A stretch of DNA of 64,000 nucleotides from Marinitoga piezophila KA3 (GTDB lineage Bacteria; Thermotogota; Thermotogae; Petrotogales; Petrotogaceae), in contig NC_016751.1 in the NCBI RefSeq assembly GCF_000255135.1, positions 124,001 to 188,000 of the forward strand, written 5' to 3'. The notes under the pieces were generated by a model, which was given only the letters and a program-made list of their open reading frames with translations, was not told the DNA's origin and did not search any database. Positions within the stretch are counted from its first letter, which is position 1. Each line of letters starts with the position of its first letter. Positions 1 through 64,000 of this stretch are shown here, in pieces. The translations under genes were made by a program, and so were the position numbers.

Positions 1-450
1 TTCTCTGGTTTCGAAAGGTTTTAAGTCAATTTGTAATTTTTGAGGTTTATAATTGTCAAAAGTAAAATAAAAATCTTTAATATTAACTGGAACTGTTATC
101 GTATCATGATTATTTACCAGGAATTTTTTATTGTTATATTGTACATAAAATTGCTCAATATTTGATATAATTTTTAATGAGGCAAGAGGAATTAAAGAGA
201 CCCTAAGTTCGGTATCAGAAGAAATATCCATGGTTTTGATGTAATCTTCATATCCAAACTTTTTTATAGTAACTGTATGAGTTCCAGATGAAATATCGAT
301 GGATTCAAAAGTATTTTTTACAGCTTTAATATACTGACCATCGATATAGATTAAAGCACCTTTTGGAGCAAAAATTTTTAATTGATATGAAAAGGATAAT
401 ATACTAAAGACAATAAAAAATAAAAGCAGGAATATTTTATTCTTTTTCAT
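1..450 (-). CDS. PEGA-domain exported protein (partial, C-terminus beyond left edge)
   Basis: The gene reads leftward from an ATG at 450 and is open at the window edge, so only about 150 residues are visible. A Lys-rich start and a hydrophobic stretch (residues about 5-22) look like a signal peptide or membrane anchor. Next comes a segment with the PEGA signature: Pro-Lys-Gly-Ala, then Ile-Asp-Gly, then Ser-Gly-Thr-His-Thr-Val and Lys-Phe-Gly-Tyr. PEGA domains are surface-exposed beta modules of unknown precise function. The start is supported by a GAGGTGAGGG ribosome site. It overlaps the end of the upstream marR gene by 14 bases, so the two are probably co-transcribed. No catalytic motif is visible in the part present. 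Confidence 0.7.
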   Translation of the reverse strand, partial: MKKNKIFLLLFFIVFSILSFSYQLKIFAPKGALIYIDGQYIKAVKNTFESIDISSGTHTVTIKKFGYEDYIKTMDISSDTELRVSLIPLASLKIISNIEQFYVQYNNKKFLVNNHDTITVPVNIKDFYFTFDNYKPQKLQIDLKPFETRE

Positions 451-880
451 TTTCCCTCACCTCATTTATCATTTTATCAAGACACTCGAGACGATCCATA
501 ACTTCTTCTGGTTTTTTCATTTTATCTAAAACCTTTTGCATAAATTCAACACGAGCTTTTATAACCTCATCAATAACATTTTTACCTTTTTCTGTTATAG
601 TTATTGTAGTAACTCTTTTATCTCTTTTATCTTTTACTTTTTCTAAATAGCCAGAAGCTTCTAATCTATTAATAAGACCTGTTGTAGTACTTTTAGTAAT
701 TCCTAAAATAAGGCTGATATCTGTGACTCTTTTTGGACCTCTGAAATATAAAATTTGGAGTAAATCAAATTGTGCAGGGGAAATATCACTGTTTTTTATA
801 ATTTTTCTTCCTTCAACTTTAACTTTGAAACATATATCGCGTATAATTTTTTCGAAGTTTTGAACTCTTGTTTTTTCCAT
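437..880 (-). CDS. MarR-family transcriptional regulator
   Basis: This 147-residue protein has the usual MarR length. It has an N-terminal dimerisation helix, a winged helix-turn-helix at about residues 35-100 (Ser-Pro-Ala-Gln-Phe-Asp-Leu-Leu, then the recognition helix Thr-Lys-Ser-Thr-Thr-Thr-Gly-Leu-Ile-Asn-Arg-Leu, then the wing Asp-Lys-Arg-Asp-Lys-Arg) and a C-terminal dimer helix. The family binds palindromic operators as homodimers and usually responds to small ligands. The ATG at 880 follows a GGAGG site. It is the first gene of a leftward pair with the PEGA-domain gene and is divergent from the membrane-protein gene at 951, so it may control either. The ligand is unknown. Confidence 0.85.
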   Translation of the reverse strand: MEKTRVQNFEKIIRDICFKVKVEGRKIIKNSDISPAQFDLLQILYFRGPKRVTDISLILGITKSTTTGLINRLEASGYLEKVKDKRDKRVTTITITEKGKNVIDEVIKARVEFMQKVLDKMKKPEEVMDRLECLDKMINEVRENEKE

Positions 881-950
881 AATGTTCCTCCTATCTTATT
901 TTGTTTTATTAATAATTTCATAATATATATTTAGAAAGAGAGGTATTAAA

Positions 951-1430
951 ATGGGGAAAAGTATAAGTTACTCAGCTATACTAAGCGTTTTGGCGGTATT
1001 ATTATTTTCAGCTCAAATGTTTATACCTGTATTTGGTATTTTAATTTCTTTTTTTAGTTTAATTCCGCTTGTATTGGTATATGAATTGACGGATATGAAA
1101 TATTTTATTATTTCTGTAATAACTACGGGTTTTTTAATTTTAATGATAAATGATCTTTTTGGAATGATATTTTTTACCACATTTTTACTTCCGCCGGTTT
1201 TGGGGTTGGTAGTTGATAAAAAAAAGAAAATACTCCACATTTTATTTTTTCTCGTACCAGTGGCGTCTTCCTATTTTATGTATAAATCTTTTTTTAATGT
1301 AGTAATATTCAGATATCTTTGGCCGTTAATTGGAGCTGGTGCATATATTAGTATAAAATTTTATTATAGTAGAATATCAAAACTTATTCTCAATAAACTA
1401 CCTACTATATTTTATCAAAAAAAGGCGTAA
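951..1430 (+). CDS. multi-pass membrane protein (DUF2232/ECF S-component-like)
   Basis: The 159-residue product is almost entirely hydrophobic, with five or six predicted membrane segments (about 8-40, 50-70, 73-88, 95-110, 115-135). A short basic loop (Asp-Lys-Lys-Lys-Lys) lies near the middle. No catalytic motif is seen. The size, lack of extracytoplasmic domains and helix pattern recall the YybS/DUF2232 family or substrate-binding S components of ECF transporters, but I cannot assign a substrate. The start is supported by a GAGAGGT site at 938-944. The rRNA methyltransferase gene follows after about 50 bases, probably in the same transcript. Confidence 0.55.
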   Translation: MGKSISYSAILSVLAVLLFSAQMFIPVFGILISFFSLIPLVLVYELTDMKYFIISVITTGFLILMINDLFGMIFFTTFLLPPVLGLVVDKKKKILHILFFLVPVASSYFMYKSFFNVVIFRYLWPLIGAGAYISIKFYYSRISKLILNKLPTIFYQKKA

Positions 1431-1484
1431 AAATGAAATAAAAATAATAATTTAAATATAAAAAATAAAAATGAGGTGAGAGAT

Positions 1485-2822
1485 ATGGATTATATTGATC
1501 TTGTTATAGAAAAAATGGTATATGGAGGATATGGGTTTGCCAGATATGACAATAAAATTTATATGGTTGAACATGCATATCCTGGTGAGTTTGTAAGGAT
1601 AAAAACAAAATATAATAAAAAAGATGTGTATTTTGCAGAAGTTGTTGAATATCTTGAAAAGGCACCATATAGGAATAGACCGGTATGTCCGCATTTTTAT
1701 GAATGTGGTGGTTGTCAATTATTGGATATGGATTATTCAAAACAATTGGAAATAAAAAAAAGCATTGTAAAAGAACAAATGAAAAGAATTGGTAAAATCG
1801 ATGAATCTCTTGTAGAAAATGTAGTGCCATCTGATGAAATAAACCATTATAGAAGCAAAATGGAATTTGCATTTGCTTATAAAAATGGTGAAGTAAAATT
1901 AGGATTAAAACAACGAAATAGTAATGAAATTATAGATATAAAAAATTGTTTATTAGCTCCAAAAGAATTTAATAGAATAATTACAGAGGTAAAAAAAATA
2001 TTTGAAGCTCTGGATATGAAGATATACAATCCAAAAAGAAAAAAAGGTGAATTTAAACATCTTGTATTAAGAAAATCATTTTCAAAAAATGAGATTATGG
2101 CTATCTTTATAACAAAAACAGAATACATTTCTAATTATAAGAAGTTTAAGGAATTAATATTAAAAAATATAAAAGCAGATTCTTTTATCCATGTCATGAA
2201 TGGTTCTGATTCTGTTGTTTTAAGAGGACCATATAAAACATTAAGAGGTGAAGGAGTAATAAAAGAGGATTTTGATGGTTTTGAATATCAAATTCCACCA
2301 ACAGCATTCTTTCAAAATAATTATTTTATAACGAAGAAAATTTTAGAGGAGTTTGTTGAAATAGTAAAATCTGAAAAAATTTCTGGAACAGCATTAGATT
2401 TATATTCTGGAGTTGGACTATTTTCAATATATCTTGCCCCACTATTAAAACACATTACAGGTGTTGAAAGTAATAATGTGTCTGTAAAAGCTGCCAAAGC
2501 AAATGCGAATATAAATAACATAAAAAATGTTAGTTTCGTAAAAGAAGATGTGGAAAAATTTATAGAAAATTATGATAAAAAATTGGATTTAATCATTCTT
2601 GATCCGCCAAGAAGTGGATTGAGTAAGAAAATCTTAACAAAGATAACAGAATTGAAACCTAAATATATCTTTTATTTATCCTGTGATCCAAGCACTCTGG
2701 CAAGAGATCTATCAAAAATGCAAGAATTCTATAATATAGAAAAAATAAAGCCTTTCGATATGTTCCCAAATACTTTTCATATAGAAAATTTTGCGTTTTT
2801 AAAGTTGAAAAACAGTAAATAA
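1485..2822 (+). CDS. rlmD: 23S rRNA (uracil-5-)-methyltransferase, RlmD/TrmA family
   Basis: The family transfers a methyl group from S-adenosylmethionine to C5 of a uridine, usually in 23S rRNA. In order the protein has an N-terminal TRAM-like domain (about residues 1-55), an iron-sulfur cysteine cluster (Cys-x5-Cys-x2-Cys in Cys-Pro-His-Phe-Tyr-Glu-Cys-Gly-Gly-Cys), the SAM motif Leu-Asp-Leu-Tyr-Ser-Gly-Val-Gly near residue 300, the Asp-Pro-Pro-Arg motif, and the catalytic-cysteine motif Ser-Cys-Asp-Pro-Ser-Thr-Leu-Ala-Arg-Asp. I chose the ATG at 1485, not the in-frame GTG at 1476, because GAGGTGAG at 1474-1481 is the ribosome site and covers that GTG. The product is 445 residues. The exact target uridine cannot be read from sequence. 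Confidence 0.85.
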   Translation: MDYIDLVIEKMVYGGYGFARYDNKIYMVEHAYPGEFVRIKTKYNKKDVYFAEVVEYLEKAPYRNRPVCPHFYECGGCQLLDMDYSKQLEIKKSIVKEQMKRIGKIDESLVENVVPSDEINHYRSKMEFAFAYKNGEVKLGLKQRNSNEIIDIKNCLLAPKEFNRIITEVKKIFEALDMKIYNPKRKKGEFKHLVLRKSFSKNEIMAIFITKTEYISNYKKFKELILKNIKADSFIHVMNGSDSVVLRGPYKTLRGEGVIKEDFDGFEYQIPPTAFFQNNYFITKKILEEFVEIVKSEKISGTALDLYSGVGLFSIYLAPLLKHITGVESNNVSVKAAKANANINNIKNVSFVKEDVEKFIENYDKKLDLIILDPPRSGLSKKILTKITELKPKYIFYLSCDPSTLARDLSKMQEFYNIEKIKPFDMFPNTFHIENFAFLKLKNSK

Positions 2823-2851
2823 ACCTGATTATTTTAATTTTTCTTTAGATA

Positions 2852-2881
2852 TTGAATTGAGACACCTTTTTTTGGTATAAT
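2852..2881 (+). promoter_or_regulatory. sigma-70-type promoter of the glucan phosphorylase gene
   Basis: A TTGAAT -35 box (2852-2857) and a TATAAT -10 box (2876-2881) are separated by 18 bases. A TGG just before the -10 box gives an extended -10. It lies 40 bases ahead of the start codon. Confidence 0.6.
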
Positions 2882-2920
2882 ATGTATTGTTAAAATTAAA
2901 AATTGGAGGGAGGCCTTTCC

Positions 2921-5488
2921 ATGGAATTTATTTCAAGGATAAATGTATTACCAAAAGTGCCTGAAAATTTAAAAAAATTACCAGAATTAAGTAGAAATCT
3001 CTGGTGGACCTGGAATTATGATGCACAGGAGATTTTTGAAAGAATTGATGAAGATTTATGGGTTGAAGTAAATAGAAATCCTGTTGCATTTTTAAAAAAG
3101 GTAAGCCAGAAAAAATTGAACGAGGCAGCGCAAAATCAGGCTATATTGAGTTTATACTCTCAGGTAGTGGAAAAATTTGAAAATTATATGAAAGCTGAAA
3201 ATACATGGTTTAAATCCACACATAAACAATATAAAGGTGGAGAATTTGCATATTTTTGTGCTGAATATGGATTACATGAATCATTTCCAAATTATTCTGG
3301 AGGATTAGGTGTATTAGCTGGTGATCATTTAAAATCAGCAAGTGATTTGGGAATTCCATTGGTTGCTGTTGGACTTTTGTATAAACAGGGATACTTTGAA
3401 CAAAGGATTAATTCTGAAGGCTGGCAGGAAGCTATTTTTAATCCTTATGATTTTGATAATTTTCCTGTAGTTCCAGTAAAAGATGATGAAGGAAATGAAA
3501 TTTATATAACAGTAGAAATGGATAATAGAAAAGTTTATGCGAAGATATGGAAATTATCCGTTGGAAGAATAAATTTAATTTATCTTGATACAGATATTCC
3601 GCAAAATGATCCTGAAGATAGAATGATTACCTACCAATTATATGGCGGGGATCAGGAAATGCGAATAAGGCAGGAAATGCTTTTGGGTATTGGAGGAGTT
3701 AGAGCATTAAGAACTCTTGGATATAACCCATCGGTATGGCATATGAATGAAGGTCATTCTGCATTTTTAGGTTTAGAAAGAATTAGAGAATTTGTTCAGG
3801 AACACGGTTTAACATTTAGAGAAGCAGTTCAAGCAGCAAAAGCTGGTGCGGTATTTACAACACATACTCCTGTTCCAGCAGGTCATGATGCATTTCCTTT
3901 TCATTTAATGGATAAATATTTCAAAGATTATTGGCCACAACTTAAAGCATCAAGAAGGGAATTTCTTGACTTAGGAGCTGAAATAAGGGCTGATGGTTCT
4001 GAATTATTTTCAATGACAACATTAGCTTTAAATTTATCCTCAAGAGCAAACGGAGTAAGTAAATTACATGGTGAAGTATCACGGGATTTAGCAAAAGACA
4101 TATGGAAAGGACTTGAAGCAGTTGAGGTTCCAATTACACATGTAACAAATGGTGTTCATGCAACAACATGGATTTCCAAAGAATTACAGGATTTATTTGC
4201 TCATTATCTTGGAAAAGACTGGCATGAAAAGATTGATGATCCTGATTTATGGAAAAAAATTGATGAGATTCCAGATGAAGAATTATGGAATGTAAGAAAA
4301 TCTTTAAAGAAAAAATTAATTGAATTTGTACATCAAAGAACTAAAGAACAAAGAATGAGACATGGTGAAACAGTAGAACAACTTGAAGAAATAGAAAATA
4401 TTCTTAATCCAAAGGCTTTAACAATAGGTTTTGCAAGAAGATTTGCAACATATAAAAGAGCTACATTAATTTTTAAAGACCTTGAAAGGCTCAGTAAAAT
4501 TTTAAATAATCCAGAAAGACCTGTTCAATTGATTTTTGCGGGTAAAGCACATCCGGCAGATAGACCAGGTCAGGAATTAATAAAAAGAATTTACGAAATT
4601 TCAAGAATGCCTGAATTTAAAGATAAAATAGTATTTATTGAAAATTATGATATGAATGTTGCAAGGCATTTAGTAGCCGGTGTTGATGTATGGCTTAATA
4701 ATCCACGAAGACCAAGAGAAGCAAGTGGAACAAGTGGTCAAAAAGCTGGTATGAACGGTTCTCCGAACTTTAGTGTTCTTGATGGTTGGTGGGTTGAAGG
4801 TTATAATGGAAAAAATGGATGGGCTATAGGTGATGAAAGAGATTACACAGACCTTGAATTACAGGATAGAATAGATAGTTCATCAATGTATAATACTCTT
4901 GAAAAAGAAATTGTACCTCTTTATTATGACCATAATGAAGAATTGGGAGTTTCAAGAGAATGGATAAAAATAATGAAAGAATCTATAAAATCAGTTACAT
5001 CATTCTTTAATACACATAGAATGCTCAAAGAATATACACAAAAATTATATATGACTGCAGCGGAATTAGGAGAAAAGTTTGTAAAAGATAATTTTGAAAT
5101 AGCTAAGAAATTCTCTGCTTGGGTAGAAATATTGGAGAAAAACTGGGGAAATATTAGAATAAAAGTTCTTTCAAATGTAACTGAAGACATTGAATATTCA
5201 ACTGGTGGAAAAATAGAAGTAAAAGCAGAAGTTTATTTACCGGGAATTGGGCCGGATTCTGTACTTACACAAATTGTTGTAGCAAAATTGGAAGACAACA
5301 AAATAGTTACATTAAAATCGTTTGATATGAAGTTGAAAAAAGAAGTAAATAAAGATACATATTTGTATGAAGGTGAATTTGAAATAGATGAAAGAGGGCA
5401 GTATGGCTGGAATGTAAGAGTTATTCCATATAATCCTATAATGCCATATCAACATTATTTAATAGGTTTTGTAAAATATCCACAATAA
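2921..5488 (+). CDS. glgP: alpha-glucan phosphorylase (GT35)
   Basis: The enzyme cleaves terminal alpha-1,4 glucose from glycogen or maltodextrin with phosphate, giving glucose 1-phosphate. The 855-residue protein belongs to the shorter bacterial/archaeal type. It has an N-terminal DUF3417-like segment (Asn-Leu-Trp-Trp-Thr-Trp-Asn), the active-site region His-Met-Asn-Glu-Gly-His, the Thr-His-Thr-Pro-Val-Pro-Ala-Gly motif and the pyridoxal-phosphate signature Glu-Ala-Ser-Gly-Thr-Ser-Gly-Gln-Lys. In that signature the usual Met before the Lys is Gln. The start is ATG 2921 because GGAGGGAGG (2905-2913) is the ribosome site, which excludes the in-frame TTG at 2903. The gene has its own promoter and terminator. 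The glucose phosphate would feed the glycolytic genes pfkA and pyk found further on. Confidence 0.93.
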   Translation: MEFISRINVLPKVPENLKKLPELSRNLWWTWNYDAQEIFERIDEDLWVEVNRNPVAFLKKVSQKKLNEAAQNQAILSLYSQVVEKFENYMKAENTWFKSTHKQYKGGEFAYFCAEYGLHESFPNYSGGLGVLAGDHLKSASDLGIPLVAVGLLYKQGYFEQRINSEGWQEAIFNPYDFDNFPVVPVKDDEGNEIYITVEMDNRKVYAKIWKLSVGRINLIYLDTDIPQNDPEDRMITYQLYGGDQEMRIRQEMLLGIGGVRALRTLGYNPSVWHMNEGHSAFLGLERIREFVQEHGLTFREAVQAAKAGAVFTTHTPVPAGHDAFPFHLMDKYFKDYWPQLKASRREFLDLGAEIRADGSELFSMTTLALNLSSRANGVSKLHGEVSRDLAKDIWKGLEAVEVPITHVTNGVHATTWISKELQDLFAHYLGKDWHEKIDDPDLWKKIDEIPDEELWNVRKSLKKKLIEFVHQRTKEQRMRHGETVEQLEEIENILNPKALTIGFARRFATYKRATLIFKDLERLSKILNNPERPVQLIFAGKAHPADRPGQELIKRIYEISRMPEFKDKIVFIENYDMNVARHLVAGVDVWLNNPRRPREASGTSGQKAGMNGSPNFSVLDGWWVEGYNGKNGWAIGDERDYTDLELQDRIDSSSMYNTLEKEIVPLYYDHNEELGVSREWIKIMKESIKSVTSFFNTHRMLKEYTQKLYMTAAELGEKFVKDNFEIAKKFSAWVEILEKNWGNIRIKVLSNVTEDIEYSTGGKIEVKAEVYLPGIGPDSVLTQIVVAKLEDNKIVTLKSFDMKLKKEVNKDTYLYEGEFEIDERGQYGWNVRVIPYNPIMPYQHYLIGFVKYPQ

Positions 5489-5493
5489 GATAA

Positions 5494-5519
5494 AGGCGGC
5501 TTTTAAAGCCGCTTTTTTT
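5494..5519 (+). terminator. rho-independent terminator after glgP
   Basis: An 8-bp GC-rich stem, GCGGCTTT (5496-5503) and AAAGCCGC (5505-5512), is followed by a run of seven T. It begins six bases past the stop codon. Confidence 0.85.
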
Positions 5520-5523
5520 ACGT

Positions 5524-5769
5524 TTATGCTGAAAGAGGTTGTTTGTTTTTATTTTTAAAAATATTTTTAATTTCTATATCGAAAATATATTTAATATATC
5601 TTTCTAATTCTTCAATTGAATTAATAGAAGTTAAATCTTTTTCTGTGATAGCATTTTCCAGACCAATTAATTCGAGGTAAAACTTATTATTATCTGGATT
5701 AATAAAGAATTTTTTAAAATAATGCTTTTTTTCTTCATACCATTTTACTAATTCACCACTTTTTATCAT
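5524..5769 (-). CDS. small hypothetical protein
   Basis: This 81-residue reading frame is preceded by a strong AAAGGAGG ribosome site, which is the main reason to accept it. The product is hydrophilic and rich in Lys, Glu, Phe and Tyr, with a predicted helical first half (Trp-Tyr-Glu-Glu-Lys-Lys-His-Tyr-Phe-Lys) and no signal peptide, membrane segment or recognisable motif. It is transcribed leftward, divergent from the XRE-S24 repressor gene, so it may belong to that repressor's regulon. I do not recognise the family. Confidence 0.5.
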   Translation of the reverse strand: MIKSGELVKWYEEKKHYFKKFFINPDNNKFYLELIGLENAITEKDLTSINSIEELERYIKYIFDIEIKNIFKNKNKQPLSA

Positions 5770-5871
5770 ATTATTTCCTCCTTTTAGTATTTTTATACTT
5801 TTTAATTACTACATCATAATCAATACATTTATATATTACTATATTTTTTTCATTAATACAATTAAGAAAGA

Positions 5872-5906
5872 GTAACTTTAATGTTACAACTCTACTATAA
5901 GGTAGA
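5872..5906. promoter_or_regulatory. two adjacent 16-bp inverted repeats: candidate repressor operators
   Basis: GTAAC-n6-GTTAC (5872-5887) and TCTAC-n6-GTAGA (5891-5906) have the same 5-6-5 design and lie 19 bp centre to centre. The second covers the expected -35 region of a promoter whose -10 box is TATAAT at 5915-5920. They sit between the small leftward gene and the XRE-S24 repressor gene, the usual place for an autoregulatory operator. Confidence 0.5.
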
Positions 5907-5952
5907 AAATGGTGTATAATATAAGTGATATAAAAAAAGTGAGGTGAATAAA

Positions 5953-6573
5953 TTGAAGAATGAAATTGGAGAAAGAATAAAAAAATTAAGGGAAAGAAAA
6001 GGAATATCAAGAGAAAAACTTGGAGCTATTATCGGAATAGCGGGAAATAGTGTATATAGAATTGAAGCAGGTATTAACAAGCCTTCAGCTGAAGTAATTA
6101 TAGAATTGGCAAAATATTTTGATGTAAGTACAGATTATTTGCTAGGATTGGATAATATATCAGGTAATGACACTTATGTAAGAGTGGAAATGAAAAAAAT
6201 TCCTGTATATGAAAAAGTTGCTGCAGGAGTGAGTGGTGCAGCACAACCAGTAGATTATCCTATTGATGAAATTTATATACCAAAAGGTTGGAAAGGAACA
6301 TTTGCAGTTGAAGTTGTTGGGGATAGTATGGAACCAGAAATAAAAGAAGGTGACTACGTAATAGTTGATCCGGAATCGTATATAGATTCAGGAAATAGGG
6401 TAATAGCATTATTAAATGATGGTGAAGACGCATTGGTTAAAGTATTCAGGAAAACATTTGATGGAACTATAATGTTATATAGTTTAAATCCGAAGTATGA
6501 ACCAATTATTTTAACTCCAGATTTAAGATGGAAAATAATTGGAAAAGTTGTGAACTTATATAGGAGATATTAA
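5953..6573 (+). CDS. XRE-type HTH / S24 peptidase repressor (LexA-like, self-cleaving)
   Basis: The 206-residue protein couples an XRE/Cro helix-turn-helix (about residues 5-62) to a C-terminal S24 (LexA/CI-type) domain (about 85-205). All elements for self-cleavage are visible: an Ala91-Gly92 scissile pair in Val-Ala-Ala-Gly, nucleophile Ser125 in Gly-Asp-Ser-Met-Glu-Pro, and general-base Lys163 in Leu-Val-Lys-Val-Phe. In known members, RecA filaments trigger cleavage and derepress DNA-damage or prophage genes. The start is the TTG at 5953, five bases after GAGGTGA (5941-5947); the upstream in-frame GTG lies inside that ribosome site. No phage structural genes are nearby, so a chromosomal SOS-type role is as likely as a prophage remnant. 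Confidence 0.85.
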   Translation: MKNEIGERIKKLRERKGISREKLGAIIGIAGNSVYRIEAGINKPSAEVIIELAKYFDVSTDYLLGLDNISGNDTYVRVEMKKIPVYEKVAAGVSGAAQPVDYPIDEIYIPKGWKGTFAVEVVGDSMEPEIKEGDYVIVDPESYIDSGNRVIALLNDGEDALVKVFRKTFDGTIMLYSLNPKYEPIILTPDLRWKIIGKVVNLYRRY

Positions 6574-6575
6574 TA

Positions 6576-6606
6576 TAAAAAATAGGAGCTTAAGCTCCTA
6601 TTTTTT
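6576..6606 (+). terminator. rho-independent terminator after the XRE-S24 gene
   Basis: A perfect palindrome centred at 6591/6592 (AGGAGCTT/AAGCTCCT) is extended on both sides by A and T runs, so it can act in both directions: for the repressor gene and as a stop for leftward tRNA transcription. Confidence 0.85.
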
Positions 6607-6612
6607 ATATTA

Positions 6613-6703
6613 TGGCGGAGAGGGTGGGATTTGAACCCACGGACGGGTTGTGCCCGTCACACGCTCTCCAGGCGTGCGCCTTCGACCGCTCGGCCACCTC
6701 TCC
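6613..6703 (-). tRNA. tRNA-Ser (anticodon GGA)
   Basis: The gene reads leftward. The 5' acceptor strand GGAGAGG (6703-6697) pairs with CCTCTCC near the 3' end. The anticodon stem CACGC/GCGTG holds the loop CTGGAGA, giving anticodon GGA. A long variable arm (GACGGG...CCCGTC) is typical of class II tRNA-Ser, the T-arm GTGGGTTCAAATCCCAC is canonical, and CCA is encoded (6615-6613). The length is 91 nucleotides. Confidence 0.97.
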
Positions 6704-6724
6704 AGCATATTTAATTTCCATAAT

Positions 6725-6753
6725 ATTTTATCATATACATTGATTTTAGTCAA
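6725..6753 (-). promoter_or_regulatory. promoter of tRNA-Ser
   Basis: On the minus strand, TTGACT (6753-6748) and TAAAAT (6730-6725) are spaced by 17 bases and lie just upstream of the tRNA 5' end. Confidence 0.65.
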
Positions 6754-6785
6754 CTACTTTATTTAAACGAAATTAAAATTTATTA

Positions 6786-7541
6786 TTAATCTTTTTTCGT
6801 TCTCATTTGTAAATAATCTTTTAATTTTTTTATATCTTTATTATCAATTTTTTTTATATCTCCGGGATTAGGAACTTCATTTACAGTCCAAGGACCAAAC
6901 TTAATTCTTTTAAGTTTTAGTACATTATATCCTAATACTTTAAACATTAATCTTACCTGTCTTTTTTTTCCTTCATGGATACTAATAATTACTTCTGAAT
7001 ATTTTCCTTTTTTTCTAATTTTTTCAATTTTGGCAGGTTGAGTTTTATAATTTTCTATAATTACCCCATTTTTAAGTTTTTCAATATCTTCGTTTTTTAT
7101 ATGTTTATTAATTAATACTTTGTATGTTTTATAAATCTTTTTTTTGGGGTGTAAAAGTAAATTAGCTAATTCTCCGTCATTAGTAAGGAGCATTAATCCG
7201 GAAGTATTATAGTCCAATCTTCCTACATGAAAAACCTTTTCAGGTATTTTTCCTTTTATTAGATCAGTAATAGTTTTTCTTCCTCTATCATCGGAAAGAG
7301 AGGATAAATATCCTATAGGTTTATGCAATAAATAATATACATAATTATCTATATCGTTTATTTTTTCTCTGACATATATTTTTTTATTATTTATTTCAAT
7401 AATATCTTTATCTGAAAGCAAAAACCAGGGTTCTTTGATAGTTTTTCCATTTACTTTTACCTTTCCCGAGATAATCATTTCTCCAACTTTTCTTCGAGAA
7501 CCTTCACCTATCTTCTGGAGAAATGTCTGAAGTTTTATCAA
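6786..7541 (-). CDS. rluB: RluB/RsuA-family 16S/23S rRNA pseudouridine synthase
   Basis: The protein converts a specific uridine in rRNA to pseudouridine. It has an N-terminal S4 RNA-binding domain (about residues 1-55, Phe-Leu-Gln-Lys-Ile-Gly-Glu-Gly-Ser-Arg-Arg-Lys) and a catalytic domain with the Asp motif Gly-Arg-Leu-Asp-Tyr-Asn-Thr-Ser-Gly-Leu-Met-Leu-Leu-Thr-Asn-Asp-Gly. A later Gly-Lys-Lys-Arg-Gln-Val-Arg motif is also present. I prefer the TTG at 7541, six bases after GAGGTG, over the GTG at 7550, which overlaps that site. The gene overlaps the end of scpB by 38 bases. The scpA-scpB-rluB order is common in bacteria, which supports the call. RluB versus RsuA specificity is not certain. 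Confidence 0.85.
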   Translation of the reverse strand: MIKLQTFLQKIGEGSRRKVGEMIISGKVKVNGKTIKEPWFLLSDKDIIEINNKKIYVREKINDIDNYVYYLLHKPIGYLSSLSDDRGRKTITDLIKGKIPEKVFHVGRLDYNTSGLMLLTNDGELANLLLHPKKKIYKTYKVLINKHIKNEDIEKLKNGVIIENYKTQPAKIEKIRKKGKYSEVIISIHEGKKRQVRLMFKVLGYNVLKLKRIKFGPWTVNEVPNPGDIKKIDNKDIKKLKDYLQMRTKKD

Positions 7542-8034
7542 TTTTAGCACCTCTTAACTCTTCTATAGTTTTTTCTGGTAATAATTCAAAAAAAGTCTCT
7601 GAAAGATCATAAACAAATCTATTTTTTGTATTGTTTTTTCTTTTTTTAACAATTAATCCCATTTCCATAAGTTTTTTTATTTGATGGTATGATGATTTTC
7701 CGCGTGATTTTTCTATTTCTGTTGTAGAGGATGGACCGTTTAAAAGTAAAATAGCAAGAATTTCAAATTGTGATTCAGTAAGAGAAAATGTTCTTGGGCG
7801 TGGTTTTAAAATAGATTTTATTTCACTTTTTATAGTAAATCTATATTTTCCTTCAAACATTTCCAGTTCTATTCCATGAAATTCTGAATTATAATGTTTC
7901 CAAATTTCAATTAAAATGCTATTGACTTTTTCTTCTGAAATTTCCAATTTTTCTGAAATTTCTTTTACAGAAAAGCCGGAACTTTTTGAAAATAACATAG
8001 CTTCAACTATAGGGATAAGATGCTTATTCTGCAC
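7504..8034 (-). CDS. scpB: segregation and condensation protein B
   Basis: ScpB is the winged-helix (kite) subunit that joins ScpA and Smc in the condensin complex that compacts and segregates the chromosome. The 176-residue product shows the two winged-helix modules: Ile-Val-Glu-Ala-Met-Leu-Phe at the start, then Leu-Thr-Glu-Ser-Gln-Phe-Glu-Ile-Leu-Ala-Ile-Leu near the middle. It starts with GTG at 8034 inside the end of scpA (11-base overlap), behind an AGAGGTGA site, so translation is coupled to scpA. The second module's usual Ile-Arg-Gly region is divergent (Lys-Ser-Arg-Gly-Lys-Ser-Ser-Tyr), as is common in this rapidly evolving family. Confidence 0.85.
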   Translation of the reverse strand: MQNKHLIPIVEAMLFSKSSGFSVKEISEKLEISEEKVNSILIEIWKHYNSEFHGIELEMFEGKYRFTIKSEIKSILKPRPRTFSLTESQFEILAILLLNGPSSTTEIEKSRGKSSYHQIKKLMEMGLIVKKRKNNTKNRFVYDLSETFFELLPEKTIEELRGAKIDKTSDISPEDR

Positions 8035-8701
8035 CTAATGTCACCTCTTTTTTAGAACGAATAAATTCGTAATTTTCATTAATATAATGAATGCCATTTC
8101 TTACAAGTGTCAATGATGCAAGAAAATAAACTATAAATCTCAATCTATTTTTGTTTGAAAGGATATACAATTCTTGTAAAGTAAATCTTTCCATTTTTTC
8201 AAGTTCTTCTATAGCTTCTTCTACTGTAAAACCTTCACGTAATATTTCTAATTTATGCTGAAGCCGTATATAATCTGTCATATATAAGTCTAACTGTTCA
8301 TAAATTTTCTTTTTATCAAATCTCATAGCCTTAACTCTAATGGGTTTCTTAGTATTATTTTTTCCAAAATTATCCTTAAGTTTTTCCATAGCTTTCTTTA
8401 TTTGATCATAATCCTCGATAATATTATATAATGTATTTTTTTGACGTGTAAACTCTTTATCTTCATTGGCTTTTGGTAATAATTCTTTTGATTTTAATAA
8501 AGTTAGATAAGATGCAATTCTTAAGAACTCACCAATATCATTTAAATTGTCATAATTTTTTTCTATATATTCGTTAAATATATCAGCAATATAAGATACC
8601 GGTAGCATACGCACCGGTATCTTTTTTTCTCTTATAAGGTCAACTAAAACTTCAAAAGGGCCTGAAAAGATATCCAATTCAATATTTATGTCGGAAAACA
8701 T
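8024..8701 (-). CDS. scpA: segregation and condensation protein A (kleisin)
   Basis: ScpA is the kleisin that bridges the Smc heads. The 225-residue protein begins with the family hallmark Phe-Ser-Gly-Pro-Phe-Glu-Val-Leu-Val-Asp-Leu-Ile (usually F-x-G-P-L-D-L-L-L-x-L-I). It continues with the helical N-terminal domain (Ile-Ala-Ser-Tyr-Leu-Thr-Leu-Leu-Lys-Ser-Lys-Glu-Leu-Leu-Pro), a charged linker and a C-terminal winged helix. It lies four bases after trpS and overlaps scpB, forming the operon trpS-scpA-scpB-rluB. Confidence 0.9.
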   Translation of the reverse strand: MFSDINIELDIFSGPFEVLVDLIREKKIPVRMLPVSYIADIFNEYIEKNYDNLNDIGEFLRIASYLTLLKSKELLPKANEDKEFTRQKNTLYNIIEDYDQIKKAMEKLKDNFGKNNTKKPIRVKAMRFDKKKIYEQLDLYMTDYIRLQHKLEILREGFTVEEAIEELEKMERFTLQELYILSNKNRLRFIVYFLASLTLVRNGIHYINENYEFIRSKKEVTLGAE

Positions 8702-8705
8702 ATAA

Positions 8706-9683
8706 TCACCACCTGAGGTTCATAGCCTCCTTAACTTCTTCCATAGTTTTTTTCGCTACAGCGGAGGCCTTTTTATTACCTTCATGAATCACATTTAAAA
8801 CATCTTCATCTGAAATTTTTTCGTATTTTTCCCATATTGGTTTTAAACGTTCTTCCATATTTTTTAATAATAATTTTTTACATTGAACACAGCCAATATC
8901 AGCAGTTGTACATCCTTTTACAACCCAATCCAGCTCTTCTTGATTTAAAGTAAATGCTTTATGATATTCCCAAACAGGGCATTTTTCTGGAGTGCCAGGA
9001 TCTGTTCTTCTCATTCTTGCAGGATCTGTCATCATTGGCATTATCTTTTTCTTCAATGATTCGTGGTCTTCATCTATCATTATAATGTTTCCATAACTCT
9101 TTGACATCTTCCTACCATCGGTACCAGGCAATTTTGGTATTCTTGTAACAATTGGTTCTGGCTCCGGAAATACTTCTTTATATAAATTATTAAATCTCCT
9201 TACAATTTCTCTACTTAATTCAATATGATAAACCTGATCTTCACCAACCGGAACGCCTGTTGCTTTATATAAAATAATATCAGCAGTTTGCAAAACTGGA
9301 TAAGTTAAAAATCCAGCAGTTGATAAATCCCTATTTTCAAGATTTTCTTTTAAATCTTTATAAGTTGGTATTCTTTCTAATCTGCTAACAGAAACGAGCA
9401 TATTTAATAAAAGATATAATTCGGCATGTTCCTTAATCGCAGATTGAACAAATATTACAGATTTTTCTGGATCAATTCCAGCAGCAAGATATCCTCTTAC
9501 TATATCAATTGTAGATTGGTATATCTTATGACTTTCTTCTTTGTGAGTGGTCAATGCATGCCAGTCTGCAACAAAAAAGAAAGTTTCATTTCCTTCATCC
9601 TGCAATCTTTTCCAATCTTCTAACACCAAAACATGACCAAGATGTAATTTTCCAGTTGCACGCATACCACTTAAAATTCTCAC
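8706..9683 (-). CDS. trpS: tryptophanyl-tRNA synthetase with iron-sulfur cluster motif
   Basis: This class Ic synthetase charges tRNA-Trp. The 325-residue protein has the HIGH-type motif Gly-Lys-Leu-His-Leu-Gly-His (residues 11-17) and the Lys-Met-Ser-Lys-Ser loop (192-196). Cysteines 235, 258, 265 and 268 give exactly Cys-x22-Cys-x6-Cys-x2-Cys, the arrangement that holds a [4Fe-4S] cluster in Thermotoga maritima TrpRS and is thought to help recognise the anticodon. The start is GTG 9683, six bases after GGAGGG; the ATG two bases before it is followed at once by a stop codon. It is the first gene of a leftward operon with scpA, scpB and rluB, and it shares a divergent control region with the gene at 9780. 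Confidence 0.95.
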   Translation of the reverse strand: MRILSGMRATGKLHLGHVLVLEDWKRLQDEGNETFFFVADWHALTTHKEESHKIYQSTIDIVRGYLAAGIDPEKSVIFVQSAIKEHAELYLLLNMLVSVSRLERIPTYKDLKENLENRDLSTAGFLTYPVLQTADIILYKATGVPVGEDQVYHIELSREIVRRFNNLYKEVFPEPEPIVTRIPKLPGTDGRKMSKSYGNIIMIDEDHESLKKKIMPMMTDPARMRRTDPGTPEKCPVWEYHKAFTLNQEELDWVVKGCTTADIGCVQCKKLLLKNMEERLKPIWEKYEKISDEDVLNVIHEGNKKASAVAKKTMEEVKEAMNLRW

Positions 9684-9721
9684 ATAAAACCCTCCTTTTT
9701 TCCCGTTTACTCTTTTTATTT

Positions 9722-9738
9722 TACCACATTTTGTGGTA
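9722..9738. promoter_or_regulatory. 17-bp inverted repeat in the divergent trpS control region
   Basis: TACCACA (9722-9728) and TGTGGTA (9732-9738) are separated by TTT. The palindrome lies between trpS (leftward) and the membrane-protein gene (rightward). It overlaps the probable -35 zone of a rightward promoter with -10 TATACT at 9742-9747. It is too short and too poorly followed by T residues to be a terminator, so a protein-binding site is more likely. Confidence 0.4.
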
Positions 9739-9779
9739 TTATATACTATGAAAAATAAAAATTCAAGGGGGTAACTTAA

Positions 9780-10403
9780 ATGAAAGATTCAAATGCTCAA
9801 CAGAAAAGAGGTTTCTCAAATAATTTTATTTTGATAGCCTTATTATTTATACTGGCAATAAGTATTGTAAATATTTTTATGGTTAAAAATATGAAAACAA
9901 ATTTCAAGGTAATAAAAAGCGATAATTATTATTATATAAATGACGATAAAAGCGTTGTAATGTTTTCTAAAGTTGAAATTCAGGCTGAAGATGAAAAATC
10001 TTATAACCGATTAATTGAAAATTATGATAAACCTGATGAAGAAAAAAGAAAGGCATATGAACAATTTTTATCAAAATTAACAGAAAATACAGGGCGTGAT
10101 TTCAAATTAGTATCTTTAGAATCATCATTGACTACAAACAATAATAATTATACAATATATGTCAATGAAAAAGCTGTGATTTTTGGATTTATTAAAGATT
10201 TAGGTAATAACAAATATGAATTTTCTCTTAATTCACAAAAAATGAATCTGGCAAATTCTACATTATATATTTATAAACCTAAAAATTGGGAGTTTATTGA
10301 AACATATCCTCAGCCAACAGAAATTACTGAAGATTATTTGTTATGGAAGGATGCTGGCGAAATTGAATTTCCAACAATAAAATTAGAAAGGGTTGAAAAA
10401 TGA
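9780..10403 (+). CDS. membrane-anchored protein of unknown function (DUF4897-like)
   Basis: The 207-residue protein has a short cytoplasmic N-terminus, one membrane segment (about residues 15-35) and a 170-residue extracytoplasmic domain predicted to be mixed alpha/beta. I see no cysteine, catalytic triad or metal motif. It resembles a family that I associate with Thermotogota (DUF4897), but that link is from memory and weak. A GGGGGT ribosome site precedes the ATG. Its stop overlaps the next start (ATGA at 10400), so the two genes are translationally coupled. Confidence 0.55.
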   Translation: MKDSNAQQKRGFSNNFILIALLFILAISIVNIFMVKNMKTNFKVIKSDNYYYINDDKSVVMFSKVEIQAEDEKSYNRLIENYDKPDEEKRKAYEQFLSKLTENTGRDFKLVSLESSLTTNNNNYTIYVNEKAVIFGFIKDLGNNKYEFSLNSQKMNLANSTLYIYKPKNWEFIETYPQPTEITEDYLLWKDAGEIEFPTIKLERVEK

Positions 10404-11029
10404 TAACGCTAATCATTTTTATATGGTTAATAGGATTATCTATTATATCTCTTATTAATCTCTCCTTATTAATTTCATTATGGAAAAAATTTAATAGTTT
10501 TTCTATAACAATTGATTCTTCCATTGAGGATCAAACAAATACTTTATTAGCACGTTTTCAAAAAATAACCTCGTCAAGACTAAGGGCTTTAGATAACAAA
10601 ATCGAAATTCTTGATCAACTTATAAAAGATGCCGATGAAGCATATATGAAATCTTTTTCGATGCTTACTGATCTTGAGAAAAAAACAGATGAGCTAAAAA
10701 GAGAAAGAACAAATTTAAAGATAAAACAGGAAAAAAGAAGATTAGCGGAATCGTCTTCGCCTATGAAAGAGAAACATATCCCAAAAATAGATTATCAGCA
10801 ACGTGAAATATCAATTGGATACAACAGAGAAAATATTGAAAAAAATTATAAAACACATGTAATTGAAAAAGAAATTGAAGAAGAAAAAAGTCCGGAACAA
10901 ATTTTAAAAGAAAAAATAATTGAATATTATGATAAGGGAATGAGCATACAGGAAATTGCAAAAATGCTTGATAAAGGATCAGGTGAGATAAAACTTATAA
11001 TAAACTTATACCATAAAAATAAAAAATAA
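10400..11029 (+). CDS. membrane-anchored coiled-coil protein with C-terminal HTH-like segment
   Basis: The 209-residue product has one N-terminal membrane helix (about 2-28) and a long charged coiled coil (about 40-110: Arg-Leu-Arg-Ala-Leu-Asp-Asn-Lys-Ile-Glu, then Glu-Lys-Lys-Thr-Asp-Glu-Leu-Lys). A hydrophilic linker follows, then a C-terminal helix-turn-helix-like unit (Tyr-Tyr-Asp-Lys-Gly-Met-Ser-Ile-Gln-Glu-Ile-Ala-Lys-Met-Leu). This layout is like the DUF6115-type proteins found beside flagellar or cell-envelope genes in other bacteria. It could link the membrane to DNA or to a protein partner. The gene is coupled to the preceding one and ends at a shared bidirectional terminator. Confidence 0.55.
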   Translation: MITLIIFIWLIGLSIISLINLSLLISLWKKFNSFSITIDSSIEDQTNTLLARFQKITSSRLRALDNKIEILDQLIKDADEAYMKSFSMLTDLEKKTDELKRERTNLKIKQEKRRLAESSSPMKEKHIPKIDYQQREISIGYNRENIEKNYKTHVIEKEIEEEKSPEQILKEKIIEYYDKGMSIQEIAKMLDKGSGEIKLIINLYHKNKK

Positions 11030-11045
11030 AAAATTTAGTTGTTAT

Positions 11046-11086
11046 AAAATATAGGGAATAGCCATTTGACTATTCCCTATATTTTA
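11046..11086. terminator. bidirectional terminator
   Basis: A 15-bp stem, AAATATAGGGAATAG and CTATTCCCTATATTT, encloses an 8-base loop, with T/A runs on both sides. It lies between convergent genes (10400 gene rightward, gcvPB leftward) and can serve both. Confidence 0.85.
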
Positions 11087-11088
11087 TA

Positions 11089-12516
11089 TTAAAATCTTAC
11101 TTTTAACTCTTTATTAGCAACCTTTTCATCTAATCTCCTAACAGGTGTATTTCGAGGGGCACCTTTTAGAATTTCTGCATCTGATTTTGCTTCTTCTAAT
11201 ATTTTATGCATAACATCTACAAAATGGTCTAATTCTTCTTTAGATTCTGTTTCTGTTGGCTCAATCATCATAGCTTCATGCACAATCAATGGGAAATAAA
11301 TTGTTGGTGGATGAATGCCATAATCAAGCAACCTTTTAGCAAAATCAAGAGTTTTTACTCCATATTCTTTTAAGAATGTTCCATCGATGATAAATTCGTG
11401 TTTGCATACTTCATCATAAGCAATTTTAAATTCTTTTTCCAATTTCTTTCTTAAATAATTTGCATTTAATACAGCCATTTCACTTGCGAATTTTAATCCA
11501 TCATGACCCATTGAAAGAATATAAGTATAAGCTCTTACCATTACAGAGAAATTTCCATAGAATGTTCTTAATCTTCCGATACTTTTAGGGATATCATAGT
11601 TTAAATAATATTTTCCATCTTCATTTAAGTCTACAACTGGTTTAGGCAAATAATCTTTTAATTTAGCTTTTACTCCAACAGGCCCGCTTCCAGGTCCACC
11701 CATTCCATGTGGAGTTGAGAAAGTTTTATGAAGGTTAACATGAACTATATCAAATCCCATATCTCCAGGTCTAACCTTACCCATTATTGCATTTAAGTTA
11801 GCTCCATCATAGTAAAGAAGGGCATTATGTTCATGAGCTAATTTTGCAATTTCAAGAATATCCTTTTCAAATAAACCAAGAGTATTTGGATTTGTAAGCA
11901 TGATAGCTGCTACAGTATCATCCATTTTTTCTTTAAATTCTTCAAGGTCAACCCTTCCATCAGGACCTGATTTTACTTCAATAACATCAAAACCAGCCAT
12001 TTTAGCTGATGCAGGGTTTGTTCCGTGAGCTGAGTCAGGCAAAATAACCTTTGTTTTATTTGTATATCCATTATCATCGATGTATTTTCTTACAATAAGC
12101 ATTCCTGTAAGTTCACCATGAGCACCTGCTGCAGGTTGTAATGTAACAGCATCCATACCAGTGATTTCGCCAAGGTAATTCTGAAGATTGTACATTAATT
12201 CAAGAGCACCTTGAGTATATTCTTCATCTATATATGGATGTATGTTGTTAAATAATCCAGCCATTTCTTCGTTAATCATAGGATTATATTTCATTGTACA
12301 TGAACCTAATGGATAAAATCCACTATCAACAGAATGATTCTTTCTTTCTAAATCATTGTAATGTCTTACGACTTCAAGTTCAAAAACCTGTGGAAGATTT
12401 GGTTTTTCTTTTCTAATTAATTCATCTTCCATTTCGATTTTTTGTTCTGGTACATCTAATTTAGGCAATGAAAATGATGTTCTTCCTTCTTTTGACTTTT
12501 CAAAGATTAATTTCAT
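11089..12516 (-). CDS. gcvPB: glycine decarboxylase P-protein, subunit 2
   Basis: With GcvPA it forms the PLP-dependent P-protein, which decarboxylates glycine and passes the aminomethyl group to the lipoyl arm of GcvH. The 475-residue subunit carries the PLP lysine in [13 protein letters not shown], and the cofactor-loop Gly-Gly-Pro-Gly-Ser-Gly-Pro-Val-Gly. It starts at ATG 12516 behind AGGTAGGTGA, overlapping gcvPA by 17 bases; an upstream GTG at 12525 lies within that site. Two separate P subunits are normal for many thermophiles and Gram-positives. No lipoamide dehydrogenase gene is in this operon. Confidence 0.95.
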
Positions 12517-13858
12517 CGATTTCACCTACCTTAGAAATCAAGTAGTCAATTTCTTCTTTTGTATTTAATTCAGTTGCGCAGAATAAACCATAATTATTTA
12601 ATTCATTATAGAATTTTCCAAGATTTAATGGACCAACAAATTTTTCTTCATATAATTTCTTATTAAATTCATCAAGATCGAATTTTGGTTTTAAAACAAA
12701 TTCATTAAAGAAAGGTCCTTCAAATACAGGTTCAAACTTTTCTGTTTCCATTAATTTTTTAGCAAGATAATGTGCTTTTTGATAGTTTTGATATGCGATT
12801 TCAGCTAAACCTTCTTTTCCAACAACACTTAGATAAACGGAAGATAAAACAGCCATTAAAGCATGGTTAGAACATATATTTGAAGTGGCTTTTGCTCTTC
12901 TGATGTGTTGCTCTCTTGTTTGAAGAACCATAACAAAACCTCTATTTCCATCAGCATCTACAGTTTCACCTATAATTCTTCCAGGCATCTGTCTTATGTA
13001 TTGCTTTTTAGAAGCAAAAAATCCAAATGTTGGACCGCCAAAAGACATATAATTTCCAATAGATTGTCCTTCGCCAACTACAATATCAGCACCAAGTTTT
13101 CCGGGTGCTTCTAATAATCCAAGTGCAATAGGATATGCATTAACTATAAGTAATACTTTTTCTGGTAATACTTCTTTTATAGCTTTTATATTTTCCACAA
13201 CACCAAAGAAATTAGGATATGAGATTACTACGGAACTTATATCTTCTGTTAATTTTGATTTTAAATCTTCTATATCAATTCTTCCTGTTTTTTCATCATA
13301 TTTTACAGTTTCTAATTCCAGATTCTGTGATTCTATGTATGTTCTTGAAACCTCAATATATTCAGGATGTAAGGAAGAAGCTACTAAAGTTTTATATTTT
13401 TTATTTATTCTTGAAGCCATTAAAATAGCTTCTGCTACAGCACTTCCTCCGTCATACATTGAAGAGTTTGCAACTTCCATACCTGTTAATTCACAAATAG
13501 CAGTTTGAAATTCATATAATGCTTGTAATGTACCTTGAGAAACTTCAGCTTGATAAGGAGTATAAGCAGTTAAAAAATTTCTTTTGGTTGCAAGTTGATA
13601 TACAGCTGAAGGAATATAATGTTTATAAATTCCGGCGCCCCTAAACATTGCATATTCATCAAGATTTATTGTTCTATTAGCCAATTCCATAATTTCTCTT
13701 CTTACTTCAATTTCTGATTTTGATTCAGGAATATTTAAATCACCTTCAAAAAGTTTGGGAATATCTGAATATAATTCCTTAATATTTTTAATTCCAATAA
13801 CTTCCATCATTTCTTTAATATCTTCTTCTGTATGTGGAATGTATGGATATTTTTTCAC
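12500..13858 (-). CDS. gcvPA: glycine decarboxylase P-protein, subunit 1
   Basis: This 452-residue subunit has the PLP-transferase fold but not the PLP lysine, as expected for the partner of GcvPB. Family motifs include Pro-His-Thr-Glu-Glu-Asp-Ile near the N-terminus, [14 protein letters not shown] and the Gly-Glu-Gly-Gln-Ser region. I chose the GTG at 13858, five bases after GAGGTGA, because the product then begins Met-Lys-Lys-Tyr-Pro-Tyr-Ile-Pro-His as homologues do; the GTG at 13867 lies in the ribosome site. A hairpin separates it from gcvH. Confidence 0.95.
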
Positions 13859-13877
13859 CAATGTCACCTCACTTTTA

Positions 13878-13913
13878 AAATTTCAAAAGACCCGGAAAAC
13901 CGGGCCTGAAATT
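13878..13913 (-). promoter_or_regulatory. intercistronic hairpin between gcvH and gcvPA
   Basis: On the transcript, CCCGG-TTTT-CCGGG forms an inner stem, and AATTTCA pairs with TGAAATT as an outer stem. It is followed by CTTTT rather than a clean T run, and the next gene's ribosome site begins shortly after. It could be a leaky terminator or an RNA-processing/stability element that sets the ratio of GcvT/GcvH to GcvP. Confidence 0.5.
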
Positions 13914-14271
13914 ATAGAGAATTCTTATATTCTTCTTCAGATAATAATTCGTCTAATTCGCTTTCATCACTGATTTCCATTTTTACAATCCAACCAGCAT
14001 TTTCTGCATCATCATTTATTAGTTCAGGAGAAGCATCAAGTTCTGAATTTACTTCAATTACTTTTCCTGAAACAGGAGAGTAAACATCACTTGCAGATTT
14101 TACTGATTCAACAGCACAAAGAGCTTCACCTTTTTTGATTTCTTTTCCTTCTTCTGGTAAATCAACATATGTTATATCTCCAAGTTCTTCTGCTGCATGT
14201 GCTGTTATACCAATTGTTGCAATGTTACCTTCTACTTCTACCCATTCATGTGTTTTTGTATACTTTTTCAT
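13912..14271 (-). CDS. gcvH: glycine cleavage system H protein
   Basis: GcvH shuttles the aminomethyl intermediate between the P, T and L proteins on a lipoyl lysine. The 119-residue product is of standard length. It has the lipoylation site in Ala-Val-Glu-Ser-Val-Lys-Ser-Ala-Ser-Asp (the Lys is the modified residue), the N-terminal Thr-His-Glu-Trp-Val motif and the C-terminal Gly-Trp-Ile-Val-Lys. ATG 14271 is seven bases after GGAGGG, which makes it a better start than ATG 14277. gcvT is twelve bases upstream. Confidence 0.96.
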   Translation of the reverse strand: MKKYTKTHEWVEVEGNIATIGITAHAAEELGDITYVDLPEEGKEIKKGEALCAVESVKSASDVYSPVSGKVIEVNSELDASPELINDDAENAGWIVKMEISDESELDELLSEEEYKNSL

Positions 14272-14289
14272 TCTCATACCCTCCTAAAG

Positions 14290-15396
14290 TTATTTTCTTG
14301 TTTTTACACTACCTCTGTAAAATGGTATTTTTATTACTTTTGCCTTAACCCTTTTATTTCTTATTTCAACTTCAATTTCTGTATCTTTCTTATAATATGG
14401 TTTATTTAACATTGCTAATGCGATTGGCTTATTTAATGTAGGAGAAACTGTTCCACTGGTAATAAATCCAACTTCTTCATCACCAACAAAAACTTTATAA
14501 CCATGTCTTGGAATTCCTTTTTCAAGCATTTCTATTCCTTTTAATCTTCTTCTAATGCCAACTTCTTTTTCCTTCAATAAACCTTCTTTTCCAATAAAAT
14601 CCTTTTCGAAGTCAACAGCCCATTTTAATCCAGCTTCTAAAGCTGTTATTTCATCATTCATATCATTTCCGTATAATAAATATGTTGCTTCTAATCTTAA
14701 AGTATCTCTTGCACCAAGTCCTGCTGGTTTTCCATCGTATTTAGGAAGTAATTCCAATAATTTTCTCCACATTGGAACTGCTGCCTCTTTATCAAGATAA
14801 ATTTCAAAACCATCTTCGCCTGTATAACCTGTTCTTGAAATTAAACATTCAATTCCGTTAATTCTTCCTTCAGTGAAATTATAATATGAAATATTTTTCA
14901 AATCAACCCCTGAAATTTCTTGTAACATTTCTTCAGCTTTTGGTCCTTGAACAGCAATTTGTGCAATATTATCAGAAATATTTTTAACTTCTACTTCAAA
15001 ATCTTTTGCTTTTTCAGCAATCCAATTATAATCTTTTTCAATGTTAGAGGCATTTACAACCAACAATATATGTTCATCAGAATACTTATAAGCTAATAAA
15101 TCATCTATAACTCCACCATTTTCGTTAAGCATTGGAGAATATACGATTTCTTCTGGTTTTATTTTTTCAACATTATTGGTTATTAAATAATTTACAAACT
15201 TAACAGCATCTTTACCTTTTATATCAATTTCACCCATATGAGAAACATCAAAAATTCCAACGTTATTTCTTACAGCATTATGTTCTTCCTTAAGTGAAGA
15301 ATACCATACTGGCATTTCCCAACCACCAAATGGAACCATCTTTGCTCCTAACCTTACGTGTTCGTCATACAAAGGTGTTCTTTTTAAATTTTCCAT
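14290..15396 (-). CDS. gcvT: glycine cleavage system T protein (aminomethyltransferase)
   Basis: GcvT releases ammonia and transfers the one-carbon unit from GcvH to tetrahydrofolate, making 5,10-methylene-THF. The 368-residue protein is of standard length. It has Phe-Gly-Gly-Trp-Glu-Met-Pro-Val near the N-terminus, Phe-Asp-Val-Ser-His-Met-Gly-Glu, and the folate-binding region Ser-Arg-Thr-Gly-Tyr-Thr-Gly-Glu-Asp-Gly-Phe-Glu. Its ATG shares the last A of the TAA of the preceding small gene, so translation is coupled. Methylene-THF can be used by GlyA (22.4 kb). Confidence 0.95.
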   Translation of the reverse strand: MENLKRTPLYDEHVRLGAKMVPFGGWEMPVWYSSLKEEHNAVRNNVGIFDVSHMGEIDIKGKDAVKFVNYLITNNVEKIKPEEIVYSPMLNENGGVIDDLLAYKYSDEHILLVVNASNIEKDYNWIAEKAKDFEVEVKNISDNIAQIAVQGPKAEEMLQEISGVDLKNISYYNFTEGRINGIECLISRTGYTGEDGFEIYLDKEAAVPMWRKLLELLPKYDGKPAGLGARDTLRLEATYLLYGNDMNDEITALEAGLKWAVDFEKDFIGKEGLLKEKEVGIRRRLKGIEMLEKGIPRHGYKVFVGDEEVGFITSGTVSPTLNKPIALAMLNKPYYKKDTEIEVEIRNKRVKAKVIKIPFYRGSVKTRK

Positions 15397-15611
15397 TACT
15401 CTGCCTCCCTATTTTCAAGAATTTGTTTTGCAACATTATAATCTTCTTCATTTACATAAAGATTCATTATTGTGCCATTACCAAAAAATTCGCTCCCAAT
15501 ACCAATTTCTTTAGGAGCTTTTAATAATACATTTATTCCATTTGATTCGAGCAATTGTTTTATCATTTGAGCTTCAAAGTCATTAATGTGAGATTTTAAA
15601 ATTTTCCACAT
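15396..15611 (-). CDS. small DUF2007-like protein
   Basis: The 71-residue product (Met-Trp-Lys-Ile-Leu-Lys-Ser, then Asp-Phe-Glu-Ala-Gln-Met-Ile-Lys-Gln-Leu-Leu-Glu-Ser-Asn-Gly-Ile) follows the pattern of DUF2007 'putative signal transducing' proteins. These have a beta-alpha-beta fold resembling PII and unknown function. ATG 15611 lies after GAAGGTG; the longer frame from TTG 15629 has no ribosome site of its own. It is the first gene of the gcv operon and is coupled to gcvT, so a role in regulating glycine cleavage is possible but unproven. Confidence 0.7.
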   Translation of the reverse strand: MWKILKSHINDFEAQMIKQLLESNGINVLLKAPKEIGIGSEFFGNGTIMNLYVNEEDYNVAKQILENREAE

Positions 15612-15686
15612 TTTCACACCTTCTTTCAAATTCTATTATACATCTAAAATTTGTTTTTATAAAGAAAAGAAATTTTATAAAAAACA

Positions 15687-15727
15687 TGGTATAATATCAA
15701 TAAACGGCGATAATTGAAAAAAATTTC
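15687..15727 (+). promoter_or_regulatory. extended -10 promoter and leader element of pfkA
   Basis: TGGTATAAT (-10 at 15690-15695) has no recognisable -35 box. It is followed by an approximately 80-base leader that contains GAAAAAAATTTC (15716-15727), a 12-mer also found twice in the glyA/aminotransferase intergenic region. Confidence 0.5.
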
Positions 15728-15778
15728 ATATATTCATAGATTTTCATGTTTAATAACTTTTAAGGAGGGAGAGACAAA

Positions 15779-16747
15779 ATGCCTCAAATTAAGAAAATAG
15801 GTATTATAACAAGTGGTGGAGATGCTCCGGGGATGAATGCAGCAGTACGTGCTGTAACAAGAACAGCAACTTCAAATGGATTGGAAGTAATAGGATTCTA
15901 CAAAGGTTATGCAGGAATTCTTGATAAGGAATATACTGAATTGACTTATGCATCTGTTGGAGGAATAATGGAAAAAGGCGGAACTATTTTAAGAACTGCG
16001 AGGGTACCGGGATTTAAAGATCCTAATATTAGAGCAGAAGCAGCAAGAAATTTAAAAGAACTGGGTATAGATGCATTAATTGTAATTGGTGGTGAAGGAA
16101 GTTTAACAGGTGCTAAATTATTATATGAAGAACATGGAATACCAATTGTTGGAATTCCTGCTTCTATTGATAACGATATACCTGATACAGATATGGCAAT
16201 TGGTGTTGATACATGTTTAAATACAGCTGTAGACTCAATGCAAAAATTAAAAGATACAGCATCTTCTCATGAAAGAGCATTTATTGTAGAAGTAATGGGA
16301 AGAGGTTCTGGATATATAGCTTTAATGTCTGGTATAGCAGTTGGTGCTGAAGGAATAATAATTCCGGAATTGCCAATTGACTATGATCAATTAACAGATA
16401 AAATTTGGGAACAAAGAAAAAGAGGAAAAATAAATTGTATTATTGTTGTTGCAGAAGGTGCTGCAAGCGCATATACAGTTGCAAGACATTTTGAAAATAA
16501 AATAGGGTATGAAACAAGAATAACCATTTTAGGTCATATTCAAAGAGGAGGGTCACCAACTGCATTTGATAGAATATTAGCTTCAAGAATGGGTTATGAA
16601 GCTGTAAAGTTTTTGCTTAATGGAGAAGCTGGAGTTATGGTTGCTTTAAACAGAAGCAAACTAATAGCAGTTCCTATTGATAAAGTATTAAGTGAAAAGA
16701 AAGAGTTAGATTATGAATTAGTAAAATTAGCAAATACATTATCATAA
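15779..16747 (+). CDS. pfkA: 6-phosphofructokinase
   Basis: The enzyme phosphorylates fructose 6-phosphate to fructose 1,6-bisphosphate. The 322-residue protein is of normal group-A length, with Gly-Gly-Asp-Ala-Pro-Gly-Met-Asn at the N-terminus, the substrate motif Ile-Asp-Asn-Asp-Ile and the Glu-Val-Met-Gly-Arg-Gly-Ser-Gly-Tyr segment. The nucleotide motif reads Gly-Gly-Glu-Gly-Ser where E. coli has Gly-Gly-Asp-Gly-Ser. The Gly after the acidic residue is the usual sign of ATP rather than pyrophosphate use. A GGAGGGAGAG ribosome site precedes the ATG. It forms a two-gene glycolytic operon with pyk, twelve bases away. Confidence 0.95.
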
Positions 16748-16759
16748 GGAGTGATGAGA

Positions 16760-18187
16760 ATGACAATGAGAAAAACAAGAATTGTTGCAACAATAGGGCC
16801 TGCAACTGAATCAGAAGAAATGGTAAGAAAATTAATAGAAGCTGGAGCTGATGTTTTAAGATTGAATACATCTCATGAAAACCCAGAAGTTCATGAAAAA
16901 AGAATTGAAACTATCAAGAAAGTAAGAAAAGAATTTGACAAACCTGTGGCGATTTTATTGGATCTTGCAGGTCCAAAAATTAGAACAGGAAATTTCTATA
17001 AAGATGAAATTACACTTGAAGAAGGACAGGAATTTATATTAACAGCAGAGGAAGTTACAGGCGATGAAACAAAAGTATCGATTAATTATAAAGGATTACC
17101 AAAAGATGTAAAACCAGGAGATAAAATTTTAGTTAATGATGGAAAATTAAAGTTAGAAGTTATAGAATCTGACGGAGTTAACATAAAAACTAAAGTTTTA
17201 AATACAGCAACAATTACACATAGAAGAGGAATAAATGCACCAGGGGCAGATATAAAAATTCCAGCGTTAACAGAAAAAGATAAAAAATATATAGAATTTG
17301 GTATTAAACATGAAGTTGATTATTTTGCACTTTCATTTGTTAGAAAGCCAGAAGATGTTCTTGAAATGAGAGAAATATTAAATTCCTTAAATGCAAAAGA
17401 TGCACAGATTATTAGCAAAATTGAAACAAAGCAAGCAATAGAGAATGATCTTGAAAAAATTATTGAACTCTCAGATGGTGTAATGGTTGCAAGAGGAGAT
17501 CTTGGAGTTGAAGTAGAAGTTGAAAAAATTCCGGTTTTACAAAAAAGAATTATAAAAATTGCAAATAGAATGGCTAAACCAGTTATTACAGCAACTCAAA
17601 TGCTTGAAACAATGATAGAAAATCCAGTTCCAACAAGAGCTGAAACAACAGATATTGCAAATGCAATTTTAGATGGAACAGATGCAATAATGTTATCCGG
17701 CGAAACATCAATAGGAAAATACCCCATAGAAACAGTTAAGGTTATGGATAAAATAGCTAAAGAAACTGAACCATATATTAATCATTATAGTACTTTGTTC
17801 TATGAATTTGATGAAGAAGATGATTCAACTACAAATGCAATTTCAAGAGCTGCTAATGAAATTGCTGTAAGTTCAGGAATAAAAACTATAGTAGCTGTTA
17901 CTGATAGAGGTTATACAGCTCGTGCAGTATCCAGATATAGAGAAAACGTAAATATAATAGCTGTTACTCATTCAGAAAAAACATACAATAGGTTGGCATT
18001 AGTTTGGGGAGTAAAACCAATGATAGTAAATGAATTTGTAAGTACAGACACCATGCTTTATATTGTTAAACAAACTTTAAAAGAAGAAGGATTAGTAAAA
18101 TCAGGAGAAAAAATTATATTTACAGCTGGAATCCCTTATGGATTCTCAAGTAAAACAAACTTTTTACATATTGCAGAAATAAAATAA
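16760..18187 (+). CDS. pyk: pyruvate kinase
   Basis: It converts phosphoenolpyruvate and ADP to pyruvate and ATP. The 475-residue protein has the N-terminal Arg-Thr-Arg/Lys-Ile-Val-Ala-Thr-Ile-Gly-Pro pattern and the metal/PEP loop Ile-Ser-Lys-Ile-Glu-Thr. It also has Ala-Arg-Gly-Asp-Leu-Gly-Val-Glu and the signature Ala-Thr-Gln-Met-Leu-Glu-Thr-Met. It ends after the standard C-terminal domain, without the extra PEP-utiliser domain seen in Bacillus. The start is ATG 16760, eight bases after AAGGAG; the GTG at 16751 and ATG at 16754 are too close to that site. Confidence 0.96.
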   Translation: MTMRKTRIVATIGPATESEEMVRKLIEAGADVLRLNTSHENPEVHEKRIETIKKVRKEFDKPVAILLDLAGPKIRTGNFYKDEITLEEGQEFILTAEEVTGDETKVSINYKGLPKDVKPGDKILVNDGKLKLEVIESDGVNIKTKVLNTATITHRRGINAPGADIKIPALTEKDKKYIEFGIKHEVDYFALSFVRKPEDVLEMREILNSLNAKDAQIISKIETKQAIENDLEKIIELSDGVMVARGDLGVEVEVEKIPVLQKRIIKIANRMAKPVITATQMLETMIENPVPTRAETTDIANAILDGTDAIMLSGETSIGKYPIETVKVMDKIAKETEPYINHYSTLFYEFDEEDDSTTNAISRAANEIAVSSGIKTIVAVTDRGYTARAVSRYRENVNIIAVTHSEKTYNRLALVWGVKPMIVNEFVSTDTMLYIVKQTLKEEGLVKSGEKIIFTAGIPYGFSSKTNFLHIAEIK

Positions 18188-18195
18188 TGTTAATA

Positions 18196-18237
18196 TAACA
18201 AAAAACGCCTCGAATAATTCTGAGGCGTTTTTTTTGT
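18196..18237. terminator. bidirectional terminator between pyk and uvrA
   Basis: AACAAAAAACGCCTC and GAGGCGTTTTTTTTGTT form a long stem with a 10-base loop and a T run in both orientations. It separates convergent pyk and uvrA. Confidence 0.9.
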
Positions 18238-21056
18238 TATAACACATTTTTTAAATATTTTCCTGTATATGTATTTGCTTTGATAATATCTTCTGGAGTT
18301 CCTGTGGCTACAATATATCCTCCTTTTTCTCCACCTTCAGGACCAAGATCAATAATATAATCTGCATTTTTAATAACATCAAGATTATGTTCTATTATTA
18401 TTACAGTATTTCCTTTTTCAACCAATTTATGCAAAACTTCAATTAACTTTCTCACATCTTCAAAATGCAAACCAGTAGTAGGTTCATCAAGAAAATATAT
18501 AGTTCTTCCTGTGTCTCTTTTTCTTAATTCTGAAGTAAGTTTTATTCTTTGTGCTTCACCACCGGATAATGTAGTTGCTGGTTGTCCGAGTTTTATATAT
18601 CCAACTCCAACATCATTTAATAATTGAAGTATTCTTTTAATACGAGGAATATTCTCAAAAAATTCCAGTGCTTCTTCTACAGACATATCTAAAACATCAG
18701 CAATTGTTTTATCTTTATACTTTACAGTAAGCGTCTCTTTATTATATCGCTTTCCTTTACATACATCACAGGTAACATAAACATCGGGCAAAAATTGCAT
18801 TTCAATCTTTAAATAACCATTACCTTTACAAGCTTCACATCTTCCTCCTTTTACATTAAAACTAAACCTGCTTTTTGTATATCCTTTCATTCTAGCTTCT
18901 TTTGTTGCAGCAAATAAATCCCTTATTAAATCAAATACACCTGTATAAGTTGCAGGATTACTTCTTGGAGTTCTTCCAATTGGAGATTGGTCAATAGCGA
19001 TAACATTATCAATATATTCCAATCCTTTTATTTCTTTATACTTTCCAGGTCTTACTTTTGAATGTCTTAGCTCTTTTAATAATGCTGGATATAGTGTATC
19101 CATTATCAATGAGGATTTTCCAGAACCAGAAACACCTGTTACCACGATAAATTTTCCAAGAGGAATTTCTACATTTACTTTTTTTAAATTATTATGTTCT
19201 GCTCCAATTATCTCTATCTTTTTATCTGTTTCAACACGTTTAGTTTTATATTTTATTAACTCTATTTTTTTCTTTCCTGAAATATATTGTCCTGTAAGGG
19301 ATTTTCCAGGATTTTTAAGAAGATTTTTAACTGTCCCGCTATATACAACTTCTCCACCATTAATTCCAGCGCCAGGGCCTAAATCAACTATATAATCTGA
19401 AGATTTTATTACTTCTTCATCATGTTCAACTATAATAACAGTATTTCCTAATTCTTTTAATTTTTTCAAAGTTTCTATTAATCTGTCATTATCTCTGGGA
19501 TGTAAACCTATTGTTGGTTCATCAAGTACATATGTTACACCAGTTAGCCCTGAACCAATTTGAGTAGCAAGTCTAACCCTTTGTGATTCTCCACCTGATA
19601 AGGTATTTGCACTTCTGGAAAGAGTTATATATCCCAATCCTACATCAACAAGAAATCCTATTCTTTTCTTTATCTCTGTTAATAATTCTCCAACAATCTC
19701 TTTTTCCTTTTTGGTTAAAGATATTGTTTCAAAAAATTCTTTGGCTTTTTCAATTGGCATTTCAGTTATTTCCTGAATATTCTTGCCATTGATTTTAACG
19801 TTTAAAGGTTCTTCTTTTAATCTTTTGCCGTGACAGGTATTACACGTTTTCATTACCATGTATTCCTTTTGATAATATAAACGTATTTCATCATTCTCAG
19901 CATTTCTATAACGTCTCTCATACATATTGATAAGTCCTTCAAACTCTTTATAATAACGATAAACACCATTTGAAGTTTTGTACTCAAATCTTATAGGTTC
20001 TGTTGTTCCATATAAAATACCATCAATAGTTTCCTTTTTTAAATCCTTTATTTTCTTCTGAGGGTCATCATTAAAATGTTTTATAACATTTTCAATTACC
20101 TTCATCATATATGTATCTTTTCCAAAAGAAACTCCACCATTATATATATTTTTTTCATAATCTAAGATATATGTGGGTTCAAATTCGAATTTAAAACCAA
20201 GGCCATGACATTCCTCACATGCACCATATGGGCTATTAAAAGAAAAAAGTTTTGGAGTAATTTCAGGGAAACTAAACCCACATTCAGGACAAACCAATTT
20301 TTCGCTATATGTTTTCTTTTTTAACACATTACCTTCTTTATCCAATTCTCGAATTTCAACAAATCCATCAGATTCCTTTAAAGCCAGCTCAATAGCTTCA
20401 TATAACCTTTCGAAATTCTCCTTTTTTAACTTTAATCTATCAATAAGTAAATTAATTGTATGCCTATAGCTTTTCTTTAAAGATGTAATTTCATCCAGAT
20501 CGTATATTTCACCGTCAATTTCAACACGCTTATATCCATTTTTTCTCATTGTTTCCAATTCTTTTTTGAATTCACCTTTTTTCTCTTTTGCAATAGGTGC
20601 AAAAACGTATAACCTTGAATTTTCATCAAATTGGTCATACACTCTTTCAATAATTTCATCAATTGAAGATTTTTCAACAGGAATTTTACATTTTGGACAA
20701 TATGCTTTTCCAATTCTGGCAAATAAAACCCTCATATAATCATATATTTCTGTAACTGTACCAACGGTAGAACGTGGATTGTGGGATACAGATTTTTGTT
20801 CTATGGCAATTGCAGGCGAAAGTCCTATTATTTGTTCGACATTTGGTCTTTTTAATTCGCCAAGAAATTGTCTTGCATATGAAGAAACAGATTCCAAATA
20901 TCTTCTCTGACCTTCGGCATATATTGTATCCATTGCAAGTGTAGATTTTCCAGAACCAGAAAGTCCTGCAATAACCACTAATTTATTTTTAGGGATTTTT
21001 ACATCTATATTTTTTAAGTTATGTTCTTTGGCACCTTTCACATATATATAATTCAT
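18237..21056 (-). CDS. uvrA: excinuclease ABC subunit A
   Basis: UvrA is the damage-sensing ATPase of nucleotide excision repair. The 939-residue protein has two ABC ATPase halves. Walker A motifs are Gly-Leu-Ser-Gly-Ser-Gly-Lys-Ser (about residue 31) and Gly-Val-Ser-Gly-Ser-Gly-Lys-Ser (about 640). ABC signatures Leu-Ser-Gly-Gly-Glu-Ser/Ala-Gln-Arg and Walker B Leu-Asp-Glu-Pro-Thr are present twice. Zinc-finger cysteines occur as Cys-Pro-Glu-Cys...Cys-Glu-Glu-Cys in the first half and Cys-Glu-Ala-Cys...Cys-Asp-Val-Cys in the second. It is full length. The ATG at 21056 follows a GAGGTGA site. No uvrB or uvrC is in the window. Confidence 0.98.
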
Positions 21057-21074
21057 ATTTTCACCTCACACTAA

Positions 21075-21105
21075 ATTATACCACATATATTATTTCTGTA
21101 ATCAA
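21075..21105 (-). promoter_or_regulatory. promoter of uvrA
   Basis: On the minus strand TTGATT (21105-21100) and TATAAT (21080-21075) are 19 bases apart, with the extended TGG before the -10 box. It lies just at the end of the upstream DUF401 gene. I see no obvious 5-6-5 operator of the kind found at 5872-5906. Confidence 0.55.
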
Positions 21106-21106
21106 C

Positions 21107-22279
21107 TCAAAAATGTAAAAGATATAATAAAATCATTAAATAACCAACAAAAGAAAAAATAAAGGGAATAATCAAATTTTTTAGCATTGAAGACATCTTA
21201 ACACCAAAAAAATTAGAAGTTAATAATAAACATAAGTGTACAGGTGAAAGCAAAACTCCTATTATTGCAAAATAATAATTAGTTACTGCAGCTGCTAATA
21301 ACGGAAATGCCCCAGAGGTTGCAAGACTTAGTGTAAGAGGTATTGTAATAGAAAAAGCTGCTTGAGTTATTCCCGTAATCAATCCAAGAATAAATGGAGA
21401 AAAAATTATAATTATCCAGGGATTAATTCCAAAATTTTTAAGTTCTTCAGTAAACATAACAGAAAGATTAGAAGCACTAATAAAATTTTTATACCAGAAA
21501 ACCAAAAATAATAAAAGAAAAATAGAATATTTCAATTTAAAAAGATTTTTATAATTCTTGGTAAAAATTGCGTATAAAACTGCAACAGTAAATACAACTA
21601 ACCAACCTTCTATCTTTAATAAAACTCCAATAATTATAGCGATAATTGGTATTAAAGAGTCAATAAAAGTTATCATATCTTTTTTACTATAATTAATATG
21701 TATTTTACCAAGTCCAAAATAAAACCAGGCGCTTACAATTGCAAAAATACCAATTGGTAATTGCAAAAATAAAATTTTAACCAGATCAGTTTTTGTAAAT
21801 ACTGCTTCAAGAACAAGAGCCGGATATAATATCCAGAAAAATTCCATAGAATGTCTAAACCAATAATTCATAGAAGCAGCAGTTAGATGATCCAACTCAG
21901 TTTCATCAGAAATATCTCTTACCATTGGTGCAGTGAACATTGCACCACCTGGCATAGGCAAAAAGCCTAAAAACATGGGCATTAAAGCAGAAGCCTGTTT
22001 AGCATTAAAAATATTTTTTATACTATTGGAAAACTTTTGTGAGTTTCCAGAAGATTTAAAAGTATCAGCTATTAAATAGATACTATATATAGTTATAATT
22101 ATTTCATAAAACTTTTGGTCTTTTAATGTTATCAAAAAAGCTGTTGCGGTCATAGGAAACTTTGCAGAGATTATTGCAGTAGAAATCAAAGCAGCAAATA
22201 TTCCCCAATGAACACTTTTGGTAAATTTTATTGCTAAAATCAAAATAAAAAATCCTGCCAATATGGATAATGTAATCAT
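21107..22279 (-). CDS. DUF401-family membrane transporter (putative)
   Basis: The 390-residue protein has ten or more hydrophobic segments along its length. It contains the conserved Leu-Pro-Met-Pro-Gly-Gly-Ala-Met-Phe-Thr-Ala-Pro motif near residue 110 and a second hairpin-like region Gly-Leu-Ile-Thr-Gly-Ile-Thr-Gln-Ala-Ala-Phe in the second half. This two-repeat pattern is typical of DUF401 (COG1906) proteins in the ion-transporter superfamily. The substrate is unknown; organic or amino acid anions are plausible by relationship only. A GGAGG site precedes the ATG. An extended -10 (TGATATAAT, minus strand, -10 at 22319-22314) lies upstream, with an ATTAG-n5-CTAAT inverted repeat just after it. 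Confidence 0.7.
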   Translation of the reverse strand: MITLSILAGFFILILAIKFTKSVHWGIFAALISTAIISAKFPMTATAFLITLKDQKFYEIIITIYSIYLIADTFKSSGNSQKFSNSIKNIFNAKQASALMPMFLGFLPMPGGAMFTAPMVRDISDETELDHLTAASMNYWFRHSMEFFWILYPALVLEAVFTKTDLVKILFLQLPIGIFAIVSAWFYFGLGKIHINYSKKDMITFIDSLIPIIAIIIGVLLKIEGWLVVFTVAVLYAIFTKNYKNLFKLKYSIFLLLFLVFWYKNFISASNLSVMFTEELKNFGINPWIIIIFSPFILGLITGITQAAFSITIPLTLSLATSGAFPLLAAAVTNYYFAIIGVLLSPVHLCLLLTSNFFGVKMSSMLKNLIIPFIFSFVGYLMILLYLLHF

Positions 22280-22346
22280 TCAAAAACCTCCCTGATAATT
22301 AGTTATCCTAATCATTATATCATAAAAATATTGATAACAATAAAAA

Positions 22347-22373
22347 AATCCCGCAAAAAGCGGGATTAATTAT
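22347..22373 (-). terminator. rho-independent terminator after glyA
   Basis: On the minus strand, ATCCCGC-TTTTT-GCGGGAT is followed by a run of T. It begins about ten bases after the glyA stop. Confidence 0.85.
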
Positions 22374-22379
22374 AAACAC

Positions 22380-23651
22380 TTAAAATATTTTTCCTTTATA
22401 TAATGGGAATTTTTCACATAATTCCTTTACTTCTGATTTTATTTTATTTTTAAATTCTTCGTCTAATGTTCCATCTTCATCTTTTATATTTGTAATAACT
22501 TCATTAATTAATTTAGCAATAACAACCATTTCTTCTTCTTTCATGCCTCTTGTTGTAACAGCAGGTGTTCCTATTCTAATACCACTTGTTACAAAAGGTG
22601 AACGTGTTTCCTTTGGAATAGTGTTTTTATTTACTGTAATTCCAGCAGCTTCTAAAGCTTTTTCAGCAGCTTTTCCGGTTACATTTTTTTCATTTAAATC
22701 AACAAGGAATAAATGAGAATCTGTTCCACCTGAAACAATTCTAAATCCAAGTTTTTCCATTTCTTCAGCAAGTTTTTTTGCATTTTTTATAACCTGTTCT
22801 TGATAAGTTTTAAATTCTGGAGATAAAGCTTCCTTAAATGCCACAGCTTTTGCAGCAATAACATGCATTAAAGGACCCCCCTGAATTCCAGGGAAAATAC
22901 TCTTATTAATTAATTTATATAATTCCTTATCGTTAGTTAAAATCATACCGCCTCTTGGGCCTCTTAATGTTTTATGTGTTGTTGTTGTAACAACATGTGC
23001 ATATTCAAGAGGATTTGGGTATAATCCAGCAGCAACAAGTCCTGCAAAGTGTGACATATCAACTACAAGATATGCTCCGACTTTATCAGCTATTTCTCTA
23101 AATCTTTTGAAATCAATAATTCTTGCGTACGCACTTCCACCAGCAACAATTACCTTTGGTTTATGTTCAAGAGCTAACTTTTCTACTTCATCATAATCTA
23201 TTACTTCTGTATCTTCATTTACACCATATTGTACAACGTTGAATATTTTACCTGAAAAGTTTACTGATGCACCGTGAGTTAAATGTCCCCCATGGCTTAA
23301 TGACATTCCCATTAATGTATCGCCAGTTTCCATTAATGCAAGGTAAACACCCATATTAGCCTGAGAACCTGAATGTGGTTGAACATTTGCATATTTAGCG
23401 CCAAATAATTCCTTTGCTCTATTTCTTGCAAGAGTTTCTGCTTTATCTACAACCTCACAACCACCGTAATACCTTTTTTTAGGATAACCTTCAGCATATT
23501 TATTTGTTAAAACGCTTCCCATTGCTTCCATAACTGCAACTGATGCAAAATTTTCTGAAGCAATTAATTCAATTCCATATTCCTGTCTGTTTAATTCTTC
23601 GGTTATAATTTCGAAGATTTCAGGATCAATTGTTTTCACATTTTCCCACAT
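22380..23651 (-). CDS. glyA: serine hydroxymethyltransferase
   Basis: This PLP enzyme interconverts serine and glycine with 5,10-methylene-THF and complements the glycine cleavage operon in the same window. The 423-residue protein is of standard length. It has Glu-Leu-Ile-Ala-Ser-Glu-Asn-Phe-Ala near the N-terminus, Tyr-Ala-Glu-Gly-Tyr-Pro, and the PLP-lysine motif [14 protein letters not shown]. The ATG at 23651 follows GGAGGAGAG. A -10 box, TATAAT, lies about 35 bases upstream on the minus strand. The gene stands alone between its terminator and the divergent fermentation operon. Confidence 0.97.
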
Positions 23652-23726
23652 ATTCTCTCCTCCTCACCGATAAAATTTTCACATATATTATACAATAAAT
23701 ATAATAAAAATACTAATACTAACATT

Positions 23727-23752
23727 GAAAAAAATTTCGTGAAAAAAATTTC
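23727..23752. promoter_or_regulatory. tandem 12-bp GAAAAAAATTTC elements
   Basis: Two copies (23727-23738 and 23741-23752) lie 14 bp apart in the 229-base divergent region between glyA and the fermentation operon. The second is flanked to give GTGAAA-n4-TTTCAC, a perfect inverted repeat. The same 12-mer is in the pfkA leader. Each core is itself nearly palindromic (GAAA-n4-TTTC). Candidate protein-binding sites. Confidence 0.4.
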
Positions 23753-23811
23753 ACACACCATTTAATCAGGGATAATTCCATATAACCAGATGTATACCCC
23801 TCTAATCAACT

Positions 23812-23840
23812 TTGTAAAAAGTAAATTAAAAGTGTAAAAT
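23812..23840 (+). promoter_or_regulatory. promoter of the amino-acid fermentation operon
   Basis: TTGTAA (23812-23817) and TAAAAT (23835-23840) are spaced by 17 bases. The start codon is 41 bases downstream. Confidence 0.55.
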
Positions 23841-23880
23841 AAAAGTGAGAAATAAACTACTTTTTGGAGGGGTGATTATT

Positions 23881-25128
23881 GTGAAATTTGAAAATAAGTA
23901 TTCAGAAACCGTTAAAAGGATTAAATCAAACCTTATCAGAGAATTGTTAAAAACAGCTGGTGATAAAGATATTATTTCATTTGGTGGTGGAATTCCAGAT
24001 CCAGAAACATTTCCTATAAAAAAAATGTCAGAAATTGCAAATGAAGTAATTATGAATGAATACAGAGTATCATTACAGTATGGTTCAACAGAAGGTGATC
24101 CAGAATTAATTAAACAGTACATTAGATTAATGGAAGAATATGAAGGTATCCATGGTTTAACAGAAGAAAATTTAATGGTTACAACAGGATCACAGCAAGC
24201 ATTATTTATTGTTGGAACAGTATTTTTAGATGAAGATAGCTACTGTGCAGTAAGTAAACCAATTTATTTAGGAGCAGGAAGTGCTTTTAATCAAAGAAAT
24301 CCAAAATACATTAGCATTCCACTTGAAAAAGATGGTATGAATATTGACTATCTTGAAAATGAATTAAAGAAATTAGATGAAAATGGAGAAATCGATAAAT
24401 TCAAATTTGTTTATACAGTAAGTAATTTCCACAATCCAGCAGGAACAACATTATCACTTGAAAAGAGAAAAAGATTAATTGAATTAGCAGAAAAATATGA
24501 TTTTATTATCATTGAAGATGATCCATATGGTGCATTAAGATTTGAAGGAGAAAAGCAACCAAGTATCTTCAAATTAAATAATGGTGAAAGGGTTGTCTTA
24601 TTAAATACATTTAGTAAAGTATTATCTCCAGGATTAAGAATAGGTGTTATTGTTGCAAATAAAGAGTTAATCAGAAAAATGGTATTGGCAAAACAGGGAA
24701 TGGATCTTTGTTCTTCAACATTAACTCAGAGAATAGCAGCAAGATTTATTGAAAAATATGATTTATTTGAAGAAATAAAACCAACAATAGAGTTATACAG
24801 AGCTAAAAAAGATAAATTTATGGAAGCGTTGGAAAAATACCTTGGAGATATTGAAGGTGTTGACTGGATTAGACCAGAAGGTGGATTGTTCTCATGGATT
24901 ACATTACCAGAAGGTTTTGATACAATGGAATTATTTGAAATTGCAAAGAGAAAGAAAGTAATCTATATACCAGGCGAAACATTCTATGTAGATGAACCAG
25001 AAAGAAATACAATGAGAGTTTCATTCTGTCTTCCATCATTTGAAGAATTAGATGAAGGTGTAAAAAGATTAAGAGAAGCAATTGACGAATATGCAAAAGA
25101 AAAAGGAATAGAATTGAAATTAAAATAA
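23881..25128 (+). CDS. PLP-dependent fold-type I aminotransferase (MocR/LysN-type)
   Basis: The 415-residue enzyme would move an amino group from an amino acid to 2-oxoglutarate, giving a 2-oxoacid. It has the PLP lysine in Asn-Thr-Phe-Ser-Lys-Val-Leu-Ser-Pro-Gly-Leu-Arg-Ile-Gly and Glu-Asp-Asp-Pro-Tyr-Gly for cofactor binding. It also has Asn-Phe-His-Asn-Pro-Ala-Gly and an Arg near the C-terminus for the carboxylate. There is no N-terminal DNA-binding domain, so it is an enzyme and not a MocR regulator. The start is GTG 23881 after GGAGGGG; the longer frame from 23845 lacks a site. First gene of the operon, it suits branched-chain or aromatic amino acids; exact specificity is unknown. Confidence 0.85.
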   Translation: MKFENKYSETVKRIKSNLIRELLKTAGDKDIISFGGGIPDPETFPIKKMSEIANEVIMNEYRVSLQYGSTEGDPELIKQYIRLMEEYEGIHGLTEENLMVTTGSQQALFIVGTVFLDEDSYCAVSKPIYLGAGSAFNQRNPKYISIPLEKDGMNIDYLENELKKLDENGEIDKFKFVYTVSNFHNPAGTTLSLEKRKRLIELAEKYDFIIIEDDPYGALRFEGEKQPSIFKLNNGERVVLLNTFSKVLSPGLRIGVIVANKELIRKMVLAKQGMDLCSSTLTQRIAARFIEKYDLFEEIKPTIELYRAKKDKFMEALEKYLGDIEGVDWIRPEGGLFSWITLPEGFDTMELFEIAKRKKVIYIPGETFYVDEPERNTMRVSFCLPSFEELDEGVKRLREAIDEYAKEKGIELKLK

Positions 25129-25158
25129 ATAATATTTTAAGCATTGTGAGGTGAAAAA

Positions 25159-26220
25159 ATGAAACGAATTTTAGTAATCAATCCTGGTTCAACATCAACT
25201 AAAATAGCAGTTTTTGAAGATAATAACTTAATAGTTTCTGAAGAAGTTTCTCATTCAATGGAAGAATTAGAAAAATACGATAGATTAATGGATCAAATAG
25301 ATTTAAGAAAAAACGAAATCGAAGAATTTATTGGAAAATATGGATACAAAGTTTCAGACTTTGATGCAATTGCTGCAAGAGGTGGTATTCTTCCACCTCT
25401 TGAAAGCGGTACTTATAAAGTAAATGAAGAAATGGTTGATTATTTAAGAAACAAAACAAAAATAGAACACGCTTCAAATCTTGCCGCTGTAATTGGTTGG
25501 GAATTGTCAAATGGAGAAATACCAATATTCATTACAGATCCTGTTTCAGTTGATGAGTTTATACCAGAATCAAGAATTTCAGGTATACCTGAAATTGAAA
25601 GAAGAAGTTTATTCCACGCTTTGAATATGAAGAGCGTTGCAAGAAAGGCTGCTAAAGAGTTAAACAAAAAATATGAAGATTGTAATTTTGTTATTGCACA
25701 TCTTGGTGGGGGAATTTCTGTTGGCGCACAAAGAAAAGGAAAAATGATAGATGTAAACAACGCAAATGACGAAGGACCATTTAGTCCTGAAAGGACAGGG
25801 GAATTACCAGTTGGCGATCTTGCAAAAATGGCATTTTCTGGTAAATACGATAAAAAAGAATTAAAGAAAAGATATATTGGAAAAGGTGGTCTCGTAGCAT
25901 ATCTTGGAACAAATGACCTAAGAGAAGCAATGAAAAAAGCCGAAACAGATGAATACGCTAAAAAAGTAGTTGAAGCTATGGCATATCAAATTGCTAAAGA
26001 AATTGGCGGTATGGCAGCTATATTAAAAGGTGAAGTAGATGCAATTATTATAACAGGTGGTATGGCAAGAAACGATGTATTTATAGATATGATTAAACAA
26101 AGAGTATCGAAAATTGCATTAATTATGAGATATCCAGGTTCATTTGAAATGGAAGCATTAGCAGAAGGTGCATTAAGGGTATTAAACAATGAAGAACCAG
26201 CTAAAGAATGGAAATTGTGA
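25159..26220 (+). CDS. buk: butyrate kinase (paralogue 1)
   Basis: It transfers phosphate from a short-chain acyl phosphate to ADP, giving the free acid and ATP. The 353-residue protein is a full-length ASKHA-fold acetokinase-family member: Asn-Pro-Gly-Ser-Thr-Ser-Thr-Lys at the N-terminus, His-Leu-Gly-Gly-Gly-Ile-Ser-Val-Gly near residue 180 and Ile-Thr-Gly-Gly-Met-Ala-Arg near 300. GTGAGGTG precedes the ATG. It lies 30 bases after the aminotransferase and nine bases before ptb. With isobutyryl-, isovaleryl- or 2-methylbutyryl-phosphate as substrate it would close a branched-chain amino acid fermentation route. Confidence 0.9.
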   Translation: MKRILVINPGSTSTKIAVFEDNNLIVSEEVSHSMEELEKYDRLMDQIDLRKNEIEEFIGKYGYKVSDFDAIAARGGILPPLESGTYKVNEEMVDYLRNKTKIEHASNLAAVIGWELSNGEIPIFITDPVSVDEFIPESRISGIPEIERRSLFHALNMKSVARKAAKELNKKYEDCNFVIAHLGGGISVGAQRKGKMIDVNNANDEGPFSPERTGELPVGDLAKMAFSGKYDKKELKKRYIGKGGLVAYLGTNDLREAMKKAETDEYAKKVVEAMAYQIAKEIGGMAAILKGEVDAIIITGGMARNDVFIDMIKQRVSKIALIMRYPGSFEMEALAEGALRVLNNEEPAKEWKL

Positions 26221-26229
26221 GGTGAAACA

Positions 26230-27123
26230 ATGAGAATTAACAAAATAATTGAACTTGCAAAATCAATGGAAGTAAAAAAAACCGTTGGTGTTGCAGCAGC
26301 TGAAGATGAAGTAGTGTTAAAGGCTGTTGAAAGAGCTTTAAAGGAAGGAATTTGTAATGTTGTATTATATGGAAACGAAGAAAAAATAAAAGAAATTGCA
26401 AAAGAACATGATATAGATATTTCCAAAATGGAAATAGTTCATTGTGAAAATAATAAAGAAGCAGTTAGAAAAACTGTTGAAGATGTAGCCTCAGGAAAAA
26501 CAGACCTTCCAATGAAAGGCCATATCACAACAGGTGAATTGCTTTCAGTATTCTTAAAAGAGGAATATGGATTAAGAACAAAAAGCACAATGAATCTTGT
26601 AAGCGTATTTGATATAGAAGGTTATCATAAATTACTTATTGTAACAGATGCTGGAATGGTTATAGCACCAACTTTAGAACAAAAAGTTGATTCAATAAAC
26701 AATGCAGTAAAAATAGCAAAAGCTTTGGGAATTGAAACACCAAAAGTAGCAATAGTAGGCGCTCTTGAAAAGGTTAATCCAAAAATGCCAGCAACAATGG
26801 ATGCAGCAATAATTACTCAAATGAACAGACGTGGTCAAATAAAAGGCTGCATAGTAGATGGACCATTTGCAATGGATAATGCAATTTCTAAAGAAGCAGC
26901 AGAACACAAAGGAATAAAAAGTGAAGTTGCCGGAGATGCAGACATTATAATTATGCCAGATATCGAAGCTGGAAACATATTCTATAAATCCATGGTATTC
27001 TTATCAGGTGCTGGTGTTGCAAGTACAATTCTTGGCGGTAAAAAACCTGTAGTTTTAACTTCAAGAGCAGATTCTGATGATGCGAAACTATTATCAATTG
27101 CATTATCAGTACTCTTAGCTTAG
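26230..27123 (+). CDS. ptb: phosphate butyryltransferase
   Basis: It exchanges CoA of an acyl-CoA for phosphate, producing the acyl phosphate used by butyrate kinase. The 297-residue protein has the length of Ptb and not of the longer Pta enzymes. It shows the family's features, including Met-Lys-Gly-His-Ile-Thr-Thr-Gly-Glu-Leu near residue 95, Asp-Gly-Pro-Phe-Ala-Met-Asp-Asn-Ala and Asp-Ala-Asp-Ile-Ile-Ile-Met-Pro-Asp-Ile-Glu-Ala-Gly-Asn. GTGAGGTG overlaps the end of buk1. It is sandwiched between two butyrate kinase paralogues. Confidence 0.92.
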   Translation: MRINKIIELAKSMEVKKTVGVAAAEDEVVLKAVERALKEGICNVVLYGNEEKIKEIAKEHDIDISKMEIVHCENNKEAVRKTVEDVASGKTDLPMKGHITTGELLSVFLKEEYGLRTKSTMNLVSVFDIEGYHKLLIVTDAGMVIAPTLEQKVDSINNAVKIAKALGIETPKVAIVGALEKVNPKMPATMDAAIITQMNRRGQIKGCIVDGPFAMDNAISKEAAEHKGIKSEVAGDADIIIMPDIEAGNIFYKSMVFLSGAGVASTILGGKKPVVLTSRADSDDAKLLSIALSVLLA

Positions 27124-28885
<1,762 letters not shown>

Positions 28886-28905
28886 ACCTGAAAAGGAGGG
28901 ATACG

Positions 28906-29136
28906 ATGGAATACAAAAACAAAGTTGAAATCGATCAGGAAAGATGTAAAGGATGTGGCCTTTGTATAGATGCCTGTCCTACACAGACATTAGGATTCTC
29001 AGAAGCATTTAATGCAAAAGGTTATCATCCAGCAGCAGTAATACATCCAGAAAAATGTATAGGATGTGGATTCTGTTACCAGATGTGTCCTGATGTATGT
29101 ATCACAGTTTCAACATTGGAAAAGGCAAATGCTTAA
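28906..29136 (+). CDS. vorD: 2-oxoacid:ferredoxin oxidoreductase, delta (2x[4Fe-4S] ferredoxin) subunit
   Basis: The 76-residue subunit has two Cys-x2-Cys-x2-Cys-x3-Cys-Pro-type motifs (Cys-Lys-Gly-Cys-Gly-Leu-Cys-Ile-Asp-Ala-Cys-Pro and Cys-Ile-Gly-Cys-Gly-Phe-Cys-Tyr-Gln-Met-Cys-Pro). These hold two cubane clusters that pass electrons out of the complex to ferredoxin. The start is ATG 28906 behind AAGGAGGG; an ATG at 28882 would place that site inside the gene. The next gene follows after 13 bases. Confidence 0.93.
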   Translation: MEYKNKVEIDQERCKGCGLCIDACPTQTLGFSEAFNAKGYHPAAVIHPEKCIGCGFCYQMCPDVCITVSTLEKANA

Positions 29137-29149
29137 GGAGGGATAATTG

Positions 29150-30205
29150 ATGGGCGAAAAAGTAATGGTTAAAGGTACAGAAGCAATTGGTGAAGCCGCC
29201 ATAAGGGCTGGATGTAGATTATATTTTGGATATCCAATAACACCACAGAGTGAATTAACAGAATATATGTCAAGAAGGTTACCACAGGTTGATGGTACAT
29301 TCTTACAGGCAGAAAGTGAAGTTGCAGCTGTAAATATGATTTACGGTGCAGCAGCAACAGGTTCAAGAGTATTCACATCAACATCTTCACCAGGATACTC
29401 ATTAATGCAAGAAGGTGTTTCATATATTGCTGGTGCAGAATTACCTGCAGTATTTGTAAACGTTGTTAGAGGCGGTCCAGGTTTAGGAGATATTCAGCCA
29501 GCACAAAGTGACTACTTCCAGGCAACAAAAGGTGGAGGACACGGAGATTACAGACTTGTTGTATATGGTCCAGAATCATTACAGGAAGCTGTAGAATTAA
29601 CAATAAAGGCATTTGATGTTGCAGATAAATACAGAAATCCTGTTTTAATCCTTGCAGACGGTATGCTCGGTCAAATGATGGAACCAGTTGAATTCCCAGA
29701 ATATAGGGATTTATCAACATTACCTGATCATAGCTCATGGGCAATGCAGGGAGCAAAAGGAAGAGAACCACATAAAATAACTTCATTTGATATAAATGAA
29801 TATGTTTTAGAAAAAATGAACTTAAGATATCAGGAAAAGTATAAGAAAATAATTGAAAACGAAATAATGTACGAAGAATACAAAACAGAAGATGCAGATG
29901 TTATTCTCGTTGCATATGGTACAATTGGAAGAATTGCAAAAACAGTTGTTGATACAGCAAGAGAAAAAGGCGTAAAAGCAGGTTTAATAAGACCAATTAC
30001 ATTATGGCCATTCCCATATGAAGCAATTGCAAAATTAGCAGATCAGGCAAAATTATTCTACACAGTTGAAATGAGTATGGGACAAATGGTTGAAGATGTA
30101 AGATTAGCAGTAAACGGTAAAAAACCAGTTGAATTCTACGGAAGAACTGGTGGTGTTGTTCCAACACCAAATGAAATATTAGATCATTTAATGGAATTGT
30201 TATAA
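29150..30205 (+). CDS. vorB: 2-oxoacid:ferredoxin oxidoreductase, alpha subunit (VorB/KorA type)
   Basis: This subunit contributes the pyrimidine-side TPP domain and the interface of the complex that oxidatively decarboxylates a 2-oxoacid to acyl-CoA. The 351-residue protein has Gly-Tyr-Pro-Ile-Thr-Pro-Gln-Ser-Glu (usual 'YPITPxSE' motif), the acidic residue in Gln-Ala-Glu-Ser-Glu-Val-Ala-Ala and Thr-Ser-Thr-Ser-Ser-Pro-Gly. It lacks the gamma domain fused to this chain in some KOR and POR enzymes, which here is a separate gene. ATG 29150 is after AAGGAGGG. The four-gene delta-alpha-beta-gamma set matches VOR or KOR; with an aminotransferase and ptb-buk, a branched-chain oxoacid is the likely substrate. 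Confidence 0.9.
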   Translation: MGEKVMVKGTEAIGEAAIRAGCRLYFGYPITPQSELTEYMSRRLPQVDGTFLQAESEVAAVNMIYGAAATGSRVFTSTSSPGYSLMQEGVSYIAGAELPAVFVNVVRGGPGLGDIQPAQSDYFQATKGGGHGDYRLVVYGPESLQEAVELTIKAFDVADKYRNPVLILADGMLGQMMEPVEFPEYRDLSTLPDHSSWAMQGAKGREPHKITSFDINEYVLEKMNLRYQEKYKKIIENEIMYEEYKTEDADVILVAYGTIGRIAKTVVDTAREKGVKAGLIRPITLWPFPYEAIAKLADQAKLFYTVEMSMGQMVEDVRLAVNGKKPVEFYGRTGGVVPTPNEILDHLMELL

Positions 30206-30220
30206 GAAAGGAGGAAAATT

Positions 30221-30976
30221 ATGTCATATAAAATAAAATTTAAAGGTCCTGAGTCATTAAGCGGAAAAGAATTTACTTACTGTCCAGGATGTCATCATGG
30301 TATAATCCATAGATTAATAGCAGAAGTATTAGATGAATTAGGAATAAGAGAAAAAACATTAATGGTTGCTCCAGTAGGATGTTCAGTTTTTGCATATGAA
30401 TTCTTTGATGTAGATGGTACAGTTGCACCACACGGAAGAGCTCCAGCAGTAGCAACAGGTATGAAAAGAGCAAGACCAGATAATGTAGTATTTACATATC
30501 AGGGTGATGGTGACCTCGCTGCTATAGGTACAGCAGAAATTATGCACGCAGCAAACAGAGGAGAAAAAATCACAACAATATTTGTAAACAATGCTATATA
30601 TGGTATGACTGGAGGACAAATGGCTCCAACAACATTGCTTGGAATGAAAACAACAACTTCGCCATATGGAAGAAAAGCAGAAAATGAAGGTTATCCAATT
30701 CATATGGCAGAAGTATTATCAAACCTACCAGGTGTAGCATTCTTAGCAAGAACAAAAGTTAACAAACCACAGGATGTATTAAAAACAAAGAAAATGATTA
30801 AAAAAGCATTCTTAGCTCAATTAAATGGCCTTGGTTTTGGTATGGTTGAAGTTCTTTCAACATGTCCAACAAACTGGGGTGTAAATCCAATTGAAGCTAA
30901 CAAATGGTTAGAAGATAACATGGTTCCAGAATTTCCATTAGGCGTTTATGTTGACAAGGTGGGTGATGAAAAGTGA
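30221..30976 (+). CDS. vorA: 2-oxoacid:ferredoxin oxidoreductase, beta (TPP-binding) subunit
   Basis: The 251-residue subunit carries the TPP pyrophosphate motif Gly-Asp-Gly-Asp-Leu-Ala-Ala-Ile-Gly...[11 protein letters not shown], and Cys-Pro-Gly-Cys-His-His-Gly near the N-terminus. AAAGGAGG precedes the ATG. The Gly-Met-Thr-Gly-Gly-Gln segment is characteristic of KOR/VOR and not of pyruvate oxidoreductases. Its stop overlaps the GTG start of the gamma subunit by four bases. Confidence 0.92.
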
Positions 30977-31521
30977 GACATCATGCATTCATAGCAGCAG
31001 GATTTGGTGGTCAGGGTGTAATGCTCTTTGGAAAAATCCTTTCATTAGCAGCAATGTACGAAAATTTATATACAACATGGTTACCATCATATGGTCCAGA
31101 AATGCGTGGAGGTACAGCAAACTGTACAGTAGTTATCTCAGAAAAATACATTGCATCACCAGTTGTAGACAAACCATCAGAAGTTATAGCATTTAATATT
31201 CCATCAATGTACAAATTTGAAAAATTCTTACCAGAAGGTGGATTATTACTTTTAAATACATCTGTTATAGATAGAGAACCAGAAAGAAAAGATGTAAAAG
31301 TAATAAAAATTCCTGCAAATGAAATTGCAGATGAATTAGGAAATATAAAAGTTCAAAATATGGTAATGTTAGGAGCATATTTAAAAGCAACAGATGCAGT
31401 TTCATTTGATTCAGTAAAAGCAGCTCTTGAAAAATCATTAAAAGGTAAAAAAGCAGACTTATTAGAACTTAACTTAAAAGCAATTGAAGCTGGAATGAAA
31501 GCTGCAGAAGAACAATTATAA
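30973..31521 (+). CDS. vorC: 2-oxoacid:ferredoxin oxidoreductase, gamma subunit
   Basis: The 182-residue subunit has the family's Gly-Phe-Gly-Gly-Gln-Gly-Val near the N-terminus and [14 protein letters not shown] at about residue 40, which contribute to CoA binding in related enzymes. It starts with GTG at 30973, overlapping vorA by four bases (GTGA), and closes the operon at a strong terminator. Confidence 0.92.
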
Positions 31522-31530
31522 TTAATAATA

Positions 31531-31564
31531 TAAAACCGGAAGCTTTTAAGCTTCCGGTTTTATA
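31531..31564. terminator. bidirectional terminator after the vor operon
   Basis: AAAACCGGAAGCTT and AAGCTTCCGGTTTT form a 14-bp stem with almost no loop and T/A runs on both sides, between convergent vorC and the deoxynucleoside kinase. Confidence 0.85.
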
Positions 31565-32195
31565 TTACTTCATCAACTTCATTTATATTGAGTATCTCAT
31601 TTATATCATTAACAATTTTATCTATATATTCTGGATTCTCTACAATATCTATTTCATCACCATCAACAACATAAATCTTTGATTCATCATAATTATCAAT
31701 CCAGTCTTTATATAAATTATCAAGTTGCTGCCAATATTCAATAGGAACCTGCATCTCCATTTCTCTTCCTCTTTTAGCAATTCTTTTAACAACAGTATCC
31801 ACACTTGTTTTAATGTATATCAATAAATCAGGCTTTTTTAAAAATTCAAGCATAGTATAAAATATTTGAGTGTATGTCTTATATTCCCTTTCGCTCATCT
31901 TACCTGTTAAATAAAGATTTTTTGCAAAAATCTCTGCATCTTCGTATATTGATCTATCTAAAATAGCATCTGTACCGCTATCGATTATATCCTTAATACT
32001 ATTAAATCGATGAAAAAGGAAAAAGGTTTGTAAATGATATGACCATTTCTTTTGGTCCTTATAAAAATCTTCTAAAAATGGATTATCAGCAACAGATTCA
32101 TAATATGGTGTAAAACCAAGCCTTTCTGAAAGAACTCTTGTAAATGTAGATTTTCCAGCACCAACATTCCCGGCCAAAACTATCATCTTTCCCAT
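31560..32195 (-). CDS. deoxynucleoside kinase (deoxyadenosine/deoxycytidine-type)
   Basis: It phosphorylates deoxynucleosides to 5'-monophosphates in nucleotide salvage. The 211-residue protein has the P-loop Gly-Asn-Val-Gly-Ala-Gly-Lys-Ser-Thr, the Asp-Arg-Ser motif (Leu-Asp-Arg-Ser-Ile-Tyr-Glu-Asp) that binds the sugar and base, and the LID region Arg-Ile-Ala-Lys-Arg-Gly-Arg-Glu-Met-Glu. Its ATG shares the A of the upstream TAA, so it is coupled to the second kinase, as in the paired dAK/dGK enzymes of lactobacilli. GGAGGG precedes the start. Confidence 0.85.
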   Translation of the reverse strand: MGKMIVLAGNVGAGKSTFTRVLSERLGFTPYYESVADNPFLEDFYKDQKKWSYHLQTFFLFHRFNSIKDIIDSGTDAILDRSIYEDAEIFAKNLYLTGKMSEREYKTYTQIFYTMLEFLKKPDLLIYIKTSVDTVVKRIAKRGREMEMQVPIEYWQQLDNLYKDWIDNYDESKIYVVDGDEIDIVENPEYIDKIVNDINEILNINEVDEVI

Positions 32196-32818
32196 TATTT
32201 TCCCTCCAGATAATTTATTATTTTTAATAAAACTTCTTTTAACTGTTTTTCATCAAAAACATTAAAATTATTTCCGTCAATATAAAGAAAATCCTTCTCA
32301 TTAGAAAAATATTCCTTATAACCTCTATCAACCAATTCCAGATATTCCTTTGCAATGACCTTCTCCATATCCCTATTTCTCTTTTTAATTCTTTCAATAA
32401 CAGTATCCACATCGGTATCAATATAAATAAGAACATCAGGTTTCTTAATATCCTCAGTTAAAATATCATAAATCTTGAAAAACTTATATTTCTCCTTTGG
32501 ATTGGTAATTGTAATATCGGCAAAAATCTTATTCTTTAACATATCATAATCAGAAACAATTAATCTTGAATCATTATTCCTGTGATATTGCTTGTATCTT
32601 GAAACAAGAAAAAACATTTCTGTTTGAAATCCTACATCTTCATTCTTATATAATAATGGAAGATAAGGATTATTTTCAAATTCTTCTAAAATCAACTCAT
32701 CAGCATTAATTTTATAAAAAATAGCATTAGCAAGCGTTGTCTTTCCACTTCCAATATTCCCTTCGATATTAATTCTTAACTGTTTATCCTTAAAATATGC
32801 CAAAATCTCTTCCATCAT
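32195..32818 (-). CDS. deoxynucleoside kinase (deoxyguanosine-type partner, putative)
   Basis: The 207-residue paralogue has the P-loop Gly-Asn-Ile-Gly-Ser-Gly-Lys-Thr-Thr and a LID region Arg-Ile-Lys-Lys-Arg-Asn-Arg-Asp-Met-Glu. In place of the Asp-Arg-Ser motif it reads Val-Ser-Asp-Tyr-Asp-Met-Leu-Lys-Asn-Lys, so substrate preference should differ from its neighbour. It may form a heterodimer with it, as known for dAK/dGK. Two adjacent ATG codons (32818 and 32815) lie after GAGGTG; the second has the better spacing. A TATAAT-type -10 box is at 32867-32862 on the minus strand. Confidence 0.8.
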   Translation of the reverse strand: MMEEILAYFKDKQLRINIEGNIGSGKTTLANAIFYKINADELILEEFENNPYLPLLYKNEDVGFQTEMFFLVSRYKQYHRNNDSRLIVSDYDMLKNKIFADITITNPKEKYKFFKIYDILTEDIKKPDVLIYIDTDVDTVIERIKKRNRDMEKVIAKEYLELVDRGYKEYFSNEKDFLYIDGNNFNVFDEKQLKEVLLKIINYLEGK

Positions 32819-32977
32819 GCCACCTCAATATTCAATAAAATAAATTCATTAATGCTCTATCATTATATAAAAGAAATATTGAAAAAATCTTTAATTTTCA
32901 TTAAGATATCTATATATAGTAGTTATTAATTTCTCAAATACTATACATAGCAACTTAAAATAAAAATATTATAGTAC

Positions 32978-33006
32978 TTGACAAATTATAAAAATTACAG
33001 TATAAT
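32978..33006 (+). promoter_or_regulatory. consensus sigma-70 promoter of the 33.0-35.2 kb operon
   Basis: TTGACA (32978-32983), a 17-base spacer and TATAAT (33001-33006) match the consensus perfectly. It is the strongest-looking promoter in the window. Confidence 0.8.
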
Positions 33007-33017
33007 ATATACTGTAA
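32995..33017. promoter_or_regulatory. 23-bp palindrome over the -10 box: candidate operator
   Basis: TTACAGTAT (32995-33003) and ATACTGTAA (33009-33017) are perfect 9-bp arms around AATAT. The palindrome covers the whole -10 box and the transcription start, the right place for a repressor to shut the promoter. No regulator gene is adjacent. Confidence 0.6.
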
Positions 33018-33036
33018 AAAATAAAGGAGGGATAAT

Positions 33037-33564
33037 ATGGATTTAGATTTTATCTCATTTGAAACATTTGGTATATTTATAAAAGACGGTTTTTATCCAT
33101 TACTAGATGGTTATGGTAGTAGTGGAATGTTAGAACTAATAAAATTTGATCCATCTGATGAGTATCCTGAAGTTTATTATAGTGAAGCCAAAAAAGAGGA
33201 ATATCCTTTTCTTGATTTTAATGTAGAGCCATATGAAGTTACAACCCCTCCAAAGATTTTAGATGATGGAACAGAAGCAATAACGATGTATAAAGTATAT
33301 AAAACCAATAATGAAAGAGTTTATGTAAGAGAGTTATATAGAAGGATTAAGAGACTAAAAAATGGGGAAGTGAAAATTATAGAACAATATTATGATGAAG
33401 GAGATGTAATTGTATTAGAGAATGAGGAAAAAAAGGTATTTGTTATGCATAAAGGTTCATTTGGTATTGATTTAAATTTAGATGATGATGACAATGTAGT
33501 AGAAGTTAGTGATGTATATCAATATCCTGATAAAGAAAAGAGGTGGGGCGATGAAAAAGATTAA
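33037..33564 (+). CDS. acidic protein of unknown function, first gene of a three-gene operon
   Basis: The 175-residue product is very acidic (about 41 Asp/Glu against 22 Lys/Arg by hand count) with a run of four Asp near the C-terminus and many aromatic residues. It appears to be soluble, mostly beta-rich, without signal peptide or membrane segment. I do not recognise the family. GGAGGG precedes the ATG. Its end overlaps the next gene by 14 bases, so the protein is made together with the HsdS-like and HsdM-like products. The strong negative charge would fit a DNA mimic or an inhibitor of the DNA-binding partner, but this is speculation. Confidence 0.75.
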   Translation: MDLDFISFETFGIFIKDGFYPLLDGYGSSGMLELIKFDPSDEYPEVYYSEAKKEEYPFLDFNVEPYEVTTPPKILDDGTEAITMYKVYKTNNERVYVRELYRRIKRLKNGEVKIIEQYYDEGDVIVLENEEKKVFVMHKGSFGIDLNLDDDDNVVEVSDVYQYPDKEKRWGDEKD

Positions 33565-34129
33565 ATTAAAGGAAATATCAAATATTTTTTTATCACCTCA
33601 GGTAGAAGAAACACCTGAGGGCAATCTTAATTATATAAAACTTTCATCAATAACAAAAAACAAAATAGAGATAGAAAAACTGTCAAAAGCTGTGTATAAT
33701 AAAAATAGAAACATAGAAAAATATCTCTTAAAGAAAAACGACATAATCTTCAGCGCAAAAGGTTCAAATATCTTTGCTGTCCATATTGATAAAGACATTC
33801 CAAATCTCATTTCTGCACAATTCTTTTTTAATATTAGAATCAATTCTGATAAAATACTTCCAGAATTTCTCACAATAATATTAAACAATGAATATGCAAA
33901 AAGATATTTTGAAGAAAGACGTGTTGGTAAGATAATTAAAGTTATTAAGAAAAAAACACTTGAAGATTTTGAATTAACATTACCCCCGCTTGAAATACAA
34001 AAGCAAATAATAGAAATTGTAAAAAACTTTGAAAAAGAAAAAGAATTAAAACTAAAAAGCCTCCTGCTAAAAGAAGAGCTAATAGACAAAACAATATTCT
34101 TAAAAGTATGGAGTGATTTAAATGTATAA
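33551..34129 (+). CDS. half-size HsdS-like target-recognition protein
   Basis: The 192-residue protein looks like one half of a type I specificity subunit. It has a single target-recognition domain (about residues 1-145; Asn-Tyr-Ile-Lys-Leu-Ser-Ser-Ile, then Leu-Leu-Lys-Lys-Asn-Asp-Ile-Ile-Phe-Ser-Ala-Lys-Gly), then the typical Leu-Pro-Pro-Leu-Glu-Ile-Gln-Lys-Gln-Ile and a conserved helix. Full HsdS proteins have two such units in about 400 residues; half-size forms can dimerise. ATG 33551 is after AGAGGTGG; a longer frame from 33509 lacks a site. No hsdR lies nearby, and the neighbour at 34122 is only remotely HsdM-like. Confidence 0.75.
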   Translation: MKKIKLKEISNIFLSPQVEETPEGNLNYIKLSSITKNKIEIEKLSKAVYNKNRNIEKYLLKKNDIIFSAKGSNIFAVHIDKDIPNLISAQFFFNIRINSDKILPEFLTIILNNEYAKRYFEERRVGKIIKVIKKKTLEDFELTLPPLEIQKQIIEIVKNFEKEKELKLKSLLLKEELIDKTIFLKVWSDLNV

Positions 34130-35234
34130 AACAATAGCGGAAATACTGAAAAATATATGGCAACATTCGGATTCAAAAAATCTGGAATTAATCCAGACAC
34201 AAACGCATTTAATAGCATTTTATAAATTCCTATACGACTTAAAAACAGAAAAAGATTACATAACTCAAAAACATGAATTAATTGAAAAAACAGAAAATAT
34301 AGAAATTTCACTCTTAAACTCGGAAAACTTTTTTGAACAGATAAAAAAACAACTATCCTTTATTGAAAATGCAGAAAATATTCCAGATATTCCCGATGAA
34401 TCAAGAACAAAAGTATTTAGATTATTAAACAATCTTGATTTTTCAAAAAATATATTAAGAGGAACATATAATGAAATTATAAATACATTCCTTGATACGT
34501 TAAATACGCTTCCAGAAAGAAATTTGCAAAGGAATATAAGAAACAATGAAAATGAGGACTTGCATATATTCATAAGTATAAAACTCAAAGAACTAAAAAA
34601 AGCATTAGCAGAAACAATTACATCTAATGAGAATGTTCACATCACAAATCCTTATTTAACAGGAATTTTACCGGAAAAAATTTCAATTTTATATAACCCA
34701 GAAACCGCTGAAAAAAAGATAATCTTTGAAATATACAAATACCTTATTCAGGCTAATGAAATTAAATCAGAAAAAATAAATACAGAAATAGATTTTATTT
34801 CCTTATTCAATAAAAAATGCGAAAAAGAAATAAAATTAAATACCAAAAAAATACTTATCTTTGACTCGGAAAATTGTGCAAAACGATTCCACGAAAACAA
34901 CAGTCAATACTCAAAAAACATTGAAAAAATGATAAAAATAAATGGCAAAAATGAATTATACATCTATCTAATAAACCCAAATAAAAAAACAGAAAATATA
35001 ATAATAATCAATACAAACCAATCAGGAAAAACAGATAAAATAGAAATAAAAGAAAAAGAAGTTATAAACCATAACTTCTCTTTTGATATTCAAAACTATC
35101 AATTCACAAACGAAAAAATAAAAGAAGATATCGAAAAAATAAAAATACTCCTTGAAACAGAATACTCAGAAAAAAAACAAAAAGAAATAGGTCTAAAAAC
35201 GCTGGAGTTATTATCAGAGTTATATAAAGAATAA
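34122..35234 (+). CDS. unknown protein resembling a catalytically dead HsdM
   Basis: The 370-residue protein overlaps the HsdS-like gene by eight bases. Its N-terminus (Ile-Leu-Lys-Asn-Ile-Trp-Gln-His-Ser-Asp, then Leu-Ile-Ala-Phe-Tyr-Lys-Phe-Leu) echoes the helical N-terminus of type I methyltransferase subunits. Its C-terminus (Ile-Ile-Ile-Ile-Asn-Thr-Asn, then Asn-His-Asn-Phe-Ser-Phe-Asp-Ile-Gln-Asn-Tyr-Gln) echoes the HsdM 'DyNLNxxRY' tail. I find no Asn-Pro-Pro-Tyr/Phe motif and no Gly-rich SAM loop; Leu-Tyr-Asn-Pro-Glu-Thr-Ala stands where 'DPxCGSG' would be. It is also shorter than HsdM (usually about 500). The resemblance is by eye and could be wrong. If right, the pair would bind specific DNA without methylating it. 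Confidence 0.5.
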   Translation: MYKTIAEILKNIWQHSDSKNLELIQTQTHLIAFYKFLYDLKTEKDYITQKHELIEKTENIEISLLNSENFFEQIKKQLSFIENAENIPDIPDESRTKVFRLLNNLDFSKNILRGTYNEIINTFLDTLNTLPERNLQRNIRNNENEDLHIFISIKLKELKKALAETITSNENVHITNPYLTGILPEKISILYNPETAEKKIIFEIYKYLIQANEIKSEKINTEIDFISLFNKKCEKEIKLNTKKILIFDSENCAKRFHENNSQYSKNIEKMIKINGKNELYIYLINPNKKTENIIIINTNQSGKTDKIEIKEKEVINHNFSFDIQNYQFTNEKIKEDIEKIKILLETEYSEKKQKEIGLKTLELLSELYKE

Positions 35235-35367
35235 TTATTTTAAAAAGATAAAAAATTACGAAACAGAAATAAAAAGCTGTGAAATATAAAAAATAATAAA
35301 AGTTGATATTGTTTTATAGTTAAACTTAGATGTTGGAATGTTATAGGATGAAATTTATATAAAAATA

Positions 35368-35376
35368 TGGTATAAT
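35368..35376 (+). promoter_or_regulatory. extended -10 promoter of the type III R-M operon
   Basis: TGGTATAAT with TATAAT at 35371-35376 and no clear -35 box. It lies 57 bases ahead of the mod start, in a 198-base gap that otherwise holds nothing I recognise. Confidence 0.5.
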
Positions 35377-35432
35377 TTTTTAGGATTTTTGAATATACTA
35401 TTTTTGAAAACAAATTTATGAAGGAGGAAATT

Positions 35433-37577
35433 ATGATTAACGAAGAAAATATTTTTGAACAAAATCTTCCGGATAATATTTATATTTTAAAAAAGTATTT
35501 CCCTCAATGTTTTGATAAAGAAGGTAATTTTAATTTAGAAAAGTTTAAAGAAGAAATAAAAATAAATGAAATTAACTTATCAAAAGAGAGTTACAGTCTT
35601 GAATGGCTTGGAAAAAGTTATGCGAGAGTATTAACTCATGAGCCTGTTAGAACTTTTATAAAAGAAGATGAAGAATTTAATTCGAAAGAAGAAAATAGAA
35701 AATCACAAAATCTTCTTATAAAAGGTGATAATTTAGAAGTATTAAAACATCTTTTAAATGCATATAGAGAAAAAATAAAAATGATATATATCGATCCACC
35801 GTATAATACAGGAAAAGATGATTTTGTATATCAGGATGACAGAAAATTTTCAAAGGAAGAATTGTCTAAATTAGCAGGAATTTCTGAAGAAAAAGCAAAA
35901 AGAATTTTGGATTTTGTAAATAGTAAAAGTAATTCACATTCTGCATGGCTTACTTTTATGTATCCAAGACTTTACATAGCTAGGCAATTTTTGAGAGAAG
36001 ATGGAGTTATTTTTGTGAGTATTGATGATAATGAAGTTGCACAACTAAAAATTTTAATGGATGAAATTTTTGGGGAAGAAAATTTTATTGCATTGTTATC
36101 CGTTGAAAACAATCCTAAAGGTAGAAAAAATTCTAATTTTGTTTCAATTTCAAATGATTATTGTTTAATTTATGCAAAAAATAAAGGTGAAAGTTATTTT
36201 ATAGAAAATCTTCCTAAATTAAAAACAGAATTAAAAGTGGATGAATTTGGAAGATACTATACTCATGGAAAAAGAGTTATTGTTGGTGAGAGTTCAAATA
36301 AAGAAGTGTCAGTTAATTCTGATAAACATTATACGGTTTATTACAATGAAAGCGAGAAAAAAATTGTTATAAAAAAAGAAGAAAATATTAATACTATAGA
36401 TGTAAAATTGATACAACAGGGATATAAAAGATATATCTCAACAAAAAATGGCAAATTTATAGAAAATACATATACATCTTCAAAATTTAAAGAATTATTT
36501 GAAACCAATTCTTTAATTTTTAAAGAGAATTCTATTTATGAGAAAGATTTTAATACTTTTATTAGAATAAAAAGTATTTTAAAAAATACTGATGAAATTG
36601 ATTTAAAAACAGAAACTGCAGGAACATATCTTAATAATCTTTTTGGAATACCAAATGGCAAAGATAAAAAAATTTTTGATAATCCTAAAAATCCTTCTTT
36701 CATTAAGTTATTAATTACGCTTTTTGAAGAAAAAGATTTTCTTATTTTAGACTTCTTTTCCGGTTCTGGAACGACAGGCGATGCAGTAATGCAACTAAAT
36801 GCAGAAGATGGGGGTAATAGAAAATATATTTTGGTTCAATTACCAGAGCCGATTGAGGAAAAGAAAAACAAAACTGCTTATGATTTTGTAAAAAATGAAC
36901 TTAAGGTAGATAATCCTACTATTTTTGATATAACAAAAGAAAGGTTAATTAGAGCAGCTAAAAAAATAAAAGAAGATGTTGAAAATGAATTGAAAAATAA
37001 AAAGGAAGAATTAGAAAAAATAATAAACAAAAAAAAGAAAAATAAAAAAGATGAGGAAAAGATAATAATACTCAATGAAGAAATAAATAAATTAGAAAAA
37101 AAAGTGAATAATATAAAAAATCAAGATTTAGGATTTAAAATATTTGAAACTATTCCAAATAATGAAGGAAAATGGGAAAGTTATAAAATTAATGCTAAAG
37201 AATTTAATCCAAAAATAAAATTATTTGATGAGAATAAGTTAACTAATGATGATTTAAAAACACTTCTTACTACATGGAAACTATATGACGGAATAATTTT
37301 AACAGAAGATTTAAAAGAACTTGATCTTGATGGATATAAAAGTTATTACCATCATGAAAAAGGAATTCTTTATCTTATAAATAAGGAATTTAAAACGGAA
37401 AATTTAAAAAAATTATTAGAAGAAATAGATGAAAATCCAAACTTTAATCCTTTGAAAATAATAGCATTTGGATATCATTTTGAAAGTAAAGTGTTGAGAG
37501 AAATTGCAGAAAATCTAAAAAATTATATCAATAAAAAAGAAAGTGCAGATAATATTGAGTTTATAGTGAGGTATTAA
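35433..37577 (+). CDS. mod: type III restriction-modification system methyltransferase (Mod)
   Basis: Mod recognises the target and methylates adenine N6 on one strand. The 714-residue protein is a beta-class methyltransferase by motif order: catalytic motif IV Asp-Pro-Pro-Tyr-Asn-Thr-Gly at about residue 121 comes before SAM motif I Asp-Phe-Phe-Ser-Gly-Ser-Gly-Thr-Thr-Gly at about 440. The roughly 300 residues between hold the target-recognition region. A Lys/Glu-rich coiled coil (about 515-565) follows. The start is ATG 35433 after AAGGAGG; an ATG at 35418 lies ahead of that site and would have the site inside the gene. res follows after two bases. No frameshift or phase-variable repeat tract is seen. 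Confidence 0.93.
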   Translation: MINEENIFEQNLPDNIYILKKYFPQCFDKEGNFNLEKFKEEIKINEINLSKESYSLEWLGKSYARVLTHEPVRTFIKEDEEFNSKEENRKSQNLLIKGDNLEVLKHLLNAYREKIKMIYIDPPYNTGKDDFVYQDDRKFSKEELSKLAGISEEKAKRILDFVNSKSNSHSAWLTFMYPRLYIARQFLREDGVIFVSIDDNEVAQLKILMDEIFGEENFIALLSVENNPKGRKNSNFVSISNDYCLIYAKNKGESYFIENLPKLKTELKVDEFGRYYTHGKRVIVGESSNKEVSVNSDKHYTVYYNESEKKIVIKKEENINTIDVKLIQQGYKRYISTKNGKFIENTYTSSKFKELFETNSLIFKENSIYEKDFNTFIRIKSILKNTDEIDLKTETAGTYLNNLFGIPNGKDKKIFDNPKNPSFIKLLITLFEEKDFLILDFFSGSGTTGDAVMQLNAEDGGNRKYILVQLPEPIEEKKNKTAYDFVKNELKVDNPTIFDITKERLIRAAKKIKEDVENELKNKKEELEKIINKKKKNKKDEEKIIILNEEINKLEKKVNNIKNQDLGFKIFETIPNNEGKWESYKINAKEFNPKIKLFDENKLTNDDLKTLLTTWKLYDGIILTEDLKELDLDGYKSYYHHEKGILYLINKEFKTENLKKLLEEIDENPNFNPLKIIAFGYHFESKVLREIAENLKNYINKKESADNIEFIVRY

Positions 37578-37579
37578 AT

Positions 37580-40453
37580 ATGATGAGATTTCATTTTGAA
37601 AAAAATTTAGAACATCAAAATCGTGCTGTAGAATCTATTATTAACGTTTTTAAAGGTGTTGAGATAATAGAACCATTTGGAATAGAAAAAGAATATGTTA
37701 ATCCTATTTTCAATAAAGATACAAATTTTAGTTACGTAAATAATATTGGAAGTATTCAAGAACAAAATGATATTAAAAGAAATGTGAAAGGAAAAAGTAA
37801 TATTATAGATATTATGATGGAAACGGGAACTGGAAAAACATATACATATACAAAAACTATTTTTGAACTCAATAAGTTATATGGAATTTTTAAATTTATT
37901 ATAGTTGTTCCAACAATAGCAATTAAAGCTGGAACAATAAATTTTTTAAGATCAGAAAGTGCAAGAGAACATTTTAAAGATCAATATGGAAAAATTATTG
38001 AATTACATGTTGTAGCGAGTCAAAAATCTAATAAAAATAAAAAATTATATATGCCACAAGCTGTTAGTAATTTTGTAAATGCTGGAAGATTTGAAAAAGA
38101 TAAAATACATGTTCTTATTATTAATCTAGGAATGATAAATTCTCCAACTATGAAAAAAAGTTATGATAAAACTTTATTAGATAAATATTCAGTACCATTT
38201 GATGCAATTGCTTCAGTAAATCCTTTTATGATTATTGATGAACCACATAAATTCGATAAATCTAATAAAACTTGGAAGAATATTCGAGAAAAAATGAAGC
38301 CACAATTCATTTTAAGATTTGGAGCAACTTTTAAGGAATATGAAAATTTAATATATACACTTACAGCAGCAGAAGCATTTAATAGAAATTTGGTAAAAGG
38401 GGTTATTGCTCATATTACAGAATTTGAAGATGGGAAAAATGTATTTGTTAGATTTGTAAATTCAAATGGAAAAGAAGCGACATTTGAATTAACCAAAAAA
38501 GGTAGTTCAAAAAAAATTTTTAAATTAATAAAAAATGAAAGTCTTGAAAAAATACATCCTGCAATGAAGAATTTAATTATTGAAAAATTAAATGAAAATA
38601 CTATTATTTTATCTAATGGTTTAGAACTTAAAAAAGGAGATAAAATAAATCCTTATTCCTATGCTGAAAAATTGCAAGAAATAATGATCAAAGAAGCTGT
38701 TAAAAATCATTTCAAATTAGAAAAAGAATATCTTACAAGAAATATAAAAATAAAGCCGTTAACTTTATTTTTTATAGATAATATTGATGAATATAGAAAT
38801 AAAGAAGGTTATATTAGAAAAACACTTGAAAATTATGTTGAAGTAGAAGTAAAAGAATTATTAAAGAAAGAAAAAAATGAATTTTATAGAAATTATCTAA
38901 AAAAAACTTTAGAAGATATTTCAAAAACCCATGGTGGATATTTCGCTGCAGATAAAAGGGAAAATGATGAAGTTATCGAAAAAGAAGTAAATGAAATATT
39001 ACATGATAAACAAGCAATATTAGATTTGGAAAATCCAAGAAGATTTATATTTTCAAAATGGACTTTAAGGGAAGGTTGGGATAACCCTAATGTTTTTCAA
39101 ATATGTAAATTAAGAAGTAGTGGTTCAGAAATTTCCAAATTACAAGAAGTTGGAAGAGGATTAAGATTGCCTGTGAATCAATATGGTAACAGAGTTAAAA
39201 ATGAACAATTCTATTTACATTATTTTGTAGATTTTACTGAAAATGATTTTGTGGAAAAGTTAGTTAAAGAAATAAATGATAAATCAGGAGCTATTTCGAG
39301 AGAGGATAAACCTGAAAAACTTGATGATGTAATGATTAAAAGAATCTGTAAAATTTATAAAATTAGTGAAGAAGAGTTATTAGAAACTTTAGATAAAAAT
39401 AATGTTATAACAAGAACTAATAAATTTAAAGAGAATGGATTTGAATATATTAAAAAAAATTATCCTCTTATATTTAATGGAGTTAATTCTAATAAAATAA
39501 AAAAAGATACTGAATTCAAGAAAAAAGTAAAAATAAGAGTTGAAAAATATCCATTATTAAAGGAGCTTTGGGAAAAGCTTAATGAAAAGGTTATACTTGA
39601 ATATAAAATAAAAAATGAAGAACAATTCAAGGAAATATTTTTGGATTTTTTAAAAAAATATGACCCTTTTAAACCAGAAATTTTTCAAGAAAAAATTAAA
39701 AAATTAAATTTTGAAAATTATGAAGCAATGGTAAATGAAGAAATTTCAATTTATGGTGAAGAAAATAGTTTTATTCAAACAATGAGTTATGAGGAATTTC
39801 TGAAAGAATTATCTAAAAAATTATATATAAATATAAAAACTTTGCATAATGCTTTTGTAGAAGCCGAAATAGAAATGAATAAATATCTTAATCAAACTAC
39901 AATTAGATTATTCAAACAAAAATTTGATAATTATTTAATGTTTAATGCATTAAATAAATTTAGTATAGAATATCAGAAGGTTACTGGTTCAATTCATCCA
40001 ACTAAAATTACTAATTCTGATGGGATGGTTAAAAAAGAAATTGATTCCTCTGATATTGGAATTTTCTATTCGGAAGAACAAGTTTCTGATGATTATTTAT
40101 TTGAAGAATTATTTTATGATTCAGATTTGGAAAGAGAAAATATAAAAAAAGAAATAAAAGAAATAATTGTTTTTACAAAAATTCCTAAAAACTCCATAAA
40201 AATACCGATAGCTGGTGGAAAAACATATTCCCCGGATTTTGCATATGTTTTAGATTATGAAAATGGCCAAAAGAAGATGTATTTTATTGTAGAAACAAAG
40301 GATACTGATAAAGATAGTTTAAGAGATGAAGAAAGAATAAAAATAAAACATGCAGAGAAATTTTTTGGAGATACTATAAAAATTAAATTTAAAACTCAAT
40401 TTAAAGATGACGACATAGCAAATTTAATAAAAGAAATTTATAAAGATATTTAA
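37580..40453 (+). CDS. res: type III restriction-modification system helicase-nuclease (Res)
   Basis: Res moves or signals along DNA after ATP hydrolysis and cuts with Mod when two unmethylated sites meet. The 957-residue protein has the SF2 helicase motifs Glu-Thr-Gly-Thr-Gly-Lys-Thr (about residue 83), Ile-Ile-Asp-Glu-Pro-His (about 219) and Gln-Glu-Val-Gly-Arg-Gly-Leu-Arg-Leu-Pro (about 530). A C-terminal PD-(D/E)XK nuclease carries Pro-Asp at about 884 and Val-Glu-Thr-Lys at about 905. All key motifs appear intact, so the system is probably active. It starts two bases after mod and is followed by the first terminator-promoter cassette. Confidence 0.93.
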   Translation: MMRFHFEKNLEHQNRAVESIINVFKGVEIIEPFGIEKEYVNPIFNKDTNFSYVNNIGSIQEQNDIKRNVKGKSNIIDIMMETGTGKTYTYTKTIFELNKLYGIFKFIIVVPTIAIKAGTINFLRSESAREHFKDQYGKIIELHVVASQKSNKNKKLYMPQAVSNFVNAGRFEKDKIHVLIINLGMINSPTMKKSYDKTLLDKYSVPFDAIASVNPFMIIDEPHKFDKSNKTWKNIREKMKPQFILRFGATFKEYENLIYTLTAAEAFNRNLVKGVIAHITEFEDGKNVFVRFVNSNGKEATFELTKKGSSKKIFKLIKNESLEKIHPAMKNLIIEKLNENTIILSNGLELKKGDKINPYSYAEKLQEIMIKEAVKNHFKLEKEYLTRNIKIKPLTLFFIDNIDEYRNKEGYIRKTLENYVEVEVKELLKKEKNEFYRNYLKKTLEDISKTHGGYFAADKRENDEVIEKEVNEILHDKQAILDLENPRRFIFSKWTLREGWDNPNVFQICKLRSSGSEISKLQEVGRGLRLPVNQYGNRVKNEQFYLHYFVDFTENDFVEKLVKEINDKSGAISREDKPEKLDDVMIKRICKIYKISEEELLETLDKNNVITRTNKFKENGFEYIKKNYPLIFNGVNSNKIKKDTEFKKKVKIRVEKYPLLKELWEKLNEKVILEYKIKNEEQFKEIFLDFLKKYDPFKPEIFQEKIKKLNFENYEAMVNEEISIYGEENSFIQTMSYEEFLKELSKKLYINIKTLHNAFVEAEIEMNKYLNQTTIRLFKQKFDNYLMFNALNKFSIEYQKVTGSIHPTKITNSDGMVKKEIDSSDIGIFYSEEQVSDDYLFEELFYDSDLERENIKKEIKEIIVFTKIPKNSIKIPIAGGKTYSPDFAYVLDYENGQKKMYFIVETKDTDKDSLRDEERIKIKHAEKFFGDTIKIKFKTQFKDDDIANLIKEIYKDI

Positions 40454-40488
40454 TATTGAAACTTAACTATTTTAAAAATTTAGAATTT

Positions 40489-40553
40489 CCCTTCCGACAA
40501 AATTCGGAAGGGCTTTTTATAATTTTAGTATGGTATAATTTTAATATAGCAAA
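40489..40553 (+). repeat. terminator-promoter cassette, copy 1
   Basis: The 65-bp unit is a terminator (stem CCCTTCCGA/TCGGAAGGG at 40489-40512, then CTTTTT) directly followed by an extended -10 promoter (TGGTATAAT, -10 at 40534-40539). It closes the type III R-M operon and starts the AAA-ATPase gene at 40588. It is identical to copy 3 at 44772-44836. Confidence 0.85.
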
Positions 40554-40587
40554 GAAAATCCATAATACTTTTTAAGAGGTGGGGTAA

Positions 40588-42339
40588 ATGAAAAAGAAAA
40601 TACCATATGGAGAACAAAATTTTGAAAGATTAAGAAAAGATAATTATTATTATATAGATAGAACAGAATATATAGAAAAGTTAGAAAATTTAGATGAAAA
40701 ATATATAGTATTTTTAAGGCCAAGAAAGTTTGGAAAAACATTGTTTTTAGATACACTTGGAAAATATTATGATATCAATTATAAAAATAAATTTGAAGAA
40801 TTATTTGGAGATTTATATATCGGCAAAAATCCAACACCATTAAAAAATGAATATTACATATTATATATGGATTTCTCAGGAATACAAACAGAAAACAAGG
40901 ATATATTAATAAAAAGTTTTAAAAATAATGTAATAGCTTCACTTGTAGATTTCAATAATAGATATAATTTAGAATTAACAATAAAAGAAGAATATAGTGA
41001 ACCAGCAGATATAATAAGAGCTTTTTTAACTGATACGAAAGATATTTTAGACAAACCAATATATTTATTAATAGATGAATATGATCACTTTGCCAATGAA
41101 TTATTGAGTTTTAATCTTGACTTGTTTAGAGATAGCGTAACGAAACACGGATTTGTAAGGAAATTCTATGAAGAAATCAAAAAAGGAACAAAAACAATAA
41201 TAAAAAGAATATTCATGACAGGGGTAAGCCCTATTATGCTTGACTCATTAACCAGTGGATTTAATATTACAATGAATATAACCTTAGAAAAAGAATTTAA
41301 TAGAATGCTTGGATTTACAAAAGAAGAGGTAATTGAATTATTAAAATATTATGAAATATATTCAGATAAATTACTTAAAGAAATGGAAGAAAATTATAAT
41401 GGCTATAAGTTCAATCCAGATGCAAAAGAAACAGTATATAACCCTGATATGGTATTTTATTTCATAATAAAATATCAAAGGGGGAAAAAACCACCGGAAA
41501 AAATAATAGACGACAACATATTAAGTGATTATAAAAAAGTACAAAACCTATTTGATTTAGGGGAATTACTAGGAGTAGCGATAGAAAATAATAAAGATTT
41601 GTCAAAAGAAGAAAGAGAAAAAGAAAGTGCAAAAAGGATAATAGGAGAATTATTAAATGAAATACTATTAACAGGAAAAACAACCTTACCGGAACTCACA
41701 ACAATATTCAATCCAGGAAAAAGGATAGAAACAAAAGACATAAAATCATTATTATTTTATCTTGGATTTATGACATTTGAAAGAGAAGGAATAAGAACAT
41801 ATTTAAAAATACCAAATTACTCAATGCGAAAGATATTCTCAGATTATTTCACAGAATATATAGAAGAAAAACTAACGGATATAATAGACACCGGTAAAAT
41901 AGAAGATGCAATAATAAGTCTATTATCAGAAGGAACAATAGAACCATTTGTAAAAGAGATAGAAAATATATTAAAGAAACTGGATAATAGAATATTCATG
42001 GGATTTGATGAAAAATATATAAAAATACTCATGTATAGTTATTTAGTATTAACCTCATTAGCAATGGTAAAAATGGAATATCCAGTAGAAGGCGGATATG
42101 TAGATATAGCAATATTCAAAAGATATGAAGAAGTGCCATATGAAGCGATAATAGAAATAAAATACATAAAACAGAACGAATATACCGAAAGTAAATTCAA
42201 GGAAAAAATCGTTCAGGCGAGAGAACAGATAGAAAGATACAAAAAATCATATGAATTAAATTCAAAAAATGAGAAAATGAAAAAATTCATAATAATCTTT
42301 GTTGGGAAAGAAGCTAAGTTGGTTGAAGAGGTGGAATAA
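40588..42339 (+). CDS. AAA-ATPase-like / PD-(D/E)XK nuclease fusion protein (paralogue 1)
   Basis: The 583-residue protein has an N-terminal AAA-ATPase-like (PF09820-type) domain with Arg-Pro-Arg-Lys-Phe-Gly-Lys-Thr (residues 44-51) as Walker A and Leu-Leu-Ile-Asp-Glu-Tyr-Asp as Walker B. A C-terminal PDDEXK_9-type nuclease-like domain follows (Gly-Tyr-Val-Asp-Ile-Ala, then Ile-Ile-Glu-Ile-Lys near residue 535). Such fusions are amplified in many anaerobes; roles in mobile elements or defence are suspected but not established. AGAGGTGGGG precedes the ATG. Its last 20 codons are nearly repeated as a remnant at 44836-44895, proof that a close third copy once lay there. Confidence 0.85.
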   Translation: MKKKIPYGEQNFERLRKDNYYYIDRTEYIEKLENLDEKYIVFLRPRKFGKTLFLDTLGKYYDINYKNKFEELFGDLYIGKNPTPLKNEYYILYMDFSGIQTENKDILIKSFKNNVIASLVDFNNRYNLELTIKEEYSEPADIIRAFLTDTKDILDKPIYLLIDEYDHFANELLSFNLDLFRDSVTKHGFVRKFYEEIKKGTKTIIKRIFMTGVSPIMLDSLTSGFNITMNITLEKEFNRMLGFTKEEVIELLKYYEIYSDKLLKEMEENYNGYKFNPDAKETVYNPDMVFYFIIKYQRGKKPPEKIIDDNILSDYKKVQNLFDLGELLGVAIENNKDLSKEEREKESAKRIIGELLNEILLTGKTTLPELTTIFNPGKRIETKDIKSLLFYLGFMTFEREGIRTYLKIPNYSMRKIFSDYFTEYIEEKLTDIIDTGKIEDAIISLLSEGTIEPFVKEIENILKKLDNRIFMGFDEKYIKILMYSYLVLTSLAMVKMEYPVEGGYVDIAIFKRYEEVPYEAIIEIKYIKQNEYTESKFKEKIVQAREQIERYKKSYELNSKNEKMKKFIIIFVGKEAKLVEEVE

Positions 42340-42375
42340 AAGAATGTAAAATATAGTAAAAAAAGGGGGGATATT

Positions 42376-42846
42376 ATTAAAGTTAATATAAATGATCTTA
42401 TTGGAGAAATGGAAATTCAAATGGCGGAAACAACTACATATTATAACAAAAAAAATGGAGAATTTATTATGATTGAAGACGAATATCTTCAAGATGCTGA
42501 GGATGATGATTATGATAATATATATTCAAAAGCCGATGAATGGGAAAAGGAACAATTAAAATTGGCAGAGGATATATTAAGTCATCCGGAAAATTATATT
42601 CCAATACCATCACAATATGACATTCATGAATATATGATCATGAAAAAGTTTTCTATTTATATGGTTGATGACGAAACTTCTGAAATATTATTAAATGCAA
42701 TTAGAGGTAGAGGAGCATTTAGAAGATTCAAAAATGAAATTTTTAGATTAGGTCTAAGAGAAAAATGGTTCGATTATAAAACAGAAAAATATAAAGAAAT
42801 CGCTATAGAATGGTGTGAAAAACACGGAATAGAATATGAGGAATGA
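42376..42846 (+). CDS. UPF0158-family protein with non-standard start
   Basis: The product ends with the UPF0158 pattern Arg-Gly-Arg-Gly-Ala-Phe-Arg-Arg-Phe-Lys, Leu-Gly-Leu-Arg-Glu-Lys-Trp-Phe and Ala-Ile-Glu-Trp-Cys-Glu. Homologues begin roughly Met-Lys-Val-x-Leu-x-Asp-Leu-Ile. The same frame here reads Ile-Lys-Val-Asn-Ile-Asn-Asp-Leu-Ile from an ATT codon at 42376, five bases after a GGGGGG ribosome site, and no ATG, GTG or TTG occurs between the upstream in-frame stop and this point. Either ATT is used as start or the gene has lost its start codon. The first ATG (42409) has a site only two bases away, and starting there would remove eleven conserved-looking residues. Function unknown; a small acidic soluble protein of 156 residues. 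Confidence 0.65.
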   Translation: MKVNINDLIGEMEIQMAETTTYYNKKNGEFIMIEDEYLQDAEDDDYDNIYSKADEWEKEQLKLAEDILSHPENYIPIPSQYDIHEYMIMKKFSIYMVDDETSEILLNAIRGRGAFRRFKNEIFRLGLREKWFDYKTEKYKEIAIEWCEKHGIEYEE

Positions 42847-42966
42847 AAAATAAAATTTAACATAAAAGTGAATTTGTAAAATGGATAGATTTATATATTC
42901 GTGGGAATTTATGTATGTTGGTTATAAACAAATAACAAAAAAATATTTAATTAAAAATTAAAAATC

Positions 42967-43017
42967 CCCTTCCGACAAAGCACGGAAGGGATTTTTATAA
43001 TTTTAGTATGGTATAAT
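42967..43017 (+). repeat. terminator-promoter cassette, copy 2 (diverged)
   Basis: Stem CCCTTCCG/CGGAAGGG, then ATTTTT, then the same 22 bases up to and including TGGTATAAT as in copies 1 and 3. The loop differs (AAAGCA for AAAATT) and the similarity ends after the -10 box. It lies directly ahead of the second AAA-ATPase gene. Confidence 0.8.
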
Positions 43018-43037
43018 AACACCGTGGGGGTGAAAGA

Positions 43038-44744
43038 ATGGAAAAATTGAAGAAACTTCCTCTCGGAAAAAGCGATTTTAAAAGTTTAATAAAAAACAAT
43101 ATGTATTTTGTAGATAAAAGTATGCTTATAAAAGATATATTAGAAGGTGGAGATGTAATATTAATCACTCGACCAAGGAGATTTGGAAAAACATTAAACA
43201 TGAGCATGTTAGAACATTTCTTTTCAATGAAAGAAAACAGTGAGAATTTATTTAAAGATTTAAAAATTTGGAATGAAAAGGAAATAATAGAAAAGTATTT
43301 AAATAAATATCCTGTTATATTTATAACCTTTAAAGACACAAAAAAAGATAAATTACTTTCAATGAAAATAGAAGTAAAAGCATTAATAAGAAAGATATAT
43401 TCAGAACATCTATATTTACTGGAAAGCGATAAATTAAATATACTGGAAAAAAGATATATAAAACAATTGTTAGAATTAGAGGAAATTCCAGGAAAAACAG
43501 ATGAAGAGAAAGATGCAAAAGAAGATACAATATTTGAATCTTCATTAAAAAATCTAACAGAATTTATTTACAAGCATCATGGTAAAAAGGTAATATTATT
43601 AATAGACGAATACGACACACCAATACAACAATCATATCTAAATGGATATTACAATGAATTCATAAACTTCATAGGAAATATGCTTGGAAGCGCATTAAAA
43701 GATAATGAGTATTTGGAAAAAGCAGTATTAACAGGAATAACAAGAGTGGCAAAAGAAAGCATATTCACTGGAGTAAATAATCTTCAAGTATCAACAGTAT
43801 TAAGTGAATTATTCAATGACAAATTCGGAATGACAAAAGAAGAATTACATGAAGCTTTGAAATATTATGGTATGGAATATGAAGAAGAAAAGATAATAGA
43901 ATGGTATAATGGATTTAATTTTGGAGGATTGGAAATATATAATCCATATTCAATAATGAATTTATTATATGAAAAGAAAATAAAGAATTATTGGATAAAC
44001 ACCAGCGGGAATAAATTAATAAAGGATTTAATAGCAAAAGGAACAGCAGAAATAAAAGCAAAGATGTATGATTTAATAGAAGGTGGAACAGTAACAACAA
44101 CAATAAATGAAAATTTGGTATATGGAGATTTAAATGTCAATGTAGAAGAAAGTGTATGGACATTATTTCTATTTACTGGATATTTAACCTGGATAGATAA
44201 AAAAGGAGATGAAGAAAATCCAGAATATACATTGAGAATAACAAACAAAGAGACAAAAGGCTTCTTTGAAAGAACAGTGGTGAATATATTAGAAGAAAAT
44301 AGAATAGATTATAAGAGTATAATCTGGTTGCTAACAAATAATAAGAAAAAAAAGTTTGAAGAGGAATTTAAAAAGATAGTAGAAGGAACATTAAGTTATT
44401 TTGATGTAAGCGGAGAAGAACCTGAAAGATTTTACCATGGACTTATATTGGGAATGAGTGTGGGGTTACAAAGAGAATATATAATAAAAAGCAATAGAGA
44501 ATCAGGATACGGAAGAGCAGATTTAATACTGATTCCAAAAGAGAAAAGCAAGCCAGGAATAATATTTGAATTCAAAAAATTAGATATAGACGAAGATAAA
44601 AACTTAAAAGAATGTGCAGAAAAAGGAATGAAACAAATAGAAGAAAAGAATTATGAAGCAGAAATCAAGAGTTATGGAATAGAAAAAATAATAAAAGTTG
44701 CTATTGCTTTTGATAAGAAAGAGGTTGAGATTGTAATTAAATAA
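43038..44744 (+). CDS. AAA-ATPase-like / PD-(D/E)XK nuclease fusion protein (paralogue 2)
   Basis: The 568-residue protein has the same design as paralogue 1 but is clearly diverged. It has Arg-Pro-Arg-Arg-Phe-Gly-Lys-Thr (45-52), Leu-Leu-Ile-Asp-Glu-Tyr-Asp-Thr-Pro as Walker B, and a C-terminal nuclease-like domain with Gly-Arg-Ala-Asp-Leu-Ile-Leu and Ile-Ile-Phe-Glu-Phe-Lys-Lys near residue 515. This subtype (Pro-Leu-Gly-x-Ser-Asp-Phe...Tyr-Phe-Val-Asp-Lys-Ser at the start) is the common form in clostridia and Bacteroidetes. GTGGGGGTGA precedes the ATG. It has its own cassette on each side, so it is a single-gene unit. Confidence 0.85.
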   Translation: MEKLKKLPLGKSDFKSLIKNNMYFVDKSMLIKDILEGGDVILITRPRRFGKTLNMSMLEHFFSMKENSENLFKDLKIWNEKEIIEKYLNKYPVIFITFKDTKKDKLLSMKIEVKALIRKIYSEHLYLLESDKLNILEKRYIKQLLELEEIPGKTDEEKDAKEDTIFESSLKNLTEFIYKHHGKKVILLIDEYDTPIQQSYLNGYYNEFINFIGNMLGSALKDNEYLEKAVLTGITRVAKESIFTGVNNLQVSTVLSELFNDKFGMTKEELHEALKYYGMEYEEEKIIEWYNGFNFGGLEIYNPYSIMNLLYEKKIKNYWINTSGNKLIKDLIAKGTAEIKAKMYDLIEGGTVTTTINENLVYGDLNVNVEESVWTLFLFTGYLTWIDKKGDEENPEYTLRITNKETKGFFERTVVNILEENRIDYKSIIWLLTNNKKKKFEEEFKKIVEGTLSYFDVSGEEPERFYHGLILGMSVGLQREYIIKSNRESGYGRADLILIPKEKSKPGIIFEFKKLDIDEDKNLKECAEKGMKQIEEKNYEAEIKSYGIEKIIKVAIAFDKKEVEIVIK

Positions 44745-44771
44745 GGATTCTATAAAAGATTTATTATATCC

Positions 44772-44836
44772 CCCTTCCGACAAAATTCGGAAGGGCTTTT
44801 TATAATTTTAGTATGGTATAATTTTAATATAGCAAA
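44772..44836 (+). repeat. terminator-promoter cassette, copy 3
   Basis: Identical over 65 bp to copy 1. The promoter (TATAAT at 44817-44822) now reads through a gene remnant into the addB-like gene, and is the best candidate promoter for the helicase-nuclease pair. Confidence 0.85.
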
Positions 44837-44895
44837 AAAAATTCATAATAATCTTTGTTGGAAAAGAAGCTAAGTTTGTTGAGGAAGTGAAATAA
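44836..44895 (+). pseudogene. 3'-end remnant of an AAA-ATPase/PD-(D/E)XK gene
   Basis: Twenty codons (Lys-Lys-Phe-Ile-Ile-Ile-Phe-Val-Gly-Lys-Glu-Ala-Lys-Phe-Val-Glu-Glu-Val-Lys-stop) match the last codons of the gene ending at 42339, with three differences at the protein level or fewer. They are joined directly to cassette copy 3. In copy 1 the cassette is followed by GAAAATCCATAATA, which resembles AAAAATTCATAATA in the remnant, so a deletion between these short similar stretches removed the body of a third paralogue. Confidence 0.85.
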
Positions 44896-44951
44896 TAAAA
44901 TTAATGAAAATCAGGATAATATAAAAAATTCTATAAAAACGGGGGAATGAT

Positions 44952-47900
44952 ATGAAAGAGTTGAAGTTAATTAATTTAAATAAAAATCACTTTGATGAAA
45001 TTGCTGAGTTTATATTGCCTTTATATGAGAAAGATCCTATGAATTTTCTCTTTTTAGGACCTTCTGGTGATTATGTAAAGCAAATTGCAGAAAGTGTTGC
45101 AAGAAAAGTTGATAAGACTATCAATAGAGATGCATTTAGGGTTATAAATCAATATGCTGTTGAGATGTTTAGAAGATATGAGCCAACTTCCCTTTTTATA
45201 GACAGAGATTTTTTAAAAGCCTATATCGCCAAGGAATTAGAAGATTTAATTGAAAAAGAAAAAAATAATATAGAGTTTAGAAAATATGTAAAAACACTTG
45301 CAAAATCAAAACAGGCCATTGAATATTTGCTTGAAATCTTCGAAAAGAAATGGGAAATATCTAGAATTGAAGATGAAAAACTTATTGAAAATCATCCGTT
45401 GTATTCAGAAATAGATAAAGATATGGAAAGTGATAATAATCTCTTTAAACTGTATAAACATCTTGAAGAAAAATTAGAAGATATCTTAAATACAACTTTT
45501 GACGATTCAAAAAACAATGGGAAAAATTATGATCAGATTAGTATTTATAAATGGTTCTATAAGGAATTGCCTGAAATTGAAAAAAAACTTGGAAAAACAC
45601 TTGTTATAAGTGGATTTTTTGATATTCCTCCAATATTAAATAAAGTATTAAAAACATTGTTTAATCTGTTTGATAATGTAATCTTTTTTGCGTGGAATCC
45701 TATTGATGATGAGTCGTTTGAAAGTCTTGAAAATATTCTTTATTTCCTGAAAAATGAAGGTTTTTCTGGAAATTATAAAAAGGAAAGTTTAAAGGAATTA
45801 TTTTTAAATACAACTTTTCAAAAGGGCGTGTTTAAGAATACTGTTCTTGAAATTGAAAATATTGCAAAAGAAATAAAAAGAAAAATAATATACGAGAATT
45901 ATCAACCTGATGATTTCGGAATAATTGTTCCAGATTCACAAACTGCCAATGCATTTGCAGAATTTTTTGAAGAATTAAAGGTTCCATATAGATTAAAAAA
46001 CGATATGCCACTTTCAGAAAGTGTAATGGTATCTAAATTATTATTGCCATTAAAAACAAAATATTCCGGTTATGAGGTTGAAGATTTGCTTGCATTAATA
46101 GAAGCAGGTTATGGCGGAGAACGTTCATTATCAATTGATGAAATAGAATCGCTTTTAAAAACATTAAACCTTTATTATGACTTTCCAAAAGCAACTTTGA
46201 AATCGAGAAAAGAAAAGTGGTTGAGCGTTGTTTCAAAGCGTCTTAAAGAAATAGATAAAGAATTAATTGATTCCGATGAAAAAGAAAGATTGGAATTACA
46301 GAGAGCCGAATTGGAAGAATTAGAGAAGATACTTGAAACATTGTTTGATTTACTGGAAGAAATAGATAAAAACGATTTTGAGCTTACATATTATAGGGAA
46401 CTTTTAAATACATGGATTAAAGAAGGAAGAATAAAAGTAGAAAATATTGATAAGGTTGAAAGTGAATTAAATGCATTGTATAAATTTCATGAACTGCTGC
46501 TTACATTAGAAAAAAATCTGGAACATTTAATACCTGGAAAAATAAAACTTTCAAAGTTCTATAATATTCTTTCCAGTTTAATAGAAACAGAAAAATACAG
46601 AATTTCAGAAAAATATTCCAATACAGTGGAAATATTTTCACTTAATGATTCCAGGTTTGTACATAAAAAGTATAAAATCTTTGTTTCATTTACGGATATG
46701 AATTATCCTTCTATACATATAAATCCATTATTATCGTCTATTACAAAAGAAAATAATTACTCAAAAATCTCTGAGTTACAATTCAGAGAAAATATGTTTA
46801 TCTCAATGCTTTTTGCTGATAATGTGATATTTACATATCCAAAAGCCACATTATCAGGAGAAGAAATCCTTGGTTCCTCATATGAAAAGGATTTTGAAAA
46901 ATTATTTGAAATTAGAGAGTATCCTTTTGCTATAAAAAGCGAAGAGATTATTCCTGAAAACACGGACGAAATTTATTCTCTCGAACAGGCAGCTTTATAT
47001 TTTGCATATAATAATTTAGAGTCCGACCTTGATGAAATTAATGAAGTTATTTCAGAAATTGAAAAATTAAAAGAGAAAAGGGATAATTATAATTGGGTGC
47101 TGGATACCAAATATCCTATTGGGGATATCAGTCATAATAAGATATCCACATATGTTGATTGCCCATTTAAATATTATCTGAAATATATAGCAAGAATAGG
47201 GGCAAATAAGGACTTTTCTATTTTCTATGTAGGTAATTTAAAACATAAGATAATGAAGAAATTATTTGATAAGTATCCAACATATAATTCCATTTATAGC
47301 CTTATTGGAGACGAAGAAAAATTATATGAAGAAATTAAAAGTATTGCTTATGAAGAATGGGATAATTCAGGTGTAGATGAATTGAAATCGTATAAGATTG
47401 TAAAAGAAGTGGAGATTGAGGATATATCACAGGATTTGATCTTTACGATAAAAAGATTGATAGAGTCTTATATTTACTTTAAAAATTCAAAGATTAAAGA
47501 CGAACAAAAGAAGAGGGTAAAATACAAAAAAGTATTGAAAAGTGAATTTCCTGTTTCCGGTAAATATGAAAATTATGATCTTTTTGCAAGGATTGATAGA
47601 ATCGATATTCTTGAAGAAGATGTGATTTTTGATATTGACAAGTCAAAGAATGAATTGATTCCTGTTGGTAAAGAAGAAAAGGAAGCATATTCAATAATAG
47701 ACTATAAAAATAGTAAAAGTTTCCAAAGTGAACAATTATTATTTTATTATTATATATTATTAAGCAATTCTGATTGGAAAGAAAAATTAAAAGAAAAATC
47801 CGTATTTTTGAGCTTCCTTCCAATGAAAGAAAAGGATTTTAATAAAACTGACGCTTTAATATGGATTAAAATAAAAAATGACGATTTGTATATAAAATAT

Positions 47901-48233
47901 TCTGGAAATTCAAATTCATATAATCAAATATCACTAAAAGAATTTGAAAGTTGGTTTAATGAAGTGGTAGATGCCATTAAAAATTCAGAATTTTATCCTG
48001 TTTTTATTAATGATGATGAAAAACTAAAATTTAGATTTTTAGATTATTTAAAATCAAAAGGATACAATGTGAGAAATAGTAATGAAAAATATTATACATG
48101 TGAAGGTAATGATAATCCTAACGGATTATCAATAAAATGTGAGTATTATTCATTATGTAAGATTATGGGATTGGGAAAATATATTAATTTAAAAAATAGA
48201 GATCACTTAAAAGCTAAACGTAAATCTAAATAA
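44952..48233 (+). CDS. addB: AddB-like helicase-nuclease subunit (PD-(D/E)XK, iron-sulfur)
   Basis: The 1093-residue protein looks like the AddB partner of the AddAB recombination nuclease that resects double-strand breaks. The N-terminal Walker A position reads Leu-Gly-Pro-Ser-Gly-Asp-Tyr-Val-Lys, without Gly-Lys-Thr, so ATP binding there is probably lost. The C-terminal part has a nuclease core (Ile-Asp-Arg-Ile-Asp, then Ser-Ile-Ile-Asp-Tyr-Lys) and four cysteines suited to an iron-sulfur staple: Cys-Pro-Phe-Lys-Tyr-Tyr-Leu before the core, and Cys-x12-Cys-x5-Cys at the end. A GGGGGAATG-type site precedes ATG 44952. The addA-like gene follows 13 bases later. It could also be a relative such as RexB. 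Confidence 0.8.
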   Translation: MKELKLINLNKNHFDEIAEFILPLYEKDPMNFLFLGPSGDYVKQIAESVARKVDKTINRDAFRVINQYAVEMFRRYEPTSLFIDRDFLKAYIAKELEDLIEKEKNNIEFRKYVKTLAKSKQAIEYLLEIFEKKWEISRIEDEKLIENHPLYSEIDKDMESDNNLFKLYKHLEEKLEDILNTTFDDSKNNGKNYDQISIYKWFYKELPEIEKKLGKTLVISGFFDIPPILNKVLKTLFNLFDNVIFFAWNPIDDESFESLENILYFLKNEGFSGNYKKESLKELFLNTTFQKGVFKNTVLEIENIAKEIKRKIIYENYQPDDFGIIVPDSQTANAFAEFFEELKVPYRLKNDMPLSESVMVSKLLLPLKTKYSGYEVEDLLALIEAGYGGERSLSIDEIESLLKTLNLYYDFPKATLKSRKEKWLSVVSKRLKEIDKELIDSDEKERLELQRAELEELEKILETLFDLLEEIDKNDFELTYYRELLNTWIKEGRIKVENIDKVESELNALYKFHELLLTLEKNLEHLIPGKIKLSKFYNILSSLIETEKYRISEKYSNTVEIFSLNDSRFVHKKYKIFVSFTDMNYPSIHINPLLSSITKENNYSKISELQFRENMFISMLFADNVIFTYPKATLSGEEILGSSYEKDFEKLFEIREYPFAIKSEEIIPENTDEIYSLEQAALYFAYNNLESDLDEINEVISEIEKLKEKRDNYNWVLDTKYPIGDISHNKISTYVDCPFKYYLKYIARIGANKDFSIFYVGNLKHKIMKKLFDKYPTYNSIYSLIGDEEKLYEEIKSIAYEEWDNSGVDELKSYKIVKEVEIEDISQDLIFTIKRLIESYIYFKNSKIKDEQKKRVKYKKVLKSEFPVSGKYENYDLFARIDRIDILEEDVIFDIDKSKNELIPVGKEEKEAYSIIDYKNSKSFQSEQLLFYYYILLSNSDWKEKLKEKSVFLSFLPMKEKDFNKTDALIWIKIKNDDLYIKYSGNSNSYNQISLKEFESWFNEVVDAIKNSEFYPVFINDDEKLKFRFLDYLKSKGYNVRNSNEKYYTCEGNDNPNGLSIKCEYYSLCKIMGLGKYINLKNRDHLKAKRKSK

Positions 48234-48246
48234 TGAGGTGAAGAAA

Positions 48247-51200
48247 ATGCCTGAAGTTTTAAATATAGAAGAAATGAAAAAGAATCTTGATAAAAATTAT
48301 TTTATTTCAGCTTCTGCAGGTACTGGAAAAACATATACTATAACTCAATATTATGTTGCTATACTGGAAAAATACGAAAAGGAAAATAATCCAGATATTG
48401 TTCAAAATATTCTTGCTGTTACTTTTACCAATAAAGCGGCTGGAGAAATGAAAGAAAGGATTTTGGAGGAGATTGATAAAAAGTTAGATAAAGGAAAAAA
48501 TTATAAATACTGGCGTCAAATAAAAACAAATCTCAATAGTGCATGGATAATGACAATAGACAGTTTCTGCTCGAGAATATTGAGAGAAAATAATATAGCG
48601 ATAGGTGTTGATCCCAATTTTACAATAATCAATGAATTAAGAATGGGAATTGAAATAGAAAAATCTGTCTATAATACATTAAAGATAATATTTTCAATAT
48701 ATGAAGATATTATGGAAGATAAAGAATCAAACATTGAAGAAATTACATTCTTTTTATCGCCTGAACGAAGAGAGACAGTGAAAAAAATTATAAATGAGTT
48801 AATTCAAAATAAAGAAAATTTCATTATTGCATTGAAATTTATACTTCAGGAGCTAAAAATCGATACATTTAAGGAAGTTTTATTGGATACATTAAGAAAT
48901 TGGCGAACTGAAATGAAAATGAGTCAAATTCCTGAATATGATTTACCTAATCCTGATTATAATAAGGTATTATGGCTCTTTAAAAATGCTGTTTTAATAG
49001 CGCAGGAAATATATAACTTATATACAGAAGATCAATTTCAATTTGATTTTAAAGGTGTATTAGCCAAAACGTTGGAAACACTTGAAGATGAAAATATAAA
49101 AGAAAAGTATCAGCATAAATTTAAATATATAATAGTCGATGAGTATCAGGATACCAATTTCCTTCAAAAAGCATTATTTGATAAGATTCATACAGATGAA
49201 AATTATATCTTTTATGTTGGAGACAGGAAACAATCAATATATAGATTTAGAGGTGCAGATGTTTCTGTATTTGCAGTTACAGAAAATGAATTTGAAGAAG
49301 ATAGCAAATTTCAATTAAGGGTTAATAGACGTTCAAATGCAGAAATTGTTGAGTTTGCCAATGAATTTTCGGAAAAGATGCTGTTTAATGATGAATTACT
49401 TGGGGTATATGAAAATGTAAAGAAAACATATGAAAAAATATATAAAAATTTGTTATTTAGTGAAGATAAGGATTATTCTGAATATGAAGTAAAAGACGAA
49501 AACGATGTTATTCCTTCAATTTCAAAAGATGGAACAGATAAAAGAAGAATAAAATATGTAACGTACATAAAACCAAAGAAAAATGATAAAAAGTCAGATG
49601 AAGAAAAGAATATTGAATATGAAACAATTGCCAGAACTATTCAATCATTAATTGGTAAAAAAATGAAATTTAGAAAAAGAGAAAATGGAAAAATTATTTT
49701 TGAAGAAAGAGAAATAAAATATAGCGATATTGCTGTATTATTGAGAGAATTAAAAATTTCAGAAGATAAAATAAGAAAATCATTTAAAAAATATAATATT
49801 CCTTTTTATATTCTTGGAAGTAAATCATTTTATGATAAAAACGAAATTCAGACCATATTTTCTGCATTAAATGCCGTTCAAAATCCTCGTAATGACTTCA
49901 ATTTTTCAGCATATATGATGTCATTAATTGGTGGTATGACATTTGAAAGATTAAATGAGTTCATAGAAATAAAAAAAGGAAATAAGGAAAAATATAGTTC
50001 ATTATATGAAGTAGTAAGCAATAATAAAGATAAACTATCTCCTGAAGAATTAAAAGCATTTGAAGTTCTGGAAAGATATGTGAAATTAAAATACTATTTA
50101 AAACCAACACATATTTTAAAACAATTTATTTCAGAAACAAATTATTTATCAAAATTAACACTGATGTCTGATGCACATTATGCAATAGCAAATGTAAAAA
50201 AACTTATCAATGAAGCTGAACAATATAACACACTTGCTGTTTCATTTGCGGAATTAATAAAATTATTAAAAAAGACATCGGAAGTTTCAGAAAGCGAAGC
50301 AGCTATAGAAGATGAAAAACAAAATGTTGTAAAAGTATTAACAATCCACAAGTCAAAAGGCCTTGAATTTCCTATTGTAATACTTGGTGGCCTTGGTAAA
50401 GAGCTAAATTTAAATTCAGAAGAAGAAACAGGTGAAAATGTCAGTTTAAGTAAGGAAGAAACGGAATTTTCATTGCCAGAAGACAATGTAAGATATTTTA
50501 TTCTAAAAAAATTATTCCTCAAGACAGTTAAAAATATAGAACTTCCTTTAACAGATAAAGAAAAAATTAATGTGGAACTTGGAGAAGGTTTTTCAAAAAA
50601 GTTTGATATTAATAAATTTCTTGAAGATACTGAAGTTTTAAGGTTAATGTATGTTGCAATAACAAGGCCAAAAGAAATGTTAATTCCTATAATTCCTATT
50701 GTTCAGGAAAATAAAACAAAAAAGAAAAAAGATGAAAATGATGATGGAAAGTATAAATATGTAGCCGATTTGTTTATGCATTTTCAATACGAAGACAAGC
50801 GAGATATTATTGCATTAGAAGAGCTTGAAAATAATGAAATATCTGTAAATGAAGAAGTTTCTGAAAAATCGCGTGATATAAAAGAAAAACAATTAAGCGA
50901 TTTAACAGGATTTGCATATAAAAAATATATAGCACCAACATATATAATCAATGAATTAAAAAAGGAAGAAACAACAGATGATTTAACAGAAGAAGGATAT
51001 ATAAAAATCACAGCAGATGATTTCTTTTCTGATGAAGAAAGTATATTAAAAGGAACGGAATTACACAATTTAATGGAAAGTGTTGGTAATTTCAGTCAAA
51101 TATTGAATTTAATCGAAACTGGAGAGCTTCCAGAGGAATTGAATAATGCGTTAATTGAAAGATTATTTTCTGCTAAAAGGTTCAAAACTGAATGGCGACT

Positions 51201-51495
51201 TGTGAAAAGGTTGTTGATTGATAATAAAGAGTATATGATTTTTGGTGTTCCAGATAGGGTAATATTTGATGAAGAAAATAATATTGAAATTCTGGACTAT
51301 AAATATTCAGAATTGAACAATTCTGAAAAAATAGAAGATTATAAATTCCAATTGCAATTTTATATGTATCTTTTAAAAGACTTTGGAAATCCGTTAAAAG
51401 GATATATTATAAGCTTGAAAAATGGAAAAATAATTGAGGTTGAATACAACAAAAACTTTGAAGAAGAGTTAAAAAAGAAGATATCCATGTTATAA
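48247..51495 (+). CDS. addA: AddA-like UvrD-family helicase-nuclease
   Basis: This is the active 3'-5' helicase and nuclease subunit, 1082 residues. Motifs in order: Ala-Ser-Ala-Gly-Thr-Gly-Lys-Thr (Walker A, about residue 23), Ala-Val-Thr-Phe-Thr-Asn-Lys-Ala (Ia), Ile-Val-Asp-Glu-Tyr-Gln-Asp-Thr (II), Gly-Asp-Arg-Lys-Gln-Ser-Ile-Tyr-Arg-Phe-Arg (III), Thr-Ile-His-Lys-Ser-Lys-Gly-Leu-Glu-Phe-Pro (V), Tyr-Val-Ala-Ile-Thr-Arg-Pro (VI). The C-terminal PD-(D/E)XK nuclease follows (Gly-Thr-Glu-Leu-His, then Pro-Asp-Arg-Val and Ile-Leu-Asp-Tyr-Lys-Tyr). ATG 48247 follows GAGGTG; GTG 48238 lies inside that site. It lies among defence genes but its likely task is break repair and destruction of foreign linear DNA. 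Confidence 0.9.
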   Translation: MPEVLNIEEMKKNLDKNYFISASAGTGKTYTITQYYVAILEKYEKENNPDIVQNILAVTFTNKAAGEMKERILEEIDKKLDKGKNYKYWRQIKTNLNSAWIMTIDSFCSRILRENNIAIGVDPNFTIINELRMGIEIEKSVYNTLKIIFSIYEDIMEDKESNIEEITFFLSPERRETVKKIINELIQNKENFIIALKFILQELKIDTFKEVLLDTLRNWRTEMKMSQIPEYDLPNPDYNKVLWLFKNAVLIAQEIYNLYTEDQFQFDFKGVLAKTLETLEDENIKEKYQHKFKYIIVDEYQDTNFLQKALFDKIHTDENYIFYVGDRKQSIYRFRGADVSVFAVTENEFEEDSKFQLRVNRRSNAEIVEFANEFSEKMLFNDELLGVYENVKKTYEKIYKNLLFSEDKDYSEYEVKDENDVIPSISKDGTDKRRIKYVTYIKPKKNDKKSDEEKNIEYETIARTIQSLIGKKMKFRKRENGKIIFEEREIKYSDIAVLLRELKISEDKIRKSFKKYNIPFYILGSKSFYDKNEIQTIFSALNAVQNPRNDFNFSAYMMSLIGGMTFERLNEFIEIKKGNKEKYSSLYEVVSNNKDKLSPEELKAFEVLERYVKLKYYLKPTHILKQFISETNYLSKLTLMSDAHYAIANVKKLINEAEQYNTLAVSFAELIKLLKKTSEVSESEAAIEDEKQNVVKVLTIHKSKGLEFPIVILGGLGKELNLNSEEETGENVSLSKEETEFSLPEDNVRYFILKKLFLKTVKNIELPLTDKEKINVELGEGFSKKFDINKFLEDTEVLRLMYVAITRPKEMLIPIIPIVQENKTKKKKDENDDGKYKYVADLFMHFQYEDKRDIIALEELENNEISVNEEVSEKSRDIKEKQLSDLTGFAYKKYIAPTYIINELKKEETTDDLTEEGYIKITADDFFSDEESILKGTELHNLMESVGNFSQILNLIETGELPEELNNALIERLFSAKRFKTEWRLVKRLLIDNKEYMIFGVPDRVIFDEENNIEILDYKYSELNNSEKIEDYKFQLQFYMYLLKDFGNPLKGYIISLKNGKIIEVEYNKNFEEELKKKISML

Positions 51496-51821
51496 TAAAG
51501 GAGCCAGAATTTATTGATGATGGAAGATATTTTAAAGTTGTTATTTATAAGATAATAGAAAATAAAGAAGCTTTTGAAAATACAGTGCCGGAAAGTGCCG
51601 GAAAATTGCCGGAAAGTGCCGGAAAATTGCCGGAAATAAACGAGGATATATTAAAATTTTTAAATGAACATGGGAAAATCACAAGGAGTGATGTTGAAAA
51701 AATCCTTAATATAAAAGAAAGACAGGCGCGTAATATTTTAAAAGAATATGTTGAAAAAGGATTACTTAAAAGAAATGGCAGCGGAAAAAATACATATTAT
51801 ACAATTAATCCCCACTCGTAA
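51496..51821 (+). pseudogene. 5'-truncated C-terminal remnant of an AlbA_2/RecG-like ATP-binding regulator
   Basis: The frame runs on from just after the addA stop and reads Lys-Glu-Pro-Glu-Phe-Ile-Asp-Asp-Gly-Arg-Tyr-Phe-Lys-Val-Val-Ile-Tyr-Lys. This resembles the end of the divergent AAA-4/AlbA_2 domain of RecG-related regulators. Then come two tandem copies of Pro-Glu-Ser-Ala-Gly-Lys-Leu (21-bp repeat, 51588-51629) and a winged helix (Ile-Thr-Arg-Ser-Asp-Val-Glu...Arg-Gln-Ala-Arg-Asn-Ile-Leu...Gly-Leu-Leu-Lys-Arg). The N-terminal two-thirds and any normal start with ribosome site are missing. A GTG at 51585 could give a 78-residue HTH protein, but it has no ribosome site. Confidence 0.7.
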
Positions 51822-51836
51822 TGAGTGGGGATTGTA

Positions 51837-51837
<1 letters not shown>
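51801..51837. terminator. bidirectional terminator
   Basis: AATCCCCACTC and GAGTGGGGATT form an 11-bp stem with loop GTAAT, flanked by ACAATT and ATTGTA that extend the pairing. The stem covers the stop codon of the remnant and ends at the tgt stop; it separates the island from tgt. Confidence 0.75.
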
Positions 51838-53575
<1,738 letters not shown>

Positions 53576-53707
53576 AATTTCACCTCCATAATGGAATGTT
53601 TTCTAATAGTATTATATCAAAAATAAATTTTTATATAGTAAAATCGCCATATTTTTGTGATAAAATTTAAGTAAAGACTAAAACGAATATGAAAGGGAGG
53701 AATTTAT

Positions 53708-54520
53708 ATGTATAAGAAAATTCAGGAAGCAGCAGAATATATTAAATCAAAATCAGATATTAAACCGGTAATTGGATTAATTTTAGGATCTGGATTAGGA
53801 TATATCGCTGACGAAATTGAAGATCCTATTATTATTGATTATAAGGATATTCCGCATTTTCCACAGTCTACAGTAAAGGGTCATGCAGGAAAAATGGTTA
53901 TTGGCATGTTAGAAGGGAAACCTGTTATCACTTTAAAAGGAAGATTTCATGCATATGAAGGTCATGAGTTAAGTAAATTGGTATTTCCAATTTATGTTTT
54001 TAAAGAACTAGGCGTTGAAGGACTTGTATTAACTAATGCCGCAGGTGGAGTTAATAGAACATATAATCCTGGAGATATTGTAGCTAATACAAGTTTTATA
54101 AATTTCACATTTAAGAATCCATTAATTGGTCCAAATATTGACGAAATGGGTCCAAGATTTCCATCAATGGCAACACCAATTGATAGAAAATGGCTTGATA
54201 AAATTGAAAAAAGTGCTGAAGAAAAGAAAATAAAGATTCAGGAAGGAACATATTGCTGGATGTTAGGTCCATCTTATGAATCACCTGCAGAAATAAAGAT
54301 GCTTGAAAAATTAGAAGGTGATCTTGTTGGTATGTCAACAATGCCGGAAATTATTGCTGCAAATCATTGTGGCATAAAGGCCGTTGCTTTCTCTGCAGTA
54401 ACTAATATGGCAGCAGGTATTTTGCCTCAGCCGCTTAATCATAAGGAAGTTATGGAAGTTGCTGAAAGAATAAAACATAAATTTGCTAAAGTTGTAAAAA
54501 TAGCAATTAAAACGTTTTGA
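53708..54520 (+). CDS. punA: purine nucleoside phosphorylase (trimeric, PNP class)
   Basis: It cleaves guanosine/inosine-type nucleosides with phosphate to the base and ribose 1-phosphate. The 270-residue protein fits the trimeric class: Leu-Gly-Ser-Gly-Leu-Gly near residue 28, His-Ala-Gly-Lys, Gly-Arg-Phe-His-Ala-Tyr-Glu-Gly-His and Leu-Thr-Asn-Ala-Ala-Gly-Gly-Val. It also has Met-Leu-Gly-Pro-Ser-Tyr-Glu-Ser-Pro-Ala-Glu and Met-Ser-Thr-Met-Pro-Glu. An Asn is at the base-binding position (Val-Thr-Asn-Met-Ala-Ala-Gly), which favours 6-oxopurines. AGGGAGG precedes the ATG. Nine bases separate it from the DHH phosphoesterase. Confidence 0.92.
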   Translation: MYKKIQEAAEYIKSKSDIKPVIGLILGSGLGYIADEIEDPIIIDYKDIPHFPQSTVKGHAGKMVIGMLEGKPVITLKGRFHAYEGHELSKLVFPIYVFKELGVEGLVLTNAAGGVNRTYNPGDIVANTSFINFTFKNPLIGPNIDEMGPRFPSMATPIDRKWLDKIEKSAEEKKIKIQEGTYCWMLGPSYESPAEIKMLEKLEGDLVGMSTMPEIIAANHCGIKAVAFSAVTNMAAGILPQPLNHKEVMEVAERIKHKFAKVVKIAIKTF

Positions 54521-54529
54521 GGTGATTGG

Positions 54530-55507
54530 ATGTTGAGAAATATAGAAGCTATAGTTGGTGAAATAGAAAAAGCAAAAAATATTCTTGTTGTTGGACATAT
54601 TATGCCAGATGGTGATGATATATCATCAGTATTATCAATGGTTATTGCTTTGGAAAGATTAGGAAAGAATGTAAGAGGGGTTATTGATTATGAAATCCCA
54701 GCGTATCTTGAAGAATTTCCAGGAGTTAAGGATAAAATAAAATCATATGATTGTATAAAAGAATTTCCAGCTGAATTAATTATTTCAGTGGATGCTTCTT
54801 CGCCTGACAGAATAGGTAGGGTCTATGACCATTTTAAGTTTGCAAGAAGTATAGTAATTGATCATCATGCAACTAATACATATTTTGGAAATATTAATTG
54901 GGTTGAAATGTATGGTGCAACTGCACAGATGGTTATGAGAATAAATAAAATGTTAGGTGTTGAGTATGATAAAGAATTGGCAACTGCAAATTTATTAGGA
55001 ATTGCTACAGACACAGGATTTTTTAAATACTCAAATACTGATGCAACAGTTTTTGAAGATGTTGCATGGCTTGTTGGAAAAGGTGGAGATATTGCATTTA
55101 TAAGTAATATGATTCTTGAAAATAGACCTCTTGAACATATACTTTTATATAAAGATTTCCTTGATGTAATGAAATTGGATTATAACAATACAATTGCATA
55201 TTCACATATTACATTGGATATGTTAAAAAAATATGATATTAAACCAAAGGATTCACCATCATTTGTTGGGGATTTAAGATCCATAAAAGGCGTAGAAGTG
55301 GCTATTACATTTACCGAAGCTGAAGAAAATGAGTTTCATGTTAGTATGAGATCAAAATCATGGTTTGATGTTTCAAAAGTTGCTGTACATTTTGGTGGCG
55401 GTGGCCACCCAAGAGCTGCTGGGTTTAGTATTAATACAGATAATATTGAAAAAACTGAACAAGAGGTTATTGATACAATAAAAAAATTAATGGAGAGTTA
55501 TAAATGA
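54530..55507 (+). CDS. nrnA: DHH-family phosphoesterase (NrnA-like nanoRNase/pAp phosphatase)
   Basis: The family degrades very short RNA oligonucleotides and 3'-phosphoadenosine 5'-phosphate with Mn2+. The 325-residue protein has motif I His-Ile-Met-Pro-Asp-Gly-Asp-Asp-Ile-Ser-Ser, where most members have Asp-Ala-Ile-Gly-Ser. Motif II is Ser-Val-Asp-Ala-Ser, the namesake is Ile-Asp-His-His-Ala-Thr and the DHHA1 end is Gly-Gly-Gly-Gly-His-Pro-Arg-Ala-Ala-Gly-Phe. GAGGTGA precedes the ATG. Its stop overlaps the start of the antiporter gene mnhE (ATGA), an unexpected coupling of RNA turnover with an ion transporter. Confidence 0.88.
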   Translation: MLRNIEAIVGEIEKAKNILVVGHIMPDGDDISSVLSMVIALERLGKNVRGVIDYEIPAYLEEFPGVKDKIKSYDCIKEFPAELIISVDASSPDRIGRVYDHFKFARSIVIDHHATNTYFGNINWVEMYGATAQMVMRINKMLGVEYDKELATANLLGIATDTGFFKYSNTDATVFEDVAWLVGKGGDIAFISNMILENRPLEHILLYKDFLDVMKLDYNNTIAYSHITLDMLKKYDIKPKDSPSFVGDLRSIKGVEVAITFTEAEENEFHVSMRSKSWFDVSKVAVHFGGGGHPRAAGFSINTDNIEKTEQEVIDTIKKLMESYK

Positions 55508-55926
55508 TATACTTATTTATATTATTTCTCTGGTTAGGGTTTATAGGATCATTAAATGATATATCCATATCTCTTGGAATAATTATTTCTATTGCTGTTG
55601 TGAAAATTTCTGAATATTTTCTAAAAGAAGAAATTAAAGGAGTTGTAGAATTATTTATATCAGCCATTGGCAGAATTATTCAGATGTATAAAACAACATT
55701 CAAAATGTTACCTTTTCTAATAAAAAAAAGTTATACTGGGCTTGTTCCAGTAGATGTAAATAATAAAACTGATTCTGAGAAAGCTGCTATAGCAAATTGC
55801 ATTACCCTAACACCGGGAACAATGTTTATTTTTGAAGAGAATAATCATTTAATAATCCATAAAGTTGATAAATCACCCGATGAAGCACACAATCCAAACA
55901 ATGTATGGAAGGGTGAACTGTTTTGA
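55504..55926 (+). CDS. mnhE: Mrp/Mbh-type antiporter subunit E
   Basis: The 140-residue subunit has two or three N-terminal membrane segments (about 1-45) and a soluble C-terminal part. It carries the MrpE signature region Leu-Thr-Pro-Gly-Thr-Met-Phe-Ile-Phe-Glu-Glu...Leu-Ile-Ile-His (usually 'TPGTlt...L.vH'). It begins the antiporter set and corresponds to MbhA. Its ATG overlaps the nrnA stop and its end overlaps mnhF (TTGA). The set E-F-G-(A-tail)-B-C-D would exchange Na+ for H+ across the membrane. Confidence 0.85.
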   Translation: MIYLFILFLWLGFIGSLNDISISLGIIISIAVVKISEYFLKEEIKGVVELFISAIGRIIQMYKTTFKMLPFLIKKSYTGLVPVDVNNKTDSEKAAIANCITLTPGTMFIFEENNHLIIHKVDKSPDEAHNPNNVWKGELF

Positions 55927-56183
55927 TATTTATAATTCTGGATATATTAATTTTAATTTCTTTGATATTAATGATAATAAAACTTATACTCGGTCCCACA
56001 GCGTGGGATCGAGTTTTAGCATTTGCTTCAATGTCATCTAAAATTTCTATATTATCTATTGTTTATGCAATAAATAAACAGTTTTATGTAATGATTGATA
56101 TAATTATAATCTTTTTGGTATTAAATTTATGGGGAGTTGTAATTATCTCAAGGTTTCTTGAACGGAGTGGGAAAAATGATTAG
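55923..56183 (+). CDS. mnhF: Mrp/Mbh-type antiporter subunit F
   Basis: The 86-residue protein has three membrane helices and the MrpF hallmark Leu-Gly-Pro-Thr-Ala-Trp-Asp-Arg-Val-Leu-Ala (usually 'GPtvaDRvlal') after the first helix. TTG start at 55923 overlaps the mnhE stop by four bases; AAGGGTGA lies upstream. It ends eight bases into mnhG. Confidence 0.88.
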   Translation: MIFIILDILILISLILMIIKLILGPTAWDRVLAFASMSSKISILSIVYAINKQFYVMIDIIIIFLVLNLWGVVIISRFLERSGKND

Positions 56184-56457
56184 CAATATATTGCTTATTG
56201 TTGGCGGGATATTAATATTATTGGGAAGTATAGGAATGCTAAACCAAAAAGATTTATATACGCGAATTCAATTTGCAGGTATTGCAGATACTGTAGGAAC
56301 TTTTACAGTACTAATAGGTTTTGCTTTAAAGTATCAGGACGAAATATTCCGTTTTTTAATTATAAGTATTTTAATATTATTAATAGGTCCCGTATTATCT
56401 CATGCAATTGCTCACAGTGCTGCACAAAATAAGGTTAAGGTGAGAGATAATGATTGA
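56176..56457 (+). CDS. mnhG: Mrp/Mbh-type antiporter subunit G
   Basis: The 93-residue protein has three membrane helices and the MrpG pattern Gly-Ser-Ile-Gly-Met-Leu...Asp-Leu-Tyr-Thr-Arg-Ile-Gln-Phe-Ala-Gly (usually 'GxxGllRlpDvytRlHAa'), ending in a His-Ala-Ile-Ala-His-Ser-Ala segment. I chose ATG 56176, after GGAGTGGG, over TTG 56158. It overlaps its neighbours on both sides by eight bases. Confidence 0.88.
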   Translation: MISNILLIVGGILILLGSIGMLNQKDLYTRIQFAGIADTVGTFTVLIGFALKYQDEIFRFLIISILILLIGPVLSHAIAHSAAQNKVKVRDND

Positions 56458-57187
56458 AATTGTACTTTTGACTTCTTTACTAATTCTTGCAATTATGATG
56501 TTTTTTGTGAAAAAATATATTAAAGCAATCCTGATATATGCATCGTTTGGAACGATTTTATCGGGTGTTTTTTTTGTTTTTAATGCACCTGATGTTGCTG
56601 CAGTTCAAATGACTATAGGTTCTGCATTTATAATCTTTGTCTATATTATCGCAATAAAAACAAGGTCTAAAATTAGAGTTGGGTATATAGAAGCGCCGTA
56701 TTTAATTGAAGAAATTGATGGAAAACTAACGGGTTTTGAAAAGGAACTCATTGAAAATTTCTCTGAAAATTCTTTTTTTGATGTAGAATATGTAAAGATG
56801 GATAAAAATAGCCTTTTGGAAAATATAAAAAAAGAACGTTTGGATATGATAATTGGCGGGATAAGTATTGAAAATCCCAAAAAATTAAAATTATTGTTTT
56901 CCAAAGAATATCTTCCAACAAAATTATTTATAGTCAATGAAGAAATACCAGAAGAATTTAAAATGCTTTTTTCAGATTTTGAAAATAAAAATTTGATGGA
57001 TTACTTAAGATTAAAAGCTTATTTGAGAAAAGAGAAAAATATTTCTCCAGAAGAATATAAAAGCTCAGGTTATATAGCACTATTTCCAAAAAATAATAAA
57101 GCGTTAAAGGATGAATTTAACAGGTTTTTAAAAGGTTTCTTATCTTCAAAAGAATATGAAAATATAATCCGGAGGAATCTGGGATGA
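56450..57187 (+). CDS. MbhD/DUF4040-type antiporter subunit fused to a reduced solute-binding-protein-like domain
   Basis: Residues 1-72 form three membrane helices with the MbhD/MrpA-tail pattern Asn-Ala-Pro-Asp-Val-Ala-Ala-Val-Gln-Met-Thr-Ile-Gly-Ser. Residues about 76-245 then read like an SBP family 3 protein: Ile-Arg-Val-Gly-Tyr-Ile-Glu-Ala-Pro-Tyr, Gly-Lys-Leu-Thr-Gly-Phe-Glu-Lys-Glu-Leu-Ile and Leu-Asp-Met-Ile-Ile-Gly-Gly-Ile-Ser-Ile. These are followed by Phe-Ser-Lys-Glu-Tyr-Leu-Pro-Thr and a C-terminal Ala-Leu-Lys-Asp-Glu-Phe-Asn-Arg-Phe-Leu. Lobe II is cut to about 45 residues. No stop or frameshift interrupts the join. Homologous MbhD subunits are only about 80-100 residues. The domain might sense a ligand or simply cap the complex; which side of the membrane it faces is not clear. 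Confidence 0.75.
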   Translation: MIEIVLLTSLLILAIMMFFVKKYIKAILIYASFGTILSGVFFVFNAPDVAAVQMTIGSAFIIFVYIIAIKTRSKIRVGYIEAPYLIEEIDGKLTGFEKELIENFSENSFFDVEYVKMDKNSLLENIKKERLDMIIGGISIENPKKLKLLFSKEYLPTKLFIVNEEIPEEFKMLFSDFENKNLMDYLRLKAYLRKEKNISPEEYKSSGYIALFPKNNKALKDEFNRFLKGFLSSKEYENIIRRNLG

Positions 57188-57867
57188 AAAAATTATTTCT
57201 TTCTTTATTATCACTTGGCTTATTCTTTTATATTTTAATAGTTGAAGTTCCTCATGAGTTTATAAAAAATCAATATTATGGAATTAACGTTTTAAATGAA
57301 AACGGATCTTTGAATATTGTGTCTGCAATAGTTTTAGATTATAGATTTTATGATACTTTCTTTGAAATTCTTGTTTTTACAGTTACTATAATTGGAATTT
57401 CATATTTTATGAAATTCTTTGGAAAAAGTGAATATGAATTTTCCGAACCATCTGTTGTGTTAAAAGTCTTTTCACCTGTTATGTTTCCAATAACACTTCT
57501 TCTTGGTTTTTATAATACATTTACAGGTCATTTATACCCTGGTGGAGGATTTAATTCTGGAATTATTTTAGGAACAGGCGTTCTTTCATTGGCATTGGTA
57601 AAAAAATATGAGGATATTGAAGAAGTATTTGAAAAATCTCATATTGAAGAAATAAAAGTCTTAGTGCCGCTTTTTATAATTATATATGCAGTAATTGGAA
57701 AGATTTTTTTTGGTGAATATTTTATAAACTTTTTCCCAAAATTTGAACCAGGTTCGCTTTTCAGTGGTGGAAGTGCTATAATGTTAAATTCTTTTATTGC
57801 TTTTGAGGTTTTTGGTGGCTCCTGGACAATATTATATCAGTTTATAAAACATAGGGGGCTGTTGTAA
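57184..57867 (+). CDS. mnhB: Mrp/Mbh-type antiporter: MbhE-MnhB fused subunit
   Basis: The 227-residue protein joins two parts. Residues 1-85 resemble MbhE/MrpA tail (Asn-Ile-Val-Ser-Ala-Ile-Val-Leu-Asp-Tyr-Arg-Phe-Tyr-Asp-Thr-Phe-Phe-Glu, usually 'NvVtaIlvDyRgfDTlgE'). Residues about 95-225 resemble MnhB (Pro-Val-Met-Phe-Pro-Ile-Thr-Leu-Leu-Leu-Gly-Phe, then His-Leu-Tyr-Pro-Gly-Gly-Gly-Phe-Asn-Ser-Gly). About six membrane helices in all. In Mbh complexes these are separate genes. It overlaps both neighbours (ATGA at 57184; one base at 57867). Confidence 0.85.
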   Translation: MKKLFLSLLSLGLFFYILIVEVPHEFIKNQYYGINVLNENGSLNIVSAIVLDYRFYDTFFEILVFTVTIIGISYFMKFFGKSEYEFSEPSVVLKVFSPVMFPITLLLGFYNTFTGHLYPGGGFNSGIILGTGVLSLALVKKYEDIEEVFEKSHIEEIKVLVPLFIIIYAVIGKIFFGEYFINFFPKFEPGSLFSGGSAIMLNSFIAFEVFGGSWTILYQFIKHRGLL

Positions 57868-58205
57868 TGAGTTATATATATATAATATTTTCATTTATAA
57901 TAATTATATTAGGATTATTGGGAATTATTATAAAAAAAGACTTAATAATTAAATTATTTTTTTTAAGTATCTTTCAATCTGGTGTTTTGTTGTTTTTTAC
58001 CTTTGTAGCCTATGATGAAAATATACCTATAATATCTCAGCAAATTAGGGAAAATTTCTCAGATCCGTTAATACATTCGTTTTTATTAACGGTTATTGTT
58101 ATTGGTTTTGCCACAATCTCACTTTCTCTTGTTTATATTATGATACTTGCAGAAAAATTTAAAACTCATAATGTTGAAATTATAGAAGAGGAGTTAGAAA
58201 AATAA
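57867..58205 (+). CDS. mnhC: Mrp/Mbh-type antiporter subunit C (NuoK-like)
   Basis: The 112-residue protein has three membrane helices in the NuoK/MrpC arrangement, including Gln-Ser-Gly-Val-Leu-Leu-Phe-Phe near residue 37 and Ala-Thr-Ile-Ser-Leu-Ser-Leu-Val-Tyr at the end (usually 'TAvalal'). Its Asp-Pro-Leu-Ile-His-Ser-Phe-Leu-Leu-Thr-Val-Ile-Val-Ile matches 'DPlpQALvLTAIVI'. One-base overlaps link it to both neighbours. Confidence 0.88.
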   Translation: MSYIYIIFSFIIIILGLLGIIIKKDLIIKLFFLSIFQSGVLLFFTFVAYDENIPIISQQIRENFSDPLIHSFLLTVIVIGFATISLSLVYIMILAEKFKTHNVEIIEEELEK

Positions 58206-59632
58206 TGGCTATTTTATTGATTTTATTTCCTGTATCAATGGGAATTATAGCATATCTTTCCAGACATCACCATCAAAAAATTGGTTATATAACCTATGCT
58301 TTTCTTATTACATTAAATACGTATTTAATGTTCTTTGGAAAAGAAGAAAGAATATTTCCAGGTGGTTGGAATAGATTTAACGGAATAGAAATCTATTTTC
58401 CGAGAGAAATGTATGTTGTTGCCTTCTTTTTCAATATTATGATGTTTATAATATATTGGCGTTCAGCAAGACGTCATGATAATATCTTTACGGCACTCTG
58501 GCTTATTATAAATGGTACGCTCATTGGTATATTAACCTCAGAAGATTTTTTTAATACATATGTTCATTTAGAATTAATTTCAATATCTTCATTTTTGCTA
58601 ATTGGAATAGGAAGAAATGAAAGAAGGATATGGGCAAGTTTAAAATATATGTTTTTGAGTTATATTGGATTAACCTTTTATTTAATAGGAGTTGGTCTAA
58701 TATATGCACAAACTGGAAGCTTGAATTTACATATAGCATTTTCAAAAGAACCAAATCCTTTAGCTGTTTCACTTATTGTTACTGGATTGTTAGTTAAAAG
58801 CGGTATGATTTTTTTATCTGCATGGTTACCAACAGCACATTCTGAAGCTTCTTCTGAAATTTCCGCGGTTTTATCAGGTTACATTGCACCAATTGGAACT
58901 TATGTAATATATTCTTTTGCTTTATATGACGGATTTTATAATGAAATAAAAGAAATTTTATTAATTTATGGTTTTATTTCTTTAATTATTGGTGGTATTT
59001 TAGCTTTTCTGGAAAATGATGCCAAAAGGATACTTGCATATTCGACGATATCTCAAATGGGATTAGCAATGATAATTATAGCTGAAAAGAAAGAACTTTT
59101 TATTCCGTTTTTTATTATGCATATGATATATAAATCTTTAGCTTTTTACAATGTTGGAAGAATTTATGAAAAAACGCATATTCGTAGTATAATATTATTG
59201 AGAGATGTAAATAATTACGATATAAATAAAATGCTGGCTATATTCAGTATTTTTGGTTTATCAGGAATTTTTCCATCACATGGATTTTTTGTAAAAGAAA
59301 GTATAGGTATCCATGGGGATTTAAAGATATTATTGTATATATCAGCATTTACAACAGCGATGTATTCAATAAAAATAATAAATGCTTTAAAACTATCAAA
59401 AAAAATATATTATTCAACTATATTAATTTCTATTATTCCATTAATTGGAATTGTTGAATATCATTTTACCAAACTTGATTTAATTATTTCCATTACAGCT
59501 TTAATAGTTTCACTTGCTGTTTCCAATTTGAAAACGAAATCATTATCTATTAAATTAAATTATCTGGAAAACTCTTTGATATTGCAGATTTTTTCAATTG
59601 TTATTGGTTATTATATAATAAAATTAATATAA
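58205..59632 (+). CDS. mnhD: Mrp/Mbh-type antiporter subunit D (ion-translocating, NuoN/M-like)
   Basis: The 475-residue protein has about 13-14 membrane helices. It carries the key proton-path residues of the family: Glu in Val-His-Leu-Glu-Leu-Ile-Ser-Ile-Ser (about residue 122), and Lys followed by Ala-Trp-Leu-Pro-Thr-Ala-His-Ser-Glu-Ala in the broken-helix region (about 198-220). No MrpA large subunit is present; as in Mbh, subunit D must be the only antiporter-like channel chain. Its ATG shares the A of the upstream TAA. It is the last antiporter gene. Confidence 0.92.
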   Translation: MAILLILFPVSMGIIAYLSRHHHQKIGYITYAFLITLNTYLMFFGKEERIFPGGWNRFNGIEIYFPREMYVVAFFFNIMMFIIYWRSARRHDNIFTALWLIINGTLIGILTSEDFFNTYVHLELISISSFLLIGIGRNERRIWASLKYMFLSYIGLTFYLIGVGLIYAQTGSLNLHIAFSKEPNPLAVSLIVTGLLVKSGMIFLSAWLPTAHSEASSEISAVLSGYIAPIGTYVIYSFALYDGFYNEIKEILLIYGFISLIIGGILAFLENDAKRILAYSTISQMGLAMIIIAEKKELFIPFFIMHMIYKSLAFYNVGRIYEKTHIRSIILLRDVNNYDINKMLAIFSIFGLSGIFPSHGFFVKESIGIHGDLKILLYISAFTTAMYSIKIINALKLSKKIYYSTILISIIPLIGIVEYHFTKLDLIISITALIVSLAVSNLKTKSLSIKLNYLENSLILQIFSIVIGYYIIKLI

Positions 59633-59660
59633 AGTGAGGGAGAGAAAGGAGGAAGTTTAT

Positions 59661-61514
59661 GTGAAAAAGTTTTTTGTATTGTTTTTGACTATGGTATTTA
59701 TGGGGATGGGGTATGGAGCATTACTAAAGTCTGTTGATGGAAATACTGTTACAACAGAAATCATTGAAATAAAAGATGGCGTTGTAAAAATGAAAGTTTT
59801 TAATCAGATAATGACAGTAATGCTTGATAATGTTTTATATATTTCTTTTGATGAAAAAACAACGTCTGATTATGGAGTAATTGTTGATGATAAGATTTTT
59901 GAAGGTAAATTAACTTCTTATGCATCTGGAACAGCTAATATCCAAATGAATATTGGTGAATTAATATTAAACGATGTTTCAAAGCTAAAGTTTGTAAATG
60001 TTGCACATCCAGAGGTTCCAGATGTTGAATGGACAAGAAAAGAACAGCCCACTAACTTTGAAATAACATTAGGGGATAATTATACTGAAATTAAAGGTAA
60101 TATATTTGAAGCTAAAGATAATCAATTGTTTTTGAATATTCCTGTTTTAGGGCAAGGTGCTCTTGATTTATCAGTAATAAAAAGTATTTCATATCCGAAA
60201 TATGAATTTAAAAAACCATATACTCTAAAACTTTATAATGGTTATGAATTTAAATATGAAAAACTCATAAAAAAGGTAAATGATTATTATTTCTTTGATG
60301 TTGGCTATGGAACTTTGAGTTTATTAAATAATGCTATTTACGGATTTTCTGGAGGTATGGAAAAACCTGAAAGCAAATATACATATTTTGTATTGCAAAA
60401 TGGAATGAAATTTTTTGGAGATATTACAGGTAGTGATGAAGCAAATATAAATGTAACAAGCATTTTTGGAGAACATACAATTTCAAAGGATTCAATTTTA
60501 ACCTATGCAAAAATTCCTGACGAAAATACAATGGTTGTTCTTTCAAAGGATGGAATATTATATGGAAATTATACAAAAGAAAACAGAAAAATCTCATTTA
60601 AACCGCAGAACAAAAGCGATATAGATTTAATAGATGTTGTTTCAGAAAAAACTACAGAAAACGTTTTGAAAAATCCTGAAATAAATTGGGATCTAAAAAG
60701 CAATGTAATAGGTAAAGCTATAGCTTTAAGTAAATATAATCTTCTTGCTTATGGAAATGACAAAATGGTTATGATTGTATCAGATATAACCAATGAAGGT
60801 TTTGATAGTTACAATCACGATAATAAAATCACGGCACTTGCTTTTGATGATGAAGATCAGTTATTATATTCTGGTGATGAAAAAGGTATATTAAATGTTT
60901 ATAATCTTACTACAAAGAAGATTGATTATACCTTTAATTTTAAAAACGGCATAACCTATTTAACAGCGAAAAATAAAATGGTATATGTAGCTTTAAAAAA
61001 TGGCAATTTATATGTAATTACCGGAACAGAGAAAAAGCTCCTTGTTGATTTAAAAGAAGAAATAACAAAAGTTAGTGTAAATGACAGAGCTATCTATATT
61101 TCAACATTAGATGGTATGGTTTCTAAAATTGATAAATTTAATGGTAAGTTAATCTGGAAGGTTAAATTCAATAATACAATTACAGATATCTTATTGTTAA
61201 AAAATGACAAATATCTTATTGCAGCAGAATTTGATGGAAAAATTTCTATAATAAATATTGAAGATGGAAATGTTTTAACTTCCTTTAAATCATTTGAAGG
61301 TGTGTATAACGTTTCACCATCTCTTTTGAAAAAATATTTTATTGTTTCCGGTAAAGGCGGTAATGTGGAAATATGGAATAGTGTAAATTTGAATAAAGTT
61401 TATAGTTTTAACTTAAAATACGATATAAAATATGCTTTAGTTGATAAAACAGGAGATGTGATTTTCTTACTTGGAAAGGATTCTGTAAAATCAATGAAAA
61501 TATTTCAATATTAA
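59661..61514 (+). CDS. exported protein with C-terminal beta-propeller-like repeats
   Basis: The 617-residue product begins with a clear signal peptide (Lys-Lys, then a hydrophobic stretch to about residue 20). Residues about 25-340 form beta-rich repeats of the pattern Gly-Asp-Ile-Thr-Gly/Gly-Asn-Tyr-Thr, each like a small domain with Lys-Leu-x-Asn-Gly. Residues about 360-615 look like PQQ/WD40-type blades (Leu-Leu-Tyr-Ser-Gly-Asp-Glu-Lys-Gly, Tyr-Ile-Ser-Thr-Leu-Asp-Gly, Val-Ser-Gly-Lys-Gly-Gly-Asn-Val-Glu-Ile-Trp). The start is GTG 59661 after AAAGGAGG; the overlapping ATG at 59659 is followed by a stop. It lies 28 bases after mnhD, so may be co-transcribed. Function unknown. Confidence 0.7.
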   Translation: MKKFFVLFLTMVFMGMGYGALLKSVDGNTVTTEIIEIKDGVVKMKVFNQIMTVMLDNVLYISFDEKTTSDYGVIVDDKIFEGKLTSYASGTANIQMNIGELILNDVSKLKFVNVAHPEVPDVEWTRKEQPTNFEITLGDNYTEIKGNIFEAKDNQLFLNIPVLGQGALDLSVIKSISYPKYEFKKPYTLKLYNGYEFKYEKLIKKVNDYYFFDVGYGTLSLLNNAIYGFSGGMEKPESKYTYFVLQNGMKFFGDITGSDEANINVTSIFGEHTISKDSILTYAKIPDENTMVVLSKDGILYGNYTKENRKISFKPQNKSDIDLIDVVSEKTTENVLKNPEINWDLKSNVIGKAIALSKYNLLAYGNDKMVMIVSDITNEGFDSYNHDNKITALAFDDEDQLLYSGDEKGILNVYNLTTKKIDYTFNFKNGITYLTAKNKMVYVALKNGNLYVITGTEKKLLVDLKEEITKVSVNDRAIYISTLDGMVSKIDKFNGKLIWKVKFNNTITDILLLKNDKYLIAAEFDGKISIINIEDGNVLTSFKSFEGVYNVSPSLLKKYFIVSGKGGNVEIWNSVNLNKVYSFNLKYDIKYALVDKTGDVIFLLGKDSVKSMKIFQY

Positions 61515-61515
61515 A

Positions 61516-61548
61516 AATAGCTCCCGTCAGGGAGCTATTTTTAATTAT
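61516..61548. terminator. bidirectional terminator
   Basis: AAAAATAGCTCCC-GTCA-GGGAGCTATTTTT is a 13-bp stem with a T/A run on both sides, between the beta-propeller gene and the leftward feo operon. Confidence 0.88.
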
Positions 61549-61916
61549 ATATTTTTTCCAGCTTTTTTTAGATAATTAATTTCATATACCATAACTAAAA
61601 TCATAAATAAACTAAAAACAAAAATGTCAATTTTAAATATAGGAGGATTCTCCTGACTTGTATAAACTGCAAGCCATCCAAATATGTATTTTAATATCTC
61701 ATATATCCCTATTAAAACAGAAATAATACCACTAACAATAATATGTGCAGAACGATGATACCATATATTTTTTATATCTTCCCAAAATCCAAAAAAAGCT
61801 ATTAATGATACAGTAATATAGGAAAGGAAAATGAAATTATCATATGAAAAATTTATATAACCCATTATTAAAGACATAATTCCTATTATAATGAGCAATA
61901 ATCGTTTGTTTTTCAT
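61545..61916 (-). CDS. small membrane protein downstream of feoB
   Basis: The 123-residue product is predicted to have four membrane helices (about 5-25, 30-45, 58-78, 92-112). No catalytic or metal-binding motif is evident. Its ATG overlaps the feoB stop (ATGA), and a TGGAGG site lies within the end of feoB, so it is translated together with FeoB. It may be an accessory part of the ferrous iron transporter; it does not resemble FeoA or FeoC. Confidence 0.7.
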   Translation of the reverse strand: MKNKRLLLIIIGIMSLIMGYINFSYDNFIFLSYITVSLIAFFGFWEDIKNIWYHRSAHIIVSGIISVLIGIYEILKYIFGWLAVYTSQENPPIFKIDIFVFSLFMILVMVYEINYLKKAGKNI

Positions 61917-63862
61917 AATATAAAACCTCCAATCCAATATACAAGATTGGCAAGGCCATAAGCTACCAATAATGTATAAAATAATTCAAAGAACATCCAT
62001 TTCCAGCTATTTGTTTCTTGTTTAATTACACTAAGTGTAGCAAAGCATGGAATATATGTCAATACAAAGAATATTAAAGCTAAAGCTGAACGTTCTGTTA
62101 AAATAGTTCTCAAAGCATATGAAATTCCGTCTTCTCCAACGTTTAATATGGTCATATATGATGATGCAACAACTTCTTTTGCAACAGCTCCGAATAATAA
62201 GGAAATATTTGTTTGCCAATTCCATCCTAAGTGCATTGTTATAGGTTCAAAGAATTTACCAAGCATTGCTGCATATGAATTAGCTATATCATTATTATTT
62301 GGAAAATAAGATAAAAGCCAGATAAAAATAGTTGCGATTAATATAATTCCTCCAGCTTTTTCAAGGAAATGTTTTCCTCTATTCCATGAATATAAAGCAA
62401 GATTTCTAAATGTAGGCATTCTAAAACGTGGCAATTCTATTGTAAATGGAACTTCTTCACCACGGATAAAGAAGATTTGTAATATTTTAGCTGAAATTAA
62501 AACTAATAAAATACTGGTAATATATACAGAAAGCAATATAAATGCAGCATTTTTATCGAAAAAGGCGCTTATTAAAAGTATAAATACAGGTAATCTTGCT
62601 GAACATGAAGCAAATGGGATACTTAAAATTAAAGCCATTCTTTCTTTCTTATTGGCAATAGTTTTTGTTGACATTATTGCTGGAACACTACATCCAAATC
62701 CTAAAATTATTGACATAAAAGAACGTCCGCTAAGACCGAATTTTCTAACCAGTTTATCAACAAGAAATGCGGCACGAGGTAAATACCCAGATTCTTCTAA
62801 AAATCCCATAAAGAAAAATAGCACGAAAAGTTGTGGGATAAATACTAAAACTCCGCCAACTCCACCGATAATTCCATCTACAATCAATGAATTTAACCAT
62901 GGAATTTGAATCTTACCATCAATTAAGTTACCTAATGCGCTAAATCCCATATCAATTAGATCAGAAAGAGGACTGGCAATATTAAAGGTTAAAGAAAATA
63001 CAAAATACAATGCAATAACATAAATTAATAACCCTAAAACTTTATGTGTCATTACATGATCTAAAATGTCCCTCATTGCCCAGCTTCTACCTTCTTCAAC
63101 GACAGCGCTGTTTATAAGAGAAGAGATAAATTTAAATTTCCAGTTCATGAATTCTGATTTTAATTTATTCATATCGAATTTTTTGTTAATATGTTCTATT
63201 AACTCTTCAGGATAATGAAAGTTTTTATTTCCAAATTCAAGATAGTATATTGCCAACCATCTTGAATCATATGAATTTAACATGGAATATTTTTTCACTT
63301 CATTTATAAATTCGTTTATGTACTCATTGATTTTATCTGTATAAAGAAAATTTTTCGCAGGAACATGTTTTGTTTCAGCAGTTTTATGAATTTCTTCAAG
63401 TAATTTATCAATACCAATATTTTTCTTCGCAGAAGTTAAAATTACGGGGATATTCAATGTTTTTGAAATAAATGAAGGATTTATAACCTTTCCTTTTGCT
63501 TCAGCTTCATCAATTGAATTTATTGCCAGAACAACCGGTAAATTCATTTCTAAAATCTGAGTCAAAAGATACATTGAACGTTCAAGGTTTAATGCATCAG
63601 CAACAACGACTACAGCATCAGGAGATTCATTTATTAAATAATCACGTGCAACCTTTTCATCGTCACTTTGGGCTGAAAGCGTATAAATACCGGGTAAGTC
63701 AACTAATTTAAAGTTGTGTCCCATGTATTTAAATGAACCAACCTTTTTTTCTACAGTAACTCCAGGCCAATTGGCAATATACTGCCTACTTCCAGTAATA
63801 ATATTAAATATAGAGGTTTTACCTACATTTGGATTACCTATTATGGCTATTTCAAAAGTCAT
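61913..63862 (-). CDS. feoB: ferrous iron transport protein B
   Basis: FeoB imports Fe2+ under anoxic conditions, fitting an anaerobe full of iron-sulfur enzymes. The 649-residue protein has the N-terminal G domain: Gly-Asn-Pro-Asn-Val-Gly-Lys-Thr (residues 8-15), Asp-Leu-Pro-Gly (about 55), Asn-Ser-Ile-Asp (about 115) and Ser-Ala-Lys (about 143). A helical regulatory domain follows, then about eight membrane helices with the Gly-Phe-Gly-Cys-Ser-Val-Pro-Ala-Ile gate motif and Leu-Phe-Gly-Ala-Val-Ala-Lys-Glu-Val. The ATG at 63862 lies three bases after the preceding stop, with GGAGGG in that gene's end. It is slightly shorter than E. coli FeoB. Confidence 0.96.
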   Translation of the reverse strand: MTFEIAIIGNPNVGKTSIFNIITGSRQYIANWPGVTVEKKVGSFKYMGHNFKLVDLPGIYTLSAQSDDEKVARDYLINESPDAVVVVADALNLERSMYLLTQILEMNLPVVLAINSIDEAEAKGKVINPSFISKTLNIPVILTSAKKNIGIDKLLEEIHKTAETKHVPAKNFLYTDKINEYINEFINEVKKYSMLNSYDSRWLAIYYLEFGNKNFHYPEELIEHINKKFDMNKLKSEFMNWKFKFISSLINSAVVEEGRSWAMRDILDHVMTHKVLGLLIYVIALYFVFSLTFNIASPLSDLIDMGFSALGNLIDGKIQIPWLNSLIVDGIIGGVGGVLVFIPQLFVLFFFMGFLEESGYLPRAAFLVDKLVRKFGLSGRSFMSIILGFGCSVPAIMSTKTIANKKERMALILSIPFASCSARLPVFILLISAFFDKNAAFILLSVYITSILLVLISAKILQIFFIRGEEVPFTIELPRFRMPTFRNLALYSWNRGKHFLEKAGGIILIATIFIWLLSYFPNNNDIANSYAAMLGKFFEPITMHLGWNWQTNISLLFGAVAKEVVASSYMTILNVGEDGISYALRTILTERSALALIFFVLTYIPCFATLSVIKQETNSWKWMFFELFYTLLVAYGLANLVYWIGGFIL

Positions 63863-63865
63863 ATC

Positions 63866-64000
63866 TTACCCTCCACAACTTTTTTTATTGCAAAAACCTT
63901 TTAAAGGACAACTTTCACAGGTTAAGTTCATTGATTCGAAAGTGTTTGTTTTGACACCGTTTGATAATAAAAAAGGATAAATAATGTTCCAATCACTATC
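63866..64000 (-). CDS. Cys-rich C-terminal part of a gene upstream of feoB (partial)
   Basis: Only the last 44 codons lie in the window. They end in Cys-Glu-Ser-Cys-Pro-Leu-Lys-Gly-Phe-Cys-Asn-Lys-Lys-Ser-Cys-Gly-Gly, a four-cysteine group (Cys-x2-Cys-x5-Cys-x4-Cys) that could hold an iron-sulfur cluster or iron. The place before feoB and the Cys spacing suggest a FeoC-like or FeoA-associated protein, perhaps a sensor. The start and most of the protein are beyond the right edge. Confidence 0.6.
   Translation of the reverse strand, partial: DSDWNIIYPFLLSNGVKTNTFESMNLTCESCPLKGFCNKKSCGG

Follow-up and report, generated by a model that had tools for sequence, protein, structure and literature searches.

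Half HsdS and a partner without catalytic motifs in Marinitoga piezophila KA3: a candidate non-methylating DNA-binding complex

Could the specificity subunit of a DNA methyltransferase serve a complex that reads its site and leaves it unmarked? The question is raised by three overlapping genes of the marine, heat-loving bacterium Marinitoga piezophila KA3, found in a stretch of 64,000 nucleotides (the window) of a genome that totals 2,244,793 bases over two contigs, the second of which holds 2,231,407 bases. In the first-pass annotation the trio was described as an acidic protein, a half HsdS and an HsdM-like protein devoid of catalytic motifs, which together could bind specific DNA sites without methylating them. 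As a whole, this interpretation is partly supported by the results described here. The features of the locus are collected in Table 1.

Table 1. The trio, its control region and the adjoining island, in window coordinates.
Feature	Coordinates	Strand	Description
Gene 1	33037..33564	+	ORF, 175 aa; acidic orphan protein (pI 4.4)
Gene 2	33551..34129	+	Half HsdS, 192 aa from ATG 33551; one target-recognition domain (TRD); pI 9.5
Gene 3	34122..35234	+	Orphan of 370 aa at the HsdM position; moderate similarity of residues 6-43 to the N-terminal helical domain of HsdM; lacks motif I and motif IV
Sigma-70 type promoter TTGACA-17-TATAAT	32978..33006	+	Consensus match 12/12
Perfect palindrome TTACAGTATA-ATA-TATACTGTAA	32995..33017	.	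Spans the -10 box; candidate operator
Second inverted repeat	32927-32945 and 32970-32988		19 nt, 89%; includes the -35 box
Variable island	33037-44741		Directly upstream of addBA
Complete type III R-M system (Mod, Res)	35418-40453		Within the island, after the trio
AAA-ATPase-like/PDDEXK_9 paralogues, two	40588-42339 and 43038-44744		Flank a UPF0158 gene
addB, addA	44952-51495		Follow the island

The description of three overlapping genes behind one promoter is borne out. Genes 1 and 2 overlap by 14 nt and genes 2 and 3 by 8 nt, and the longest stop-free runs in 500 dinucleotide shuffles did not exceed 93, 103 and 122 codons, against open frames of 175, 192 and 370 aa. Purine-rich ribosome sites precede the starts of genes 1, 2 and 3 (GGAGG, GAGGTGGGG and GGAG, respectively). 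Since genes 2 and 3 each start within the gene before them, translation of the trio is probably coupled. The promoter agrees with the consensus at every position of its two boxes, and a palindrome as good as the one at its -10 box arose in 2 of 100 first-order Markov resamplings; a genome scan allowing up to three mismatches found no second copy. Judged from this arrangement, the promoter appears to be regulated, probably by a repressor. Palindromes upstream of other half-HsdS genes do not exceed chance level, and shared autoregulation therefore lacks comparative support. The second, longer inverted repeat upstream of the trio is possibly a mirrored promoter serving the divergent dNK genes.

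Gene 2 belongs to the Methylase_S family (PF01420, E=2e-13, 51.4 bits against a cut-off of 22 bits), and among solved structures it is closest to type I S subunits (PDB 1yf2, E=1e-12). A single TRD was found in its 192 residues, instead of the two-TRD chain of a full type I HsdS. By its profile match and its length, gene 2 is thus a single-TRD (half) HsdS, as the first reading had it.

The identity of gene 3 is less evident. No model of a known family or system matches it in Pfam, NCBIfam, PHROGs or PADLOC; PF02384 (N6_Mtase) gives no match at E<1, and Pfam HsdM_N none. In agreement with the earlier description, its sequence contains neither a DPxCGSG-like SAM loop (motif I) nor the motif IV signature NPP(F/Y/W), the two hallmarks given for gamma-class methyltransferases in PMC3874165. 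Searches of 103 Thermotogota genomes, viral and genome contigs, plasmids, phages and the PDB returned no homologue above noise, and one weak match within the phylum (L003) turned out to be a DnaG primase. The protein had been said to resemble HsdM at both ends, and this stands for the N-terminal end: residues 6-43 align in register with residues 8-49 of HsdM (HsdM profile, score 23.7, P=0.0015), a score reached by none of 284 unrelated real proteins (maximum 20.8). This result, obtained after several settings had been tried, is moderate rather than strong evidence. The C-terminal resemblance does not stand, being equalled by 32 of the 284 controls and hence not significant. Over the full length, single-sequence hhalign against HsdM gave the same result as shuffled sequences in most settings, and a comparison with the catalytically dead HsdM of genome G132 alone (see below) gave no match. 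Structure prediction added little to the N-terminal match: AlphaFold2 was useless with the single sequence (pLDDT 36) and reached pLDDT 47 with an HsdM alignment (about 65 over the N-terminal 130 residues, below 38 in the core), an alignment that presupposes the HsdM hypothesis, so that the model is not independent of it. Foldseek with this low-confidence model found no match at E<0.001 and no structural match to HsdM. With the N-terminal alignment, and with the gene order and the lack of a canonical HsdM in the genome described below, the descent of gene 3 from HsdM is moderately supported, and we regard it as probable.

Gene 1 is strongly acidic, as first described (41 acidic and 22 basic residues). 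It matches no family in Pfam, NCBIfam, PHROGs or PADLOC, and has no homologue in the 103 Thermotogota genomes, viral contigs, plasmids or the PDB. The suggestion that it mimics DNA was set aside as unsupported, since Ocr is reported to have 6 basic and 34 acidic residues (PMC4872106) and gene 1 has far more basic ones. Gene 1 may be an accessory protein of the complex or may be unrelated to it.

Gene order places gene 3 where an HsdM is expected. Relatives of gene 2 lie directly 5' of an intact HsdM gene in 10 genomes of the wide sample, in genome G024 and on four plasmids, and plasmid relatives directly before hsdM come from Methylobacter, Bartonella, Proteus, Acetobacter and Bacteroides. Among 390 sampled genomes, half-HsdS matches with an adjoining M gene mostly occur in the order half-HsdS then M, and gene 3 holds the hsdM position relative to gene 2. 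The NPPF motif is kept by the M partners of 10 half-HsdS proteins of the wide sample (L151-L156, L159, L161-L163) and of the four plasmid ones; in the M subunit of L045 motif IV reads NMPF. An extra half-HsdS gene before hsdM, besides a full HsdS, is a frequent type I layout (L045:8112-14840; L097, L098, L099, L101, L151-L163). The source genome itself shows no canonical HsdM, its best PF02384 match having E=2e-12, and gene 3 is therefore the only candidate partner at hand for gene 2. Proteins of 965, 509 and 281 aa are among those PF02384 matches; the 509-aa protein was considered as an HsdM and rejected, its locus having no HsdM-profile match. The reported absence of a nearby HsdR is confirmed for the window, in which tblastn with one HsdR query (E<1e-8) found no homologue.

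Within Marinitoga, the locus can be followed to one other genome. A half HsdS 60% identical to gene 2 is encoded in Marinitoga lauensis just before addB, and since addB and addA also follow the island in KA3, these represent one locus. Neither gene 1 nor gene 3 was found in the M. lauensis assembly, which is 87% complete; at the island position it holds only the half HsdS and a fragment of the second AAA-ATPase-like/PDDEXK_9 paralogue. The reading frame of the M. lauensis half HsdS is broken once, near codon 130, and because addA is also broken and the assembly is incomplete, a sequencing error is possible. In all six further Marinitoga genomes, counting M. lauensis, the dNK pair that borders the trio in KA3 has other genes next to it. 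The idea of the trio as a conserved unit therefore does not survive, genes 1 and 3 having no detectable homologues and M. lauensis keeping only the half HsdS, and it is the two-gene theme that recurs in divergent form. As for the proposed position at the edge of a defence island, a complete type III R-M system does adjoin the trio, but this is not in itself evidence of an anti-phage function.

This theme of a half HsdS beside an M-like protein that has lost catalytic motifs (a dead pair) is found in unrelated bacteria. In another member of the Thermotogota (G033, L044) the M protein reads SDTL in place of NPPF, and the gene order is that of the source genome. On a Bacteroides finegoldii plasmid (L100) the half HsdS adjoins an M with IPPF at motif IV, and a screen of the 390 genomes for near relatives of this dead M yielded only ordinary M subunits, at about 40% identity. 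A 9.2-Mb genome (G346, L164:5156-7898) combines a half HsdS with a 679-aa M-like protein that has APPF for NPPF and a long C-terminal extension. Genome G132 carries two copies of a half HsdS with an HsdM-like protein lacking both motif I and motif IV (L157 and L158), whose PF02384 match is confined to the C-terminal third. Between the copies dN/dS is 0.35 for the dead M (445 codons) and 0.22 for the half HsdS (215 codons), so that, on these ratios, the duplicated pair is under purifying selection; the adjoining MoxR-type ATPase has a dN/dS of 0.13. Constraint is weaker in the second half of the dead M (dN/dS about 0.7), and dS declines along the gene, for which reason conversion between the copies may have occurred. 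Each G132 pair (L157:4258-8479, L158:850-4298) is divergent from a MoxR-type AAA ATPase gene followed by VWA-type genes, with which it could form a combined system; the half-HsdS/dead M pair is absent from the three other genomes of the phylum that were examined. In genome G010 (L043:8281-10334) a 493-aa protein with a C-terminal TRD precedes a half HsdS. Its N-terminal part reads YDLVISNVHG at the expected position of motif IV and has no profile match to HsdM, and a further dead pair can here only be suggested. An AbiEi/AbiEii-like pair, recognized by eye, adjoins that locus. Within the short flanks, searched with a single HsdR query, HsdR was seen only where the Asn of motif IV is retained, a suggestive contrast with the dead pairs. 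No description of pairs of a half HsdS and a dead HsdM-like protein was found in the open-access literature searched.

Known systems offer partial parallels. The type 1 1/2 methyltransferases M.AhdI, M.BsaBI and M.PshAI likewise have separate M and single-TRD S subunits, the half S working as a dimer in a 2M+2S complex (PMC3874165); half-HsdS chains are known to pair up as a functional S subunit, and a likeness to homodimeric transcription factors has been drawn (PMC6158711). These enzymes, however, are active, possess motifs I and IV and belong to type II R-M systems, whereas neither motif is present in gene 3 and the trio has no evident nuclease partner. The half-S, M, S, R arrangements of type I systems on Proteus pZN5, in Methylobacter YRD-M1 and in G024 share with the trio the half HsdS followed by M, and their half S is related to gene 2. 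By contrast, their M keeps the motif IV Asn and the SAM loop and is accompanied by a full HsdS and by HsdR, all four of which are missing from the trio locus. Among solved M subunits, those of PDB 7vru, which we take to be the structure from the PacII M1M2S study, come closest to our HsdM alignment. PacII M1M2S is described in PMC9613975 as a non-canonical type I clamp with two different M subunits, the m6A methyltransferase M1 and the m4C methyltransferase M2; gene 3 differs in having no such catalytic centre. Finally, the top PADLOC profile for gene 2 is Mad5 of the MADS system (E=4.5e-20), also a specificity-type subunit, but at 392 positions this profile is roughly double the size of gene 2, and no PADLOC model, of MADS or otherwise, matches gene 1 or gene 3. 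As far as motif content can tell, what is new in the trio relative to single-TRD S/M complexes is the loss of catalysis.

The explanation preferred here, tentatively and at somewhat less than an even chance, is that the products of genes 2 and 3 form a complex that binds DNA at a specific sequence without methylating it, and that this complex descends from an HsdM-HsdS methyltransferase of the single-TRD (type 1 1/2) kind. The half HsdS would dimerize via its conserved helices, the two halves of a split symmetric site being read by one TRD each, and two HsdM-derived proteins would attach through the N-terminal helical domain and the C-terminal coiled coil and close a clamp on the DNA. With the SAM-binding and catalytic centre gone, the site would be held and not methylated; the loss of the motifs in gene 3 argues against methylation by this complex. 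Autorepression, by the gene 2/3 complex or by an unseen regulator, could plausibly take place at the promoter palindrome, and it is our guess that a half-S dimer clamp could read a sequence of this kind.

The main and serious rival, although rated as unlikely, is that the pair is an eroding relic of an orphan type 1 1/2 methyltransferase which has lost HsdR and methylation, genes 2 and 3 having no selected role. Gene 3 is unique among the 103 Thermotogota genomes and the public collections searched and is missing from M. lauensis, the island does not stand beside the dNK genes in any of the six other Marinitoga genomes, and G+C at codon position 3 is 20% in genes 2 and 3 against 11-13% in the adjoining Mod and Res, as in recent arrivals. 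A decaying locus, however, would have to have kept three unbroken frames, a consensus promoter, ribosome sites and overlaps, and dead pairs recur elsewhere, one of them under purifying selection. On the preferred reading the complex would be in use as a regulator or sensor.

Less probable still is that gene 3 does not derive from HsdM, the half HsdS directing gene 3, perhaps together with gene 1, to its DNA site as a new and unrelated effector or adaptor. This would agree with the missing full-length HsdM signal, fold match and family, but leaves aside the in-register N-terminal match that exceeds all 284 controls and the place of gene 3 in the HsdM slot of the operon. Type I enzymes are well known to exchange and recombine their TRDs and S subunits (PMC3874165), which also allows gene 2 to be an alternative specificity subunit of an active methyltransferase elsewhere in the cell; with no canonical HsdM in the genome, and with the adjoining type III Mod belonging to a different class, this is highly improbable.

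Returning to the non-methylating complex, a wider and rather doubtful proposal is that pairs of a half HsdS and a pseudo-HsdM are widespread, selected, non-methylating and sequence-specific DNA clamps that arose on several occasions out of type I or type 1 1/2 methyltransferases and act as transcription regulators or defence sensors, the trio being an extreme case, autoregulated and equipped with an acidic accessory protein. The dead pairs of unrelated bacteria hint that complexes which read DNA and leave it unmodified may form a class of their own, as yet unstudied. If the dead pairs are kept by selection, restriction enzymes would have given rise to DNA-binding complexes able to read split palindromes and leave them unmarked, in parallel to the transcription factors that have evolved from other enzymes. 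Such a class would be invisible to methylome surveys, and annotations of "orphan HsdM/HsdS" would have to be read anew, with the loss of motif IV predicting binding without methylation.
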